This document shows, piece after piece, positions 1-63,725 of a DNA stretch of 63,725 bases. The stretch is from Chromatiales bacterium (lineage in GTDB: Bacteria; Pseudomonadota; Gammaproteobacteria; Thiohalomonadales; Thiohalomonadaceae). Position 1 is the first letter of the stretch. Each line of letters opens with the position of its first letter. The position numbers were made by a program, and so were the translations under genes. The notes under the pieces are model-generated. The model ran no database searches and was not told the DNA's origin. It saw only the letters and a list, made by a program, of their open reading frames with translations. The stretch is from NCBI GenBank assembly GCA_029879245.1, contig JAOUQQ010000003.1, positions 1 to 63,725 of the forward strand, written 5' to 3'.

Positions 1-106
1 TGCGCAGGAAGATCGCCAATAATTCTGCGTCGGAGAGGGCGCCGGCGCCGCGGCTGAGGAGTTTCTCTCGCGGTCGTTCATCCACCGGCCAGTCTGTGAT
101 CGCCAT
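1..106 (-). CDS. radC: RadC-family protein, N-terminus only
   Basis: Only the first 35 codons are present; the gene runs off the left edge. The translation starts [17 protein letters not shown] and continues with [16 protein letters not shown], the characteristic RadC (UPF0758) opening with its helix-hairpin-helix-like segment. The JAB/MPN metal-binding domain would lie outside the window. The family was once tied to DNA repair, but its function is unsettled. A good Shine-Dalgarno (GGAGGT on the minus strand, 111-116) supports the ATG at 106. It is transcribed divergently from coaBC, a common gammaproteobacterial arrangement. Confidence 0.9.
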
Positions 107-127
107 AGTCACCTCCCTGTGTGGCGT

Positions 128-143
128 AAGTGGGTACCCACTT
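128..143. promoter_or_regulatory. 16-bp perfect palindrome between radC and coaBC
   Basis: The sequence AAGTGGGTACCCACTT is a perfect inverted repeat with no spacer in the 91-bp gap between the divergent radC and coaBC starts. Its place suggests a dimeric-regulator operator controlling one or both genes. No matching regulator is known to me, so this is an inference from symmetry and position. Confidence 0.4.
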
Positions 144-197
144 TAGCAAAGATGGGGATACATCTCTGTCAGCGCTTTCTGATAAACTCCCCGCTCT

Positions 198-1412
198 ATG
201 AGTGAGTCCTTACCTACAAACCTGCAAGGCCGGAGAATCCTGCTTGGGATCAGCGGTGGTATCGCTGCCTACAAGGCGGCGGAACTGGTTCGTGGCCTGC
301 GTAAGGGCGGCGCAGAGGTACGGGTGGTGATGACCGAGGCGGCGATCGAGTTTGTTACACCAATGACGCTGCAGGCCCTTTCTGGTAACCCGGTAAGGGT
401 CGGCCTGTTCGACCCGGCGCACGAGGCGGTGATGGGCCATATTGAGCTGGCGCGTTGGGCAGAACTGGTGGTGGTGGCACCGGCCAGTGCTGATTTTCTC
501 GCTCGGCTCCATGCCGGTATGGCCAACGACCTGCTCACTACCCTCTGCCTTGCTACCACCGCCCCCATTGTGGTGGCCCCGGCGATGAACCGGCAGATGT
601 GGCAGGCGGCGGTGACGCAACAGAATGTGGTTGGGCTGCGCGGGAGAGGTGTTATCGTCTGGGGCCCGGCAGAGGGGGAGCAGGCGTGTGGCGAGGTGGG
701 GCCGGGTCGTATGGTGGAGCCCGCTGAGTTGCTGGCACAGTGTGATAGCCACTTTGCCGATGGCCCGCTCAAGGGGGTGAGGGTGACCATTACCGCCGGG
801 CCGACCCGTGAGGCGGTAGACCCGGTGCGTTTTATCAGCAACCACAGCTCCGGCAAGATGGGCTTTGCCATCGCCGAGGCCGCCGCGCAGATGGGTGCTG
901 AGGTCAGATTGGTGGCGGGCCCGGTGGCGCTGCCCACCCCTGCCGGTGTGGAGCGCATCGACGTGGAGAGTGCCGAGCAGATGCTGGAGGCGGTGCTGGC
1001 CGACCCCGGCGAGATCTTTATCGCCTGCGCGGCGGTTGCCGACTACCGCCCCGCTGAGGTGGCGGATAAGAAGGTGAAGAAGTCGGCAGAGGAGATCTCA
1101 CTGCAACTGGTGCGCAACCCCGATATCCTCGCCACGGTGGCAGCGCTGGAGGGGGCACCCTTTACCGTCGGCTTTGCCGCCGAGACCGAAAATTTGATCG
1201 AAAATGGCCGCGGCAAGCTGCAGAATAAGCGGCTCGATATGGTCGCCGCCAACTGGGTGGGGGCGCGCGCCGCGGGGGGCGGATTTAACAGCGACGAGAA
1301 CGCGCTGCAGCTGATCTGGCACGATGGGGAGGAGGCGTTGCCCCGTTGTCACAAGCATGAGCTGGCAAGGCGACTGCTTGAGGTGGTGGTCAGACGTTTT
1401 CAGCAACGGTAA
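198..1412 (+). CDS. coaBC: Bifunctional phosphopantothenoylcysteine decarboxylase / phosphopantothenate-cysteine ligase
   Basis: This enzyme makes 4'-phosphopantetheine from phosphopantothenate and cysteine in cytosolic coenzyme A synthesis. The N-terminal flavoprotein decarboxylase (about residues 1-190) shows the [18 protein letters not shown] flavin motif, the catalytic His in [27 protein letters not shown], and the active-site Cys in [11 protein letters not shown]. The C-terminal CTP-dependent ligase follows with [17 protein letters not shown] and VGFAAET. At 404 residues the length is normal for a fused CoaBC. It precedes dut and argB with short gaps, suggesting co-transcription. The Shine-Dalgarno is weak, but the ATG at 198 is the natural family start. 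Confidence 0.97.
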
Positions 1413-1436
1413 CGATATATTGATGGGTATGGTGTG

Positions 1437-1892
1437 ATGCAGAAGATTCAACTGAAGATCCTTGATGAGCGGCTGGGCCACGAGTTCCCGTTGCCCCACT
1501 ACGCCACCGACGGTTCGGCGGGGATGGACATGCGGGCGATGATCGATGCCCCGATGGAGCTGGCCCCGGGTGAGAGTCAGCTGATCCCCACCGGTATTGC
1601 GATCCACATCGCCGACCCCTCACTCGCCTCGGTACTGCTGCCGCGCTCCGGCCTGGGTCACAAGCGGGGGATCGTGCTGGGCAACCTGGTTGGCCTTATC
1701 GACTCCGACTATCAGGGGCAGATCTTCGTCTCCTGCTGGAACCGCGGCAGTGAGACCTTCACCATCGAGGTGGGTGAGCGCATCGCACAGATGGTCTTCC
1801 TGCCTGTGGTGCAGGCGGATTTTGATATCGTCAGTGAGTTTGATGCCTCACAGCGGGGTGAGGGCGGTTTTGGCCACACCGGTAAGCACTAG
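1437..1892 (+). CDS. dut: dUTP diphosphatase (dUTPase)
   Basis: The enzyme hydrolyses dUTP to dUMP and pyrophosphate, keeping uracil out of DNA and feeding thymidylate synthesis. All trimeric dUTPase motifs are present: [45 protein letters not shown] and the C-terminal glycine-rich arm [10 protein letters not shown]. At 151 residues it is nearly collinear with the E. coli enzyme. A GTG immediately precedes the ATG at 1437; the ATG fits the family N-terminus ([10 protein letters not shown]). It lies 24 bp after coaBC, the usual dfp-dut pairing. Confidence 0.97.
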
Positions 1893-1910
1893 GATCTCTA
1901 ACACCAGTAG

Positions 1911-2825
<915 letters not shown>

Positions 2826-2831
2826 GCGGAC

Positions 2832-3431
2832 ATGAGTGACGATAAAGCGAATAAACCATCGCGCAAGCAGCAGATCCTTGAGGCGCTGGCGCGCGAGCTG
2901 GAGCAGAGCCCCGGTGAACGCATTACTACCGCCGGGCTGGCGCGCGCGGTCGGCGTCTCCGAGGCGGCCCTCTACCGCCACTTTCCCAGTAAGGCGAAGA
3001 TGTTTGAGGGGCTGATCGAATTTCTTGAGGAGACGGTGTTTGGATTGACCAATAGAATCCTTGAGGATGAGAAACGCTGTAAGGCCCGGTGCGAAAAGAT
3101 CATGACACTGGTGCTGGGCTTCTCCGCCCGTAACCCGGGGATCAGCCGTATCCTGATGGGGGATGTGCTTGTCGGTGAGACGGAGCGTCTGCGCCAGCGC
3201 ATCGGTCAGTTTTTTGACCGCGTCGAGACACAGCTTAAACAGGTTCTGCGCGAGGGGGAGCTGGCGGGTGAGCTGCGGGATGCGGGCAACACATCGGCCA
3301 GCGCAAACCTGTTACTGGCCCTGGCTGAGGGGCGTATCCATCAATATGTACGTAGCGGCTTTAAACGCTCGCCGATGAGTGAGTGGGAGGTGCAGTGGCC
3401 CCTGCTGGCATCGTCGCTGTTCAAGGGTTAA
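2832..3431 (+). CDS. slmA: Nucleoid occlusion factor SlmA
   Basis: This is a TetR-fold DNA-binding protein that blocks FtsZ assembly over the nucleoid. The N-terminal helix-turn-helix is clear (ITTAGLARAVGVSEAALYRH followed by FPSKAKMFEGLIEFLE, residues about 35-70). The rest matches SlmA rather than a generic TetR (GFSARNPGISRILMGDVLVG, RIGQFFDRVETQLKQ). At 199 residues it is of normal length. It begins 6 bp after argB, so it is probably in the same transcript. Expected SlmA-binding sites would be scattered around the chromosome; I did not find one here. Confidence 0.95.
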   Translation: MSDDKANKPSRKQQILEALARELEQSPGERITTAGLARAVGVSEAALYRHFPSKAKMFEGLIEFLEETVFGLTNRILEDEKRCKARCEKIMTLVLGFSARNPGISRILMGDVLVGETERLRQRIGQFFDRVETQLKQVLREGELAGELRDAGNTSASANLLLALAEGRIHQYVRSGFKRSPMSEWEVQWPLLASSLFKG

Positions 3432-3467
3432 GTCGGTAAACCCATCGCCATCAAACCGGGAAATTTT

Positions 3468-4340
3468 ATGAAACGATATCTGATAGGGCTGTTTGGCCTG
3501 TTATTGGCCGGAAATGTCCTGGCCCACGGTATGTCTGAGGCTGACAAACAGCGCATTCTCGATGCCGGACTGATGGAGTATATCGAGCTGGGAGCCTCGC
3601 ATATGCTTACCGGCTATGACCACCTGCTCTTTCTCTTCGGGGTGGTCTTCTTTCTCACCCGGTTTAACGACATCATCAAGTTTGTTACCGCCTTTACCAT
3701 CGGCCACTCCATCACCCTGATCTTCGCCACGCTCTATGGCATTCAGGCCAACTACTATCTGATCGATGCGGTGATCGCCCTGACCGTCTGCTACAAGGCA
3801 TTTGAGAATCTGGATGGCTTTAAGCGTTTTCTCAACAGCCGCTCCCCCAATCTCACCTGGATGGTCTTCGGTTTTGGCCTGATCCACGGCTTTGGCCTCT
3901 CTACCCGTCTGCAACAGCTGCCGTTGGGTGACGGGAGTATTGTGCTCAAGATCATCGCCTTTAATGTTGGGGTAGAGGTTGGACAGGTGGTCGCCCTGGC
4001 GGTGATGCTGTTTCTCCTCTCCGGCTGGCGCAGAAGCGGCTCGTTTGTGCGCTTTAGCCACGCCTCGAATGTGGCGCTAATGCTAGTGGGTGGACTGTTG
4101 CTACTGATGCAACTGCACGGTTACCAGCACACCGCCTTTAATGAGGCGTTTCCACTTAACCGCGATGATCACTCCCACATCCATCAGGGTATGGAGGTGG
4201 TTAGCACTCCAGCAGCGCTGGAGGGTTACGAGAAACCGGTCAGCCTGAATCGATCCGATTCGCCTGAAGCGGCGGCACCGGGTGTTGAGAAGACGCCGAC
4301 CTCTCACAGCCATGCCGATGGTCACGCCCATACCCATTAA
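3468..4340 (+). CDS. HupE/UreJ-family metal permease with His-rich tail
   Basis: This is an inner-membrane protein of the HupE/UreJ_2 family, usually linked to nickel or cobalt uptake. A signal-peptide-like start (to about residue 20, ending VLAHG) is followed by six or so hydrophobic helices and the family motifs GYDHLLFLFGVVFFLT, FTIGHSITLI, LIHGFGLSTRLQ and FNVGVEVGQ, with conserved His in each. The C-terminal 60 residues are unusual, carrying two His clusters (DDHSHIHQ and SHSHADGHAHTH) that probably bind metal. The next gene starts 14 bp downstream and is probably co-transcribed. The transported metal cannot be told from sequence. Confidence 0.88.
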   Translation: MKRYLIGLFGLLLAGNVLAHGMSEADKQRILDAGLMEYIELGASHMLTGYDHLLFLFGVVFFLTRFNDIIKFVTAFTIGHSITLIFATLYGIQANYYLIDAVIALTVCYKAFENLDGFKRFLNSRSPNLTWMVFGFGLIHGFGLSTRLQQLPLGDGSIVLKIIAFNVGVEVGQVVALAVMLFLLSGWRRSGSFVRFSHASNVALMLVGGLLLLMQLHGYQHTAFNEAFPLNRDDHSHIHQGMEVVSTPAALEGYEKPVSLNRSDSPEAAAPGVEKTPTSHSHADGHAHTH

Positions 4341-4354
4341 CCGAGGTCTCTTCA

Positions 4355-4705
4355 ATGGTCAGGAAGGTCGTTACACTCTTCGCGCTGCTGTTAATGTTAC
4401 AGGCATCCAATGCCTTCGCCCATGCGGGTGGTCATGGGCCGGTTAGTGAGGAGATGGCCCGTGCGATTGCACTGGACGCCGCCAATCAGTTCTCTGAGTT
4501 TGATCCGGGGCTGGGCTTTGGCAGGTTGGGTGCCAGTTGGCAGGGGCTCTCCGAGCAGAGTGTGACGATCGTCACCAGGGGGGAGGGTTACTATATCGTT
4601 GGTGTCGAAAATCGGGCAGAGGGAAAGACCATGTATGTGTTGATGTCCCGTTCCGGGGATATCTATGACGCGAACTTCACTGGCGAATTCCCTAAGGTGA
4701 AGTGA
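4355..4705 (+). CDS. Small exported protein next to HupE (DUF6488-like)
   Basis: This 116-residue protein has a clear Sec signal peptide (VTLFALLLMLQASNAFA) followed by HAGGHGP, a short His motif at the mature N-terminus. The rest is a compact domain with GFGRLGASWQGL, VTIVTRGEGYYIVGVENR and MYVLMSRSGDIYDANF, reminiscent of small periplasmic proteins encoded beside HupE permeases (DUF6488 as I recall; not verified). A GAGG Shine-Dalgarno precedes the ATG. The context suggests a periplasmic metal-binding partner of the permease; no enzymatic motif is seen. Confidence 0.75.
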   Translation: MVRKVVTLFALLLMLQASNAFAHAGGHGPVSEEMARAIALDAANQFSEFDPGLGFGRLGASWQGLSEQSVTIVTRGEGYYIVGVENRAEGKTMYVLMSRSGDIYDANFTGEFPKVK

Positions 4706-4865
4706 TCTCTGGTGGTCACTGGTCGTGGGATACGAGCTGACACTGGCCGGGGTGGCACTTTTCACCTGAATATTGATGGGATACTATGGCCCTTCCTGCG
4801 CGGGAAACTGGACCTTGTAGCCTCGTTACCCGGTGCACTAACCCAATTCTGAAGAAGATCACGCC

Positions 4866-5057
4866 ATGGACACAAAACAGGTCAATCAGTGTGTTGATGC
4901 CCTCTGTCAGTGTGGCTGTGATGCGGTGCGGGCGACCATTACGGCGATAGAGGCGGGGGCCGAGGTGCCGCAGGTTCAGACGTTGAGCCAGCCGGAGCGC
5001 GAGGTGGTACTACATGAGTTAAAGGCGGTGATGGCCGTCTATGATTCACGGGACTAG
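4866..5057 (+). CDS. Small unknown protein, Cys-rich N-terminus
   Basis: This is a 63-residue open frame. Its N-terminal half carries four Cys in VNQCVDALCQCGCDAVRATI; its C-terminal half is acidic and probably helical (REVVLHELKAVMAVYD). A purine-rich GAAGAAGA lies about 8 bases before the ATG and could be a ribosome-binding site. The preceding 160 bp hold no gene I can recognise. It could be a small metal- or redox-linked protein or a chance frame; codon usage looks coding. Function unknown. Confidence 0.5.
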   Translation: MDTKQVNQCVDALCQCGCDAVRATITAIEAGAEVPQVQTLSQPEREVVLHELKAVMAVYDSRD

Positions 5058-5078
5058 ACAAAACCCGCCGACTTTTCC

Positions 5079-5909
5079 CTATAGAAACTCCGACCAGTCC
5101 TGGTCACTCTCACCAAAGACAAAGAAGTGCGGGTTGAGCAGCCGCTCCTTGCGGTTGTACTGCAGGATCTGCATCGCCGTGTCTGTGATGTGGCCGCCCG
5201 CCTCTTCAACAATGCACTGCGCCGCGGCGGTGTCCCACTCTGAGGTGGGGCCCAGACGGGCGTAGAGGTCGGCCTTGCCCTCGGCCACCAGACATGACTT
5301 CAGTGCCCCGCCCATAATAACCACCTCATGTTCTCCCAGTTTCTGCAGGTAGTGATCCAGATGTTTGCCGTGATGGGTGATACGTGAGCAGGCAACGGTG
5401 ACCGGGCCGCTTCGCCAGGAACGCACGTGGATGGGCTTAGGCTCGTTGGTCGCGACCCGCTTAAAGGCCCCCTGTCCCTCACAGGCGTAGTAGTAGCGGC
5501 CAAGAACCGGCGCATAGATGATGCCAAGAACCGGCTTATGATCATGAATAAGCGCGATATTGATGGTAAATTCGCCAGTTCTGTCGATGAATTCACGGGT
5601 GCCATCCAGAGGGTCAACCAGCCAGTAGCGTTGCCAGTGACAGCGTTCAGAAAAGGGGATGTCGGTGGACTCTTCGGTGAGTACCGGCACGCTAGGGGTC
5701 AGCTCGCGCAGCCCCTCTTCTATCACCCGGTGGGCGGCGAGATCGGCCTCGGTCAGCGGGGTGAGGTCCTCTTTTACCGCCACATCAAAACCCGCCTCAT
5801 AGACCTCCAGTATTGCCTTGCCGGCAGAGATGGCGATCTCCAGTGCCGGCGTAAGGAGAATGCAGGGGTCGCAACTGAGGTGATCGGGGCAGCGGGGGCT
5901 GTTCGGCAT
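5079..5909 (-). CDS. cysQ: 3'(2'),5'-bisphosphate nucleotidase CysQ
   Basis: CysQ removes the 3'-phosphate from PAP, recycling the by-product of sulfate reduction, and belongs to the inositol monophosphatase superfamily. Its metal-site motifs are present: EDLTPLTEADLAAH, LTEES, WLVDPLDGTREFIDRTGEF and the C-terminal WDTAAAQCIVEEAGG. I chose the ATG at 5909 (277 residues) because AGGA lies 8 bases upstream and because the longer frame from 5951 adds a low-complexity leader. The gene is divergent from yrfG. Confidence 0.93.
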   Translation of the reverse strand: MPNSPRCPDHLSCDPCILLTPALEIAISAGKAILEVYEAGFDVAVKEDLTPLTEADLAAHRVIEEGLRELTPSVPVLTEESTDIPFSERCHWQRYWLVDPLDGTREFIDRTGEFTINIALIHDHKPVLGIIYAPVLGRYYYACEGQGAFKRVATNEPKPIHVRSWRSGPVTVACSRITHHGKHLDHYLQKLGEHEVVIMGGALKSCLVAEGKADLYARLGPTSEWDTAAAQCIVEEAGGHITDTAMQILQYNRKERLLNPHFFVFGESDQDWSEFL

Positions 5910-6039
5910 AGCGGTTCCTAAGGCGGGCATTAGTGCCGTTCTGAACATCATAACCCGTGGTTGAGGAGTGATAACAGTCTATGCAACTGGAAGTGGTGGA
6001 GAAGGGGCAATAAAATGGGAAACAAGAGGGGGGATAACC

Positions 6040-6702
6040 ATGATTGAGTGGCAGCAGATCGATACAGTGTTTCTGGATATGGACGGCACCCTGCTCGACC
6101 TTAACTTTGACACACACTTCTGGACCGAGCATGTGCCGTTGCGCTACTCGCAGATGTACCAGTTGCCACTTGATGAGGCAAAAAGGCAGTTGGCGATGCG
6201 CTACAAGGCGGTGGAGGGAACCATCGACTGGTACTGCATCGATTACTGGACGCGGGAACTGGGCCTCGACATAGCCGTACTCAAAGAGGAGGTGGATCAC
6301 CTGATTGCGGTACATCCCCACGTCACCGAATTTCTTGATGCAGTACGGGCCACCGGAAAGGGGGTACTACTGGTGACAAACGCCCATATGAAGAGCCTCA
6401 GCCTCAAAATGGAGAGGACGAAGCTGGGGGGGCACTTTGATCGCCTGATCTGCTCTCACGACTACGGAGTTGCCAAGGAGGAGCAGCTATTCTGGGAGCG
6501 GCTGCGGGAGGAGTATCCCTACGACCCGGCACGCACCCTGCTGGTAGATGACAGCCTCGCGGTACTTCGCTCGGCCCGACGATTCGGACTGGGTCACCTA
6601 CTGGCGGTCTATCAGCCGGACACCAAACAGGGGCGGCGTGATGTAGCGGAGTTTGAGGCGATCGAGAGCTTCCTCGATATCATGCCAGCTCCCCGCGGTT
6701 AA
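6040..6702 (+). CDS. yrfG: GMP/IMP nucleotidase YrfG (HAD superfamily)
   Basis: This haloacid-dehalogenase-type phosphatase is related to E. coli YrfG, which dephosphorylates purine monophosphates. Motif I is FLDMDGTLLDLNFD (nucleophile Asp in DMDGT), followed by WYCIDYWTRELGLDI, motif II LLVTNAH, a conserved Lys in GVAKEEQLFWERL and motif IV LLVDDSLAVL. The ATG at 6040 is preceded by AGGGGGG and gives 220 residues. A longer frame from 5968 is possible but has no such signal. The 3' end overlaps the convergent Cys-cluster gene by 23 bp. Confidence 0.9.
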   Translation: MIEWQQIDTVFLDMDGTLLDLNFDTHFWTEHVPLRYSQMYQLPLDEAKRQLAMRYKAVEGTIDWYCIDYWTRELGLDIAVLKEEVDHLIAVHPHVTEFLDAVRATGKGVLLVTNAHMKSLSLKMERTKLGGHFDRLICSHDYGVAKEEQLFWERLREEYPYDPARTLLVDDSLAVLRSARRFGLGHLLAVYQPDTKQGRRDVAEFEAIESFLDIMPAPRG

Positions 6703-7084
6703 GGGCGTCTCTTCGCCGCTCCCACCCCTTGAAGCGCCGTTTGCAATAGCGCAACAGGCTCTCATAACCATCAAAAAAGAGCTCAAACCCCTCTTCAGCA
6801 GGGGAGTCATACTCACAGAAGTCGTTACTGTGGTCACGACAGACCTTGGGACGATCTGCATAGATGGCGCAGCCACCATCGGCCTTCAGATGAAGACATG
6901 GGGTATTGAGGAGTAGAAACCAGCCATCATCGTCCTTATATAGTTGTACATCGCGGTGAGAGAGCTGCCACAACAAGATATCAAAGTCGTCCATAGAGCG
7001 CGGGGTATCCAGCTGCTGGGTAATGTAGGTGCAGCATTTGGAGTTGTGGCACCGGGCGCACTTGTCAAGATCACTGTGAGTCAT
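6680..7084 (-). CDS. YkgJ-family cysteine-cluster protein
   Basis: This 134-residue protein has the Cys pattern of the YkgJ (CxxCxxxxCC) family: CARCHNSKCC at residues 9-18, then PCLHLKADGGCAIYADRPKVC around 62-82, and FCEY. The family is thought to bind zinc or iron; no reaction is established. Its stop lies inside the end of yrfG (convergent, 23-bp overlap). It reads away from the TonB-receptor operon, so about 100 bp hold both promoters. Confidence 0.88.
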   Translation of the reverse strand: MTHSDLDKCARCHNSKCCTYITQQLDTPRSMDDFDILLWQLSHRDVQLYKDDDGWFLLLNTPCLHLKADGGCAIYADRPKVCRDHSNDFCEYDSPAEEGFELFFDGYESLLRYCKRRFKGWERRRDALNRGELA

Positions 7085-7186
7085 GGGGAGTAGACGATTT
7101 AATCTATACTCTATATCGTTTAGCGTTACTGTGCTGAAAGGGTAGCAGAGAGTGGTACCCTCAGTGAAGGAATAGTGGGAAAAGTT

Positions 7187-9280
7187 ATGTCAACAAAGCC
7201 TGATAAGAGTTCCTTTCCTATTGCGGTGGCCGTGGTGCTGTCGGCGTGTTTTGCGCCTGTCATCATGGCCGCTGACGAGATGGCATTTGGTGATGAGGAC
7301 TACCTGGCAGAACTGCCGTTTGTTCTCACGGTTAGCCGGTTACCACAGAAGGCACAGGATCTACCGGCCTCGGTTACGGTGATCGACCGTCAGATGATTG
7401 AGGCCTCCGGGGCAAAGGAGATCCCCGAAGTATTAAGGCTTGTAGCGGGGTTTCAGGTTGGCCACGGCAATATGATAGGTCCCCGCACAACGGTGACCTA
7501 TCACGGCATGAGTGATCACTTTGCCCGCAGAATGCAGATCCTGATAGATGGCCGCTCTATTTATACCCCCGCGACGGGAGGGGTTGATTGGTATGGCTTA
7601 CCGATCGTGCTGGAGGACATCGAACGCATAGAGGTGACGCGAGGCCCTAATGGGGTGGCTTATGGTGCAAACGCCTTTCTTGGTGTGATCAATATTATTA
7701 CGAGCCACCCTAACGATCTGCAGGGTACATTGGTAAAGAGCACAGCAGGAGATAACGGATATCGTAACCATCTGCTTCGACATGCGGGTAAGGAGGGGGC
7801 ACTGGACTATCGATTATCGTTGAACTACCAGAGTGATGAAGGGAATGAAAATTACAAAGATAATCAGTTAGATGCAATACGTAATGACTATCGCATTCAG
7901 TCGGCCAGCCTGAGGACAGATTACCGTTACGGCATCAATGACTATCTGACCATGCAGCTGGGTGCCAGTAATGGAGAGATGGGGGATGGCGTTATTGGTG
8001 ATATTACACAGCCACTGCATGAAAATGAGGCGAGGCAATATTTCGCACAGCTGAAATGGAAGCGTATTATGAGCACTGATAACGATATTGAGGTGCAGTT
8101 CTACCACAATCGTAATGTGACCGATGCGGACTATTTTGTCCCCAATCTCTCGACGATATTTGGGATAACTCCCGCAGAGGTGCAACTCTTTTTTGCGCAC
8201 AATGATGACCCGGTTTATATACCCCACAGCCACACCATGCGTCGAAGTAATATTGAGTTGGTGAATCGTATGAAACCATACGAATCGTTGCGGTTGGTAT
8301 GGGGTGCGGAAGCGCGATTGGATGAAGTTGAATCACCAGGATTAATCGGAGCAAACAGCCCTGTGGAGAACCGGCTCTATCGCCTTTTTGCCAATGGTGA
8401 GTGGACACCTGTAGAGGACTGGGTAATCAACATGGGCGTCATGGCAGAGAAGAATGACATAACGGACACTCGCTACTCTCCACGCATCGCGGTAAATTAT
8501 GATTTGAGTAGTAGTCATACACTGCGTGCCGCCTATTCAGTTAATTATCGTACCCCCGCTATAGTAGAAGAATATGCTGATTATGGAGCACGATTTTTTA
8601 CGGATGACTGGATGATTGATCAGATCTGGGCAAGTCAAGGGGATCTGGATCCGGAAAAGAGCATGTCCTATGAGATTGCGCTGGTCGGCTCACTGGATAA
8701 TCGAAAGTTGCAGTATGATATTCGGTTCTTCAGAGATGAGTTGACCGATCTCATTGCTACACCATGGAACTGGAACAGTGTGGAGAATTACAGTGCGCTG
8801 TGTGTGTTTAATACGTCATTCTGCAGGGCTACAGCGATGCGAAATGGCGGCGAGGCAACGATAAGTGGTTATGAGATACAGACACGATATCAAGTCGCGG
8901 ATAAGAGTCTGATTGCGACGGGTTATTCCAATGCTTACGCATCAGGTGAGTTACTCGAGACAATAAATCCAGACTCCTACTTGTCACCACAGGATTCGGT
9001 ACCACTTAGCACATTTTCTGTATTGGCCGCTACGGAGTTTGGACAAAGGTGGCAAATGAGCGCTGCACACTACTACGTGAGTGATTCAATGTTTATCGGT
9101 GGTGATATGACGGGTGGCATTAGAACTACTGATCTGCGTCTGGCAAAGGGATTTAATATGTCGGGAGTCAAGGGAAAGCTGTCTATTGTGATGCAGGATA
9201 TCAATGGAACATATTATGATTTTATGGACTCTATTGAGAGAGTACGTACTACTTATCTGACGGCTGAATTTCAGTTCTAG
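7187..9280 (+). CDS. TonB-dependent outer-membrane receptor
   Basis: This is an outer-membrane beta-barrel for TonB-powered uptake or sensing. A signal peptide ends near VIMAADE. The plug follows (about residues 45-160) with LPASVTVIDRQMIEASGAKE, QILIDGRSIYTP and DIERIEVTRGPNGVAYGANA, then VINIIT. The barrel repeats aromatic strands (NDYLTMQLGASNGEMGDG, HTLRAAYSVNYRTPAIVEEY) and ends TYLTAEFQF with a terminal Phe. At 697 residues it is of normal size. No extended N-terminal signalling domain (STN) is present, so it would not work as a classical FecA transducer. The ATG at 7187 (GGGA six bases upstream) is preferred to a GTG at 7175. The ligand is unknown. It heads a three-gene operon. Confidence 0.93.
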   Translation: MSTKPDKSSFPIAVAVVLSACFAPVIMAADEMAFGDEDYLAELPFVLTVSRLPQKAQDLPASVTVIDRQMIEASGAKEIPEVLRLVAGFQVGHGNMIGPRTTVTYHGMSDHFARRMQILIDGRSIYTPATGGVDWYGLPIVLEDIERIEVTRGPNGVAYGANAFLGVINIITSHPNDLQGTLVKSTAGDNGYRNHLLRHAGKEGALDYRLSLNYQSDEGNENYKDNQLDAIRNDYRIQSASLRTDYRYGINDYLTMQLGASNGEMGDGVIGDITQPLHENEARQYFAQLKWKRIMSTDNDIEVQFYHNRNVTDADYFVPNLSTIFGITPAEVQLFFAHNDDPVYIPHSHTMRRSNIELVNRMKPYESLRLVWGAEARLDEVESPGLIGANSPVENRLYRLFANGEWTPVEDWVINMGVMAEKNDITDTRYSPRIAVNYDLSSSHTLRAAYSVNYRTPAIVEEYADYGARFFTDDWMIDQIWASQGDLDPEKSMSYEIALVGSLDNRKLQYDIRFFRDELTDLIATPWNWNSVENYSALCVFNTSFCRATAMRNGGEATISGYEIQTRYQVADKSLIATGYSNAYASGELLETINPDSYLSPQDSVPLSTFSVLAATEFGQRWQMSAAHYYVSDSMFIGGDMTGGIRTTDLRLAKGFNMSGVKGKLSIVMQDINGTYYDFMDSIERVRTTYLTAEFQF

Positions 9281-9308
9281 AAAATATGCATCAGTACATG
9301 GAAGGACA

Positions 9309-10217
9309 ATGGTAAACTGGCTAATATTGATTGCGCGACTATGTGCGGTTATCGCATTGTGCCCATTGTCAGTGTGGGCAGATGAGATATGGTTTATCTT
9401 CGATGAAGATAATAGCCATTACCAGAACTATCTTGATAAAAACAATAGTGAACTGCGAGCACTGCTGCCTGGCGTAACTATACGTAACGTAACATCCGGT
9501 AGTGCGACGCCATCTGCACAGCGCGAGGAGCGGGTGCTGATTGTGACGCTTGGAAGTGAAGCGGCCAGTCAGGCCGTTCATTACAATTATCCGACACTCA
9601 ATACACTGATCACTCAGCGAGCCCATGAACGGGTGAAGGCGGAGTATAGTTCATCAATCTCTGCAATTTATCTTGAACAGCCTGTCGATCGACACATGGA
9701 GCTTATTAGTGTCGCGCTACCTGAAAGAAAGAAGATAACGATCATGGTGGGTGAAGATGCGCTTTTTTATGAAAACGAAGTAAGGCTGGCGGCGAGGAAA
9801 TATGGCATAGACCTTGATGTATTAAAGGTAATAAATGAAGAGGAAATTTCTGCGCTATTTGGTAGCGAGATACTCAAGGAAGATACGCTGCTGCTGTTGC
9901 CAGATTCCAGTGTGGTTAACAGGAAAACAATAAAGCCTCTGGTGCTTGGTAGTTACCGCCATCACATCCCTATGGTCGGTTATTCCCAGGCTCTGGTAAA
10001 GGCAGGCGCATTGATGTCTGCTCACACCTCCCTAGATGAACTTGGCAATGAGATGCGTCGGGTAATAGTGGATTATTTCAGAACCGGACATCTGATACCC
10101 GCACATCATGTTAATACATTCGACATATCCGTAAATTATCAATTAGCCAGGGCGTTGCAGCTGTCTTTGCCGGAAGAGCATGAGCTGATGAAGAAGATGC
10201 GGAGGCGCCTGCAATGA
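9309..10217 (+). CDS. Periplasmic ABC_sub_bind-type binding protein
   Basis: This 302-residue protein has a cleavable signal peptide (about residues 1-24, ending SVWADE) and the layout of the ABC transporter substrate-binding family PF04392: LIVTLGSEAASQAV, AIYLEQPVDRHMELISVALP, a second lobe with TIMVGEDALFYENE, and TLLLLPDSSVVNRKTI and IPMVGYSQALVKAGALMS. No permease or ATPase gene is nearby. Instead it lies between a TonB receptor and a sensor kinase, with its stop overlapping the kinase start (ATGA). The inferred role is a periplasmic ligand sensor handing a signal to the kinase. It is related to the lipoprotein at 43574. Confidence 0.83.
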   Translation: MVNWLILIARLCAVIALCPLSVWADEIWFIFDEDNSHYQNYLDKNNSELRALLPGVTIRNVTSGSATPSAQREERVLIVTLGSEAASQAVHYNYPTLNTLITQRAHERVKAEYSSSISAIYLEQPVDRHMELISVALPERKKITIMVGEDALFYENEVRLAARKYGIDLDVLKVINEEEISALFGSEILKEDTLLLLPDSSVVNRKTIKPLVLGSYRHHIPMVGYSQALVKAGALMSAHTSLDELGNEMRRVIVDYFRTGHLIPAHHVNTFDISVNYQLARALQLSLPEEHELMKKMRRRLQ

Positions 10218-12517
10218 TCAAGCAGACAATCCGCTACAGACTGTTGCTGTTGACATTAATACCCCCAATATTAATGCTATTAATAATCGTAAGTTACTTT
10301 GTCTATCAGGATGATAAGTTGATGCGAGAGGCACTCTTCGATAGAGGCAGTTCTCTTTCGCGATATCTATCATCGGTAGCTGAATATGGGGTGATTACCG
10401 GAAACACACAACAGCTGCAGCATATTAGTGACACCTTGCTGCAGGATGATATTGTCGCAATGACAATATATGACTTTGATGGAAGGACAATTCTTTCTGC
10501 AGGAAAGGAGCCGTTGGCGTTACAAGTAGGTGCCAATATGGAGTCCGCAGGATATTGTGGTGGTGACGACAGTCGTTTGATGTTTTGTGCACCTATCAAG
10601 CTTGATGTGATGCCAGTTAGTGATTTTGAGAGTTCTAACGCATCCAGCGAATCGACGACTATTGGTAGAGTTGAACTGACTCTATCCACATATTTGATCG
10701 AGGAAAAACGACAGGGGCTATGGAACTGGTCGTTAATGCTAATCACGATCGTGGCAATTATCACCTTAATGGTAAATAGATTCATGCAGCGACACCTTGT
10801 TGTGCCGCTGGCATCGTTAAGTAATGTTGTTGACAAGGTACGGCAGGGAGACCTGCAGGCAAAGGTGCCAGAGGGGGCTAGTGGAGAACTGCTGATGTTG
10901 CAGCAAGGCGTTAATGTGATGATCGATGCTCTTGCGGATATGCACGGACACATGCAGCAGGAGATAGAGACGGCAACAGAGAGTTTGCGTCAGGCGCTTC
11001 AGGATATTGAGTTGCGAAACAGGGATCTACATGAGGAGCGACTTAAGGCAGAAACAGCCAGTTTGGCTAAAAGTCAGTTTCTTGCAACGATGAGCCACGA
11101 AATACGTACGCCACTCGGCGGTATGATTGGCATGCTTCATGTTATTCGCCATGGTATTAGCGATCGTCAGCAGCTTGACTGTATTGACAGTGTAGAAGCG
11201 GCCGCAAATTCACTGCGTCAATTGATCGACGATATTCTCGATTTTTCTCGCATGGAGGTGGGAAAACTGACGCTGCAAAACCAGCTATTTAATCCGCTCT
11301 CTGTTATTGAAGATGTGATGCGGATGTTTGCCCCATCTGCTCAACAGAAGAACTTACATTTTGTGCTTAATGTAGATGGAACTCTGCCGCATGAGGTGGT
11401 TGGGGACCCATTGAGATTTCGTCAGATTCTAATCAATCTTACTGCCAATGCCATTAAGTTTACCCATCAGGGAGAGGTGGTGGTATCAGCGGGTGCAGTA
11501 AAACGTGATACACAACGAACTGTGCGTTTTGAGGTTTGTGATACCGGGATCGGTATCGCTGCAGAAAAACAGGAGCTGGTGTTCGAGAGCTTTACCCAGA
11601 TCGATGAGGGTGATGCGAGACATTATGGCGGTAGTGGTCTTGGAACCACCGTGAGTCGTGAGCTGGTGACGATGATGGGAGGTGATATTGGGCTTGAGAG
11701 TGAGTTGGGCAAGGGCAGCTGTTTCTGGTTTGAGTTGCCGTGGGAGGCAGAAGAGTCGCAGCCTGAATCGACAGAGGCAGCTAATGTTCTATTGATGGAG
11801 CCTCATGAGTCGAGTGCCAGGGCCATTGCCGCCATGCTGGAGTCTGAGCAGATTGGGGTCACACGAGTGACAACTATCACGCAAATGGAGCTCGCGCTAC
11901 GGGATCGAGTGTTTGATTGGGTGATGGTTGGAGTCTTCGTGCATGAGACAACAAATCGCCAGTTACTTAACCAGCTTGATCAGGAGTTGCCAGATGCAAC
12001 GCGTCTGGTACACCTCTGTTATGTGAATGGTGAACGTCAGGAGGGGGGGCGTATAGAGCACCTCAGCAAGCCTGTGTTGCCGTCGGTGCTTCATCAGTTG
12101 CTGCAGCATGGTGGGGGCCAAGTCGATGAAGATGAGACCGATAAGGTGAAGGACCTGGTCGTGTTGCTGGCTGAGGATGATGAGGTAAATGCTCGGGTAA
12201 TCACCCATTTTCTAACAACTGGCGGTCATCGGGTCGTGCGTGTCGTCAATGGTGCGGAGGCATTAAAGGTCATGGAGGATCACCACTTTGACTGTGTGTT
12301 AATGGATATGCGAATGCCGGGAATGGATGGATTGGAGGCGACCAGACTCTGGCGCAGCAAGGAGGGTGGTGATAGCCATTTGCCGATTATCGCTCTGACG
12401 GCCAATGCCAGTGACGAAGATAGGGAGCGCTGTCGCGAGGTGGGGATGGATGACTATCTTACCAAGCCGGTGGAGAGTCAGCGGCTCTTGGAGACTCTCG
12501 TACACTATTGTCGCTAG
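10214..12517 (+). CDS. Hybrid sensor histidine kinase, BarA/GacS-like layout without Hpt
   Basis: This is an inner-membrane hybrid kinase of 767 residues. A first membrane helix (about 8-30) precedes a periplasmic loop with two Cys (115 and 125); a second helix (about 170-190) leads to HAMP, a coiled coil and HisKA with SHEIRTP (His295). HATPase_c follows with [17 protein letters not shown] and GSGLG. Residues about 522-630 form a receiver-like domain lacking the phospho-acceptor Asp (Gly573 in its place; Lys619 kept). Residues about 648-767 form an intact receiver ([10 protein letters not shown], Asp698 in [12 protein letters not shown] in LTKPVE). There is no Hpt domain, so relay would need a separate Hpt protein. 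It overlaps the binding-protein gene by 4 bp. Confidence 0.93.
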
Positions 12518-13791
12518 GCGTTGCGACCCCCGTCGTTGCGTGGGCGTCTACTGCGCTGCCCATTTCGCTGGTTCTGACGGGGACGCTGACTATGCTCGGG
12601 CTTCTTTCGTGCCTTCGGCTCAATTAACATCTCACTATCGATCGAAGCCATCGGAATCTTATGGCCAATATACTCCTCAATCTCAGAGAGGGAGAAGGCA
12701 TACTCCTCGCAGGCAAAGCTTACTGCCTTGCCACTGGCACCGGCACGTGCGGTACGCCCAATGCGGTGGACGTAATCCTCAGCATCCTGAGGGAGGTCAA
12801 AATTGAAAACATGGCTCACCTCGGGAATGTGAAGCCCGCGGGCGGCTACATCGGTGGCGACCAGTACTGGTAGTTCACCCGAAGCGAAGCGCTCCAGCAG
12901 GTGCTGGCGCTTTTTTTGCGGTACATCACCCGAGAGTACCGCTGTGGGGTAACCGTTACCCTCCAGATAGCCCCATACCCGATCTGCCACCCGCTTGGTG
13001 TTGACGAAGACGATGCTGCGAGTCGGTTGCTCTTTTTGCATAAGGCCGAGCAGCAGGGGAACCTTCTCCTCCTGTGCCGGGTAGTAGACCGACTCCTCCA
13101 CCATCTTTGCGGTGACCTGCTCGGGTACAATTTCGATAGTTTGTGGATTGTTCATGTGCTCATAGGCCAGCTCTGTCACTCGATAGGACAGGGTGGCGGA
13201 GAAGAGCAGGCTGAGACGCTGATCGGGCGGTGGCATGCGGCGCAACAGATATCGGATGTCCTTGATAAAACCGAGGTCAAACATACGATCCGCCTCATCT
13301 AGCACCATCACCTGCAGGGCACGCAGATCAAAGACATGCTGTTTGAAGTAGTCGATGATGCGCCCCGGGGTGCCAATGAGGATATCTACCCCCTCTTCCA
13401 GGCAGTTGCGCTGCTGCTCATAGCCAGTGCCACCGTAGGCGAGCCCCAGCCTGAAATCGGTATATCGGCCTAGTGCCACAGCATCCTTGTGGATCTGTAT
13501 TGCCAGTTCACGTGTAGGTGCCAGTACCAGTGCCCTTATCTGGGCTGGTTTGCGGTGCCCGTGCGTTGGGTGGGTCATCAGGTAATGATAGAGGGCGATC
13601 AGAAAAGCAGCAGTTTTGCCCGTACCGGTCTGCGCCTGCCCTGCCACATCCTGTCCCTTCAGGGCGAGAGGCAGGGTCTGTGCCTGTATCGGTGTACAGC
13701 GTGAAAATCCTGTCTCTTCAATACCTTGAACTAATTTGTCAGGTAGTTGAAAGTCAGTAAATTGGGTCTCTGTCAGGTGTTGATCACTCAT
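12514..13791 (-). CDS. rhlB: DEAD-box ATP-dependent RNA helicase RhlB
   Basis: This is a DEAD-box helicase, in E. coli part of the RNA degradosome. It has the Q motif ([17 protein letters not shown]), motif I AQTGTGKT (residues 53-60), PTRELA, GTPGR, DEAD in [18 protein letters not shown], and [15 protein letters not shown] with [10 protein letters not shown]. The basic C-terminal tail ([20 protein letters not shown]) is RhlB-like. Divergence from trxA and rho is the typical gammaproteobacterial order and decides the name. The ATG at 13791 gives 425 residues; a 22-residue extension from 13857 looks non-conserved. Its stop overlaps the kinase stop by 4 bp. Confidence 0.93.
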
Positions 13792-13918
13792 GGAACTGGG
13801 AGCATAGCAAATAATCTGGGCTTTTGGGGCTTGAAATGGTTGGCGGATTGGGCTCAAATGTCGCTAATCTGGTTGTGCCATCCTGGTGCTGAAGAGTGAA
13901 CCCAACGGAGAGAGAACC

Positions 13919-14245
13919 TTGAGCGATAAAATCGTGTATGTGACTGACGACACCTTTGAGCAGGAGGTGACCCAGGCCGAGGGTATTGTGCTGGTGGACT
14001 ACTGGGCCGACTGGTGTGGCCCCTGTAAGATGATCGCACCGATTCTCGACGAGATTGCCGAGGAGTATGACGGTAAGTTGAAGGTGGCCAAATTGAATAT
14101 TGACGAAAATCCCAACACCCCACCAAAGTTCGGGATCCGCGGTATTCCTACCCTGATGCTGTTTAAGGGTGGTGAGGTTGAGGCGACCAAGGTGGGTGCC
14201 GTCTCCAAATCACAGTTGACCGCCTTTATCGACAGCAATCTGTAA
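13919..14245 (+). CDS. trxA: Thioredoxin 1
   Basis: This is a cytosolic dithiol reductase with the active site [10 protein letters not shown], the cis-proline loop [15 protein letters not shown] and a normal 108-residue length. The start is a TTG at 13919, 8 bases after GGAG, giving [10 protein letters not shown] as in E. coli SDKIIHLTDD. An in-frame GTG at 13886 would add 11 residues with no family support. It is divergent from rhlB and precedes rho by 187 bp. Confidence 0.95.
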
Positions 14246-14432
14246 CAATATGAGGAGTCCAGCCCGTCATTGCGAGCTGGACGCCTTTCTGGCTTGGTGC
14301 TAGAATCCCCTAACATTCTGATTAACACCCAATAACAGCACTTCTAAACCCCTTTCGATCTCCACAGCCGTGCGTTGGTCGTGAAACAACCAAACCCTTC
14401 CATTCAATCTATCCAGCAAATGGCAGTAATCC
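14246..14432 (+). promoter_or_regulatory. trxA-rho intergenic region, probable rho leader
   Basis: This 187-bp gap holds no open frame I can support. In E. coli the equivalent trxA-rho gap holds the rho promoter and an autoregulated leader. Here a TAGAAT hexamer (14301-14306) could be a -10 box, but no convincing -35 is seen. The stretch 14330-14400 is rich in C and poor in strong hairpins, as expected of a Rho-dependent attenuator. This is inferred by position. Confidence 0.4.
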
Positions 14433-15689
14433 ATGAATCTGACGGAACTCAAAAGAAAACCCGCATCTGAGCTGATCGCCCTGGCCGAGGAGATGGGCGT
14501 TGAAAATATCGCCCGCTCTCGCAAGGAGGCGGTAATCTTCGCAATCCTCAAATCCCACGCCAAGAGTGGCGAGGATATCTATGGGGATGGCGTTCTGGAG
14601 ATCCTGCAGGACGGCTTTGGCTTCCTACGCTCTCCCGACAGCTCTTATCTTGCCGGGCCGGACGATATCTATGTCTCTCCTAGTCAGATCCGCCGTTTCA
14701 ACCTGCGTACCGGTGATACTGTAACGGGTAAGATTCGCCCGCCGAAGGAGGGGGAGCGTTACTTCGCACTGCTGAAGGTCGATGAGATCAACTATGAGCC
14801 GCCGGAAAATGCCAAGAACAAGGTGGCCTTCGAAAACCTCACCCCGCTACACGCCAATGAACGCTTTGTGCTGGAGATGGGCAACGGTAGTACCGAGGAT
14901 GTCACTGCGCGGGTTATTGATCTGGTCGCACCCATCGGTAAGGGGCAGCGTGGTCTGATTGTGGCGCCACCGAAGACCGGTAAGACGATGATGCTGCAGA
15001 ATATTGCCCAGTCGATCATCGCCAAGCATCCGGAGTGCTACCTTATCGTACTGCTCATTGATGAGCGTCCAGAGGAGGTGACCGAGATGGCCCGTTCGGT
15101 ACGCGGTGAGGTAGTCTCCTCTACATTCGATGAGCCTGCCAGCCGTCACGTTCAGGTGGCAGAGATGGTTATTGAGAAGGCAAAAAGACTGGTCGAGCAT
15201 AAGCGCGATGTGGTGATTTTGCTCGACTCTATCACCCGTCTGGCCCGTGCTTACAATACTGTGATCCCCTCTTCCGGTAAGGTGCTGACGGGTGGTGTCG
15301 ACGCAAACGCCCTGCATCGCCCCAAGCGTTTCTTCGGTGCGGCACGTAATATTGAAGAGGGTGGTTCGCTTACCATCCTTGCCACAGCCCTGGTGGAGAC
15401 CGGTTCACGGATGGATGATGTGATCTACGAGGAGTTTAAAGGCACCGGTAACTCTGAGGTCCATCTGGATCGCCGTATTGCCGAAAAGCGGGTCTACCCG
15501 GCTATTAACATCAATCGCTCGGGTACTCGCCGCGAGGAGCTGCTGACCCATCCGGAGGAGCTTCAGATGATGTGGATCCTGCGTAAGCTGGTCCACGAGA
15601 TGGATGAGCTGGCGGCGATGGAGTTTCTGCAGGACAAGATCAAGGCAACCAAGACCAATGGAGAATTCTTCGGTTCAATGAAGCGCTGA
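14433..15689 (+). CDS. rho: Transcription termination factor Rho
   Basis: Rho is a hexameric RNA-dependent ATPase that ends transcripts. The Rho-N helical domain comes first ([20 protein letters not shown]), then the cold-shock-like RNA-binding domain ([20 protein letters not shown]), then the RecA-like motor with Walker [12 protein letters not shown], Walker [18 protein letters not shown] and the Q/R loops ([20 protein letters not shown]). At 418 residues it matches E. coli Rho in length. A terminator lies 40 bp after the stop. Confidence 0.98.
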
Positions 15690-15728
15690 TCGCCGAACAT
15701 ACCGCTAATATCGCTCTTGTAGCGCATG

Positions 15729-15754
15729 ATGGGGCACTTTGGTGCCCCATTTTC
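15729..15754 (+). terminator. Intrinsic terminator after rho
   Basis: A 9-bp perfect stem (ATGGGGCAC / GTGCCCCAT) with a TTTG loop is followed by TTTC. It lies 40 bp after the rho stop and before the DUF3135-like gene. The T run is short, but the stem is strong and GC-rich. Confidence 0.8.
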
Positions 15755-15846
15755 GTGATGCAATGCGACTTATCGGGTGAGGGAAATGGAGTTTTTAGTC
15801 GAATTAGGTATAGTGATCATATATATGGTGTGATTTGGGAGGGGCC

Positions 15847-16191
15847 ATGTCAGATGCAGATCGACAGACAATGGACTTTGAGCACTGGAGCACACTGGCG
15901 AGCAGAGACCCTGTTGCCTTTGAGCAATTGCGTCGAGAATTGATCGAGGAGGTCATCGATGCCGCCTCCCAGCGCTGTCAGCAACGTTTGCGAGGCCTGC
16001 AGTGGCGCATCGATCAGGTGAGAGAGCACTCCCCCAGCCCCATGGCCGCCTGTATCTCCCTGAGTAACATGATGTGGGATGCCTTTGCTGGTGAGGATGG
16101 CCTGGTAGAGACCCTCAACCGTCGTGATAGCCTCTATCGCCGCATCAGAAAAGAGGCAACGATTATCCCGTTTCCCTCTCCCAGACAATAA
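15847..16191 (+). CDS. DUF3135-family protein
   Basis: This 114-residue cytosolic protein begins at the ATG at 15847, preceded by GGAGGG. The sequence is mainly helical and matches the DUF3135 pattern: DFEHWSTLASRDPVAFEQLR, then RLRGLQWRIDQVREHSPSPM and ACISLSNMMWDAF. No function is known for the family. It sits alone between the rho terminator and the rpmE promoter. The family call is from memory. Confidence 0.75.
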   Translation: MSDADRQTMDFEHWSTLASRDPVAFEQLRRELIEEVIDAASQRCQQRLRGLQWRIDQVREHSPSPMAACISLSNMMWDAFAGEDGLVETLNRRDSLYRRIRKEATIIPFPSPRQ

Positions 16192-16197
16192 TTTGGC

Positions 16198-16226
16198 TTG
16201 CTGTTCAATCCGCTTTCTCGTATGAT
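16198..16226 (+). promoter_or_regulatory. Predicted sigma-70 promoter of rpmE
   Basis: TTGCTG (16198-16203) and TATGAT (16221-16226) are spaced 17 bp apart, starting just after the DUF3135-like stop. The -10 box matches consensus at five of six positions; the -35 box is partial. It would give a leader of about 75 nt for rpmE. Confidence 0.55.
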
Positions 16227-16255
16227 GCCGGGCTCGATTTAAGGGCTGCGCGGTG

Positions 16256-16272
16256 TACGAACGGTGTTCGTA
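16256..16272 (+). promoter_or_regulatory. Hairpin in the rpmE leader
   Basis: TACGAAC and GTTCGTA form a perfect 7-bp stem around a 3-base loop, about 40 nt before the rpmE start. It has no T tract, so it is not a terminator. A role in translational control of L31 is possible but is inference. Confidence 0.35.
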
Positions 16273-16310
16273 TAGCGGCGTAACTACCAAGTACCCATGA
16301 GGTTGATACC

Positions 16311-16514
16311 ATGAAACCGGAAATTCACCCAGAATACAGTGAAATTACCGCTACCTGTAGCTGCGGTAACACCTTTAAAACCAAGTCCACCGTCGGCCAG
16401 GATCTGAATCTGGACGTCTGTTCATCCTGCCACCCGTTCTTTACCGGAAAGCAGAAGATGGTTGACACAGCAGGTCGTGTAGACAAATTCCGTCAGAAGT
16501 ACGCGCGCAAATAA
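16311..16514 (+). CDS. rpmE: 50S ribosomal protein L31 (zinc-binding type)
   Basis: This 67-residue large-subunit protein has the zinc-ligand Cys pairs of the C+ type: CSCG near residue 16-19 and CSSCHPF near 37-43. The family motif [18 protein letters not shown] is present. Under zinc limitation such proteins are often replaced by a Cys-less paralogue; none is in this window. A strong terminator follows. Confidence 0.98.
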
Positions 16515-16538
16515 TTTGCAGCACGCTTCGGCAGAGAG

Positions 16539-16564
16539 GGCGCCCAGATGGGTGCCTTTTTTTT
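16539..16564 (+). terminator. Intrinsic terminator after rpmE
   Basis: The stem GGCGCCC / GGGTGCC (one G-T pair) with an AGAT loop is followed directly by eight T. It is 25 bp after the rpmE stop. Confidence 0.92.
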
Positions 16565-16610
16565 GCCTGGGTAGTGGTGGTGGCGAACAAGGGGAGCTAA
16601 CATCAGGGGG

Positions 16611-17912
16611 ATGAAAAAACCATTTCCTGTAGACGAGGCGTTAAGGCGAGAGGCACTCGAATACCATGCTGTGCCTACCCCCGGAAAACTGTTTACCGCG
16701 CTAAGTAAACCTTGTGACAATCAAAAAGAGCTCTCACTTGCCTACACCCCAGGGGTGGCCGCACCGGTGATGGCGATTGCGGAGGAGCCTGAGCTCGCCT
16801 ATCGCTATACCGCCAAAGGAAATCTGGTGGCGGTGATCAGTGATGGCAGCGCCGTTCTTGGGCTAGGGCGGGTTGGCCCCCTCGCAAGTAAACCGGTGAT
16901 GGAGGGGAAGGCGGTGCTCTTCAAGCGCTTTGCCGATATCGATGTCTTTGATATCGAGGTTCAGGCCGATTCTGTTGATGCCTTTGTCGAGACGGTGGTG
17001 AATATTTCTCCTACCTTCGGTGGCATTAATCTGGAGGATATTGCCGCCCCCGCCTGTTTTGAGATTGAGGGGCGTCTACAGCAGCGTCTCGATATACCCG
17101 TATTTCATGATGACCAGCACGGCACAGCGGTGATTGTTGCCGCTGGACTGCTCAACGCACTGGAGCTGCAGCAAAAGCGATTGTCAGATTGTCGGATTGT
17201 CTGTCTCGGTGCCGGTTCGGCTGCCATTGCCTCAATGGAGCTGCTGCTTGAGATGGGGGTTACGCGCGAGCAGATTGTGATGATTGATCGCCAGGGGGTG
17301 ATCCATTCGGGGCGTTCGGATGTAAATGAATATAAGCGCCGATTTTCCGTAACCACACCCCTTCGCTCCCTTAGCGACGCGATGGCCGGGGCCGACGTAC
17401 TGATCGGCGTGGCCGGTGCTGATACGGTTAGCTGTGAGATGGTTGCGATGATGGCCGCGCGACCGGTTATCTTTGCCCTCTCTAACCCGCGTCCGGAGAT
17501 TCTCCCTGAGTCGGCCCATGCGGTGCGAAGCGATTTGATCATGGCCACCGGACGCAGTGACTATCCCAATCAGGTCAATAATGTGCTGGGGTTTCCCTTT
17601 ATCTTTCGTGGTGCACTGGATGTCCGCGCCCGATGCATCAACAGTGAGATGAAGCTTGCTGCTGTTGAGGCCCTGGCGCAACTGACCAGAGAAGAGGTTC
17701 CGGAGACGGTGTTACAGGCTTATGGGGTGGGCAAACTCTGTTTCGACAGAGACTATATTTTACCAAAACCCTTTGACCCGAGATTGAAGCAGCGGGTTTC
17801 CGCAGCCGTAGCTCGAGCGGCAGTAGAGAGTAGTGTGGCGCGCCTGGCACTTCCAGAGCGGTATGCTCAGGGGGTGGCACCATCCTCTAGTAAACGCAGA
17901 ACCTCATCGTAA
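16611..17912 (+). CDS. maeB: Malic enzyme (oxaloacetate-decarboxylating), short form
   Basis: The enzyme converts malate to pyruvate and CO2 with reduction of NAD(P). The N-terminal domain shows [64 protein letters not shown] and [11 protein letters not shown]; the Rossmann domain has [10 protein letters not shown] and ALSNPRPEI. At 433 residues it lacks the phosphotransacetylase-like C-terminal half of E. coli MaeB (about 760 residues). It lies between rpmE and the ponA side, as I recall for Pseudomonas. Its last 46 bp overlap the convergent neighbour. Cofactor preference cannot be read from sequence. Confidence 0.93.
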
Positions 17913-18490
17913 CTGGCACGATGTTGTGGGCGAGCGTCTACTGGACTGAGAGGGGGCTGACGGAGTCCCTGTGCTGGGAAGATGGTCAGTTCAAGGGTGT
18001 GCTCCCCCGCAACAAACCGATAGAACGGCCTCTGCTCCTCGTGGCCCTTTGAGTAGAAGATTAGGCGCTCCCCCTGTTCAAACGGTATGTGGTGACCCAT
18101 GAGAAAGATTCCGACCTCCTCGGCAGTGTCAGCGAAGAGATGGAGATAGATGGGGCTATAGCGATCCGCGGTGCCACTTAGCACGGGGCCAACAAGGCGC
18201 GGTGTGAAGGGTTGCAACAGTCGCATCGCTTTGAGCGCGGTCTGGCGCAGTGTAAGCAACGCCTGCGGCTGGGAGGCCTGTTGAAATAGTTGCTGGTATT
18301 GTCGTAACGCCTCTTCGATCTCATCATTGCGGGGCATGTTGCGGCGGTGATGGATGCCCAACTGCTCTGCTGCCTTGCGTTGAGCACCTGCAAAGTCACG
18401 CGCCCCTCCTTCGGCCATCAGCCGTGCCGCGGTCTGCGCCAGCAGCATGCGCTGCTGGAGCTCCTGTCGTGAGTGGGTATGGCGCCCCAC
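17867..18490 (-). CDS. Conserved protein of unknown function, possibly degenerate nucleotidyltransferase fold
   Basis: This 207-residue basic cytosolic protein has a helical first half. Its second half contains RLVGPVLSGTADRYSPIYLH followed by LFADTAEEVGIFL, which recalls the hG.hh.Gta.rhSDIdlh core of nucleotidyltransferases, but the catalytic DxD is absent (SPIY). It starts 3 bp after the ponA stop region (same strand), so it may be read through from ponA. It overlaps the 3' end of maeB by 46 bp. I do not recognise a named family. Confidence 0.7.
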   Translation of the reverse strand: MGRHTHSRQELQQRMLLAQTAARLMAEGGARDFAGAQRKAAEQLGIHHRRNMPRNDEIEEALRQYQQLFQQASQPQALLTLRQTALKAMRLLQPFTPRLVGPVLSGTADRYSPIYLHLFADTAEEVGIFLMGHHIPFEQGERLIFYSKGHEEQRPFYRFVAGEHTLELTIFPAQGLRQPPLSPVDARPQHRASYDEVLRLLEDGATP

Positions 18491-18493
18491 AGC

Positions 18494-20998
18494 CTAGAAG
18501 AGTTCACCGGTAAGGCTGTTATTTTCAAGGTTTCCACCACCACTTTCGGCGGTCAGCGGCTCGGTGGTGGGGGCGGGAACATCCTCAGCACGAAACAGCT
18601 CGAAGATGGCATTGGGGTTATCTGCGCTGGTGAACTCACCGGTTTCGCTATCGATACGGGCGGAGAGGATACCCTCGGGCTGCTCGCTGATCGCCTCCTT
18701 ACTGTTTTTCAGCGCCTCACGCATATAGCTTATCCACATCGGAAGTGCGGCATGTGCTCCTGTCTCCTTGTAGCCCATGGAGCGTGGGTTATCGAAACCA
18801 ACCCATGCGGTTGTAACAACATCTTTATTAAAACCAGAGAACCAGGCGTCCTGCTGATCATTGGTGGTACCGGTCTTGCCCGCCAGATCGGTGCGTCCCA
18901 GACTCAGGGCAGCCTTGCCTGTTCCCTCTCGTATCACATCCTGCAGGATGGAGGTAATGAGGTAGACGTTACGTGGATCCAGCACTCGGGGGGCGGGAGA
19001 GTAGCGCTGCGGAGGGGCAGGAGGAGTAACCGGTACTGTTTCTGCTGCCGTTACAGTAGACGTATTACTCTCTTCCTGAGAGGTCATATCAGCCTGTTGA
19101 TTCTCAACCGGTTTGCTGGGCAAGCGGGGTTTTTCCGGACACTGCTGTGGCTCACAGGCGTATACAGGGTCAGCCTGAAACAGGATGTTCCCCTGGGCAT
19201 CTTCAATGCGGTCGATGAAGTAGGGCTCAACCAGATAGCCCCCGTTGGCAAAAACGCTATAGCCCTGGGCAAGTTTGTAGGGGGTGATCGTGGCACTGCC
19301 CAGGGCAAGTGAGAGATCGCGTGAGAGCTCCTTGGGGTCGAAACCAAAGTTGCTGATATATTTGATAGCGTTACGAATACCAATACTCTGCAACAGACGG
19401 ATAGAGACCAGATTTCGTGATTTGACTAGCGCCATACGCAGCCGAGTGGGACCATAAAATTTGCCGCTGTAGTTCTCGGGCCGCCACTCACCCTCCAGCT
19501 CATTATCCTCAAAGACGACAGGGGCATCATTGATCAGGCTGGCAGGGGTGAAGCCATATTCCAGAGCGGCTGAGTAGATGAAGGGCTTGAAGTTGGAGCC
19601 AGGCTGACGTTTGGCCTGGGTGACGCGGTTGAACTTGCTCTGGTAGTAGTCAAAACCACCGACAAGTGCCAAGAGGGCGCCGTTATTCGGGTTGAGTGAG
19701 ACGAGGGCGCTACTGACTTCGGGCACCTGTGCGAGAAGCCAGTTGCCCTCAGTGTCCTTATCGACATAGATGACATCACCCACCTTCAGGATGTCAGAGG
19801 CCTTCTTTGGCTCTGCACCGATGGCGTTATCATTTACATAGCTGCTTGCCCATTTCATTCCATCCCAGGCAAGTAGCTGCAGAGTGTTATCTTTAAGATA
19901 GAGAGCGGCGGATTGTTCCGCCAGGCCGATAACAAGCGCTGGAACAAGCCCACCCGGTGATGAGACCTCCTTGAGTGCGGTTGCCCACTCCTTGGCGCCA
20001 GCCTGTTCGGGAAGCTCCACCTGTGCCAGGGCACCCTTATATCCGTGGCGCATCTCGTAGTCACGAAGGTTGTTGTGAAGTGCCATGTTGGCGGCCGTCT
20101 GGAGTGGTGTCTGAAGCGTGGTATAGACATTGTAACCGGCGGTGTAGGCCTCTTTGCCGTAACGGGCCAGCATTTCGTCACGCACCATCTCGGCAACAAA
20201 GGGTGCATCGATCTCAGTCTGCACCCCATACAGTGAGGCATCATCCGGGGTATTGAGGGCAACATCAAACTCTTCATCAGTGATATAACCAAGCTCATTC
20301 ATGCGACGCAGTACATAATTGCGGCGCAACAGTGCACGATCGGGGTTGGCGATGGGATTGTAGGCTGAAGGGGCTTTGGGCAAGCCTGCGATCATGGCGA
20401 ACTGCTCGATGGTGAGATCGGATAACTCCTTGCCGTAATACACCTGAGCAGCGGCGGCTACCCCGTAGGAGCGGTGCCCAAGGAAGATCTTATTAAGATA
20501 GAGTGTGAGTATCTCCTCCTTGCTAAGTTCCTCTTCGATCTTCAGGGAGAGCAGAATCTCGTTTATCTTACGGGTATAGGTTTTTTCACGACCGATCAGG
20601 AAGTTACGAGCAACCTGCATAGTAATAGTACTGCCACCCTGCCCCTTCTCACCGGTAGTGACCAGATAGAAGGCAGCGCGCAGGATACCCTGATAATCCA
20701 CACCGGGGTGTTCGAAGAATCGATCATCCTCGGCGGCCAAAACCGCATGGAGCATATGTTGGGGGAACTGGGCGTACTCCAGAGGAGTTCGCTTCATCTC
20801 GGCAAATTCAGCCATCAGGGCACCATCTGCACTGTAGACACGAAGAGGAACCTGCATCTGCACATCCTTCAATACCTCAACAGAAGGCAATCTTGGCGTT
20901 AGATAGAGGTAGAGGCCGAAAAGTGTGAGGAATCCAAGTAACAGGCCAGAGAGAAGCGTAATGATGATGTATCTTCTTAATTTTGCAGGAATTTTCAT
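18494..20998 (-). CDS. mrcA: Penicillin-binding protein 1A (bifunctional transglycosylase/transpeptidase)
   Basis: This class A PBP polymerises and cross-links peptidoglycan in the periplasm. One N-terminal membrane anchor (about residues 10-33) precedes the GT51 domain with the catalytic Glu90 in AAEDDRFFEHPGVD and GGSTITMQVARNFLIGR. The transpeptidase has the nucleophile Ser468 in SNFK, SRN at 527 and KTGTT at 708. An OB-like insert lies between the two domains. An extra low-complexity segment rich in P, E, T and Q (about 620-665) precedes the KTG motif. At 834 residues it matches E. coli PBP1a. It diverges from pilM, the arrangement also seen in Pseudomonas (ponA). Confidence 0.96.
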   Translation of the reverse strand: MKIPAKLRRYIIITLLSGLLLGFLTLFGLYLYLTPRLPSVEVLKDVQMQVPLRVYSADGALMAEFAEMKRTPLEYAQFPQHMLHAVLAAEDDRFFEHPGVDYQGILRAAFYLVTTGEKGQGGSTITMQVARNFLIGREKTYTRKINEILLSLKIEEELSKEEILTLYLNKIFLGHRSYGVAAAAQVYYGKELSDLTIEQFAMIAGLPKAPSAYNPIANPDRALLRRNYVLRRMNELGYITDEEFDVALNTPDDASLYGVQTEIDAPFVAEMVRDEMLARYGKEAYTAGYNVYTTLQTPLQTAANMALHNNLRDYEMRHGYKGALAQVELPEQAGAKEWATALKEVSSPGGLVPALVIGLAEQSAALYLKDNTLQLLAWDGMKWASSYVNDNAIGAEPKKASDILKVGDVIYVDKDTEGNWLLAQVPEVSSALVSLNPNNGALLALVGGFDYYQSKFNRVTQAKRQPGSNFKPFIYSAALEYGFTPASLINDAPVVFEDNELEGEWRPENYSGKFYGPTRLRMALVKSRNLVSIRLLQSIGIRNAIKYISNFGFDPKELSRDLSLALGSATITPYKLAQGYSVFANGGYLVEPYFIDRIEDAQGNILFQADPVYACEPQQCPEKPRLPSKPVENQQADMTSQEESNTSTVTAAETVPVTPPAPPQRYSPAPRVLDPRNVYLITSILQDVIREGTGKAALSLGRTDLAGKTGTTNDQQDAWFSGFNKDVVTTAWVGFDNPRSMGYKETGAHAALPMWISYMREALKNSKEAISEQPEGILSARIDSETGEFTSADNPNAIFELFRAEDVPAPTTEPLTAESGGGNLENNSLTGELF

Positions 20999-21094
20999 TA
21001 TGAGTTGTCTGTGCGAATCTTTCGCAATAGTAGAGAGCAGGCTAGTATAAAACTTTTATGACGGTCACACTATTTAACTGAATCTAAATAGTTG

Positions 21095-21135
21095 TTGACA
21101 TGCAAGTTGACACTGGTATTTAATGTGATTAAATA
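21095..21135 (+). promoter_or_regulatory. Two overlapping sigma-70 promoters for the pil operon
   Basis: There are two perfect TTGACA hexamers 12 bp apart, at 21095-21100 and 21107-21112. The second has TAAATA 17 bp downstream (21130-21135); the first has TATTTA 16 bp downstream (21117-21122). Both point toward pilM, whose start is 36 bp after the last box with AAAGGA as ribosome-binding site. The gap to the divergent PBP gene is 173 bp. Confidence 0.7.
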
Positions 21136-21159
21136 GATAATGAGCGTAACCTAGGATAA

Positions 21160-22244
<1,085 letters not shown>

Positions 22245-22245
<1 letters not shown>

Positions 22246-22820
22246 TGGCACATATAAACTTACTGCCGTGGCGTGAGGCGTTAAGGAAACAGAAAAAGCA
22301 GGAATATTTCTCGGCTGTCGGTATTTCTGTGGGTTTGATGGTGGTTATTTGGGGTGCTGTACATTTTTACATGGCTAGCCAGATAGATAATCAAATTGCA
22401 AGAAACAATATATTAAAAAATGAGATAAATATTGTTGAAAAGAAAATCGAAGAAATTAAAGGTTTGGAAAAGCAAAAAGAACAGTTGATTGCAAGGATGC
22501 AGGTTATTGAAGAATTGCAGGGTGACAGGCCGGCAATTGTATATATTTTTGATGAACTTGCGCGCGCGGTTCCTGAAGGGTTATATATGGAAACGGTAGA
22601 GCAAAAAAATTCTTCAATTACGATCAAGGGCAAGGCTCAATCAAATGCGCGGGTTTCTGCATTCATGAGATCGCTTGAAGAATCAGAATGGTTTAAAACA
22701 CCAGTACTTGATGAGATTAAAACTACAAGCGGTAGAAACAGAAGTGACCGAGAGTTTACATTAATTGTTCAACAGGATAAACCAAAAGTAGAAGAGGAGA
22801 AAAGGGGGGGCAAGAAATGA
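22245..22820 (+). CDS. pilN: Type IV pilus alignment protein PilN
   Basis: PilN is a single-pass inner-membrane protein. The short N-terminal tail INLLPWREALRKQKK is the conserved PilM-binding motif. One membrane helix follows (about residues 20-40), then a coiled coil (NEINIVEKKIEEIKGLEKQ) and a periplasmic ferredoxin-like domain. It is 191 residues. Start and stop overlap pilM and pilO, so the genes are translationally coupled. The region is distinctly more AT-rich than pilM. Confidence 0.96.
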
Positions 22821-23473
22821 GTCTTGACCTGGAGAATTTGGGTGAGCAATTATCAAACTTGGAGTTTGAAAATATTGGTAATTGGCCTCTAATAATTAGA
22901 GCGTCAATGATAGTTGTTATTTGTGCTGCAGTACTTGGTTTAGGATATTATTTCGATACAATGCCGCAGCAAGATGAATTAAATCGTGTGGCAAGCGAGG
23001 AAGCTGGATTGTGGTCTACGTTTGAGACGAAACAACAGAAAGCAGTGCTGCTGGAGTCATACAAACGACAGATGAAAGAGATGGAAGAATCATTTGGTAC
23101 AATGCTTAGGCAATTACCAAGTAGAAACGAGGTGGCAGAATTACTTGTTGATATCACACAAACAGGCCTCGCAAGTGGACTATCGTTTGAGCTGTTTAAA
23201 CCCGAAAAAGAGAGTCCTAAAGAGTTTTACGCAGAATTGCCCATAAAAGTTAAGGTGGGTGGTGATTATCATAGTATGGGGGAATTCGCTGGTGGAATTG
23301 CTGCGTTGCCAAGAATTGTCACAATTCATGATGTCACATTGAGGGTGTCTGACAAGAATACACGACGTTTATCAATGGAAGCAGTTGCTAAAACATATCG
23401 ATATCTTGATGAGGAAGAAATTGTGGCAGCAGCTGCTGCAAAGAAGAAGGATAAAAGAAGGGGAAGAAAATAG
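22817..23473 (+). CDS. pilO: Type IV pilus alignment protein PilO
   Basis: PilO is the partner of PilN. It has a membrane helix at about residues 25-48, a coiled coil and a periplasmic ferredoxin-like fold (FGTMLRQLPSRNEVAELLVD, FYAELPIKVKVGGDYHSMGE). It forms heterodimers with PilN that hold PilP. It is 218 residues with a basic C-terminal tail rich in Lys and Arg. The start overlaps the pilN stop by 4 bp. Confidence 0.95.
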   Translation: MSLDLENLGEQLSNLEFENIGNWPLIIRASMIVVICAAVLGLGYYFDTMPQQDELNRVASEEAGLWSTFETKQQKAVLLESYKRQMKEMEESFGTMLRQLPSRNEVAELLVDITQTGLASGLSFELFKPEKESPKEFYAELPIKVKVGGDYHSMGEFAGGIAALPRIVTIHDVTLRVSDKNTRRLSMEAVAKTYRYLDEEEIVAAAAAKKKDKRRGRK

Positions 23474-23522
23474 TAATGTGCTTAATTAGACATAAACAAG
23501 AAGCTGCTAAGGATCTTAAATA

Positions 23523-24095
23523 ATGAGAGTTTGTGCGAGTCTGCATGAGAAATATGGCATGGAAGAGAGTGGGCTCAATCATAAGCGTGCTCTGGTGCTA
23601 TTGATGGTTATGTTGATTGCGGCATGTAGTCTTAATGCGAATCAGGATTTATATGACAGAGTGGCCGAGATAAAAGCTAGGCCTGCTGGAAAGATTCCTC
23701 CTCTTCCTGTATTCAAGGAATATCGGACTGTCCCATATTCGGCAATGCAGCTTGCCGACCCATTTAAGAATTTTATGGCAGAAGTTCCTGCTGAAGTTAG
23801 TGTTGATGTGCAACCGATAGATTCGCCTCTTAAAGGTAGGAATCTGGAAGCACTTGAAGAATACCCACTTGATACATTGCGTTTTGTAGGACAACTAACT
23901 AAGGATGGTAGTGATTGGGCAATTATTACCTCCCCGGACATGATAGTTCATCGTGTTAGAGTTGGTAACCATATGGGAAAAAATTATGGGGAAATTATCA
24001 GTATAGGTGAAGATAAAGTGCTAATTGAAGAAATCATTCCAGATGAGTTGGGTGGATGGGTTAAACGTGATGCTGCGCTAAGTCTGGCAGAGTGA
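23523..24095 (+). CDS. pilP: Type IV pilus lipoprotein PilP
   Basis: PilP is an inner-membrane-anchored lipoprotein that connects PilNO to the PilQ secretin. It has a lipobox (LIAAC) after a hydrophobic stretch, the flexible segment GKIPPLPVFKEYRTVPYSA, and a beta-domain with TLRFVGQLTKDGSDWAIITS, HRVRVGNHMGKNYGEI and GWVKRDAALSL. I keep the ATG at 23523 because AAGGA lies about 9 bases upstream; an ATG at 23559 would shorten the signal peptide n-region and is also possible. Confidence 0.94.
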   Translation: MRVCASLHEKYGMEESGLNHKRALVLLMVMLIAACSLNANQDLYDRVAEIKARPAGKIPPLPVFKEYRTVPYSAMQLADPFKNFMAEVPAEVSVDVQPIDSPLKGRNLEALEEYPLDTLRFVGQLTKDGSDWAIITSPDMIVHRVRVGNHMGKNYGEIISIGEDKVLIEEIIPDELGGWVKRDAALSLAE

Positions 24096-24120
24096 TAACT
24101 ACACCACGGAGATAAGAAAG

Positions 24121-26241
24121 ATGAAGCGTATAAGAGATATTAGAGATTATTTGATTCTTAGTGACTTATCAGTATTAAGAGGGTGCTTAATATTTCTAAT
24201 GTTTAGTTTATTAACGAGCCGTATATCTTATGCGTATGTAATCGAGGATATTACTCAGGTAGCGATGCCTGGAGGCGCGACGCAAATTGAGATCGCATTG
24301 GATCGGCCGGTTGATTTTGTGCCGCAGAGTTTTTCTATTAACAAACCTGCACGCGTTTCATTTGATTTTCCTAATACCACAATAAAAAACAAAAAAAATT
24401 ATCAGTATGATTCTGGAATAGTTACGACGGTAAGGGCTGTTGAAGCAAATGATAAAGCCAGATTAGTGGTTAGTCTAAGGGCAATGGTTCCGTACGATGT
24501 CCGTACTAGTTCAAATGTGATTTATATAAATTTTGATAAAAATGCTGCCGGTGGTAATGAGTTCAAGGTTGTAGATGGGATACTAATTAATGACAAGCGG
24601 ATAAGTTCTATTGATTTTCGTCGAGGCAGTGACGGTGAAGGCAAGGTGACACTGTCATTGTCTGATCCATCTATCATTATTAACTTAGAGGAGCTGGGCA
24701 ATAAGCTACAGCTTGATGTGGTTAATGCGCAACTTCCTGAGAAGTTGGTAAGACGACTTGATGTCATCGATTTTGCGACACCCATAACGACTGTCGATGC
24801 GTTTAACAGTGGTTTGGGGTCAAAGATTGTGATTTCGACCTCAGATAATTACGAGCATATGGCATATCAAACAGGGCAGAGTTTTATAATAGATGTCAAA
24901 CCGATTTCAGAGGCAGAAATAGCTGAAAAAAAGAAAAATGAATTTGGCTACTCTGGCGAGCCTTTATCACTTAATTTTCAGAATATTGAGGTGCGTGCTG
25001 TATTGCAGTTGTTGGCGGATTTTACAGGGATGAATGTGGTGGCAAGCGATACAGTACAAGGGAATATTACACTAAGGCTAAAAAATGTTCCGTGGGATCA
25101 GGCGTTGGATATAATTCTAAAAACACGCGGACTTGGAATGCGTAAAACTGGTAACGTGATGTTAATTGCACCAAATGATGAATTGATGAACCGCGAAAAA
25201 GCGGAACTTGAGGCAGAAAAACAAAAGTTAGATTTGGCGCCGTTAAAAACAAGTTATTTTCAGATTAATTATGCTAAAGCTGCAGATATTGCTTCGATGC
25301 TGAAAGCAGAAGCTAATACGATACTGACTGAACGTGGTCATGTTACTGTGGATGAAAGAACTAATACACTAATGGTGCTAGAAACAGCGGAAAAACATGA
25401 AGAAATTGCATCGTTGATTGAAAAGCTGGATATTCCAATTCGACAAGTAATGATTGAATCTAGAATCGTTGTGGCAAACGATGATTTTGGACGCGATATT
25501 GGGATACGAGCAGGTGTTACATCGGCAAGGACAAATGGATCAAATGGAGTGACCGCCGTCACAGGTAGTGCAGCGGGTGCAGATACGATGATTCAAAGTG
25601 CGATTAATAATAATCTTGCTGGGACAGGCCCATATCCCATTGCTGTTCCAGCTCAGACTGAGCGGTATAATGTCAATCTTCCGGCAACAGGAGGTAGATT
25701 GGCACTTGCGATACTTGGTGCTGACTATCTTGTCGATCTTGAGCTCTCGGCACTACAGACAGAGGGGCGAGGTGAAGTTTTGTCCAATCCTCGAGTAATA
25801 ACATCAAATCAGAAGTCCGCGAGTATTGAGCAGGGTGTAGAGATTCCATATCAGGAGTCCTCCTCTAGCGGAGCTACCAGTACAGCGTTTAAAAAAGCGG
25901 TACTTAGCCTGAATGTCACGCCTCAAATTACCCCTGATGATAGAGTTGTGATGGATCTCACAGTAAATAAGGATAGTGTTGGAGGAATATATTCAGGAAT
26001 TCCGTCTATTAACACACGCTCAATAACCACACAAGTTCTAGTTGATAATGGTGATACAGTGGTTTTGGGAGGTGTCTATGAGCAGAGCGTATCGGAAGGC
26101 GAAACAAAGGTTCCATTGCTTGGAGACATTCCGCTGATCGGCATGTTATTTCGTTCCAAATCAAGGAAAGAGAGTAAACAGGAGTTACTAATATTCGTTA
26201 CTCCAAAGATACTTTCCGACAAGATGAGTGCGGGTCTGTAG
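24121..26241 (+). CDS. pilQ: Type IV pilus secretin PilQ
   Basis: PilQ is the outer-membrane secretin through which the pilus passes. After a signal peptide (to about residue 39), one or two AMIN domains bind peptidoglycan (IEDITQVAMPGGATQIEIAL). An STN/N0 domain (SLNFQNIEVRAVLQLLADFT) and an N1 domain follow. The secretin core has RQVMIESRIVVANDDFGRDI, VLSNPRVITSNQKSASIEQG and GGVYEQSVSEGETKVPLLGD. The end IPLIGMLFRSKSRKESKQEL is diagnostic. At 706 residues it is normal. The DNA is AT-richer than the flanking housekeeping blocks. Confidence 0.97.
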   Translation: MKRIRDIRDYLILSDLSVLRGCLIFLMFSLLTSRISYAYVIEDITQVAMPGGATQIEIALDRPVDFVPQSFSINKPARVSFDFPNTTIKNKKNYQYDSGIVTTVRAVEANDKARLVVSLRAMVPYDVRTSSNVIYINFDKNAAGGNEFKVVDGILINDKRISSIDFRRGSDGEGKVTLSLSDPSIIINLEELGNKLQLDVVNAQLPEKLVRRLDVIDFATPITTVDAFNSGLGSKIVISTSDNYEHMAYQTGQSFIIDVKPISEAEIAEKKKNEFGYSGEPLSLNFQNIEVRAVLQLLADFTGMNVVASDTVQGNITLRLKNVPWDQALDIILKTRGLGMRKTGNVMLIAPNDELMNREKAELEAEKQKLDLAPLKTSYFQINYAKAADIASMLKAEANTILTERGHVTVDERTNTLMVLETAEKHEEIASLIEKLDIPIRQVMIESRIVVANDDFGRDIGIRAGVTSARTNGSNGVTAVTGSAAGADTMIQSAINNNLAGTGPYPIAVPAQTERYNVNLPATGGRLALAILGADYLVDLELSALQTEGRGEVLSNPRVITSNQKSASIEQGVEIPYQESSSSGATSTAFKKAVLSLNVTPQITPDDRVVMDLTVNKDSVGGIYSGIPSINTRSITTQVLVDNGDTVVLGGVYEQSVSEGETKVPLLGDIPLIGMLFRSKSRKESKQELLIFVTPKILSDKMSAGL

Positions 26242-26283
26242 TCTCATAGCCGTACAGATCGAAGAATTATGGGGAACATTGAT

Positions 26284-29200
26284 ATGCGAAATATTATGCG
26301 ATGGGCACAAATCCTGATTACACTCGTGGCAGTTAGCTTGCTCGGCTGCGGCGAAAGTGAGAAGTTTTATGGGCCCGGTGGTGGTACGGTTACGCCTGGC
26401 GTAAACTACACTCTAAGTGCTGCTGCAATACAGTCTTCTATCGTTGTAGGTACCACAACAAATATAAGGGCGTTGTTAGTAGACGAAAATCAGCAACCGG
26501 TATCTGGTCAAACCGTAACTTTTTATATAGATAACGGTACCTTTGGTGGATTACAAAGTACAACGGCCGCTACGGATGGCAATGGTATCGCTACAGCAAC
26601 GGTAACGGCAGCCTTTCAGGTTGGTTCGGGTACAGTTGATGTTTCATACGGTGATAGCAGTACTTCAGTTGGGCTTACATACACGGTTGGACCAATTAGA
26701 TTTCTAACACTTGATGCCTTGCCGGCGGCGGTAGGTGTAAGCTCGGATAGCAGTATTACAGTGACTGCACTTGATCAGTATGGCAATCCAGTGACTAATC
26801 GTGCAATGCAGTTTGCATCACAGCCAAACGCTAGTGGTGGTTCATTTGTGGGTCCAGGAATTGCGTCGACGAACAGCAGTGGTACTGCCACAGTTGTGTA
26901 TACATCAGGGGCACTAGCCCCTGTGCAGGACACAATTACTGTTACCGAATTGGTAAACCCCGGTGTAGTGAGTGCAACTAAAATTATTGATGTGACACAG
27001 TCTGCTGTGGCCGTAGGAACGCTGTCACTGGGATTGAGTACGGCAGCAACATCTATTACTGTTGGCTCTACAGGTATCACTGCAAATGCAACGGTAGTAG
27101 ACACTAAAGGCAATGCATTACCCGGTGTTGATGTGGCATTCCAAATTACTGGGACGGGTGATTTTGCTGGTGCAAAAGCTGCAATTGCAACGACAAATGC
27201 TAGTGGTCTTGCCACCGCAGCACTTACCGTTCCAAATCTGGTTGGCGGTGCTACTATCACTGCTGTGACCGCGGGGAAAACTGCATCAATAAAGGTAACT
27301 TATATACCAAGCTCACCTGCTTTGATGACGATAAGTGCTAGCCCGACTACAGTAGGCGTATCTACGGATAGTACGATCACGGCCACGTTCTTCGATTCGT
27401 TTGGCAATCTAACGCCTAATGAGCCAGTAACGTTTGCAGTTATTGCAGACAATAGTGGTGGATCTGTCTTAAGTAATCCCACGGGACTAACACAGACAAA
27501 TGCCAGTGGCATTGCTGAAATGGTATACACATCAGGATCGACGAACGTAGGTGTCCTGGATCGCGTTCAAGCAAGAGCGACAAATGGCACTCAGCCAACC
27601 GGTTCGGTTGACATATCTGTTAGTCAATCAGCAACACAAATCTCGACGCTTAAACTTGCGCTAAGTACACCATCAACATCTATTACTGTGGGTACGAATA
27701 CTGTAACAGCCGATGCAACAGTACTTGATTCAAGCGGTACGGCTGTTCCTGGTGTAAATGTAACATTTCAAATTATTGGTGGAGGCGATTTTGGTGGTTC
27801 GAAGACCATCACCGTACCAACAAATCCTCAAGGTGTCGCTCAGACGACACTTGCGGCTCCTAGCTTGGTGGGTACAGCACAAATTATTGCGGCATCTGCA
27901 GGTCTGACTTCAGCAGTTACCGTGACGTACATACCGGATGCACCAAGCGCAATAACATTGAATGCAAGTCCAGCATCGCTTGGGGTGCTGTCGAATAGTA
28001 CATTAGTTGCTAGCGTGTATGACCAATATGGAAATATTACACCAAGCGAACCGGTAACCTTTGCCATATCAGCACCGAATAGTGGTGCGCCTGTATTGAG
28101 TAACCCATTGGGAGTTGCGCAGACAAACCAGAGTGGAGTTGCATCGATGATCTATACGTCGGGTGCGACTTCTGGTGTGGTTGATACTGTAAGTGTTACC
28201 GCCACAAATGGGACAAATCCAACTGTTGCGGCGAATATCTCAGTCAGTGCGGCTAGTACAGCCGTAACTGGATTAAACTTGGGATTGGATTCAGCAACCA
28301 ATACAATTACTGTGAACGACTCTACAGTCAATGCCATTGCTACGGTAACAAATAGTAGTGGGGGACCTGTCCCTGGTGTAGCGGTAGCATTTGCAATACA
28401 GGGTGCAGGTACCTTTATTGGTAATGTGAAAACACTAGAGGTACTTACCGATGCAACAGGTGTTGCATCAGCACAAATTTTTGCACCTGTACTCGTGGGT
28501 GTTGCCAATGTTAGTGCGTCAGCATCGGGTCTGAGCAGTAATGTGCTTGTGACATATGCGGCTGCAGTACCAAATACGGTTATTTTGAGCAGTAATACTG
28601 CAATTGTGGATGTAAGCACTGATGCGATTTTGAGCGCCGCCGTTTATGATGCACACGGAAACGCTGTACCGAATGAGGCAGTAGTGTTCTCTGTGAGTCC
28701 AAATAATAGTGGTGCAACGTTATCAAATATTGTTGGTAATGCGCAAACGAATGCGTTAGGTGTGGCCTCCTTAGTTTACACGTCCGGTACACTGGCGCCT
28801 ACTCAAGACACGCTCGGTGTAACTGTGACTAACGGTGGTATCGTTGCTACCCCAGTTAGTATTGATGTTGTTGCGGGTACAGCAACTATCCCAACTAGTA
28901 TGACAATTGGCACCAACACAACAACTATCAATTCAGATGGTTCCAACTCTGCAACTATTACCGCAACGGTTCTAGATAATGCAAATGTTGTGGTTCCCGG
29001 TGCTACAGTGAGCTTTACTTCGTCGGGCGGTGTACTTTCAGCAGGTACTGTGGTGACCAATCAACTTGGGGAAGCAGTCGTTACACTGAATGCGGGGACA
29101 GACCCTGCAAATCAGGTGATTACAGTTACTGGGACTGTAAGTGGTGTTCCAGCTGCAGCAGTTCCTGTTGAAGTTGTAGGCACAACGTTAGGGATTAACT

Positions 29201-30957
29201 CAACAATCAGTAGTCTGATTATTGGTGGCACAGATACTGCTACTATGACTGTGAATGCAAGTAATGCTGATGCGGTAGGGATATTTGGTGCCAATGTAAC
29301 ATTGGCCATAGATGGTACTGCAAGTACAGGTGCAGCTAACTTATCTGCAGCATCTGGAATAACCGGCACACAAGGGACATTTAACGTCGATATTACAGGT
29401 ACGTCGCCTGGAATAGTCAGGGTTGTCGCTACAGGTCTCGGTGCAACAACAACATTCGACTATTTGGTTGAAAGTTTGGCAGGGAGTTTGTTAATAACCT
29501 CTCCTGTTTCGGGCACAACGGTGACTGTCAATACGCCTATGACAGTTTCTATTGACGTCCCAGTGGGTACAACGTCTGTGACATTAGTTAGCTCGTTGGG
29601 CACATGGGCCGGGAGTGGTTCAAGTGTGAGGACATGGGCGGGGTTGGTTCCACCCGTGACAATATCTGACGATTTGACCTCTACCTCTATTGGGATGGCC
29701 AACATTACTGTGGCGGATACGAATAATACTAATCTTAACGCCAGTATCCAATTGGTAATGGTAGATAAAGCTGTCGGGCCAAATAGTGTTGTCAGTCTAC
29801 AGGCAACGCCGACGACTGTAGCACAGACGGTTGGTGGTACTCAGAATACCTCTTCGCTTGAGGCTACTGTGATAGACAGCATCAATTCAACTCCAATTGC
29901 AGGTGCGCGTGTAACCTTCTCGATTAGTAACGCACCTGGGAGTGGAGAATATATATCACCACCAGTGGCCTATACTGATGCCTTTGGTGTGGCGCGTGCT
30001 ACATTTTATTCAGGGAGTATGAGTACAAATCCAACAGGGTTAGTGGTTACTGCTGAGTTGGATCAGACACTTACTGGTGCACTGAAAAGCGATCAGGTGA
30101 ATATCATTGTAGGAGGAACTGCCGGTGCAATCGCGATAGGCACTAGTACGACTATTTCAAGTATCAATAGTAATACGGCATACAAACAGTCGATATCGAT
30201 ACAGGTGACGGATGCTAGTGGAAGCCCTGTACCCGAGACGCCGGTTAGCCTGAGTCTATGGCCACAGGAATACGCCCTTGGGTGGTGGGAGTGTGAAGTG
30301 TTATATAGAGACACCATCCTTGTGAATGAAGATATAAACAAAAACTTGGTGTTAGATGCAGGTGAGGATCGTAGTTCTGATGGTTCACTAACACCACCTA
30401 TATCAGCTGCAGGCGCAATACCATCTAGTGTAAAAACCGACGCGAATGGGGTTGCGACAGTCGACCTCGTCTATTTGAAGGATTACGCAGGCTTTATTAA
30501 TAATGCGCTATCGGCAACTGCTATAGTGTCAGGCACAGAAACTAAGGCGACACTGAACTTCTGGTTGAGTGCGCTGAAGGCCGATGTGTCGGCATGTTTA
30601 TTGGGTGGTTCTCCGTTAAACGCCCATTGGCCGGAGTTGTCAGTGACTCCCGAGCTGAATCCCCTACCAGCGACTACACCTACTACACCTGTATATGTGA
30701 ACTTGGTAGGTACAAATGGCTTGGGAATAGCTGGTGCTAATGTAACGGCTACATTCCTCTCCTGGGGAACGGATGATGGGGTAACACCACCTACTATTGG
30801 AGGTGGAAATCCATCGGCAGTCCTTCCGACTGATGCGGACGGTAATGTGACATTTACCTATGCAAAGGGAGGCAAGAGTGGAGATGATTTGATTAAATTC
30901 ACCTACACAACCCCCACAGGGGTAGTTATTGCAAGATATTTGACGATGACGTGGTAG
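26284..30957 (+). CDS. Giant Ig-like (Big_1-type) repeat lipoprotein
   Basis: This is a 1,557-residue predicted lipoprotein. The signal peptide ends in the lipobox LLGC (Cys22), with GGGG-type spacer residues after it. Most of the rest is a string of bacterial Ig-like domains rich in T, S, V, A and G, with motifs such as VTFxI, DxxGxA and VxVTYI. Two alternating domain types form doublets of about 208 residues, four in a row. Further Ig-like domains follow, and the C-terminal 250 residues diverge and include a Trp/Cys-bearing segment ([20 protein letters not shown]). No catalytic motif is seen. It lies between pilQ and aroK, and its stop overlaps the aroK start. I infer a surface adhesin or a pilus-linked stalk. 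Confidence 0.85.
26430..28890 (+). repeat. Tandem protein-coding repeat, four units of about 620 bp
   Basis: Within the Ig-repeat gene four successive units begin near 26430, 27049, 27674 and 28299. Recognisable in each are SITVGxxxITANAT-type and [12 protein letters not shown]-type openings, then DQYGN / DSFGN and VYTSG. At DNA level a stretch such as ACATCTATTACTGT recurs in units two and three. The units are diverged, so expansion is not recent. Confidence 0.75.
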
Positions 30958-31490
30958 CACAATCTTTAAGTGTTGTACTTGTCGGCCCCATGGGGGCCGG
31001 CAAGAGTACTATCGGCAAGCAGTTATCCAACTCTCTTAAGCGCGAGTTCAAGGATAGCGATCATGAGATCGTTGCCCGCACTGGTGCGAGCATTCCACTG
31101 ATCTTTGAAATCGAGGGTGAGGAGGGATTTCGAAAGCGTGAGGCGGCTGTGATTGATGAGCTGACTCAGCTTGGAGACACCGTTCTTGCCACGGGGGGCG
31201 GCGCAGTACTGCGCGATGAGAACCGTGCCCATCTGAAGGAGCGGGGGGTGGTGATATACCTCTACGCCTCTGTCGATCAACTCTTCGAACGTACCTCACG
31301 CGATAGAAACCGTCCGTTACTACAGACTGAGAATCCCAGGCAGAAGCTGGAGGAGCTGATGGAGCAGCGCGACCCGCTCTATCGTGAGGTGGCTGATATG
31401 GTGGTTCACACCGATGATCGCTCTATTCGCAGTGTGGTAAAGGAGATCCTGGTACGGCTCAGGCAGGAGCCGAAATTCAACGGTACATGA
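30951..31490 (+). CDS. aroK: Shikimate kinase
   Basis: AroK phosphorylates shikimate in the aromatic amino acid pathway. It has the P-loop [11 protein letters not shown], the shikimate-binding DxD-like [17 protein letters not shown] (Gly-rich) and the lid with [11 protein letters not shown]. It is 179 residues. The only start codon before the P-loop is a GTG at 30951, which overlaps the Ig-gene stop (TAG at 30955-30957). No good Shine-Dalgarno precedes it, which suggests coupling to translation of the Ig protein. It is followed by aroB after 65 bp. Confidence 0.96.
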
Positions 31491-31555
31491 CCTGACCACA
31501 CCCATTCCGTTATATTATGCGCTGACCAGACTTTGGCGGACAGCAGCAACAATCT

Positions 31556-32638
31556 ATGCAGACACTCAACGTAGACCTCGGCGAACGCAGCTACCCTATC
31601 TATATTGGCCACGGATTGCTGGATGATGGCGAGCTGATCAGGCCCCATATCCGTGGCAGTCAGGTACTGATCGTCAGCAATGAGACGGTGGCGCCAATCT
31701 ACCTCGACAGGGCAGTAGCAGTACTGGCGGGGTTGCGAGTGGAGTCGGTAATCCTGCCTGACGGTGAGCAGTACAAGAATCTTGAGGTACTCAACACCAT
31801 CTATGATGCCCTGCTGACCCACCGCTTCGATCGCAAGTGCACCCTCATCGCCCTCGGTGGCGGTGTAGTGGGTGACATGACCGGTTTTGCCGCTGCCTCC
31901 TATCAGCGCGGTGTCGACTTTATCCAGATCCCAACCACCCTGCTGGCGCAGGTCGACTCCTCGGTGGGTGGTAAGACCGGGGTCAACCACCCGCTAGGTA
32001 AGAATATGATCGGTGCGTTTCACCAACCGCGCTGCGTAATCGCCGATACCGATACACTCAACACCCTTGATGATCGCCAGCTGAGTGCCGGTGTAGCGGA
32101 GGTGATCAAGTATGGTCTGATTGACGACCCTGATTTCTTTGCCTGGCTGGAGCAGAACATGGCCAGGCTGCTGGCTCGCGAGCCTGAGGCCCTGGCCTAT
32201 GCTATCAGCCGCTCCTGTGCCGATAAGGCCCGAGTGGTCGCCGCCGATGAAAAGGAGGCCGGTAGTCGCGCCCTGCTTAATCTCGGTCACACCTTTGGTC
32301 ACGCCATTGAGACCGGCATGGGTTACGGCGAGTGGTTGCACGGTGAGGCGGTCGCTGCCGGTATGGTGCTGGCGGCGGAGCTTTCGGCGGAGATGGGGTG
32401 GATTACAACCGATGTGGTAGAGCGTAGCCGTAGACTGATTGCGGCCGCCAATCTGCCCATCGAGCCGCCGACGGCCCTTAGCGGTGAGCGTTTCATTGAG
32501 CTCATGTCGGTTGACAAGAAGGTACAGGATGGGATTTTACGGCTGGTGTTGATGAAAGGGCTCGGCCACTCGGTGATCAGTGATGAGGCCAGCCGCGAGC
32601 AGATACTCACTGTAGTTGAAAGACACCTCAGGGGATAG
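31556..32638 (+). CDS. aroB: 3-dehydroquinate synthase
   Basis: AroB cyclises DAHP to 3-dehydroquinate using NAD and a metal. Typical motifs are [56 protein letters not shown], the metal-ligand region [11 protein letters not shown] and [12 protein letters not shown] with [13 protein letters not shown]. At 360 residues it is of normal length. It lies in the conserved aroK-aroB pair and ends 3 bp before dgt. Confidence 0.98.
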
Positions 32639-32641
32639 AAT

Positions 32642-33796
32642 ATGAACCAGACTCTTGCCCCCTACGCCGCCAATGATGAGAAATCACGGGGCCGTCGCCA
32701 TCCAGAGTCTGCACCTCGCTACCGCAGTGAATTCCAGCGTGATCGCGACCGCATCGTCCACTCCGGCGCCTTCCGTCGTCTCGAATATAAAACCCAGGTC
32801 TTTGTAAATCACGAGGGGGACATGTTCCGTACCCGTCTCACACACTCGATTGAGGTGGCGCAGATCGGGCGGGCGGCGGCACGGGCACTCAATCTGCATG
32901 AGGATCTGACCGAGGCGATCTCTCTGGCCCACGACCTGGGTCATACCCCATTTGGTCATGCGGGGCAGGATGCCCTCAACCGCTGTATGAAGGAGTATGG
33001 CGGTTTTGAACACAACCTTCAGTCGTTGCGCGTAGTGGAGCAACTGGAGGAGCGTTACGCCGAGTTTAATGGTCTCAATCTTACCTTTGAGACCAGAGAG
33101 GGGATCCTCAAGCACTGTTCCCTTGCCAATGCGGAGAAGCTGGGTGAACTCGGGGAGCGATTCATGCGCGGACGACAGCCCGGGCTCGAGGCGCAGATTG
33201 CCAATGTGGCCGACGCCATTGCCTACAACAACCACGATGTTGATGACGGGCTGCGGGCTGGGCTTATTGAGGTGCAGCAACTGCGTGAGGTGGAACTCTT
33301 TGGCGATGCCTACGATGAGGTGATGTTTCTCTACCCTGCGTTAAACGGCAGGCGGCTGATCCATGAGATTATTCGCCGCATGATCAATCGGCAGGTGGTG
33401 GACCTGTTGCAGAATAGCGAGAGAGTACTTGAAGAGGTTCAGCCACAGGGGATCGAGGGAGTGCGCGAGCAACACAGGCCGTTGATCACCTTTAGTGAAC
33501 CGATGGCCGAGGCACACCATGCCCTGAAACAGTTTTTGCGTGAGCACCTCTATAACCACTATCGGGTTCATCGCATGAGCGTCAAGGCGAAGCGCATGGT
33601 GACTGAACTGTTTTTTGCCTTTTTTGATGAGTTGAAACTGTTGCCGCACGAATACCAACGACGGGCCCGCCAGCTGGAACATGACCTTGGTGTTGATGGT
33701 AGAGCACGCGCAGTTGCGGACTATATCGCGGGGATGACAGATCGTTTTGCGATTGCTGAGCACCAGAAGCTCTATAACCCCTCGGAGTTGACCTGA
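32642..33796 (+). CDS. dgt: Deoxyguanosinetriphosphate triphosphohydrolase-like protein
   Basis: This HD-domain dNTP triphosphohydrolase releases tripolyphosphate from deoxynucleotides. It has [43 protein letters not shown] (HD pair), NHDVDDGL and [10 protein letters not shown]. At 384 residues it belongs to the shorter dGTPase-like branch found outside enterics. It sits 3 bp after aroB and is probably in the same transcript. Confidence 0.93.
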
Positions 33797-33843
33797 ACCC
33801 TGTAGAGGGTGGGTGAAGCCAGCGCAACAGTGATGATGATCTA

Positions 33844-34098
33844 ATGCGTATCTTTCTCCAGACGCCACATAGTGGCGACAAGCCACCACGTTACTACCAT
33901 CTGTTTTTGCAGGAGGATCTGTTAGGAGGCTGGAGTCTGGTGAAGGAGTGGGGGTTTCAGGGGGCATCGGGTCGGGTGCAGCGAGAGCACTTTGAGACAC
34001 GTGATGAGGCAATTGATGCGCTGATTACCTCACGCGATACGCAAATTCAACGTGGGTACCGGGTAATGTTTTTCCAGGGAGACGAGGCGCCCCGATAA
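33844..34098 (+). CDS. Stand-alone WGR-domain protein
   Basis: This 84-residue protein consists of a single WGR-like domain: YYHLFLQEDLLGGWSLVKEW followed by GFQGASGRVQREHFETRDEA and ending GYRVMFFQGDE. WGR domains usually accompany polymerases or ligases and bind nucleic acid. The Trp-Gly-Arg signature is here WGF with GxxGR. It sits between dgt and the SPOR gene, 12 bp from the latter. Role unknown. Confidence 0.8.
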   Translation: MRIFLQTPHSGDKPPRYYHLFLQEDLLGGWSLVKEWGFQGASGRVQREHFETRDEAIDALITSRDTQIQRGYRVMFFQGDEAPR

Positions 34099-34110
34099 GG
34101 TGTTATTGAA

Positions 34111-35103
34111 ATGGTTGCGGGCGATATGAGGATGAAACCGGCTACGGGCGACAGAATTTTTCCAGGTGTTAGATTGGGCCTTATTTCTATAGCAGTAATG
34201 TTCGTAACTGCGGCGATTAGTAGCGTAACAATGGCCGCTGAAAGAGATTACAGTGAACCGCTATTGCAACCGCTGGTGGTCAAATCTCTGGAAGAAGAGG
34301 AGAAAAATAGTAGTGATGCCCAGTTGCGCGGCAGTGGCGCAGCAAAGAGAAACCCTGTCAGGCCGATGAAGCCAATGCTGTTGAGCCTGGAGCATGCACC
34401 GTTAATTAGCAGTAACAGTCCACAAAAGATAACCGTCCTCGGGGATGGGCTGGTGCCTGGGATCAGGGTCGCGGTGGGATGGGATGGGAAGGTCGCTGCG
34501 CTTGATTCGTCGCAGGTGAGGGTTATCGATACCACCCGCATGGAGTTAACGGTTACCACGGGTGAAGGGGCGACCAAAGGAATAATGCAGGTGAGTACTC
34601 CTGACAGGCAACGTTCGAACGTACTACGCTTTGAGGTAGAACCCGCAAGGACGAAAATGATCGGGGGCGAGGGCCAGACCCCCAACAGGCAGACAGGAGT
34701 GACAGCTGTTGTTGATAGAGAGAAAAAAAGCGCACCCGTAGTTAAAGCAGGTACGGTTACAAGTTCCCCCGTCCCTTTAAAACGCAATAGTGAAATTAAA
34801 GACATCTCCTGGATCTGGAGTCAGGACCCGAACGACTACACGATTCAACTGGCTGGCGGTACGAATGAGGTCTCCGTAGAGGCACACATGAGAGGGGTTG
34901 AATTACCGGGAGAGCTGGCAGTTGTGCAGATAATACACAATAAAAAGCCCTGGTATATTCTGATCTACGGCCACTTCACCGAGAAGACGGAGGCGCAGGC
35001 GGTCGTGGATCAGCTGCCTTTAGGACTCAAGGAGTCAAGGCCATGGCTACGGCGCTTTTCAGAATTACAAGATCGGGTTGCTGAGGCAGGCCGTACTCAC
35101 TGA
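34111..35103 (+). CDS. SPOR-domain protein in the damX position
   Basis: This 330-residue membrane or exported protein has an uncleaved or cleavable hydrophobic segment (LGLISIAVMFVTAAISSVTM, residues about 23-42). A beta-rich IPT-like region follows (ISSNSPQKITVLGDGLVPGI), then a low-complexity linker and a C-terminal SPOR domain (about 235-315; DYTIQLAGGTNEVSVEAHMR, WYILIYGHFTEKTEAQAVVD). SPOR domains bind denuded septal peptidoglycan. E. coli and Pseudomonas carry a SPOR/DamX protein at the same place after aroB, but the IPT-like part here is unusual. AAGGTG lies 11 bases before the ATG. Confidence 0.85.
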   Translation: MVAGDMRMKPATGDRIFPGVRLGLISIAVMFVTAAISSVTMAAERDYSEPLLQPLVVKSLEEEEKNSSDAQLRGSGAAKRNPVRPMKPMLLSLEHAPLISSNSPQKITVLGDGLVPGIRVAVGWDGKVAALDSSQVRVIDTTRMELTVTTGEGATKGIMQVSTPDRQRSNVLRFEVEPARTKMIGGEGQTPNRQTGVTAVVDREKKSAPVVKAGTVTSSPVPLKRNSEIKDISWIWSQDPNDYTIQLAGGTNEVSVEAHMRGVELPGELAVVQIIHNKKPWYILIYGHFTEKTEAQAVVDQLPLGLKESRPWLRRFSELQDRVAEAGRTH

Positions 35104-35182
35104 ACACTACACACATTTCGTCCTCGACATAGTGCGGCGAATTTAAAGGCCTCTGCCCAGTAATTGAACAGAAACCCTCCCG

Positions 35183-35194
35183 GCAGTATACTGC
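35183..35194. promoter_or_regulatory. 12-bp palindrome upstream of gltB
   Basis: GCAGTATACTGC is a perfect palindrome 83 bp before the gltB start in a 174-bp gap with no gene. It could be an operator; no -35/-10 pair was convincing in the rest of the gap. The call rests on symmetry only. Confidence 0.3.
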
Positions 35195-35277
35195 TTGGCC
35201 GTTTTGCCTGCGCAATCCCCAGGCAGCTGCCCGAGTTAATGGCATAAATGTCAACACAACCAAATGGTTAGCAAGCT

Positions 35278-38200
35278 GTGAGCGACACGAAGCAAGAATA
35301 CAAAGGTTTATACCACCCCTCCTTCGAGAAGGATAACTGCGGCTTTGGTCTGATGGCCCATATGGATGGCAAGCCCAGCCACTGGCTGGTGCAGACCGCC
35401 ATTGAGGCGCTGGGCCGCATGACCCACCGCGGCGCCATCGCCGCCGACGGCAAGACCGGCGATGGCTGCGGGCTGCTGATCAAGAAACCGGAGGGGTTCC
35501 TCAAGGCGGTGGCCGGCGAGTGCGGTATCGAACTGGCTGACGGCTTCGGCGTCGGCACCGTGTTCCTGTCGAAGGATGAGGCCGAGGCCGAGGCTGGCCG
35601 CAAGGCCCTGGAAGAGGGTCTGAAGGCCGAGGGGCTTGCCGTTGCCGGCTGGCGCGTGGTTCCTACCAACTCCGAGGCCTGCGGTGAGTCCGCCAAGCTG
35701 ACCCAGCCCGGGATCGAACAGGTTTTCGTCAACATGCCTGCCGCTATGTCTGCCGAGGAGTTCGAGGTACGCCTCTACGTCGCCCGTCGCCGCGCCGAGA
35801 AGGCGTGCGAGGCTGCGGGGGATCAGATGTTCTACCTGCCGACCCTCTCCACCAAGGTGTTGTCATATAAAGGTATGGTGATGCCGGAGTTTCTGCCGGT
35901 CTTTTACCCCGACCTGGGCGATGCGCGAATGGAGACCGCCATTTGCGTCTTCCACCAGCGCTTTGCCACCAACACTATGCCGCAGTGGCGCCTGGCACAG
36001 CCGTTCCGCTACCTGGCCCATAACGGTGAGATCAACACTGTACGCGGCAACCGCAACTGGGCCCGTGCCCGCTCCTACACCTTCTCGACCGATGCCATCC
36101 CCGATATGGATGCGGTACGCCCATGGGTTTCCATGGAGGGCTCTGACTCTTCCAGCATGGACAACATGCTGGAGGCGCTGATGGCCGGTGGCGTCGATAT
36201 CTTCCGCGCGATGCGCCTGCTGGTACCGCCGGCGTGGCAGAACGTCTCGGAGATGGACCCGGACCTGCGCGCCTTCTACGAGTACAACTCGATGCACATG
36301 GAGCCGTGGGACGGCCCCGCCGGTATGGTGCTGACCGACGGTCGCTACGCCGCCTGCTCGCTCGACCGCAACGGCCTGCGCCCGGCCCGCTACGTCATCA
36401 CCAAGCCCGGTGGCGGTGATGTCACTGACGGTGACTACACCGGCTGCGTCATTACGCTCGCCTCCGAGATCGGCGTCTACGGTTACGACAACGCCATCGT
36501 CATCAAGAAGGGGCGCCTCAAGCCTGGCCAGATGCTGGCCGCCGATACCGAGACCGCGCGCCTCATCCTGCCGCACGAGGTCGATGAGCGCCTCAAGGGT
36601 GCCAAGCCCTACCGTGAGTGGATGAAGAACGCCACGCGCCTGGAATCGAAGCTGGAGGGCGACCCCCTCACCGCCACCCCGATGGAGGCCGAGGAGATCA
36701 AGGTCTACCAGAAGCTGTTCCAGCTCTCCTTCGAGGAGCGCGACCAGATCATCCGCGTCCTCGCCGAGGGCGGTGCCGAGGCGGTCTCCTCGATGGGCGA
36801 CGATGCACCCTACCCGGTAATGTCGCACAAGCTGCGCTCGGTCTACGACAACTTCCGCCAGATGTTCGCCCAGGTCACCAACCCGCCGATCGACCCGATC
36901 CGTGAGGAGATCGTGATGTCGCTGGAGACCCTCTTCGGCAGCGAGAAGAACCTCTTCGACGAGACCCCGGAGCACGCCCGGCGGCTGATCTCCGACTCGC
37001 CGGTCCTCTCCGAGGGCAAGTTCCGCCAACTGCTGGCACACAACGAGGGTGACTTCGCCCACGCGGTGATCGACCTCAACTACCCGGCCAGCTTCGGCCT
37101 GCAAAAGGCGATCGGCGATATCTGCGACAAGGCGATCGCCGCGGTGCAGGGTGGTAAGACCATCCTCATCCTCTCCGATCGCAACATCGCCAAAAATACT
37201 GTGCCGGTCCACGCGGCCCTGGCCACCGGTGCCCTGCACCACCGCCTGATCGCTGAGGGCGAGCGCTGCAACGCCAATATCGTGGTGCAGACCGCGACCA
37301 CCCGTGACCCGCACCACTTCGCGGTGCTGCTCGGTTACGGTGCCACCGCCATCTACCCCTACCTCGCCTACGAGGCCATTAACGACATGGTCAATAGTGG
37401 TGAGCTCCAGTCCGCTAAGGGGCAGAAGGATGTGGATGCCCTCGGCTACAACTATCGTAAGGGGATCAACAAGGGTCTCTACAAGGTGATGTCGAAGATG
37501 GGCATCTCCTCGGTTGCCTCCTACCGCGGCTCGCAGCTCTTTGAGATCGTCGGCCTGCACAACGAGGTGGTCGACCAGTGCTTCAACGGCACCACCTCGC
37601 GCATCCAGGGTGCAGACTACAGCGACCTCGAGTCTGACGTGCTGGCGCTGGCGAAGATCGCCTGGAACCCGCGCAAGCCGATCGACCAGGGTGGTCTGCT
37701 GAAATACGTCGAGGGTGGTGAGGCGCACGCCTACAACCCCGACGTAATCCGCACCATCCACAAGGCGGTCAATTCCGGCGACTGGAACGACTACCTGGAG
37801 TTCGCCGCCACCGTCAACAACCGACCGGCGATGATGCTGCGCGACCTGTTGAAGCTGCGTGAGGACATTACCCCGATCTCCATTGATGAGGTCGAGCCGG
37901 CGGAGAACCTCTTCAAGCGCTTCGACACCGCGGCGATGTCACTCGGTGCCCTCTCCCCCGAGGCCCACGAGGCCCTCGCCATCGCGATGAACAATCTGGG
38001 TGGCCGCTCCAACTCCGGTGAGGGTGGTGAGGACCCCAAGCGTTACGTCGACAAGTCCAAGTACTCCAAGATCAAGCAGGTCGCCTCGGGCCGCTTCGGC
38101 GTCACCCCCGGTTACCTCGCCAACGCCGAGGTGCTACAGATCAAGGTGGCCCAGGGGGCGAAGCCCGGTGAGGGTGGTCAGCTTCCCGGTGACAAGGTCA

Positions 38201-39795
38201 ACGAGACCATCGCCCGCCTGCGCTACACCCGCCCGGGCGTGCCGCTCATTTCGCCGCCGCCGCACCACGACATCTACTCCATCGAGGACCTGGCGCAGCT
38301 GATCTTTGATCTCAAGCAGGTCAACCCCGAGGCGCTGGTCTCGGTGAAGCTGGTCTCCGAGCCCGGCGTCGGCACCATCGCCGCCGGCGTGGCCAAGGCC
38401 TATGCCGACCTCATCACCATCTCCGGTTATGACGGTGGTACCGCCGCCTCTCCGACCGCCTCGGTGAAGTACGCCGGTTCGCCGTGGGAGCTGGGTGTCT
38501 CCGAGACCCACCAGGTGCTGAAGATGAACGACCTGCGCGGCAAGGTGCGGGTACAGGCCGACGGTGGCCTGAAGACCGGCCTCGACGTGGTCAAGGCGGC
38601 TATCCTCGGCGCCGAGTCCTTCGGTTTCGGTACCATGCCGATGGTGGTGCTGGGATGTAAGTACCTGCGCATCTGCCACCTCAACAACTGCGCCACCGGC
38701 GTCGCGACGCAGAACGATGTGCTGCGTGCCAAGCACTACAAGGGCAAACCGGAGCTGGTCGAGACCTACTTCCGCTTCATCGCCCGCGAGGTACGCGAGT
38801 GGATGGCCAAGCTGGGTGTACGTACCCTGGAAGAGCTGATCGGTCGTACCGACCTGCTGGAGATCCTGCCGGGTGACACCAGCCGCCAGCAGAAACTCGA
38901 CCTGACCCCGATCACCCAGTTCAACACCGCGGTCGACGGCCCCAACTGCTGCATCGAGCCGCGCAATGCCCCGTTCGATGAGGGCAAGCTGGCCGAGCAG
39001 ATGGTCGCCGACGCCCTCGCCGCCATCGAAAACAAGTCGGGCGGCGAGTTCAGCTACACCCTGGAGAACATCAACCGCTCGGTCGGTGCCCGTCTCTCCG
39101 GTGAGATCGCCAAGCGTTGGGACAACCTCGGCATGAGTGATGCCCCCATTACCCTGCGCCTCTCCGGTACTGCCGGTCAGTCCTTCGGCGTGTGGAACGC
39201 CGGTGGCCTCAACATGTACCTCGACGGTGATGCCAACGACTACGTGGGCAAGGGGATGGCTGGCGGCAAGCTGGTGATCCGCCCACCGGCGGATAGCCGC
39301 TACGCCACCAACGAGAACACCATCATCGGTAACACCTGCCTCTACGGCGCCACCGGCGGTAAGCTGTTTGCCGCGGGGATGGCCGGTGAGCGCTTCGGCG
39401 TGCGTAATTCCGGTGCCCACGCGGTGATCGAGGCGGCCGGTGACCACTGCGGCGAATACATGACCGGCGGTGTCATCACCGTACTCGGCCCGACCGGGGT
39501 CAACTTCGGTGCCGGCCTCACCGGCGGCTTCGCCTTCGTCCTCGACGAGGAGGGCAAGTTCGCTGAGCGTTGCAACGGCGATGTGGATATCCACCGCATC
39601 AACACCGAGTCGACCGAGGCGCACCGCAACTTCCTGCGCGATACTATCGCCGAGTATGTGGAAGAGACCGGGTCTGCCCACGGCAAGAAGATCCTCGACA
39701 ACTTCGATGACTTCATCGGCAAGTTCTGGCTGGTCAAGCCGAAGGCGGCCGAGCTGAAGACCCTGCTCGAAGTGATGCTGCAAAAAGCTGCGTAA
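35278..39795 (+). CDS. gltB: Glutamate synthase (NADPH) large subunit
   Basis: GltB transfers the glutamine amide to 2-oxoglutarate. After processing, Cys21 ([17 protein letters not shown]) becomes the N-terminal nucleophile of the class II amidotransferase domain. The central domain, the FMN-binding synthase barrel ([36 protein letters not shown]) and the 3Fe-4S Cys cluster [16 protein letters not shown] (about residues 1125-1140) follow, then the C-terminal GXGXG beta-helix. It is 1,505 residues. The start is a GTG. Codons are strongly biased to C or G at third positions, much more than in neighbours, suggesting high expression. Confidence 0.98.
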
Positions 39796-39802
39796 GGTTT
39801 GA

Positions 39803-41224
<1,422 letters not shown>

Positions 41225-41234
41225 GTCAGTGAAG

Positions 41235-41263
41235 ACGCCCGGCAGTGACCGGGCGTTTTTCTT
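41235..41263 (+). terminator. Intrinsic terminator after gltD
   Basis: An 8-bp perfect stem (ACGCCCGG / CCGGGCGT) with a CAGTGA loop is followed by TTTTCTTT. It starts 10 bp after the gltD stop and isolates gltBD from hemE. Confidence 0.93.
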
Positions 41264-41326
41264 TAGCGATATGAATAACAATGAATGGCTCCGCGCAGAT
41301 GCGTCGAGACCTATCAGGAATACACC

Positions 41327-42391
41327 ATGTCTGAACTGAAAAACGATCGTTTCCTTCGCGCCCTGCTGAAAGAGCCGGTAGACGTCACCCCGGTGTGGAT
41401 GATGCGCCAGGCGGGCCGCTACCTGCCCGAGTACAAGGCGACCCGCGCCAGGGCCGGCAGCTTCATGGACCTCTGCATGAACCCGGAGCTGGCCTGTGAG
41501 GTGACGATCCAGCCGCTTGACCGTTACCCCCTCGACGCCGCGATCCTCTTCTCCGACATCCTCACCATCCCCGACGCGATGGGTCTGCAACTGCGCTTCG
41601 CCGAGGGAGAGGGGCCGATCTTCGACAAGCCGGTGCGCACCGAGGCCGATGTAAACAATCTGCCGGTGCCCGACCCGGAGGATAGCCTCAAGTACGTGAT
41701 GGATGCAGTACGCACCATCCGTCGCGAGCTCGACGGCCGGGTGCCGCTCATCGGCTTCTCCGGCTCCCCCTGGACCCTGGCTACCTATATGGTCGAGGGT
41801 GGCACCTCGAAGGACTTCGCCAAGGTGAAGGGGATGATGTACGACCGCCCCGACCTGATGCACAAGCTGCTCGACACCACCGCACAGTCGGTGATCAGCT
41901 ACCTCAACGCCCAGGTCGCCGCCGGTGCCCAGGCGCTGATGATCTTCGACACCTGGGGCGGCTCCCTCACCCCGCGTGACTACCGCGAGTTCTCCCTGGG
42001 CTACATGCAGCAGATCGTCGAGGGGCTGACCCGCGAGGCGGAGGGGCGCAGGGTGCCGGTGATCCTCTTCACCAAGGGCGGTGGCCAGTGGCTGGAGGCG
42101 ATGGCCGCGACCGGCTGTGATGGTCTTGGCCTCGACTGGACCACCGATATAGGTGAGGCGCGCAAGCGTGTCGGGGACAAGGTGGCGATGCAGGGCAATA
42201 TGGACCCGAGCGTGCTCTACGCCTCGCCGGAGCGGATTAAGCAGGAGGTCGCCTCAATTCTGGAGTCCTACGGCACGGGATCCGGCCATGTCTTTAACCT
42301 CGGTCATGGCATCCACCAGCACGTCGACCCGGAGCACGCCGGGGCCTTCGTCGAGGCGGTGCATGAGCTGAGCGCCAAATATCATCAGTAA
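41327..42391 (+). CDS. hemE: Uroporphyrinogen decarboxylase
   Basis: HemE converts uroporphyrinogen III to coproporphyrinogen III in heme synthesis. It has the motifs [64 protein letters not shown] and [15 protein letters not shown]. The ATG at 41327 with AGGAA upstream gives 354 residues, the usual length; a frame from 41285 adds an unsupported leader. Codon bias is similar to gltBD. Confidence 0.97.
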
Positions 42392-42571
42392 AAGCCAATT
42401 TCACTACGACTCGATGGTGTGGGTCGCAGTGATTACCACGCCCTTTCACGACACACCGTAACGCCAGGTAGATATCGCCACTCTAAAAACCACTGTTTTT
42501 TAAGTGAATAATTTGATAGCGTTTGCGAAGAGAGTGAGTCATCAGACCTACAATAAAGATAGATAAACACT

Positions 42572-43513
42572 ATGGATAATAGCAGCAAGAATCGTGGGGA
42601 TATATCCATCATCGTGGTGGATGACATGAAGTTTAACTGCGAATTTATTCGTAAGAGCTTGCAAAACGAAGGGTATAACGACGTCAGGGTTGCGATCAGT
42701 GCTCGAGAGGCATTACAGCAACTGGAGGAGCGCCAGGCGGAGGTATTGCTGGCTGACTGGGTGATGCCGGAGATGGATGGACTGGAGCTGACCGACAGGG
42801 TGCGGCAGATAGATGAAGAAAAAAACCACTATACTTGTGTTGTTTTGCTAACGGCAAGGGACGACATCGATTCGGTTATCGAGGCCTTTGATAGAGGGGT
42901 GGATGATTATCTGACCAAACCACCAAACAAGCAGGAACTGGCGGCCCGGATCTATGCCGCAGGGAGAATGGCCTGCCTGCAGAATGGTCTTCTTGATGCA
43001 ATGAAGACACTGAGAGAGAGTTATGAGGGACGGGTGACCATCGATCAGGCTACCGGACTTGGTAATCGCCTCGATGCGGAGCGTCGCTTCAGTGAGCTGG
43101 TCGAGATGGTTGAGTCGCGAGGTGGAGCAGCGTGCTGTGGATTTTTCAGTCTTAACAACAGTGAAGGATTGCTGGCCGAGTATGGTGAATCTGCCTACAT
43201 TGAAGTGCTTAAAAGCATTGCTACCCGACTGAGTCGTGCAATACGCCCCAATGATGTGGTTGCGCGCATCTCCGATGCGGAGTTTGTCGTTGGCATGTAT
43301 TATCACGATGAAGAGCAGCTAAGAAGCAAAACCTATAAACGCATTCTGCAATCGATTAATCTGCGACCAATAAAAACATCACGTGGCTTTATCACGATTA
43401 GCGGATCAATGGCTGTCAGTTGTTGTACCAAGAAAAATTTTTACAGTAGTGCAGAGGATTTGATAGCGGCTGCGGCTGAGAGGCTATCTAAAGACACGAG
43501 TGAAAGTACATAA
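42572..43513 (+). CDS. Response regulator with degenerate GGDEF domain
   Basis: This is a two-domain cytosolic protein of 313 residues. The receiver (about 10-130) is intact: VVDD, phospho-acceptor Asp62 in LADWVMPEMDG, and Lys116 in YLTKPPNK. The second domain begins DQATGLGNRLDAERRFSELV, which is GGDEF-like, but the signature is SDAEF (residues 234-238), so cyclase activity is unlikely. It could be a receptor or scaffold. It is followed at 60 bp by the binding lipoprotein and the GGDEF-EAL gene, which suggests one signalling unit. Confidence 0.9.
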   Translation: MDNSSKNRGDISIIVVDDMKFNCEFIRKSLQNEGYNDVRVAISAREALQQLEERQAEVLLADWVMPEMDGLELTDRVRQIDEEKNHYTCVVLLTARDDIDSVIEAFDRGVDDYLTKPPNKQELAARIYAAGRMACLQNGLLDAMKTLRESYEGRVTIDQATGLGNRLDAERRFSELVEMVESRGGAACCGFFSLNNSEGLLAEYGESAYIEVLKSIATRLSRAIRPNDVVARISDAEFVVGMYYHDEEQLRSKTYKRILQSINLRPIKTSRGFITISGSMAVSCCTKKNFYSSAEDLIAAAAERLSKDTSEST

Positions 43514-43573
43514 CTAGCAGACAGCACCGCCACTGAGTGGCGCTATAGAAAATTAAATCAAGATTTGATCACG

Positions 43574-44569
43574 ATGGTTCGCCTTATCCCCCTCTTGTTT
43601 GTATTTCTGTTTCTCATACAGGCCTGTGGTACGGCACCAAAACCTCGAATAGAACCAGAAATTCCCAAAGAGGTTGAAAAAGAGGAGCCACAGGAGATAA
43701 CGATTAAGAAAACTGCCAGGCCACCTGTGATCATCCTGCTAAGTGAGATGATCCCGGCCTACCAGCAGGTTGCCGATGAACTGGTGCGAATACTCCCTGA
43801 TAACACCATAGTGGTGCTGCTGGCGAGTGAGGCTGCTGAGCGGGAGACGCAGCGCAAACTGATGCGCCAGGAGGGATATCAGCAATTTGTGGCGATCGGA
43901 CTTGAGGCTGCACAGATTGCTAAATCGGTAGCGGGAGCAGAGGATGAGGTGGTCTTCTGTCAGGTCTTTAACCATCGCCTACATAATATTGCCGGGCCGA
44001 TGAGTAAGGGGGTAGGGGCATTGCCTGGGGGTAGTGAACTGTTTAAACAGTGGCGTAGCATGTCGCCAGGTTTGAAACGAGTTTTGGTAATGACCGGTAG
44101 CGATCTGGATGAGGTAATCAGCCTTGCAACTGAGCAGGCGAAAGAGCAAGGAATTGAGCTGGTACACAGGGTGGTCGAGAACGATAAGGTATTGCTCTTT
44201 ACCTACAAAGAGATGGCAAGCGCTGTAGATGGGATATGGTTGCTGCCGGATAACCGTATTCTGAGTGGGCGCACTATCCGCGATGTACTCGCGTTTAGTG
44301 TGCGTAATGGCAAGCAGGTAGCGGCATTTAGTGACGAAATTTTCCGCCTCGGTGCGTTATTGAGTGTAAAGAGTAAATCCACAGAGATTGCAGGGAAAGT
44401 GGTTCATCGTCTTGATGAGGCATACCAGGCTAAGGGTTTTCCGGGGCCTGAGCTGGTACTATTAGAACATGCCTCAATCAAAGTTAACGATGTCGCGGCA
44501 AAACGCTATAATATTAAGTATATAGAGAATAAGGAGTTAACCGATAATGCTGAGGGAGTGGCTGAATAG
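43574..44569 (+). CDS. ABC_sub_bind-type lipoprotein
   Basis: This 331-residue exported lipoprotein has a lipobox (IQAC) at about residue 17, an acidic/basic linker (EPEIPKEVEKEEPQEITIKK) and two lobes resembling the ABC_sub_bind family: VVLLASEAAERETQRKLM, RVLVMTGSDLDEVISLA, and the C-terminal WLLPDNRILSGRTIRDVLAF and GALLSVKSKSTEIAGKVV. These align with LLPDSSVVNRKTI and GALMSAHTS of the periplasmic protein at 9309. No transporter genes are nearby. It ends 23 bp inside the following GGDEF-EAL gene. The inferred role is a sensory input. A TTG at 43565 is an alternative start. Confidence 0.8.
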   Translation: MVRLIPLLFVFLFLIQACGTAPKPRIEPEIPKEVEKEEPQEITIKKTARPPVIILLSEMIPAYQQVADELVRILPDNTIVVLLASEAAERETQRKLMRQEGYQQFVAIGLEAAQIAKSVAGAEDEVVFCQVFNHRLHNIAGPMSKGVGALPGGSELFKQWRSMSPGLKRVLVMTGSDLDEVISLATEQAKEQGIELVHRVVENDKVLLFTYKEMASAVDGIWLLPDNRILSGRTIRDVLAFSVRNGKQVAAFSDEIFRLGALLSVKSKSTEIAGKVVHRLDEAYQAKGFPGPELVLLEHASIKVNDVAAKRYNIKYIENKELTDNAEGVAE

Positions 44570-46754
44570 AGCAAGCGAGCATTTAAACACGCTGTCAGAC
44601 AGGGTGCTTCCCTCTTTTTGTGTACATTTAGTAAAACGTTCCCCTACATCCCTTGCCAGTCGCATACTTGCTCTGCAGATCCTCTGGGCACTGCTCTTCG
44701 GCATGCTCATCATATCTGTACTGTGGTGGGGTTCAAGCAGGGTGATTGAGGGGAGTTTCGAAAGGCAGGCAGAGGGGTGGATCAATAAGCTGGATGAACT
44801 GGCCACACCACTATATACCTCTGAAGACAAAAGCTATTTTCATGAGACGGTTGATTATCTGAGAAACTTTCCTGAGGTTGCCAGTGTCCAGTACTACACT
44901 GCACAGGGAGATGAGATGGTTGCCGAATATTATCGTAACGGCGACCCGGAAGGTAAGCAGACGGCGTTTCGCCATAGCAGTAAAGAGCTGGCCGAACTGA
45001 TGATTACTGATAGGGATAGCAAACCTCAGCTACTCCACAATGGCGACGCGAGTTCGATCTTTCATATCAGCGAACCGATCTGGATAAAGTCGGTTGCCAG
45101 TAATGGGATGTTTGACTTCTCGCTGGATGAACCAGAAGAGGAGACGATTAAGGTTATTGGAGTTTTGCGAGTAGGTTTGGACTATTCACGGTATCAACGT
45201 GATCTTGAAAGTATGGTGTTATGGGGAAGTGCGTTAATTATTTTTCTGTTGGTAATTGCGGCGTACATCGGGCGTATATTAATCCGCTGGGCGTTGCGGC
45301 CGCTACGACAGCTGGAGGAGCCGCTAAATCGCCTAGCAAACGGGGAAACGGATGTTGAGGTGGTCAGCAGCGGCGACCGTGAGATAGTACAAATCGCCAA
45401 AGTACTAAACACAACTATCGGGGCGCTTCGCGAGCATGACGAAACTCTTCGCCGTATGGCCAATCACGATCCGCTCACGGGGCTGATTAATCGCAACTAT
45501 TTTCAGGAACAGCTTGAACTGGAGCTAAAGCGTATTGGCCGGGACGGAGGTAGCAGTGCCCTGTTCTTTATCGATCTGGATCGCTTCAAGTTTATTAATG
45601 ATACCTACGGCCATGCCGCCGGTGATCGTCTTCTGGTGGCGGTCTCCAATTTGCTCAAACATCGTATGCGAGAGGGTGATCTGATAGGGCGCTTTGGCGG
45701 TGATGAGTTTGTGGCTCTGGTTCATCGTGTCGATCGCAAACAGGCAGGTGAGGTGGCAGCGGATCTGATTCGCCTGATGCAGGAGTTTAAATTTCACGAG
45801 GCAGGAGACACACTTCACATCCAGTTTAGTGTTGGAGTCACAGTATTTGATAATGCATTGTTGACCGCGCACGATGTCCTCCTGCAGGCCGATGCGGCAG
45901 TACATGAAGCCAAAAATTACGGGCGTAACTGTTTTCAGATCTATGAATCATCTGAAGACAATAAAGTAATTGCGCATGATTATGGCTGGCACGAACGCAT
46001 CACCCGTGTACTGGAGGAGCAGAGTTTAATTCTCTACTATCAACCCCTAATGACATTGGGCGACGCTGTTGAAAGGGTATGTGAGGTATTGTTACGCATG
46101 CCTGATGGAAAGCAGAATCTACTAATTCCAGCCGCCTTTTTCCCGGCGGCAGAGCGTTTTGGTCTGATGGCTGAGGTGGATCGTCAGGTAATTCGCAAGG
46201 CAGCACAGTGGCTAACCAGCCTGAGTGAAAAGGATGTTGTGTTGTCAATAAATCTCTCTTTCCAGAGTTTTGAAGAGAAGCAGCAGCTGGATGAATATCT
46301 GGTAGAAATTTTTTCTGAATTTGACATCAATCCGCGACAGTTTATCTTCGAAATTGATGAGGCCGTAGCAGTACGTCACAGTGAAAAGGTGCGTCCCCTG
46401 ATGGAAAAGATCAACAATCTGGGGTGCCAGTTTGCTGTTGATAATTTCGGTGCTGGCTATGCGTCATTTAACTACCTGAAGCACTGTCCTGTGCACAGGT
46501 TGAATATTGATCGGATGTTGATTGAGAATCTTGCGCAGGAGCCTGTCCATCAGATTATTGTCAGGGCAATCGTTGAGGCGGCACATGCGTTAGGCAAGCA
46601 GACTGTGGCCAAATATGTACAGGATGACCTCTCTCTACGGCTACTGAAACAGTTTGGCGTAGATTATGCGCAGGGCAACTTTCTTTGTGAGGCGCTACCA
46701 GTGAAGGAGAAGAGTTCGCCAGAGCTTTCTGTGGTAAGGGGCGGCCTCTCCTAG
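44547..46754 (+). CDS. Membrane GGDEF-EAL protein with intact cyclase and degraded EAL domain
   Basis: This 735-residue inner-membrane protein has a first helix (about 38-62), a periplasmic sensor loop (about 65-222), a second helix (about 223-245) and a HAMP-like stretch. The GGDEF domain (about 300-465) has the intact signature GGDEF 384-388 and an allosteric I-site RxxD (Arg375-Asp378). The EAL domain (about 480-725) reads EVL at 513-515, keeps Asn569, Glu602 and Asp632, but has Asn633 for the second Asp, Asn653 for the catalytic Lys and Lys689 for Glu. It is therefore a likely c-di-GMP synthase with a non-hydrolysing EAL module. It overlaps the lipoprotein gene by 23 bp. Confidence 0.9.
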   Translation: MLREWLNRASEHLNTLSDRVLPSFCVHLVKRSPTSLASRILALQILWALLFGMLIISVLWWGSSRVIEGSFERQAEGWINKLDELATPLYTSEDKSYFHETVDYLRNFPEVASVQYYTAQGDEMVAEYYRNGDPEGKQTAFRHSSKELAELMITDRDSKPQLLHNGDASSIFHISEPIWIKSVASNGMFDFSLDEPEEETIKVIGVLRVGLDYSRYQRDLESMVLWGSALIIFLLVIAAYIGRILIRWALRPLRQLEEPLNRLANGETDVEVVSSGDREIVQIAKVLNTTIGALREHDETLRRMANHDPLTGLINRNYFQEQLELELKRIGRDGGSSALFFIDLDRFKFINDTYGHAAGDRLLVAVSNLLKHRMREGDLIGRFGGDEFVALVHRVDRKQAGEVAADLIRLMQEFKFHEAGDTLHIQFSVGVTVFDNALLTAHDVLLQADAAVHEAKNYGRNCFQIYESSEDNKVIAHDYGWHERITRVLEEQSLILYYQPLMTLGDAVERVCEVLLRMPDGKQNLLIPAAFFPAAERFGLMAEVDRQVIRKAAQWLTSLSEKDVVLSINLSFQSFEEKQQLDEYLVEIFSEFDINPRQFIFEIDEAVAVRHSEKVRPLMEKINNLGCQFAVDNFGAGYASFNYLKHCPVHRLNIDRMLIENLAQEPVHQIIVRAIVEAAHALGKQTVAKYVQDDLSLRLLKQFGVDYAQGNFLCEALPVKEKSSPELSVVRGGLS

Positions 46755-47710
46755 CCGAAGATAGCACGAAAGCGTGACAGAAAGAGGTCGTAATCGCTGG
46801 CTACCAGCTCATTAATTCCAGCCGCCGCCTGCCGCCCACCACCGTTGGGAAACTCCCGACACAGCAGATCGGCTCCTTGCTTAGTCTGTAGTGGTGCGCG
46901 CACGCTGACGCGGAAGTTGCCGTTCTCCATCTGCGTAAGGATGGCGTGGGCCCTGTCCGGATAGACCCGCGCCAGCAGGTTGCTATAGACACCACTAACC
47001 CGCCGCGCCCACGGCTCGTCCGGCATGATAAAGAGTGCCGTTCTCTCATTACTCGCCTCGGGTTTAAGTGATTCGGCACGCCCCATGTCATCGTGATAAC
47101 CGGCATGGAGTGTCTGGTACGCCTCTTCACTGGCGATGAATTCAAGCGGGTCATGGTAGAGGCGCATCACTCGGGCCAGTGCCTCGGGGTGAAAGTGCAG
47201 ATCCTCAATCTCCATTCCGTAGCCGTTATAGTTGATACAGGTGCCCAGTTCGCTCAGGGCACCGAGTTGCTCTGCATCGAGTCCAAGCGGCTTTGCGGCG
47301 CGTCTTGCAGCATCATGGAAGTTGTCACCAAAGGCACCGACTACTGCCCAGCCGAGATAGCTCCCGCCAATCGCCTGATTGACGATCAGGCTGGTGCAGG
47401 TCTCGGGGGAGGGGTCGATGGTGGTTTTAAGATTCGGGTGCTGCGAGATCTCACCAGCAAAGTGGTGATCGTAATACTCAATCGCACACCCAATATTGAG
47501 TAGACGCTGAAGATCCTCACGATTCTTGTCGAGTGAGACATCAAGCACCGTGATGGTATCACCCGCCTCACCCTCGATTCTCTTCAACAGGGAGATGTCA
47601 CGTTTGACCCCGGTGATCAGCGTCGCTCCGCGAACGGGTTGATGCAGTCGGATCTGTTGCAGGGCGCAGAGGCCATCGGCATCGCCGTTAAAGACATCGT
47701 AGTGGCTCAT
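46751..47710 (-). CDS. DHH-family phosphoesterase
   Basis: This 319-residue cytosolic protein has DVFNGDADGLCALQQIRLHQ (motif I), VLDVSLDKN (motif II), YYDHHFAG (DHH motif) and the C-terminal GGGRQAAAGINEL (DHHA1-like). The family includes RecJ-like nucleases, nano-RNases and cyclic-dinucleotide phosphodiesterases. Without a CBS, GGDEF or PAS region this resembles the compact NrnA-like class, but no substrate can be assigned. Its 3' end overlaps that of the GGDEF-EAL gene by 4 bp (convergent). Confidence 0.87.
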   Translation of the reverse strand: MSHYDVFNGDADGLCALQQIRLHQPVRGATLITGVKRDISLLKRIEGEAGDTITVLDVSLDKNREDLQRLLNIGCAIEYYDHHFAGEISQHPNLKTTIDPSPETCTSLIVNQAIGGSYLGWAVVGAFGDNFHDAARRAAKPLGLDAEQLGALSELGTCINYNGYGMEIEDLHFHPEALARVMRLYHDPLEFIASEEAYQTLHAGYHDDMGRAESLKPEASNERTALFIMPDEPWARRVSGVYSNLLARVYPDRAHAILTQMENGNFRVSVRAPLQTKQGADLLCREFPNGGGRQAAAGINELVASDYDLFLSRFRAIFG

Positions 47711-47776
47711 GGAAAAGACCTGTTATTTTTCTCAGTTAAGTGGGACATTAGGGCCAACGAGGCGACAAGTCAAACC

Positions 47777-49429
47777 CTACTGCAGCATGGCTTTTCCCTC
47801 CACGCGAGGGTCACTGGCGGCGCTGACCACGCCACTTCGGGTGTCCCAGTGCACCGCCTGCATATTGCCCCATTTGGAGTCTGAAACCTTGAGTTGGTGC
47901 CCCAGTTTCTGCAACTGCATAACCTGTTCTGACGAGAGGGCTCCCGATTCATAAAACAGGAGATCGGGCAGGTACTGATGGTGGATACGTGGGCGGTTGA
48001 CCCACGCATCAACCCCCTTGCCATCGAAGTGTTCGAGCATCCCCAGTAGTACCATGGTAATTATGCGGCTGCCACCGGGGGTGCCGAGTATCGCGACCCC
48101 GTCGGGGCCGGTGACAAAACTCGGTGACATGCTGGAGAGCATCCGTTTGCCTGGGGCGATGGCATTGGCCTCTGCCCCCACCAGGCCGTAGGCATTGGGG
48201 GTGCCCGGTTTGGCGGAAAAGTCATCCATCTCGTCGTTGAGTAGTACGCCTGTACTACCTGCGACAAAACCGGAGCCGAAGGGGTAGTTGATACTGAGTG
48301 TGGCGGCGACGTAGTTGCCCTCCCTGTCTAGAATAGAGAAGTGGGTGGTGTCGCTCCCCCCCTCGGGAGCGCCGTATCCGGGAAGGGTCGTGCTGGGTGT
48401 TGCCCTGTTTCGATCGATTCCAGCGGTAAGTGTTTTGGCGTGCTCCTCGGAGATAAGGCGCTCTACTGGAACAGAAACAAAGTCGCTATCCCCCAGATAG
48501 TGTGCACGGTCGCGGTAGGCACGGCGCATCGCCTCGACCAGCAGGTGGGTGCGCTCAGGCTCTTTGGCTTTCGCATAGTCGAGTTCATCGAGGATATTGA
48601 GCGTGGTGATGAGGGCCACCCCGCCGGAGGAGGGGGGCGGTACGCTGGTGATGGTGTAGTCACCATAGCTGGCCTTCAGTGGCTCGCGTTCGATGACCAT
48701 ATAGCTCGCCAGATCTTCCATGCTCCAGATACCGCCATTGGCCTGCACGGCCTTTACCATTTCCTGTGCCACATCGCCGCGATAGAAGCCATCGGCCCCC
48801 TGATGGGCCAGCGCCTCAAGGGTAGTGGCAAGGCGGGGCTGTTTGATGAGATGGCCAGGCTCCGGTACCTCACCACCCTGCAGAAAGATCGCCGCGGCCT
48901 CGGGCGAGGCGTTAAGTGCCTCCCTTCGCCACTCGGCCATCTTGCGGTAGTGGGGGGTGACGGCAAAGCCCTCTCGGGCATACTGGATGGCAGGGGCAAG
49001 GCTCTTACTTAGTGACAGCCTGCCATACCGTTTACTAATGTGGGCCAGTGCGGCGGGCTCTCCCGGAATGCCAGCGGCGAGCGGGCCGTCCATCGAGAGG
49101 CCGGGGATGATCTCGCCCCGCTCATTGAGATACATATCCCGATGGGCCTTGCCGGGGGCAGTCTCGCGTCCATCGACCATCACCTCATAACCATCCTTGC
49201 GGTGCAGTAGCCAAAAACCGCCACCGCCGATGCCGGAACTATAGGGCTCGACCACCGCCAGCACCGCACTCACCGCTACCGCGGCATCAAAGGCGTTTCC
49301 GCCACTGGCGAGAATCTGCTGCCCAGCTTCGGTCGCCAACGGGTGGGCGGTGGCTATGGCGCTTTTGTTGGGGGTGGCGGCAAAGAGCAGGGAGGGAAGC
49401 AGGAGCAGGGGGAGTAAGAGGCGACGCAT
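47777..49429 (-). CDS. ggt: Gamma-glutamyltransferase (glutathione hydrolase)
   Basis: This periplasmic Ntn-hydrolase cleaves the gamma-glutamyl bond of glutathione. A signal peptide (MRRLLLPLLLLPSLLFAA) precedes the large subunit. Self-cleavage is expected before Thr361 in GGSDTTHFSILDREGNYVAA, giving the small subunit. Substrate motifs are VEPYSSGIGGGGFWL, MLSSMSPSFV and GTPGGSRIITMV. At 550 residues it is normal. It lies on the strand and in the order (ggt, ferredoxin, coaD) that I recall from Pseudomonas. Confidence 0.95.
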   Translation of the reverse strand: MRRLLLPLLLLPSLLFAATPNKSAIATAHPLATEAGQQILASGGNAFDAAVAVSAVLAVVEPYSSGIGGGGFWLLHRKDGYEVMVDGRETAPGKAHRDMYLNERGEIIPGLSMDGPLAAGIPGEPAALAHISKRYGRLSLSKSLAPAIQYAREGFAVTPHYRKMAEWRREALNASPEAAAIFLQGGEVPEPGHLIKQPRLATTLEALAHQGADGFYRGDVAQEMVKAVQANGGIWSMEDLASYMVIEREPLKASYGDYTITSVPPPSSGGVALITTLNILDELDYAKAKEPERTHLLVEAMRRAYRDRAHYLGDSDFVSVPVERLISEEHAKTLTAGIDRNRATPSTTLPGYGAPEGGSDTTHFSILDREGNYVAATLSINYPFGSGFVAGSTGVLLNDEMDDFSAKPGTPNAYGLVGAEANAIAPGKRMLSSMSPSFVTGPDGVAILGTPGGSRIITMVLLGMLEHFDGKGVDAWVNRPRIHHQYLPDLLFYESGALSSEQVMQLQKLGHQLKVSDSKWGNMQAVHWDTRSGVVSAASDPRVEGKAMLQ

Positions 49430-49483
49430 GAGATGGTTCCGTTTCGAGTGTAGGGCTATAGAGTAGGGCAGGATGGAGGCAAT

Positions 49484-49508
49484 AAAAAAGGCCCCGCAGG
49501 GCCTTTTT
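49484..49508. terminator. Intrinsic terminator between ferredoxin gene and ggt
   Basis: The symmetrical sequence AAAAAAGGCCC CGCA GGGCCTTTTT forms a 10-bp stem with A on one side and T on the other, so it can act on either strand. It lies 16 bp after the ferredoxin stop on the minus strand and would end the ferredoxin transcript before ggt. Confidence 0.88.
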
Positions 49509-49523
49509 AACCAGGTGAGAAAG

Positions 49524-49808
<285 letters not shown>

Positions 49809-49822
49809 CTAGCCGCGGTATA

Positions 49823-50308
<486 letters not shown>

Positions 50309-50342
50309 TTACTGGCAACTAGTGAGATCATAGCACAGGGCG

Positions 50343-50930
50343 CTATGCAGACACGCTGCGCCTCGCCAGTGCGTAGATCACCTGCCCCGCCTTTTTGCTG
50401 CGGGTTAGCTCCCACCCGTCGGGCAGGTGTGGCTCCCCCAGCTCCAGTTCCACCTCAATGTAGATGCGGGCATCGGTAGCCAACCAGCCGTCACGACAGA
50501 GACGTTCCAGGGCGGGCTGTAACAGTGACTGACGAAAGGGGGGGTCGAGAAAGACGATATCGAAAGTGTGCGGTTCACCCGCCAGGTAGGAGAGGGCATC
50601 AAGGTGAAGGACCGAACCACGTTGATCCTGTAACAGGGCGAGGTTAGCCCTGAGTGACTCGACCGCCTGCCGTTCACGCTCGATGAAGGTGACCGCAGCG
50701 GCCCCTCGGGAGAGGGCCTCCAGCCCCAGGGCCCCGCTGCCGGCAAAGAGGTCGAGGCAGCGGGCGCCGTGGATCACCGGGGCGAGCCAGTTAAAGAGGG
50801 TCTCACGCACCCGGTCGGTGGTGGGGCGCAAACCATCCACATCGGGGAAGCCGAGTTTACGCCCGCGCCACTCGCCGCCAATAATGCGCAGCTGGTTGCC
50901 AGCGGGGCGCTTAGTTGTTCTCTTCGCCAA
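50343..50930 (-). CDS. rsmD: 16S rRNA (guanine(966)-N2)-methyltransferase RsmD
   Basis: RsmD methylates G966 of 16S rRNA using SAM. It has RIIGGEWRGRKLGFPD, RPTTDRVRETLFNWL, the SAM site CLDLFAGSGALGLEALSRGA and the catalytic DPPF in IVFLDPPFRQSLL. It is 195 residues. Its start overlaps the end of the M16 gene by 20 bp. Confidence 0.96.
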   Translation of the reverse strand: MAKRTTKRPAGNQLRIIGGEWRGRKLGFPDVDGLRPTTDRVRETLFNWLAPVIHGARCLDLFAGSGALGLEALSRGAAAVTFIERERQAVESLRANLALLQDQRGSVLHLDALSYLAGEPHTFDIVFLDPPFRQSLLQPALERLCRDGWLATDARIYIEVELELGEPHLPDGWELTRSKKAGQVIYALARRSVSA

Positions 50931-52221
50931 CGGTGATCAGCACCATTTTGTCGGGGTGGATACGGCGCTTGAAGGCGTCGTGAACCTGCGCCAGGGTGAC
51001 CTGGTTGACCCGCGTGATAAAGGTGTCGAGGTAGTCGAGCGGCAGGTTGTAGAAGCCGATCATCGAGATATAGCCGAGGATATCCTTGTTGGAGTCGATA
51101 TTGAGTGCAAAGCCTCCGGTGATGTTTTTCTTTGAGGCGATCAACTCCTCCTCGCTCGGCCCCTCACTGATAAAGCGGTTGAGGGTGGCACGCAGTACCG
51201 TGAGAGCCTCATCACGACTCTCGGTCTTGGTCTGCAGACTGAGCAGGTAGGGCCCTTCGGCTGCCATCGGCGAGAAGTAGCTGTAGGCGCTGTAGGAGAG
51301 GCCACGTTTTTCGCGGATCTCATCACTGATACGGGAGGTGAGGCCACTCCCACCGAGAATGTGGTTGCCGATATAAAGGGGGAAGTAGTCCGCATCGTCA
51401 CGGCGCATCCCCGGTTGGCCCAGCAGGATATGGGTCTGGGTGGAGGGGTGCTCGATGTGTTTTTCAGTAGAGTCCGACAACCCTGGCACACCAGGCAGGG
51501 CGGGGGCTCCCTCGCCGGCGGGCAGCCCACCCATTACCTGCTCGGCCAGCTGTTCGGCCTGCTGTCGATCGACAGCGCCGACAATCGCGACGATCGCGTT
51601 ATTAGCTACATAGTAGCGACGGTGATAGGCGATCACATCCTCGCGGCTCAGTTTGCGCACACTTGCCATGGTACCGGAGGAGTGGCCGGCATAGGGGTGA
51701 CTGCCATAGAGGGCCTCGTAGAGGGCCTTGCTGCCGAGGGTACCCGGTGACTGGCTCTCGTGACGCAGTCCTACCAGCATCTGTTTGCGCACCCGCTCCA
51801 GTGCGTTTTTAGGGAAGCTTGGCTCACGTAGCAGCAGGGCGAAGGTCTCGACAGCAGGTTGCATCAGCTCTCTGTCGGTGAGGGTGCGCAGGCTGGCGGT
51901 GGCCATATCACGCAGTGACTCAAAACCGGTGTTGGCACCCAGATTATCAAAGTGCTCGGCGATGGCGTTGGCAGAGAGTTTTCCTGCCCCCTCCTCCAGC
52001 ATACCGTTGGTGAGCATCGCCAGCCCCGGCTGGTTGCCATCGCGGGCGCTGCCGGCATTAAAGGTGACGCGAATATCGACCATCGGCAGCTGCGGGGCCG
52101 GGACGAAGTAGACCCGTGCACCATTGCTGGTACGCCAGTGGTGAATGTCGGGACTGGCTGTGGCAAAACCGCTGATGAGTAAAGCGGCAGTGAGTGTGAG
52201 TAGTCGCTTAGTGGGCAGCAT
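50911..52221 (-). CDS. M16 peptidase-family protein, probable non-catalytic subunit
   Basis: This 436-residue exported protein has a signal peptide (about residues 1-22, ISGFATA). It has the two-lobe M16 fold (PMVDIRVTFNAGSARDG, NAIVAIVGAVDRQQAEQLAE, GGSGLTSRISDEIREKRGLS), but where the zinc motif HxxEH should be it reads LAMLTNGMLEEGAG. It keeps the substrate-side RxxY-type region near FSPMAAEGPYLLSL. It therefore resembles the beta partner of heterodimeric M16B proteases. It overlaps the active partner by 14 bp. Confidence 0.9.
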   Translation of the reverse strand: MLPTKRLLTLTAALLISGFATASPDIHHWRTSNGARVYFVPAPQLPMVDIRVTFNAGSARDGNQPGLAMLTNGMLEEGAGKLSANAIAEHFDNLGANTGFESLRDMATASLRTLTDRELMQPAVETFALLLREPSFPKNALERVRKQMLVGLRHESQSPGTLGSKALYEALYGSHPYAGHSSGTMASVRKLSREDVIAYHRRYYVANNAIVAIVGAVDRQQAEQLAEQVMGGLPAGEGAPALPGVPGLSDSTEKHIEHPSTQTHILLGQPGMRRDDADYFPLYIGNHILGGSGLTSRISDEIREKRGLSYSAYSYFSPMAAEGPYLLSLQTKTESRDEALTVLRATLNRFISEGPSEEELIASKKNITGGFALNIDSNKDILGYISMIGFYNLPLDYLDTFITRVNQVTLAQVHDAFKRRIHPDKMVLITVGEENN

Positions 52222-53665
52222 GATCTCCCCCTTTTACTTGTTTGCCGTTGATCGGGAGGGGTTGGAGGGTAGCGACAGTCAGATTGTCATCGATCAGAAA
52301 CTCGCGGGCCACCTGCTGTACCTGCTCGGCGGTAACCGCATTGATCCGTTCCGCGTAGTGTTCAGCCTCCTGCCATTGCAGACCGATAGTCTCCAGCATG
52401 CCGATCTGCATCGCCTGATAGAAGACCGAATCGAGCTCATAGACCTTGTTGGCGGTTACCTGCGCCTTGATGCGCGCCAGCTCCTTGCTGCTGATTCGCT
52501 CGCGGTGCAGGCGGGATACCTGATCGCGCAGTGCCTTTTCGAGAGTGGCAATCTTCTGCCCCTGAGCCGGCGTCCCCTCCAGAGTGAGCAGGCTGTCATG
52601 GCGGGCGATCAGATCATAGCTGGCACCCGCACTGGCGGCGATGGCCTGCCCGCGTACCAGTTCGCGACTAATGCGGGCGCTGTCACCCCCATCGAGTACA
52701 TTGGCCAGTACCTCCAGGGCATAGGCCTTCCAGGATTGATCAACGGTGCGCAGCACCGGGGTCTTGTAGCCCATAATCAGCACCGGTACCTCTGCCGGGG
52801 CGAGAACGGTGACACGCCGCTCGCCCTGTTGCGGCGGTTCGGTGCGCGGTTTCTGGTCGGGCAAGGTGCTGGGGGGGATACGGCCGAAATATTTACGGGC
52901 CAGGGAGTGTACCGCCTCCGGGTCAACATCACCCACCACCACCAGGGTGGCATTGTTGGGGGAGTACCAGGTCTGATACCAGCGGCTGAGGTCACTGAGG
53001 GTGAGGCTCTTAAGGTCATCCATCCAGCCGATCACCGGATTGTGGTAGGGGTTGACCTGAAAGGCGGTGGCCATGAACTTCTCGTAGGTCAGGGCACTCG
53101 GTTTGTCCTCGGTGCGCAGGCGGCGCTCCTCGATTACCACGTCGCGTTCCTTCCGGAACTCCGCCTCCTGTAGATGAAGATTGCGCATGCGATCTGCCTC
53201 CAGTTCGAAGGCGATTGGGAGGCGGCTTGCCTCCAGTTGCTGGAAATAGGAGGTAAAGTCGCGGCCGGTAAAGGCATTCTCGCGTCCGCCGTTCTCGGCG
53301 ATGATGCGTGAGAACTCACCGGGCGGATGTTTGTCTGTCCCCTTGAACATCATATGCTCCAGTACATGGGAGACGCCGGTGATGCCAATGTGTTCGTAAC
53401 TGGCACCCACCTTGTACCAGATCTGGGATATCACCACCGGGGCGCGGTGGTCCTCGCGTACGATCACCTTCATGCCGTTGGCCAGCATATATTCATGGGT
53501 GGCGTGGTTACTGCCATTGCCGTTGGCGGCGACCTCCGCTGTGGTGGTGAGCTGTGAGGGGAGCATTGCTTGGATATTGATACCTGTGCCGCTACAGCCA
53601 CCCAGGCTGAGGACGGCACTGCCCGATAACAGGATCGGCAGCAGACGATGAGATAACTTTGGCAT
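52208..53665 (-). CDS. M16 zinc metallopeptidase, catalytic subunit (lipoprotein)
   Basis: This 485-residue envelope protease has a lipobox (SLGGC) near residue 24 and the inverted zinc motif HVLEH in GVSHVLEHMMFKGTDKHPPG, followed by ENGGRENAFTGRDFTSYFQQ. The downstream Glu ligand region is DVVIEERRLRTEDKP. I chose the ATG at 53665 (AAGG upstream) because it puts the lipobox at signal-peptide distance; the frame open from 53797 has no such support. It forms a pair with the neighbouring non-catalytic M16 protein. The two genes lie between rsmD and ftsY as I recall for Pseudomonas. Confidence 0.92.
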   Translation of the reverse strand: MPKLSHRLLPILLSGSAVLSLGGCSGTGINIQAMLPSQLTTTAEVAANGNGSNHATHEYMLANGMKVIVREDHRAPVVISQIWYKVGASYEHIGITGVSHVLEHMMFKGTDKHPPGEFSRIIAENGGRENAFTGRDFTSYFQQLEASRLPIAFELEADRMRNLHLQEAEFRKERDVVIEERRLRTEDKPSALTYEKFMATAFQVNPYHNPVIGWMDDLKSLTLSDLSRWYQTWYSPNNATLVVVGDVDPEAVHSLARKYFGRIPPSTLPDQKPRTEPPQQGERRVTVLAPAEVPVLIMGYKTPVLRTVDQSWKAYALEVLANVLDGGDSARISRELVRGQAIAASAGASYDLIARHDSLLTLEGTPAQGQKIATLEKALRDQVSRLHRERISSKELARIKAQVTANKVYELDSVFYQAMQIGMLETIGLQWQEAEHYAERINAVTAEQVQQVAREFLIDDNLTVATLQPLPINGKQVKGGDHAAH

Positions 53666-53820
53666 AGTGTGACCTTGTTGTTGCATGTGGTGATAGCCCT
53701 GCGCGTGATGATACGATACCGTCATCAGAGACCCAAGGGCATCAGACTCTCCACTGTGCAGAGACACTGCTTCTGGTGCAAGGTTCAATCGACCCAATAA
53801 CGAGATGTATCACACAAATT

Positions 53821-54852
53821 ATGTTTGGTTTCGGTAACAGGCGGGGCAACAAAGAGAGCGGTGAGCAGGCAGGCCCCGTGGAGAAGAGAGAACCGGCCGA
53901 AACGGTTGATGAAGGGCAGGGGCAGCCGCTTCAACAGGGACTGTTTGCACGCCTGAAGAGTGGTCTGAGTCGCACCCGTGGATCGCTAACAGGTGGCATT
54001 GGCGATCTGCTGCTGGGAAAAAAACAGATCGATGATGAGCTGCTGGAGGAGATTGAGACCCAGCTGCTGGTGGCCGATATGGGGGTGGAGGCGACCCAGG
54101 CGATCATCGCTGACCTGACCGAGCGTGTTTCACGCAAACAGCTGGCCGATGGTGAAGCACTGTTTGCCGCCCTGCGTGAGGAGATGGCGCTGATGCTGGC
54201 GCCGGTCAGCCAGCCGCTGGAGATCGACAGTAGCAGATCCCCCTTTGTGATTCTGGTCGTCGGCATCAACGGTGCGGGCAAGACCACTACTATCGGCAAG
54301 CTGGCAAAGCGGCTGCAGAACGAGGGTAGATCGGTAATGCTGGCGGCGGGGGATACCTTCCGTGCCGCCGCAGTGGAGCAGTTACAGGTGTGGGGAGAGC
54401 GAAATAAGATCCCCGTCATCGCTCAGGGATCGGGGGCCGATTCCGCCTCGGTGATCTATGATGCGGTCGAGGCGGCGAAGGCGCGCCATATCGATGTGGT
54501 GATAGCCGATACCGCCGGACGGCTTCATACCCAGTCCAACCTGATGGAAGAGCTGAAGAAGGTCAGACGGGTGATCGGCAAACTGGATGAGAGCGCCCCG
54601 CACGAGGTGCTGCTGGTGCTTGACTCCGGGACCGGGCAGAACGCCCTCAATCAGGCAGAGCAGTTTCACCAGGCGGTAGCGGTAAGCGGTCTCGCACTGA
54701 CCAAACTCGACGGTACCGCCAAGGGGGGTATCATCTTTGCCATTGCTCGGAAGATGGGGATCCCGATCCGCTTTATCGGGGTTGGCGAGTCGATAGAGGA
54801 TCTGCGGGTCTTCGATTCGGCGGAGTTTATCGAAGCGTTGTTTGAGCGCTAG
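53821..54852 (+). CDS. ftsY: Signal recognition particle receptor FtsY
   Basis: FtsY is an SRP GTPase that delivers nascent membrane proteins to the translocon. A short acidic/basic N-terminal region is followed by the N domain and the NG core with GINGAGKTTTIGKLAKRL (G1), DTFRAAAVEQLQVW, ADTAGRLHTQSNLMEEL and TKLDGTAKGG. The ATG at 53821 (MFGFGNRRG) gives 343 residues. The A domain is short, as in many non-enteric gammaproteobacteria. It is divergent from the M16 pair with 155 bp between, and is followed by ftsE. Confidence 0.96.
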   Translation: MFGFGNRRGNKESGEQAGPVEKREPAETVDEGQGQPLQQGLFARLKSGLSRTRGSLTGGIGDLLLGKKQIDDELLEEIETQLLVADMGVEATQAIIADLTERVSRKQLADGEALFAALREEMALMLAPVSQPLEIDSSRSPFVILVVGINGAGKTTTIGKLAKRLQNEGRSVMLAAGDTFRAAAVEQLQVWGERNKIPVIAQGSGADSASVIYDAVEAAKARHIDVVIADTAGRLHTQSNLMEELKKVRRVIGKLDESAPHEVLLVLDSGTGQNALNQAEQFHQAVAVSGLALTKLDGTAKGGIIFAIARKMGIPIRFIGVGESIEDLRVFDSAEFIEALFER

Positions 54853-54865
54853 GTGGCCGGGAGAG

Positions 54866-55531
54866 ATGATACGCTTCACCAACGTCAGCAAACGCTATCC
54901 CGGTGGTTATGAGGCGCTGTCGGATGTCAATTTCCACCTCAATCAGGGTGAGATGGCCTTTCTTACCGGCCACTCCGGTGCCGGTAAATCGACCCTGTTA
55001 AAACTGATCGCCCTGATCGAACGCCCCAGTGGTGGGCAGGTCGTAGTGGGTGGTCAGAACATCGCCAAATTGGGGCGGCGCAAGATCCCCTACCACCGCC
55101 GTAATATCGGCGTCATCTTTCAGGATCACCGCCTGCTGTTCGACCGCACCGTATTCGATAATGTCGCTCTGCCGCTGATCATTGCCGGTTACAGCCGGGA
55201 CGAGATTGGTCGCAGGGTGCGTGCCGCCCTCGACAAGGTGGGGTTGCTGCGTAAGGAGAAGGTCTACCCCATCACCCTCTCCGGTGGTGAGCAGCAACGG
55301 GTGGGGATCGCCCGTGCGGTGATCAACAAGCCACCGCTGCTGCTGGCCGATGAGCCGACCGGTAACCTCGACCCTGAGCTGTCACGCGAGATAATGGGGA
55401 TCTTCGAGGAGTTTAATCGTGTAGGCGTAACGGTGCTGGTTGCCAGTCACGACCTCGCCCTGATCGATCAGATCCCCGCGCGCCGATTGATCCTGCGGGG
55501 CGGGCGACTGATTCAGGGTGGGGGTGTCTAA
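54866..55531 (+). CDS. ftsE: Cell division ATP-binding protein FtsE
   Basis: FtsE is the ABC ATPase of the FtsEX divisome complex, which activates septal peptidoglycan hydrolases. It has Walker [14 protein letters not shown], the Q loop region [12 protein letters not shown], the signature [14 protein letters not shown] and Walker [15 protein letters not shown]. The ATG at 54866 is preceded by AGGTGG and gives 221 residues. It overlaps the ftsX start by one base (TAATG). Confidence 0.97.
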
Positions 55532-56481
55532 TGGGGGCGACGCTACAGCGGCGAGGGTCTGGTGGGATTAGTATCTATATTGCCCGCCACCTGCAGACCC
55601 TCTTCTACGCCCTGGGTCAGCTTAGCCTTAAGCCTTTCTCCACACTGATGATGGTGGCGGTGATCGGTATCGCTCTGGCGATGCCGGCCGGGTTGCATGT
55701 GCTACTGAAAAACGTGCAGCAGGTACTGGCAGGCTGGGATGGGGCGGCGCAACTGTCACTCTTTCTGCAGCACGACGTCAAAGAGAGTCAGGCGCTGGCG
55801 CTGGCGCAGAAGCTGCGAACCCGTGATGGGATCGCCTCGGTCGACTATATTTCACGCGACCAGGCGATGGCAGAGTTCAAGCGCCTCTCCGGATTCGGTG
55901 AGGCGCTCAAGGCGTTGGAGGATAACCCACTGCCACCGGTACTGGTGGTCCATCCTACGCTGGCGCTGCAGGGACCTGAGTTGCTCAAACAACTACGTGA
56001 AGAGCTGGCGGCAGAGCAGGCGGTGGAGATCGCGCAGCTCGACATGCAGTGGATCAAGCGCCTCTACGCCCTGATGGATATCGGCAAGCGGGGTGTCTGG
56101 ATACTGGCGGCGATGTTCGCCCTTGGGGTGCTGCTGGTAGTTGGCAATACCATTCGCCTGGCAATTCAGAACAAGCGTGATGAGATCGTGATCATCAAGT
56201 TGATCGGGGGTACCGACACCTTTATCCGCCGCCCCTTTCTCTATAGCGGCTTCTGGTACGGCCTGCTGGGTGGGATGATCGCGCTGCTGATGATAGAGTC
56301 AGCCCTGCTCTTCCTTAGCGGTGAGGTGAACAATCTGGCGATCCTCTACAGTAGCGAATTCCGCCTGGCGACGGTTGACCTGGCCACGGCAGGCGCCCTG
56401 TTGCTGGGGGGGTTACTACTGGGGCTGGGAGGTTCCTGGCTGGCGGTGGGTCGGCACCTGCGTTCGATTGAGCCGACCTGA
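55531..56481 (+). CDS. ftsX: Cell division protein FtsX
   Basis: FtsX is the membrane partner of FtsE, with four helices and a periplasmic loop that binds EnvC-type activators. Helix 1 lies near residues 33-55 (TLMMVAVIGIALAMPAGLHV). The loop holds AQLSLFLQHDVKESQALALA and VDYISRDQAMAEFKRLSG. Three more helices follow (GVWILAAMFALGVLLVVGNT; YGLLGGMIALLMIESALLFL; AGALLLGGLLLGLGGSWLAV). It is 316 residues. Confidence 0.96.
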   Translation: MGATLQRRGSGGISIYIARHLQTLFYALGQLSLKPFSTLMMVAVIGIALAMPAGLHVLLKNVQQVLAGWDGAAQLSLFLQHDVKESQALALAQKLRTRDGIASVDYISRDQAMAEFKRLSGFGEALKALEDNPLPPVLVVHPTLALQGPELLKQLREELAAEQAVEIAQLDMQWIKRLYALMDIGKRGVWILAAMFALGVLLVVGNTIRLAIQNKRDEIVIIKLIGGTDTFIRRPFLYSGFWYGLLGGMIALLMIESALLFLSGEVNNLAILYSSEFRLATVDLATAGALLLGGLLLGLGGSWLAVGRHLRSIEPT

Positions 56482-56642
56482 CCGTCCTTTGTTTGAAACG
56501 TGCTACCATTCGTCTGCCATTTGGTGCCGTAGGGGAGAAAGCAGCTCGAAAATGGCGACAGGGTAATATCCAATAGACTATTACTTAATGGAATAAAAAC
56601 AAACGGTTATACCTGAGTATCAAGGCAGGTTGCACGGGGGAG

Positions 56643-57992
56643 ATGATGGCTGAAAGCCGTATCATGGTGGTAGATAGCTCTGCGGTGTCGCGCGAGATTG
56701 TTGCGCGTATTTTGCGCAATGTGATCGAGGGGGCTAATGTGATCACCTGTGGCAGCGGCGCAGAGGCACTGCAGGTTCTCGCCGAAAATCCCTATAACCT
56801 GGTCACCACCTCACTGCTGCTCTCCGATATGGATGGGCTCGACTTCTGTCGCCAGCTGCGTGGAAGTAAAGATCACCACTCCACCCCCCTTATCGTGATC
56901 TCTGGTGATGCAGACGAGCGTCTGTTGAAGGAGGGATTCTCCGCGGGCGTGACCGACTACTTTGATAAATCACGGGGCTATCCCGCCTTCGGCGCTTTTA
57001 TTAAACGTTTCTGCCAGCGTAATAGCGGACTGGTGGGGAGCATCCTCTACATAGAAGATAGCAAGACCGCCGCGGCGATGACCATCCCGATCATGGAGCG
57101 ACACGGCCTGAAATTAATCCACGTCCTCACCGCTGAGGAGGGGCTTGAGCTGGTTAAGCAGATGCGCAGCGGGCAGGGTGAGAGTTTCGATATCGTGGTG
57201 ACCGACTTTTACCTCAAGGGTGAGATGACCGGTGGTGACCTGTTACACGCCCTGCGCACCCGCCTGCACTTCTCACAGCAGGAGCTGCCAGTACTGATGA
57301 TCACCGGTAATGATGACCTGCGTACTCAGGTGGAGGCGTTTCACGCCGGTGCCAATGACTTCGTCGCCAAGCCACTGGTTGAAGAGGTACTGATGGCTCG
57401 CCTCGGTTCCCTGCTTATGATCAAGCATCAGTATGATGCCCTTGAGCGCCAGGCACAGAGTATGGAGCGGGTGGCTACTACTGATAGCCTGACCGGGGCC
57501 CGCAATCGCCACTATATGGGGGAGCATGGGGAGAAGATGCTCGCCGCGGCAGAGGGCAGGAACTTCTGGAGTCTGATTGTCGATATTGATCACTTTAAGA
57601 AGATTAATGACACTCAGGGACATCTGGTCGGTGATCATGTGCTGGCCGCCATGGGGGCCCTGCTAAAGGAGCAGTTTACCGACGACGTAGTGGTGCGCTT
57701 CGGTGGTGAGGAGTTTGTGGTGCTGCTCTCCGGGCTTAGTCGCAAGGAGGTGATGGGGCGCGCAGAGGAGCTGCGCTGCGCCGTTGAGTCATTGAAGCCA
57801 GAAGATGTGGCGGTGACTATCAGTGTCGGTATCGCCGGGATTGATGACCACAAGGGGTGTGATCTGAACGAACTCCTCGGGCTGGCCGACAAGGCCCTCT
57901 ACGTGGCCAAGGATAATGGCCGTAATCAGGTCTGCCTTACCCAGAGTGATGGAACCGTTGGCTCCGTCACGGAGCACCTTGCCAGCGCCTGA
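56643..57992 (+). CDS. Two-receiver diguanylate cyclase (PleD-like)
   Basis: This 449-residue cytosolic protein has two receivers and a GGDEF domain. Receiver 1 (about 5-125) lacks the phospho-acceptor Asp (Ser57 in TTSLLLSDMDG). Receiver 2 (about 133-255) is intact, with Asp188 in IVVTDFYL and Lys243. The GGDEF domain (about 275-435) has the active signature GGEEF (354-358) and DHFKKINDTQGHLVGD, but no RxxD inhibition site. A second ATG at 56646 has better spacing from GGGGGAG. It lies between ftsX and rpoH, which are adjacent in most relatives I recall, so it looks like an insertion into that block. Confidence 0.93.
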   Translation: MMAESRIMVVDSSAVSREIVARILRNVIEGANVITCGSGAEALQVLAENPYNLVTTSLLLSDMDGLDFCRQLRGSKDHHSTPLIVISGDADERLLKEGFSAGVTDYFDKSRGYPAFGAFIKRFCQRNSGLVGSILYIEDSKTAAAMTIPIMERHGLKLIHVLTAEEGLELVKQMRSGQGESFDIVVTDFYLKGEMTGGDLLHALRTRLHFSQQELPVLMITGNDDLRTQVEAFHAGANDFVAKPLVEEVLMARLGSLLMIKHQYDALERQAQSMERVATTDSLTGARNRHYMGEHGEKMLAAAEGRNFWSLIVDIDHFKKINDTQGHLVGDHVLAAMGALLKEQFTDDVVVRFGGEEFVVLLSGLSRKEVMGRAEELRCAVESLKPEDVAVTISVGIAGIDDHKGCDLNELLGLADKALYVAKDNGRNQVCLTQSDGTVGSVTEHLASA

Positions 57993-58073
57993 TTTTCCCC
58001 TGTCGGAGCAATGCCGACAAAATTCCCGCCCCCTTCCCGACATACCCGCCTGAAAAAAAATTCTAGGATCTCC

Positions 58074-58101
58074 TTGAAACCTATGAATCGAGTGCTATAG
58101 T
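58074..58101 (+). promoter_or_regulatory. Predicted sigma-70 promoter of rpoH
   Basis: TTGAAA (58074-58079) and TATAGT (58096-58101) are separated by 16 bp and lie 57 bp before the rpoH start. Both boxes match consensus at five of six positions. An extra upstream run of A (58051-58060) could act as an UP-like element. Confidence 0.65.
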
Positions 58102-58158
58102 CGTATCAAACCGATTAAACCGATTCGCTCTAACAGGAAAGTAGATTAGGAGATAATT

Positions 58159-59010
58159 ATGACGCAGGCGCTGAATATACCGATGCACTTCCCGGTCAGC
58201 AGCATTGAGGCTTATGCCCAGGCAGTTAACCAGATCCCGGTACTGAGCAAGGATGAGGAGCAGGCGCTGGCAATGGCCTATAGCGAAAATAGCGATATGG
58301 AGGCGGCTACCCGCCTGGTGATGTCACACCTGCGCTTTGTCGCCCACATTGCCCGCGGTTATAGTGGCTATGGCCTCCCCCATGCCGACCTGATTCAGGA
58401 GGGGAATATCGGTCTGATGAAGGCGGTACGTCGCTTCGACCCCACCATGAATGTCCGTCTCGTCTCCTTCGCCGTGCACTGGATCCGTGCCGAGATCCAT
58501 GAATTCATCCTGCGCAACTGGCGAATCGTCAAAGTGGCGACAACCAAGGCGCAACGCAAGCTCTTCTTTAACCTGCGTAGCAGCAAGAAGCGTCTGGGCT
58601 GGCTGAGCCACGACGAGGTACAGAACGTCGCCAAAGACCTCGGGGTGACCACCCGTGATGTGCTGGAGATGGAGTCCCGCCTGAGTGGACGCGACACCGC
58701 CTTTGACGGCTCACCCGACGGTGATGACGATGATCAGAGTTTCTCTCCCTCCGCCTTCCTGCACGATGAGCGTTATGAGCCGGCGGCTGAGTTGGAGCGC
58801 AGCGATATCGCAGAGCAGAACCAGAGGCAGTTGCACGCCGCACTGAGCGGTCTGGATGAGCGCAGCCGCGATATCGTCGCCTCACGCTGGCTTACCGATG
58901 ACAAGGTGACCCTGCAGGAGCTGGCAGAGAAGTACAGCGTCTCAGCCGAGCGGATCCGTCAGCTGGAGAAGAATGCGATGAAGAAACTCAAGGTGGTGAT
59001 GACCGCCTGA
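58159..59010 (+). CDS. rpoH: RNA polymerase sigma-32 factor RpoH
   Basis: RpoH is the heat-shock sigma factor. Region 2 has [40 protein letters not shown] and [20 protein letters not shown]. The RpoH box [13 protein letters not shown] follows. Region 4 ends in [20 protein letters not shown], and the C-terminus in [10 protein letters not shown]. It is 283 residues. TTAGGAG about 8 bases upstream supports the ATG at 58159. A terminator follows, so it is probably monocistronic. Confidence 0.97.
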
Positions 59011-59034
59011 CAGACTTACTGGTAGCAGAGTCTC

Positions 59035-59061
59035 ACGGCCCCTGATGGGGCCGTTTTTATT
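59035..59061 (+). terminator. Intrinsic terminator after rpoH
   Basis: An 8-bp perfect stem (ACGGCCCC / GGGGCCGT) with a TGAT loop is followed by TTTTATTT. It starts 24 bp after the rpoH stop. Confidence 0.93.
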
Positions 59062-59142
59062 TCGGGGCTAGTCTGCGGGCGGCCCCTTTTGCCCCAATCT
59101 TGATACACTCTCCCTGTTGCTATCCTTATAGCTGGAGAGAGT

Positions 59143-60516
59143 ATGTCGTTCGATCACCCCTGGATATTGCCCGCCATCATCGCCGTGTTGAGTGCCGTGG
59201 CCGCCTGGCTGCTGGCGACGTTGCTGGCAGCCAGTAAGCGCAGGTTGCTGCAGACAGCGTTGGCAGTGATGGAGGAGAGAGAGGCCGAGCTGGCTCGTCA
59301 GCTACAGCAGGCACGGGATGAGATCGGTCAGTTGAGACAACAGCAGCGGGAGGAGCAGCAGCGCCAGGCGGCGCTTCAGGCAGAGAATGCCGAGCTACGC
59401 ACCAGCCAGAAGGAGCGCGAAGAGCACGTGCGTCAGCAGTTTGCCAAACTGGCCGAACAGGAGGAGCAGTTAAAGCGCGAGTTTCAGAACCTCGCCAACC
59501 GCATCTTCGAGGAGAAGGGTAAGGTCTTTAATGAGCGCAGCAAGGAGTCACTCGATACCCTGCTCAACCCCTTCCGTACCCAGATCGAGGAGTTTCGCAA
59601 GAAGGTGGAGGATATCCACCACAAGGATACCCAGCAGCAGAGTGCGCTGCGTGCCGAGCTGCAGCACTTAAAGGAGATGAACCGTCAGATCACCGAGGAG
59701 GCGCACCAGCTCGCCACCGCACTGAAGGGGCAGAAGAAGGCGCAGGGTAACTGGGGTGAGCTGATCCTGGAGAATGTGCTGGAGCGCTCCGGCCTGCGCA
59801 AGGATATCGACTATAAGCGCGAGGTGAGTTTTAACACCGAGGATGGCCGCTCACGCCCCGATGCCATCGTCTACCTGCCCGATGAGAAGCACCTGGTGAT
59901 CGACGCCAAGGTCTCGCTCAACGCCTACACCCGATATGTCAACGCCGAGGATGAGGCAGAGCGTGAGCAGGCACTGAAAGAGCATGTTAGCTCGGTCGCC
60001 AATCGCATCAAGGAACTAGCCGATCGTAACTACTTCGAGCTGCCCGGCCTCAACTCGCCTGAGATGGTCTTTATGTTCATCCCCATCGAGTCGGCCTTTG
60101 TTGAGGCGCTGCGCGGTGATGAGAGCCTGTTCCAGAAGGCGCTGGAGCAGAATGTACTGGTCGCCACCCCCACCACCCTGCTCACCAGTCTCAACATCGT
60201 GCGCCAGTTGTGGCGCTTTGAGGATCAGAATAAACACACCGCGGAGCTTGCCGACAAGGCGGGGAAGGTCTACGACAAGCTGCGTCTCTTTGTCGAGAGC
60301 ATGGATGATGTGGGCAGTGCCCTGGACAAGGCGAAGGAGAGCTACCGCAACGCCTATGCGCGCCTCTACAGCGGTCGCGGCAACCTGATCAAACAGGCCG
60401 AGGAGTTTCGCAAGCTCGGGGTAGCGGTAAAGAGCGAGCTGCCCAAAGAGATCAGGGAGCGGGGTGAGCTGGAGCTGGAGCACCAGGCTGGGGTGGAGGG
60501 GGATAAAGAGGATTAG
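59143..60516 (+). CDS. rmuC: DNA recombination protein RmuC
   Basis: RmuC is a membrane-anchored protein that limits inversions at short repeats and may be a nuclease. It has an N-terminal helix (residues about 7-30), a long coiled coil rich in Q and E (about 35-130), then the RmuC core: GQKKAQGNWGELILENVLER, RSRPDAIVYLPDEKHLVIDA with KVSLNAY, MFIPIESAFVEALR and LLTSLNIVRQLWRFEDQNKH. It is 457 residues. It stands alone between the rpoH terminator and the toxin-antitoxin genes. Confidence 0.95.
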   Translation: MSFDHPWILPAIIAVLSAVAAWLLATLLAASKRRLLQTALAVMEEREAELARQLQQARDEIGQLRQQQREEQQRQAALQAENAELRTSQKEREEHVRQQFAKLAEQEEQLKREFQNLANRIFEEKGKVFNERSKESLDTLLNPFRTQIEEFRKKVEDIHHKDTQQQSALRAELQHLKEMNRQITEEAHQLATALKGQKKAQGNWGELILENVLERSGLRKDIDYKREVSFNTEDGRSRPDAIVYLPDEKHLVIDAKVSLNAYTRYVNAEDEAEREQALKEHVSSVANRIKELADRNYFELPGLNSPEMVFMFIPIESAFVEALRGDESLFQKALEQNVLVATPTTLLTSLNIVRQLWRFEDQNKHTAELADKAGKVYDKLRLFVESMDDVGSALDKAKESYRNAYARLYSGRGNLIKQAEEFRKLGVAVKSELPKEIRERGELELEHQAGVEGDKED

Positions 60517-60591
60517 GGGGGGAGAACTCCTGTACTCAAAAGCGCCCTGAAATGATGTAAGCTTAGGCAGAAGCTAGCGGGAGGTGTGAAG

Positions 60592-60813
60592 ATGAAACCC
60601 GATGAGATAAAGCAGGAGATAGAGCAGCTGGATCTGGCCGATAAGCTGCACCTCGTTGAGGATATATGGGACTCTATTGCTGCCACCAACGATGTACTGC
60701 CGCTTGCCGACTGGCAACGTAAGGAGCTGGATAGGCGCTATGAGGAGTATGCAGCAGGCAAGGTTGAGTTGCATGAGTGGCAGGGAGTGCATGAGGGGCT
60801 GAGGGATAAATAG
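60592..60813 (+). CDS. Addiction-module antitoxin component (PF09720-like)
   Basis: This 73-residue acidic protein resembles the putative addiction-module component family: EIEQLDLADKLHLVEDIWDS near the start, and a C-terminal helix with WQRKELDRRYEEYAAGK. GGAGG lies about 6 bases before the ATG. It ends 2 bp before the toxin gene, the usual antitoxin-first order. The N-terminal part should bind its own promoter and the C-terminal part the toxin. Confidence 0.88.
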   Translation: MKPDEIKQEIEQLDLADKLHLVEDIWDSIAATNDVLPLADWQRKELDRRYEEYAAGKVELHEWQGVHEGLRDK

Positions 60814-60815
60814 CG

Positions 60816-61097
60816 ATGAGGTTACGCTACACGGATAGAGCGAGAGATGACCTGAAATCAGCCTATTACTGGTACGAAAAACAGAGTCGAGGACTGGGCA
60901 ATTACTTTCTCGACTCAATTGAGGTCGGGCTTCACAAAATCCTGGAACAGCCCAAACTTTACAAAATTCAGCACGGAAACTTCCATGCCTGCATTATCAG
61001 GCACTTCCCTTTTTCGATTTTCTATACACTCGAAGATGATAGTGTTGTCGTACATGCGGTATTTGATAATCGGCGGGATCCTGATGGGAGGCCGTGA
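60816..61097 (+). CDS. RelE/ParE-family toxin
   Basis: This 93-residue toxin has YTDRARDDLKSAYYWYEKQS at the start, a core LGNYFLDSIEVGLHKILEQP and the end FSIFYTLEDDSVVVHAVFDN followed by RRDPDGRP. That layout is the ParE/RelE fold with C-terminal R/H residues. RelE members cut mRNA on ribosomes and ParE members poison gyrase; sequence alone does not decide. It is downstream of its antitoxin and next to an inverted-repeat-bounded unit. Confidence 0.88.
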   Translation: MRLRYTDRARDDLKSAYYWYEKQSRGLGNYFLDSIEVGLHKILEQPKLYKIQHGNFHACIIRHFPFSIFYTLEDDSVVVHAVFDNRRDPDGRP

Positions 61098-61105
61098 GAG
61101 GGCTT

Positions 61106-61117
61106 GAAGGTACCTTC
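61106..61117. terminator. Palindrome after the toxin gene
   Basis: GAAGGTACCTTC is a perfect 12-bp palindrome 9 bp after the toxin stop and is followed by TTTAT. It may act as a weak terminator of the toxin-antitoxin transcript, though it has no loop spacer. It lies 11 bp outside the left inverted repeat. Confidence 0.35.
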
Positions 61118-61128
61118 TTTATCGGCAG

Positions 61129-61162
61129 TTATTTAATAGTTAAGTATTGTGTCCCCTGAATT
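61129..61162. repeat. Left inverted-repeat arm
   Basis: The arm reads from TTATTTAAT through the core AGTTAAGTATT to GTGTCCCCTGAATT. It starts 31 bp after the toxin gene and ends 26 bp before the GTG of the WD40-like gene, so it could also hold that gene's promoter region. Confidence 0.7.
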
Positions 61163-61188
61163 TATGTTTCAATAATTGGTGGCTAATA

Positions 61189-62256
61189 GTGAGAAAGCTA
61201 GGAATATCATTTTTTATAATGGCAATTGTTTTCGCTACCTACTACTTCGCAACCTCAAAATCAGTTCATCCCAAATTTGTAACCAACTTAGTTGATAGCA
61301 AGGGTATCGAATCGAGAATAAACACATTGGATTACAATCCAAGTAATCTGATTTTGGCTGTAGGATATGAAAACGGAGATATCGATGTGTATGATGCTTC
61401 AAAGGAGCTGTTTTCAACTAAAATTCAAGCGCATCAATACCGTGTAAGTCATTTATCTTCAACTCGCAGCGGACGTTTATTGTCCTCTAGCTCGTATTTT
61501 GAAGATGCTACTAAGATATGGGATCTGAGTAATAGTGAGAAATTTCTATCCATCCCTAAAACAAGAGGGCCTGAAATATTTTCAAGTGATGGAAACACAA
61601 TCTATATGGCTCATACTAGTAGTATAAAGATATACAATTTGCTTGATAATAGTTTTTTTCCCGTTGAATATAAGTCGAATGGTGTAATTCAGTCCATAGC
61701 TCTTAGTGAGGATGAAAAATATATTGCAGTTGGAACTACTGGAAAAATTCAAGTGTGGGAAATCAATGTCGATCATAAGGGAATATCTTTTTGGAAGAGG
61801 GTGCTGGGTTATAAGAATATATCGCTAGAGTTGATAAGCCAAAAGTCATTATACAAACCTAAAGATTGGATTAAGTTAATAAATTTTACCAGAAGTGATA
61901 AGAAGATAGTTTCCGTATCTAGATTTGGAAATGTTGATGTTTTCGACAATCCCCTTTTAACTAGCCGAGCAAATAGTACTTCGCAATTAAACATTACATC
62001 TGCAAATTACCTCGACGAGGAGGAGGCGGTTTATCTTACCGGCACAAAAAAACCTTCAGGTTATGGCGAAGGGTTTGTAGAGTTGATTTCGCTCAGATCG
62101 AACGCACCCATAACCTTAATCGAAGGGTTGTCCAATTTGTCAACCTCAACAACTATTCAGCAAGCAGAACTTATGCTAATTGCAAGCGGCAAAAGGTATT
62201 TGGCGCTTAACTTCAAGAACAACATAACTAAGCCTTCCAGCGGAAGCAGTCGCTAA
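61189..62256 (+). CDS. WD40-like repeat protein, membrane-anchored, unknown function
   Basis: This 356-residue protein has a hydrophobic N-terminal anchor (LGISFFIMAIVFATYYFA) and then beta-propeller-like repeats: INTLDYNPSNLILAVGYENG, DATKIWDLSNSEKF, SIALSEDEKYIAVGTTGKIQ and VWEINV. The repeats are weak but the WD-like ends (KIWDL, QVWEI) are clear. The start is uncertain: the GTG at 61189 has GGTGG upstream, while a TTG at 61147 lies inside the inverted repeat. The DNA is far more AT-rich than the surrounding genes, which suggests horizontal gain. It is enclosed by the 34-bp inverted repeat. No neighbour tells its role. Confidence 0.7.
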   Translation: MRKLGISFFIMAIVFATYYFATSKSVHPKFVTNLVDSKGIESRINTLDYNPSNLILAVGYENGDIDVYDASKELFSTKIQAHQYRVSHLSSTRSGRLLSSSSYFEDATKIWDLSNSEKFLSIPKTRGPEIFSSDGNTIYMAHTSSIKIYNLLDNSFFPVEYKSNGVIQSIALSEDEKYIAVGTTGKIQVWEINVDHKGISFWKRVLGYKNISLELISQKSLYKPKDWIKLINFTRSDKKIVSVSRFGNVDVFDNPLLTSRANSTSQLNITSANYLDEEEAVYLTGTKKPSGYGEGFVELISLRSNAPITLIEGLSNLSTSTTIQQAELMLIASGKRYLALNFKNNITKPSSGSSR

Positions 62257-62287
62257 AGCGATCACTCCGCTGAAGGCAGCGTTAGAT
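62222..62287 (+). repeat. Imperfect palindrome with attC-like layout
   Basis: The long hairpin has arms GCCTTC-c-AGCGGA and TCCGCTGAAGGC with one extra base in the left arm, an inner stem AGTCGCT / AGCGAT, and outer boxes ACATAAC and GTTAGAT. GTTAGAT (62281-62287) fits the integron core GTTRRRY, and a bulged base in one arm is typical of attC sites. The stop of the WD40-like gene lies inside it, as is common in cassettes. Against this, the left outer box departs from RYYYAAC at one position and no matching site is seen upstream. It could simply be a terminator-like hairpin without a T run. Confidence 0.35.
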
Positions 62288-62347
62288 TTATAAGAGCTTC
62301 GAAGATGGTATCTACGGTCCTTTCCGACGATGACACCCTGTAACGCG

Positions 62348-62381
62348 AGTTCCGGGGCCATAATACTTAACTGTTAAAAAA
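62348..62381. repeat. Right inverted-repeat arm
   Basis: On the top strand it contains GTTCCGGGGCCAT, the core AATACTTAACT and GTTAAAAAA. It is the reverse complement of the left arm at 28 of 34 positions. It lies 35 bp after the stop of the minus-strand rep gene, so no coding sequence is interrupted. Confidence 0.7.
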
Positions 62382-62416
62382 AGCACCGACAAAGAAGGCA
62401 CCAAAGAGACTAATCC

Positions 62417-63725
62417 CTACCCCTCAAGCATCCCTTTCAAATTAGCCAGGTGCGCCTTGCCCCGTTCTACCCTTACCTCCTCCGGTAGTTCTACCCCCTT
62501 CCCCTCCCAGGCGAGGTCATCCTCCGGTAGTTCGGCAAGAAAGCGGCTCGGCTCGCAGCGCACCAGTTCGCCGCCACGGCGGCGGCGCGAGGCGAGGGTG
62601 ATGGTGAGGGTGCGCTGGGCGCGGGTGATCCCCACATAGGCGAGGCGGCGCTCCTCTTCGATGTTGTCCTCCTCGATGGAGACGCGGTGGGGCAACAGCT
62701 CCTCCTCCATCCCGGCGAGGAAGACGTGGGGGAACTCCAGCCCCTTGGAGGCGTGTAGGGTCATCAGGCGTACCTGGTCTCCATCCTCCTCTTCGTTCTG
62801 TCGCTCGAGGATATCGATCAGGCTCATCTTTGCCACCATCTCACTGAGGTCGGTATCGGGGCTCTCCGGGTCATCGGCCATCCGCTTCAGCCAGGCGAGC
62901 AGCTCCTCCACATTCTCCATCCGGCGCTCTGCCTGTTTCAGGTCCTTGCTGGTGTCGTTGAGCCAGGTGAGGTAGTCGATGTCACGCACCAGGTCGCGGG
63001 CGGCGGCAACCGGATCGCCACGTCGGGCGCGGTCGCCGATATCGACGATCCAGTGGACGAAGCGGCCGAGGCGTTCCATTGCCCGATCGCTGAGGTGTTC
63101 ACGCAGCCCCATCTCAAAACTGGCCGCAAAGAGGCTGATGCCGCGCATCGTTGCGTAGGCCCCCAGCTTTTCGATGGTGGCAGCGCCCAACTCCCTTCGC
63201 GGCGTGTTGACCACGCGCAGAAAGGCGGTGTCGTTGTCGGGATTCACCAGCAGTTGCAGGTAGGCCATGATGTCCTTCACCTCGGTGTAGGAGAAGAAGG
63301 AGGTACCGCCGGAGATGGCATAGGGGATGCGGTGTTCGCGTAGCACCTTCTCAAACTGGCGTGACTGGTGGTTGCCACGGTAGAGGATGGCGCAGTCGCG
63401 GTGATCCGCCCGGTGCTGCAGTTTGAGGTGGATGATGCCTGAGGCAATTTTCAGTGCCTCATCCTCCTCATCGGCGGCCACCACCACCTTGATCGGGTCG
63501 CCATAGCCAAGCTCGCTCCACAGCTTCTTCTCAAACACGTGGGGATTGTGGTCGATAAGCTGGTTGGCCGCCTTGAGGATGCGCCCCATGGAGCGGTAGT
63601 TCTGCTCCAGCTTGATCACCTTGAGTCCGGGGAAGTCCTGCTTCAGCAGTGCCAGGTTCTCCGGCTGGGCACCGCGCCAGGCGTAGATCGACTGGTCGTC
63701 GTCACCCACCACGGTGAGGCGGCCG
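62417..63725 (-). CDS. rep: ATP-dependent DNA helicase Rep, C-terminal part
   Basis: This is a superfamily 1 helicase that unwinds DNA 3' to 5' and helps restart replication forks. The 5' end lies beyond the right edge; reading continues in frame to the last base (GRLTVVGDDDQ). Visible motifs are VGDDDQSIYAWRGAQPEN (motif III), LEQNYRSMGRIL (IV), AILYRGNHQSRQFEKVL, VNTPRRELGAATIEKL, LMTLHASKGLEFPHVFLAGM (V) and EEERRLAYVGITRAQRTLTI (VI). The C-terminal RFLAELPEDDLAWEGK and AHLANLKGML fit Rep rather than UvrD. About 436 residues are present of some 670. Confidence 0.95.
   Translation of the reverse strand, partial: GRLTVVGDDDQSIYAWRGAQPENLALLKQDFPGLKVIKLEQNYRSMGRILKAANQLIDHNPHVFEKKLWSELGYGDPIKVVVAADEEDEALKIASGIIHLKLQHRADHRDCAILYRGNHQSRQFEKVLREHRIPYAISGGTSFFSYTEVKDIMAYLQLLVNPDNDTAFLRVVNTPRRELGAATIEKLGAYATMRGISLFAASFEMGLREHLSDRAMERLGRFVHWIVDIGDRARRGDPVAAARDLVRDIDYLTWLNDTSKDLKQAERRMENVEELLAWLKRMADDPESPDTDLSEMVAKMSLIDILERQNEEEDGDQVRLMTLHASKGLEFPHVFLAGMEEELLPHRVSIEEDNIEEERRLAYVGITRAQRTLTITLASRRRRGGELVRCEPSRFLAELPEDDLAWEGKGVELPEEVRVERGKAHLANLKGMLEG

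Follow-up and report, generated by a model that had tools for sequence, protein, structure and literature searches.

The lipoprotein and the GGDEF-EAL protein described here are encoded by a conserved two-gene module, and the adjacency of their genes is far beyond chance. We propose that the lipoprotein is probably a signalling solute-binding protein that gates the c-di-GMP output of its co-translated GGDEF-EAL partner, and not a part of a transporter. Since the same gene arrangement with a c-di-GMP-making enzyme is found in many bacteria, the lipoprotein most likely senses an extracellular molecule instead of importing it. This lipoprotein family carries the name of a transporter component, yet its genes are linked to those of c-di-GMP enzymes, and it offers a clear, testable way to find new c-di-GMP signals from outside the cell. 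In Pseudomonadota, many proteins annotated as 'ABC substrate-binding protein' in this way may carry a misleading name.

A conserved lipoprotein and GGDEF-EAL gene pair

The window, by which we mean the whole stretch of 63,725 nucleotides that was analysed, holds three plus-strand ORFs between hemE and a convergent gene (named nrnA by eye), with the same boundaries as were first assigned to them:

42572..43513, plus strand: orphan response regulator with a degenerate GGDEF domain (Pfam Response_reg and GGDEF); a site-resident neighbour outside the conserved module
43565..44569, plus strand: PF04392 (ABC_sub_bind, TrpX-like) lipoprotein (Pfam, lipobox, AlphaFold2 model)
44547..46754, plus strand: GGDEF-EAL partner, 735 aa (Pfam HAMP, GGDEF and EAL; periplasmic-domain profile match)
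44547..44569, plus strand: overlap of the lipoprotein and GGDEF-EAL genes, 23 nt (AAGGAG upstream of the second ATG)

The 23-bp overlap of the last two genes, reported in the sequence-only reading, was confirmed at 44547–44569. A Shine–Dalgarno-like AAGGAG precedes the start ATG of the GGDEF-EAL gene at 44547, and the two genes are probably translationally coupled via the overlap. A scan for promoters and terminators found sites no more numerous than in shuffled sequences.

Relatives were sought by the lipoprotein alone, blind to the neighbouring genes. Searching a named genome collection by two lipoprotein peptide patterns yielded 84 stretches and 21 relatives, and a profile search of a class sample of 369 genomes gave a match at 1e-5 in 55. 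Scores in the class sample were bimodal: 10 of the 369 genomes, the window's own included, scored above 170 bits and the others below 80. The 10 positive genomes span six family codes, indicating that co-occurrence of the pair reaches well past close relatives. Neither outcome named in the sequence-only reading as refuting it was seen, since the pair is not confined to close relatives and the genome holds no cognate BPD_transp_2 permease. Surroundings were retrieved for all class-sample matches outside the window's own genome. In a phylum sample of 398 genomes, 29 had matches at 1e-10, none of them of the clade type besides the window.

Lipoproteins of the high-scoring type, together with 18 of the 21 named loci, make up a set of 28, window included (L043–L045 were not of this type, and the duplicates L015, L017 and L018 were dropped). 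In a careful tree of 61 proteins, a branch with 100/100 support separates these 28 from all the others, and a quick tree of 118 proteins agrees with this clade. A gene encoding both GGDEF and EAL is the next on the strand in 26 of the 28 loci. In the remaining two, L030 and L035, the partner gene is cut short by the end of the contig; HAMP is visible in both and the start of GGDEF in L035. The genes overlap in 21 of the 26 pairs, as judged from longest-ORF starts and with the window included. A TonB receptor is encoded directly upstream in none of 27 clade loci (window not counted), compared with 45 of 89 other loci, and the window locus likewise has no TonB-dependent receptor (TBDR) gene upstream of the lipoprotein.

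Lipoprotein fold, partner domains and a proposed mechanism

The sole Pfam match of the lipoprotein is ABC_sub_bind (PF04392), at 30.5 bits against a cut-off of 25.9. Its length is 334 aa from TTG 43565 or 331 aa from ATG 43574, the ATG appearing the more likely start. A signal peptide with the lipobox IQAC (Cys21) is followed by a Pro/Glu/Lys-rich linker of about 30 residues and by a predicted two-lobed clamshell, residues about 51–330 (AlphaFold2 model, pLDDT 85.8). The closest PDB structures to the model are 3lft (Z 22.8), 3lkv and 6hni/6hnj (CD0873; 6hnj Z 23.5); a PDB search with the single sequence gave no meaningful match, whereas a profile search did find matches. Cys21 is invariant in all 28 clade lipoproteins. 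A simple lipobox pattern occurred in only 4 of 90 non-clade rows, though it also overlooked 7 of the 28 clade lipoproteins.

The ligand residues of TrpX are T108, A127, T129, D152 and N233 in S. suis numbering (PMC9382623). ABC-linked PF04392 proteins form a clade of their own (10 rows), and all five residues are kept in each of the 10. In the lipoprotein clade, T108, A127, T129 and D152 are kept in 0 of 28 rows and N233 in 25, with Q at the A127 position in 27; the window lipoprotein has L113, Q133, F135, A152 and N230 at these sites. On the other hand, D229 and G263 are kept in 28/28 rows of the clade alignment, Q133 in 27/28 and N230 in 25/28, and some of these residues correspond to cleft-lining positions of TrpX. 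The conserved cleft residues and the intact clamshell suggest that the lipoprotein binds something there. With a modelled two-lobed clamshell whose nearest structures are 3lft, 3lkv and CD0873, it likely binds something, but a ligand other than that of TrpX or in a different way.

Alternatively, the lipoprotein could be a sensor of envelope position or stress, an arm anchored in the outer membrane, with the cyclase gated by its tether instead of by a small molecule. Tethered-arm gating is imagined here in the manner of YfiB–YfiN and RcsF. Such an arm would fit the lipobox Cys in 28/28 rows, the Pro-rich linkers in many of them and the loss of the canonical TrpX ligand residues, and, under the +2 residue rule for lipoprotein sorting, it would fit the lack of Asp at +2 after the Cys in any of the 28 rows. 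It does not account for an intact clamshell in which D229, G263, Q133 and N230 are strongly conserved, partly at cleft-lining sites, and we regard it as unlikely.

The partner is arranged as TM helix, sCache-like periplasmic domain (about residues 92–213), TM helix, HAMP, GGDEF and EAL. Its GGDEF motif is intact at the window locus, with an I-site RxxD, and is also intact in all 29 partner rows that reach the motif (26 from the clade and 3 others), most of them with the I-site R-x-x-D. The EAL motif reads EVL in most partner rows, window included, and the window's EAL domain is degenerate elsewhere (DNFGAG, NIDR, AKYVQ). At the sites aligned to RocR E175, N233, E265, D295, D296, K316 and E352, names and numbering that we take to be those of its catalytic site, the window protein has E, N, E, D, N, N and K; N thus replaces the second Asp of DDFG as well as the Lys of KID. 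We conclude from these residues that the window's EAL domain is probably catalytically dead. At the RocR-E352 position, the 24 clade rows that reach it have E in 16, K in 7 (the window and six close rows) and G in 1 (L083). Because 16 of 24 keep the E, the loss appears to be local to the window species and its close kin and not clade-wide, and in most of the other family members the EAL domain may have kept phosphodiesterase activity. EVL alone does not amount to loss of activity, since the motif is EVL in MbaA too, whose cytoplasmic part is described as having phosphodiesterase activity in vitro (PMC8079147).

A profile of the partner's periplasmic domain matched the periplasmic domain of PF04392-linked kinases at 96.4% in hhalign (E 1.4e-9), compared with 0.4% for a control against the lipoprotein profile. 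The kinases' domain is named sCache_4 by Pfam in the window, and the profile match indicates that the two periplasmic domains are homologous. A fold search with the GGDEF-EAL model was uninformative on the periplasmic part, the best 50 matches all being proteins with GGDEF/EAL catalytic domains. Evolutionary distances of the lipoprotein correlate with those of the partner's periplasmic domain (r=0.81) and of its GGDEF domain (r=0.82), the partial correlations (0.40 and 0.36) not separating the two. For comparison, the 2.7-Mb genome of the window gives 36 matches to GGDEF/EAL profiles.

The mechanism that we propose starts from observed features, namely the conserved pair, the lipobox, the predicted folds, the motif states and the absence of transporter partners. 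The lipoprotein would be anchored by its lipid and linker to a presumed membrane, and its clamshell would close on a putative small molecule in the periplasm, one that is probably neither tryptophan nor tyrosine bound as in TrpX. One state of the lipoprotein would then dock on the sCache-like domain of the inner-membrane GGDEF-EAL protein, and the signal would reach the dimeric GGDEF domain by way of TM2 and HAMP, altering c-di-GMP synthesis. The c-di-GMP product would inhibit the cyclase at the I-site, and the EAL domain of the window species and its close kin would probably serve as a c-di-GMP-binding or structural domain. Since that domain is without catalytic residues, the net output would be that of a diguanylate cyclase gated by ligand via the tethered clamshell.

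The response regulator and the transporter reading

The sequence-only reading had counted the response regulator as part of the cassette, which would make a three-gene phosphorelay/c-di-GMP unit in which the regulator controls the pair or is controlled by it. All three genes do lie on the same strand, with a gap of 51 nt between regulator and lipoprotein, and share a low GC3 (about 0.51 in each); low GC3 is found at 7–12 kb too, however, and so marks no unit. The regulator, whose GGDEF motif is degenerate (ISDAEF in place of GGDEF, with a weak Pfam GGDEF match), also occurs without the pair. In the sister species G001 it is 74% identical to the window's and has a GC content of 61.5%, and the gene order at the same site is a gltB-size ORF, gltD, hemE, (a 167-aa ORF), the regulator and the convergent gene, with the pair absent. 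The stop-to-stop spacing from regulator to convergent gene is a few bases in G001 compared with 3.2 kb in the window, and the G001 genome has no lipoprotein of the clade type. Three further genomes (G010, G006 and G026) have the regulator with no pair beside it. Conversely, four g8 genomes with the pair that were examined have no regulator upstream of it, and the clade loci show no receiver-domain gene in the up to three ORFs inspected upstream. Because the regulator stands without the pair in G001, G010, G006 and G026, and the pair without the regulator in g8, we conclude that the pair was gained or lost at the hemE site as a unit. Cassette membership of the regulator is rejected by the pair-less site in G001 and the regulator-less g8 loci, which leaves control of the pair by the regulator, or of the regulator by the pair, very unlikely. 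Base composition was uninformative on a recent foreign origin of the pair, GC3 being near 0.5 in the regulator, the pair and the 7–12 kb cassette.

Two other observations concern this region. A perfect inverted repeat, CGCCAC-TGA-GTGGCG, without a T-run, lies between the regulator and lipoprotein genes at 43528–43542. The gltB-gltD-hemE stretch (35278–42391) has 64% GC and a GC3 of about 0.85, whereas the DNA immediately downstream has about 49% GC; fragments of gltD and hemE share 84–88% identity with G001, and the regulator and downstream genes 74–75%. From these figures the stretch looks like a product of recent recombination with a GC-rich relative.

That the lipoprotein is the binding protein of an ordinary ABC transporter of the TrpX type and merely adjoins a c-di-GMP gene, as its PF04392 name and fold (3lft, 3lkv, 6hni) might imply, is largely refuted and retains next to no probability: no ABC-transporter genes lie beside the lipoprotein in any of the 28 clade loci, window included, with no BPD_transp_2 permease and ATPase adjacent to it at the window locus; the window's genome has no cognate BPD_transp_2 permease elsewhere either, this being the permease family that adjoins the ABC-linked relative L183 and is present in 12 of 14 control genomes; four of the five TrpX ligand residues are replaced; and the adjacency to GGDEF-EAL is conserved.

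Related systems and interchangeable outputs

The window contains a second PF04392 locus:

7175..9280, plus strand: TonB-dependent receptor, same cassette as the 9309 protein
9309..10217, plus strand: second PF04392 protein, no lipobox (Pfam ABC_sub_bind, 38.5 bits)
10214..12517, plus strand: hybrid kinase, sCache_4-HAMP-HisKA-HATPase-receiver (Pfam), partner of the 9309 protein

The lipoprotein had been assigned to the same family as the 9309 protein, with the same kind of binding protein serving different outputs at the two loci. Both claims stand: both proteins are PF04392 (BLASTP E=1e-7, 25% over 116 aa), and one locus has a c-di-GMP output, the other a hybrid kinase. They are the only PF04392 matches in the window's genome (98.35% complete). 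Plasmid records related to the 9309 protein number 37, and the lipoprotein has no plasmid relatives at E 1e-3. The order TonB receptor, PF04392 protein, hybrid kinase (7175–12517 in the window) is common to many Gammaproteobacteria. Cassettes of this kind share with the pair a homologous binding protein and a periplasmic receptor domain, but differ in having no lipobox, a receptor gene upstream, a phosphorelay output and a separate branch in the tree.

Among 118 PF04392-type proteins, the partner was labelled as a kinase in 61 (mostly from phmmer or profile matches and not Pfam), as GGDEF-EAL in 31, as an ABC permease in 10, as SpoIIE in 2, as GGDEF in 1 (L188) and as a kinase-GGDEF-EAL fusion in 1, with 12 unassigned. 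L119, whose partner is cut off, is not among the kinases. The 31 GGDEF-EAL labels comprise the 28 clade members, including L030 and L035 with partners cut by the contig end, and L092, L110 and L121. A further output type is a HAMP-SpoIIE phosphatase after the PF04392 protein (L111:4922-7557 and L171:4923-7489), and L188:6387-8461 is a TBDR - PF04392 - sCache_4-GGDEF operon with a VpvABC-like layout. A single origin of GGDEF-EAL coupling was rejected (p-AU 5e-7), and by these tree comparisons PF04392 became coupled to GGDEF-EAL more than once. Given the match between the periplasmic domains of the partner and the linked kinases, and the variety of outputs among PF04392 relatives, a single sensory unit made up of a binding protein and a Cache-HAMP receptor has been placed before several outputs. 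We see about an even chance that PF04392 proteins serve Cache-HAMP receptors generally as a periplasmic 'plug-in', the output being exchangeable (hybrid kinase, GGDEF, GGDEF-EAL or SpoIIE phosphatase), and that the lipoprotein clade is a distinct, undescribed type of c-di-GMP receptor whose lipid-tethered clamshell stands in for the outer-membrane receptor found in other layouts.

No paper on PF04392 with GGDEF/EAL was found in the open-access literature searched. Binding proteins of other families do accompany c-di-GMP enzymes. ScrABC of Vibrio parahaemolyticus joins the periplasmic protein ScrB with the GGDEF-EAL protein ScrC; unlike the window pair, it has a different binding-protein family and a signal-synthesis gene. 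NspS is a PotD-like polyamine-binding protein, whereas the window's binding protein is a PF04392 lipoprotein with no polyamine-binding family match in Pfam. NspS-MbaA is described as sensing polyamines in Vibrio cholerae, and its binding-protein gene lies directly upstream of the gene for a membrane GGDEF-EAL (EVL) protein, as in the window and its clade (PMC8079147). According to the same account, NspS contacts the periplasmic domain of MbaA as a ligand-dependent switch, which for the window pair is a proposal only, and MbaA has SGDEF and needs its EVL for the phosphodiesterase role; in the window GGDEF is intact and EAL degenerate.

VpvABC of Vibrio is described as a porin, a periplasmic binding protein and a membrane diguanylate cyclase, with vpvAB proposed as a sensing unit later linked to the cyclase (PMC12456836), a proposal akin to the one made here for PF04392 proteins and their Cache-HAMP receptors. 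The L188 operon has the same layout, a likeness by layout, whereas the lipoprotein clade differs in having no outer-membrane receptor gene, a lipid anchor, an EAL domain and its own branch. Given that VpvABC (PMC12456836) and NspS-MbaA (PMC8079147) are described and work in a way like that proposed for the pair, the earlier statement that no described system of exactly this make-up was known was too strong. By analogy, the pair would work like NspS-MbaA and resembles VpvABC, yet appears to be a separate variant. The tryptophan transporter TrpXYZ (PMC9382623), as described there, has a binding protein of the same fold and family, but the window lipoprotein is without ABC permease or ATPase partners and has lost the TrpX ligand residues. 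According to a review, SBP_bac_3 is the only one of the 27 PBP-clan families of Pfam v34 to have been investigated in c-di-GMP networks (PMC8846402).

Elsewhere in the window, a 1562-aa protein with a lipoprotein-like start and Ig-like repeats is encoded at 26269–30957, directly after pilus-assembly-like genes at 21172–26241 (names by eye), and a low-GC ORF (about 36%) with a beta-propeller likeness by eye lies among higher-GC genes at 61147–62256.
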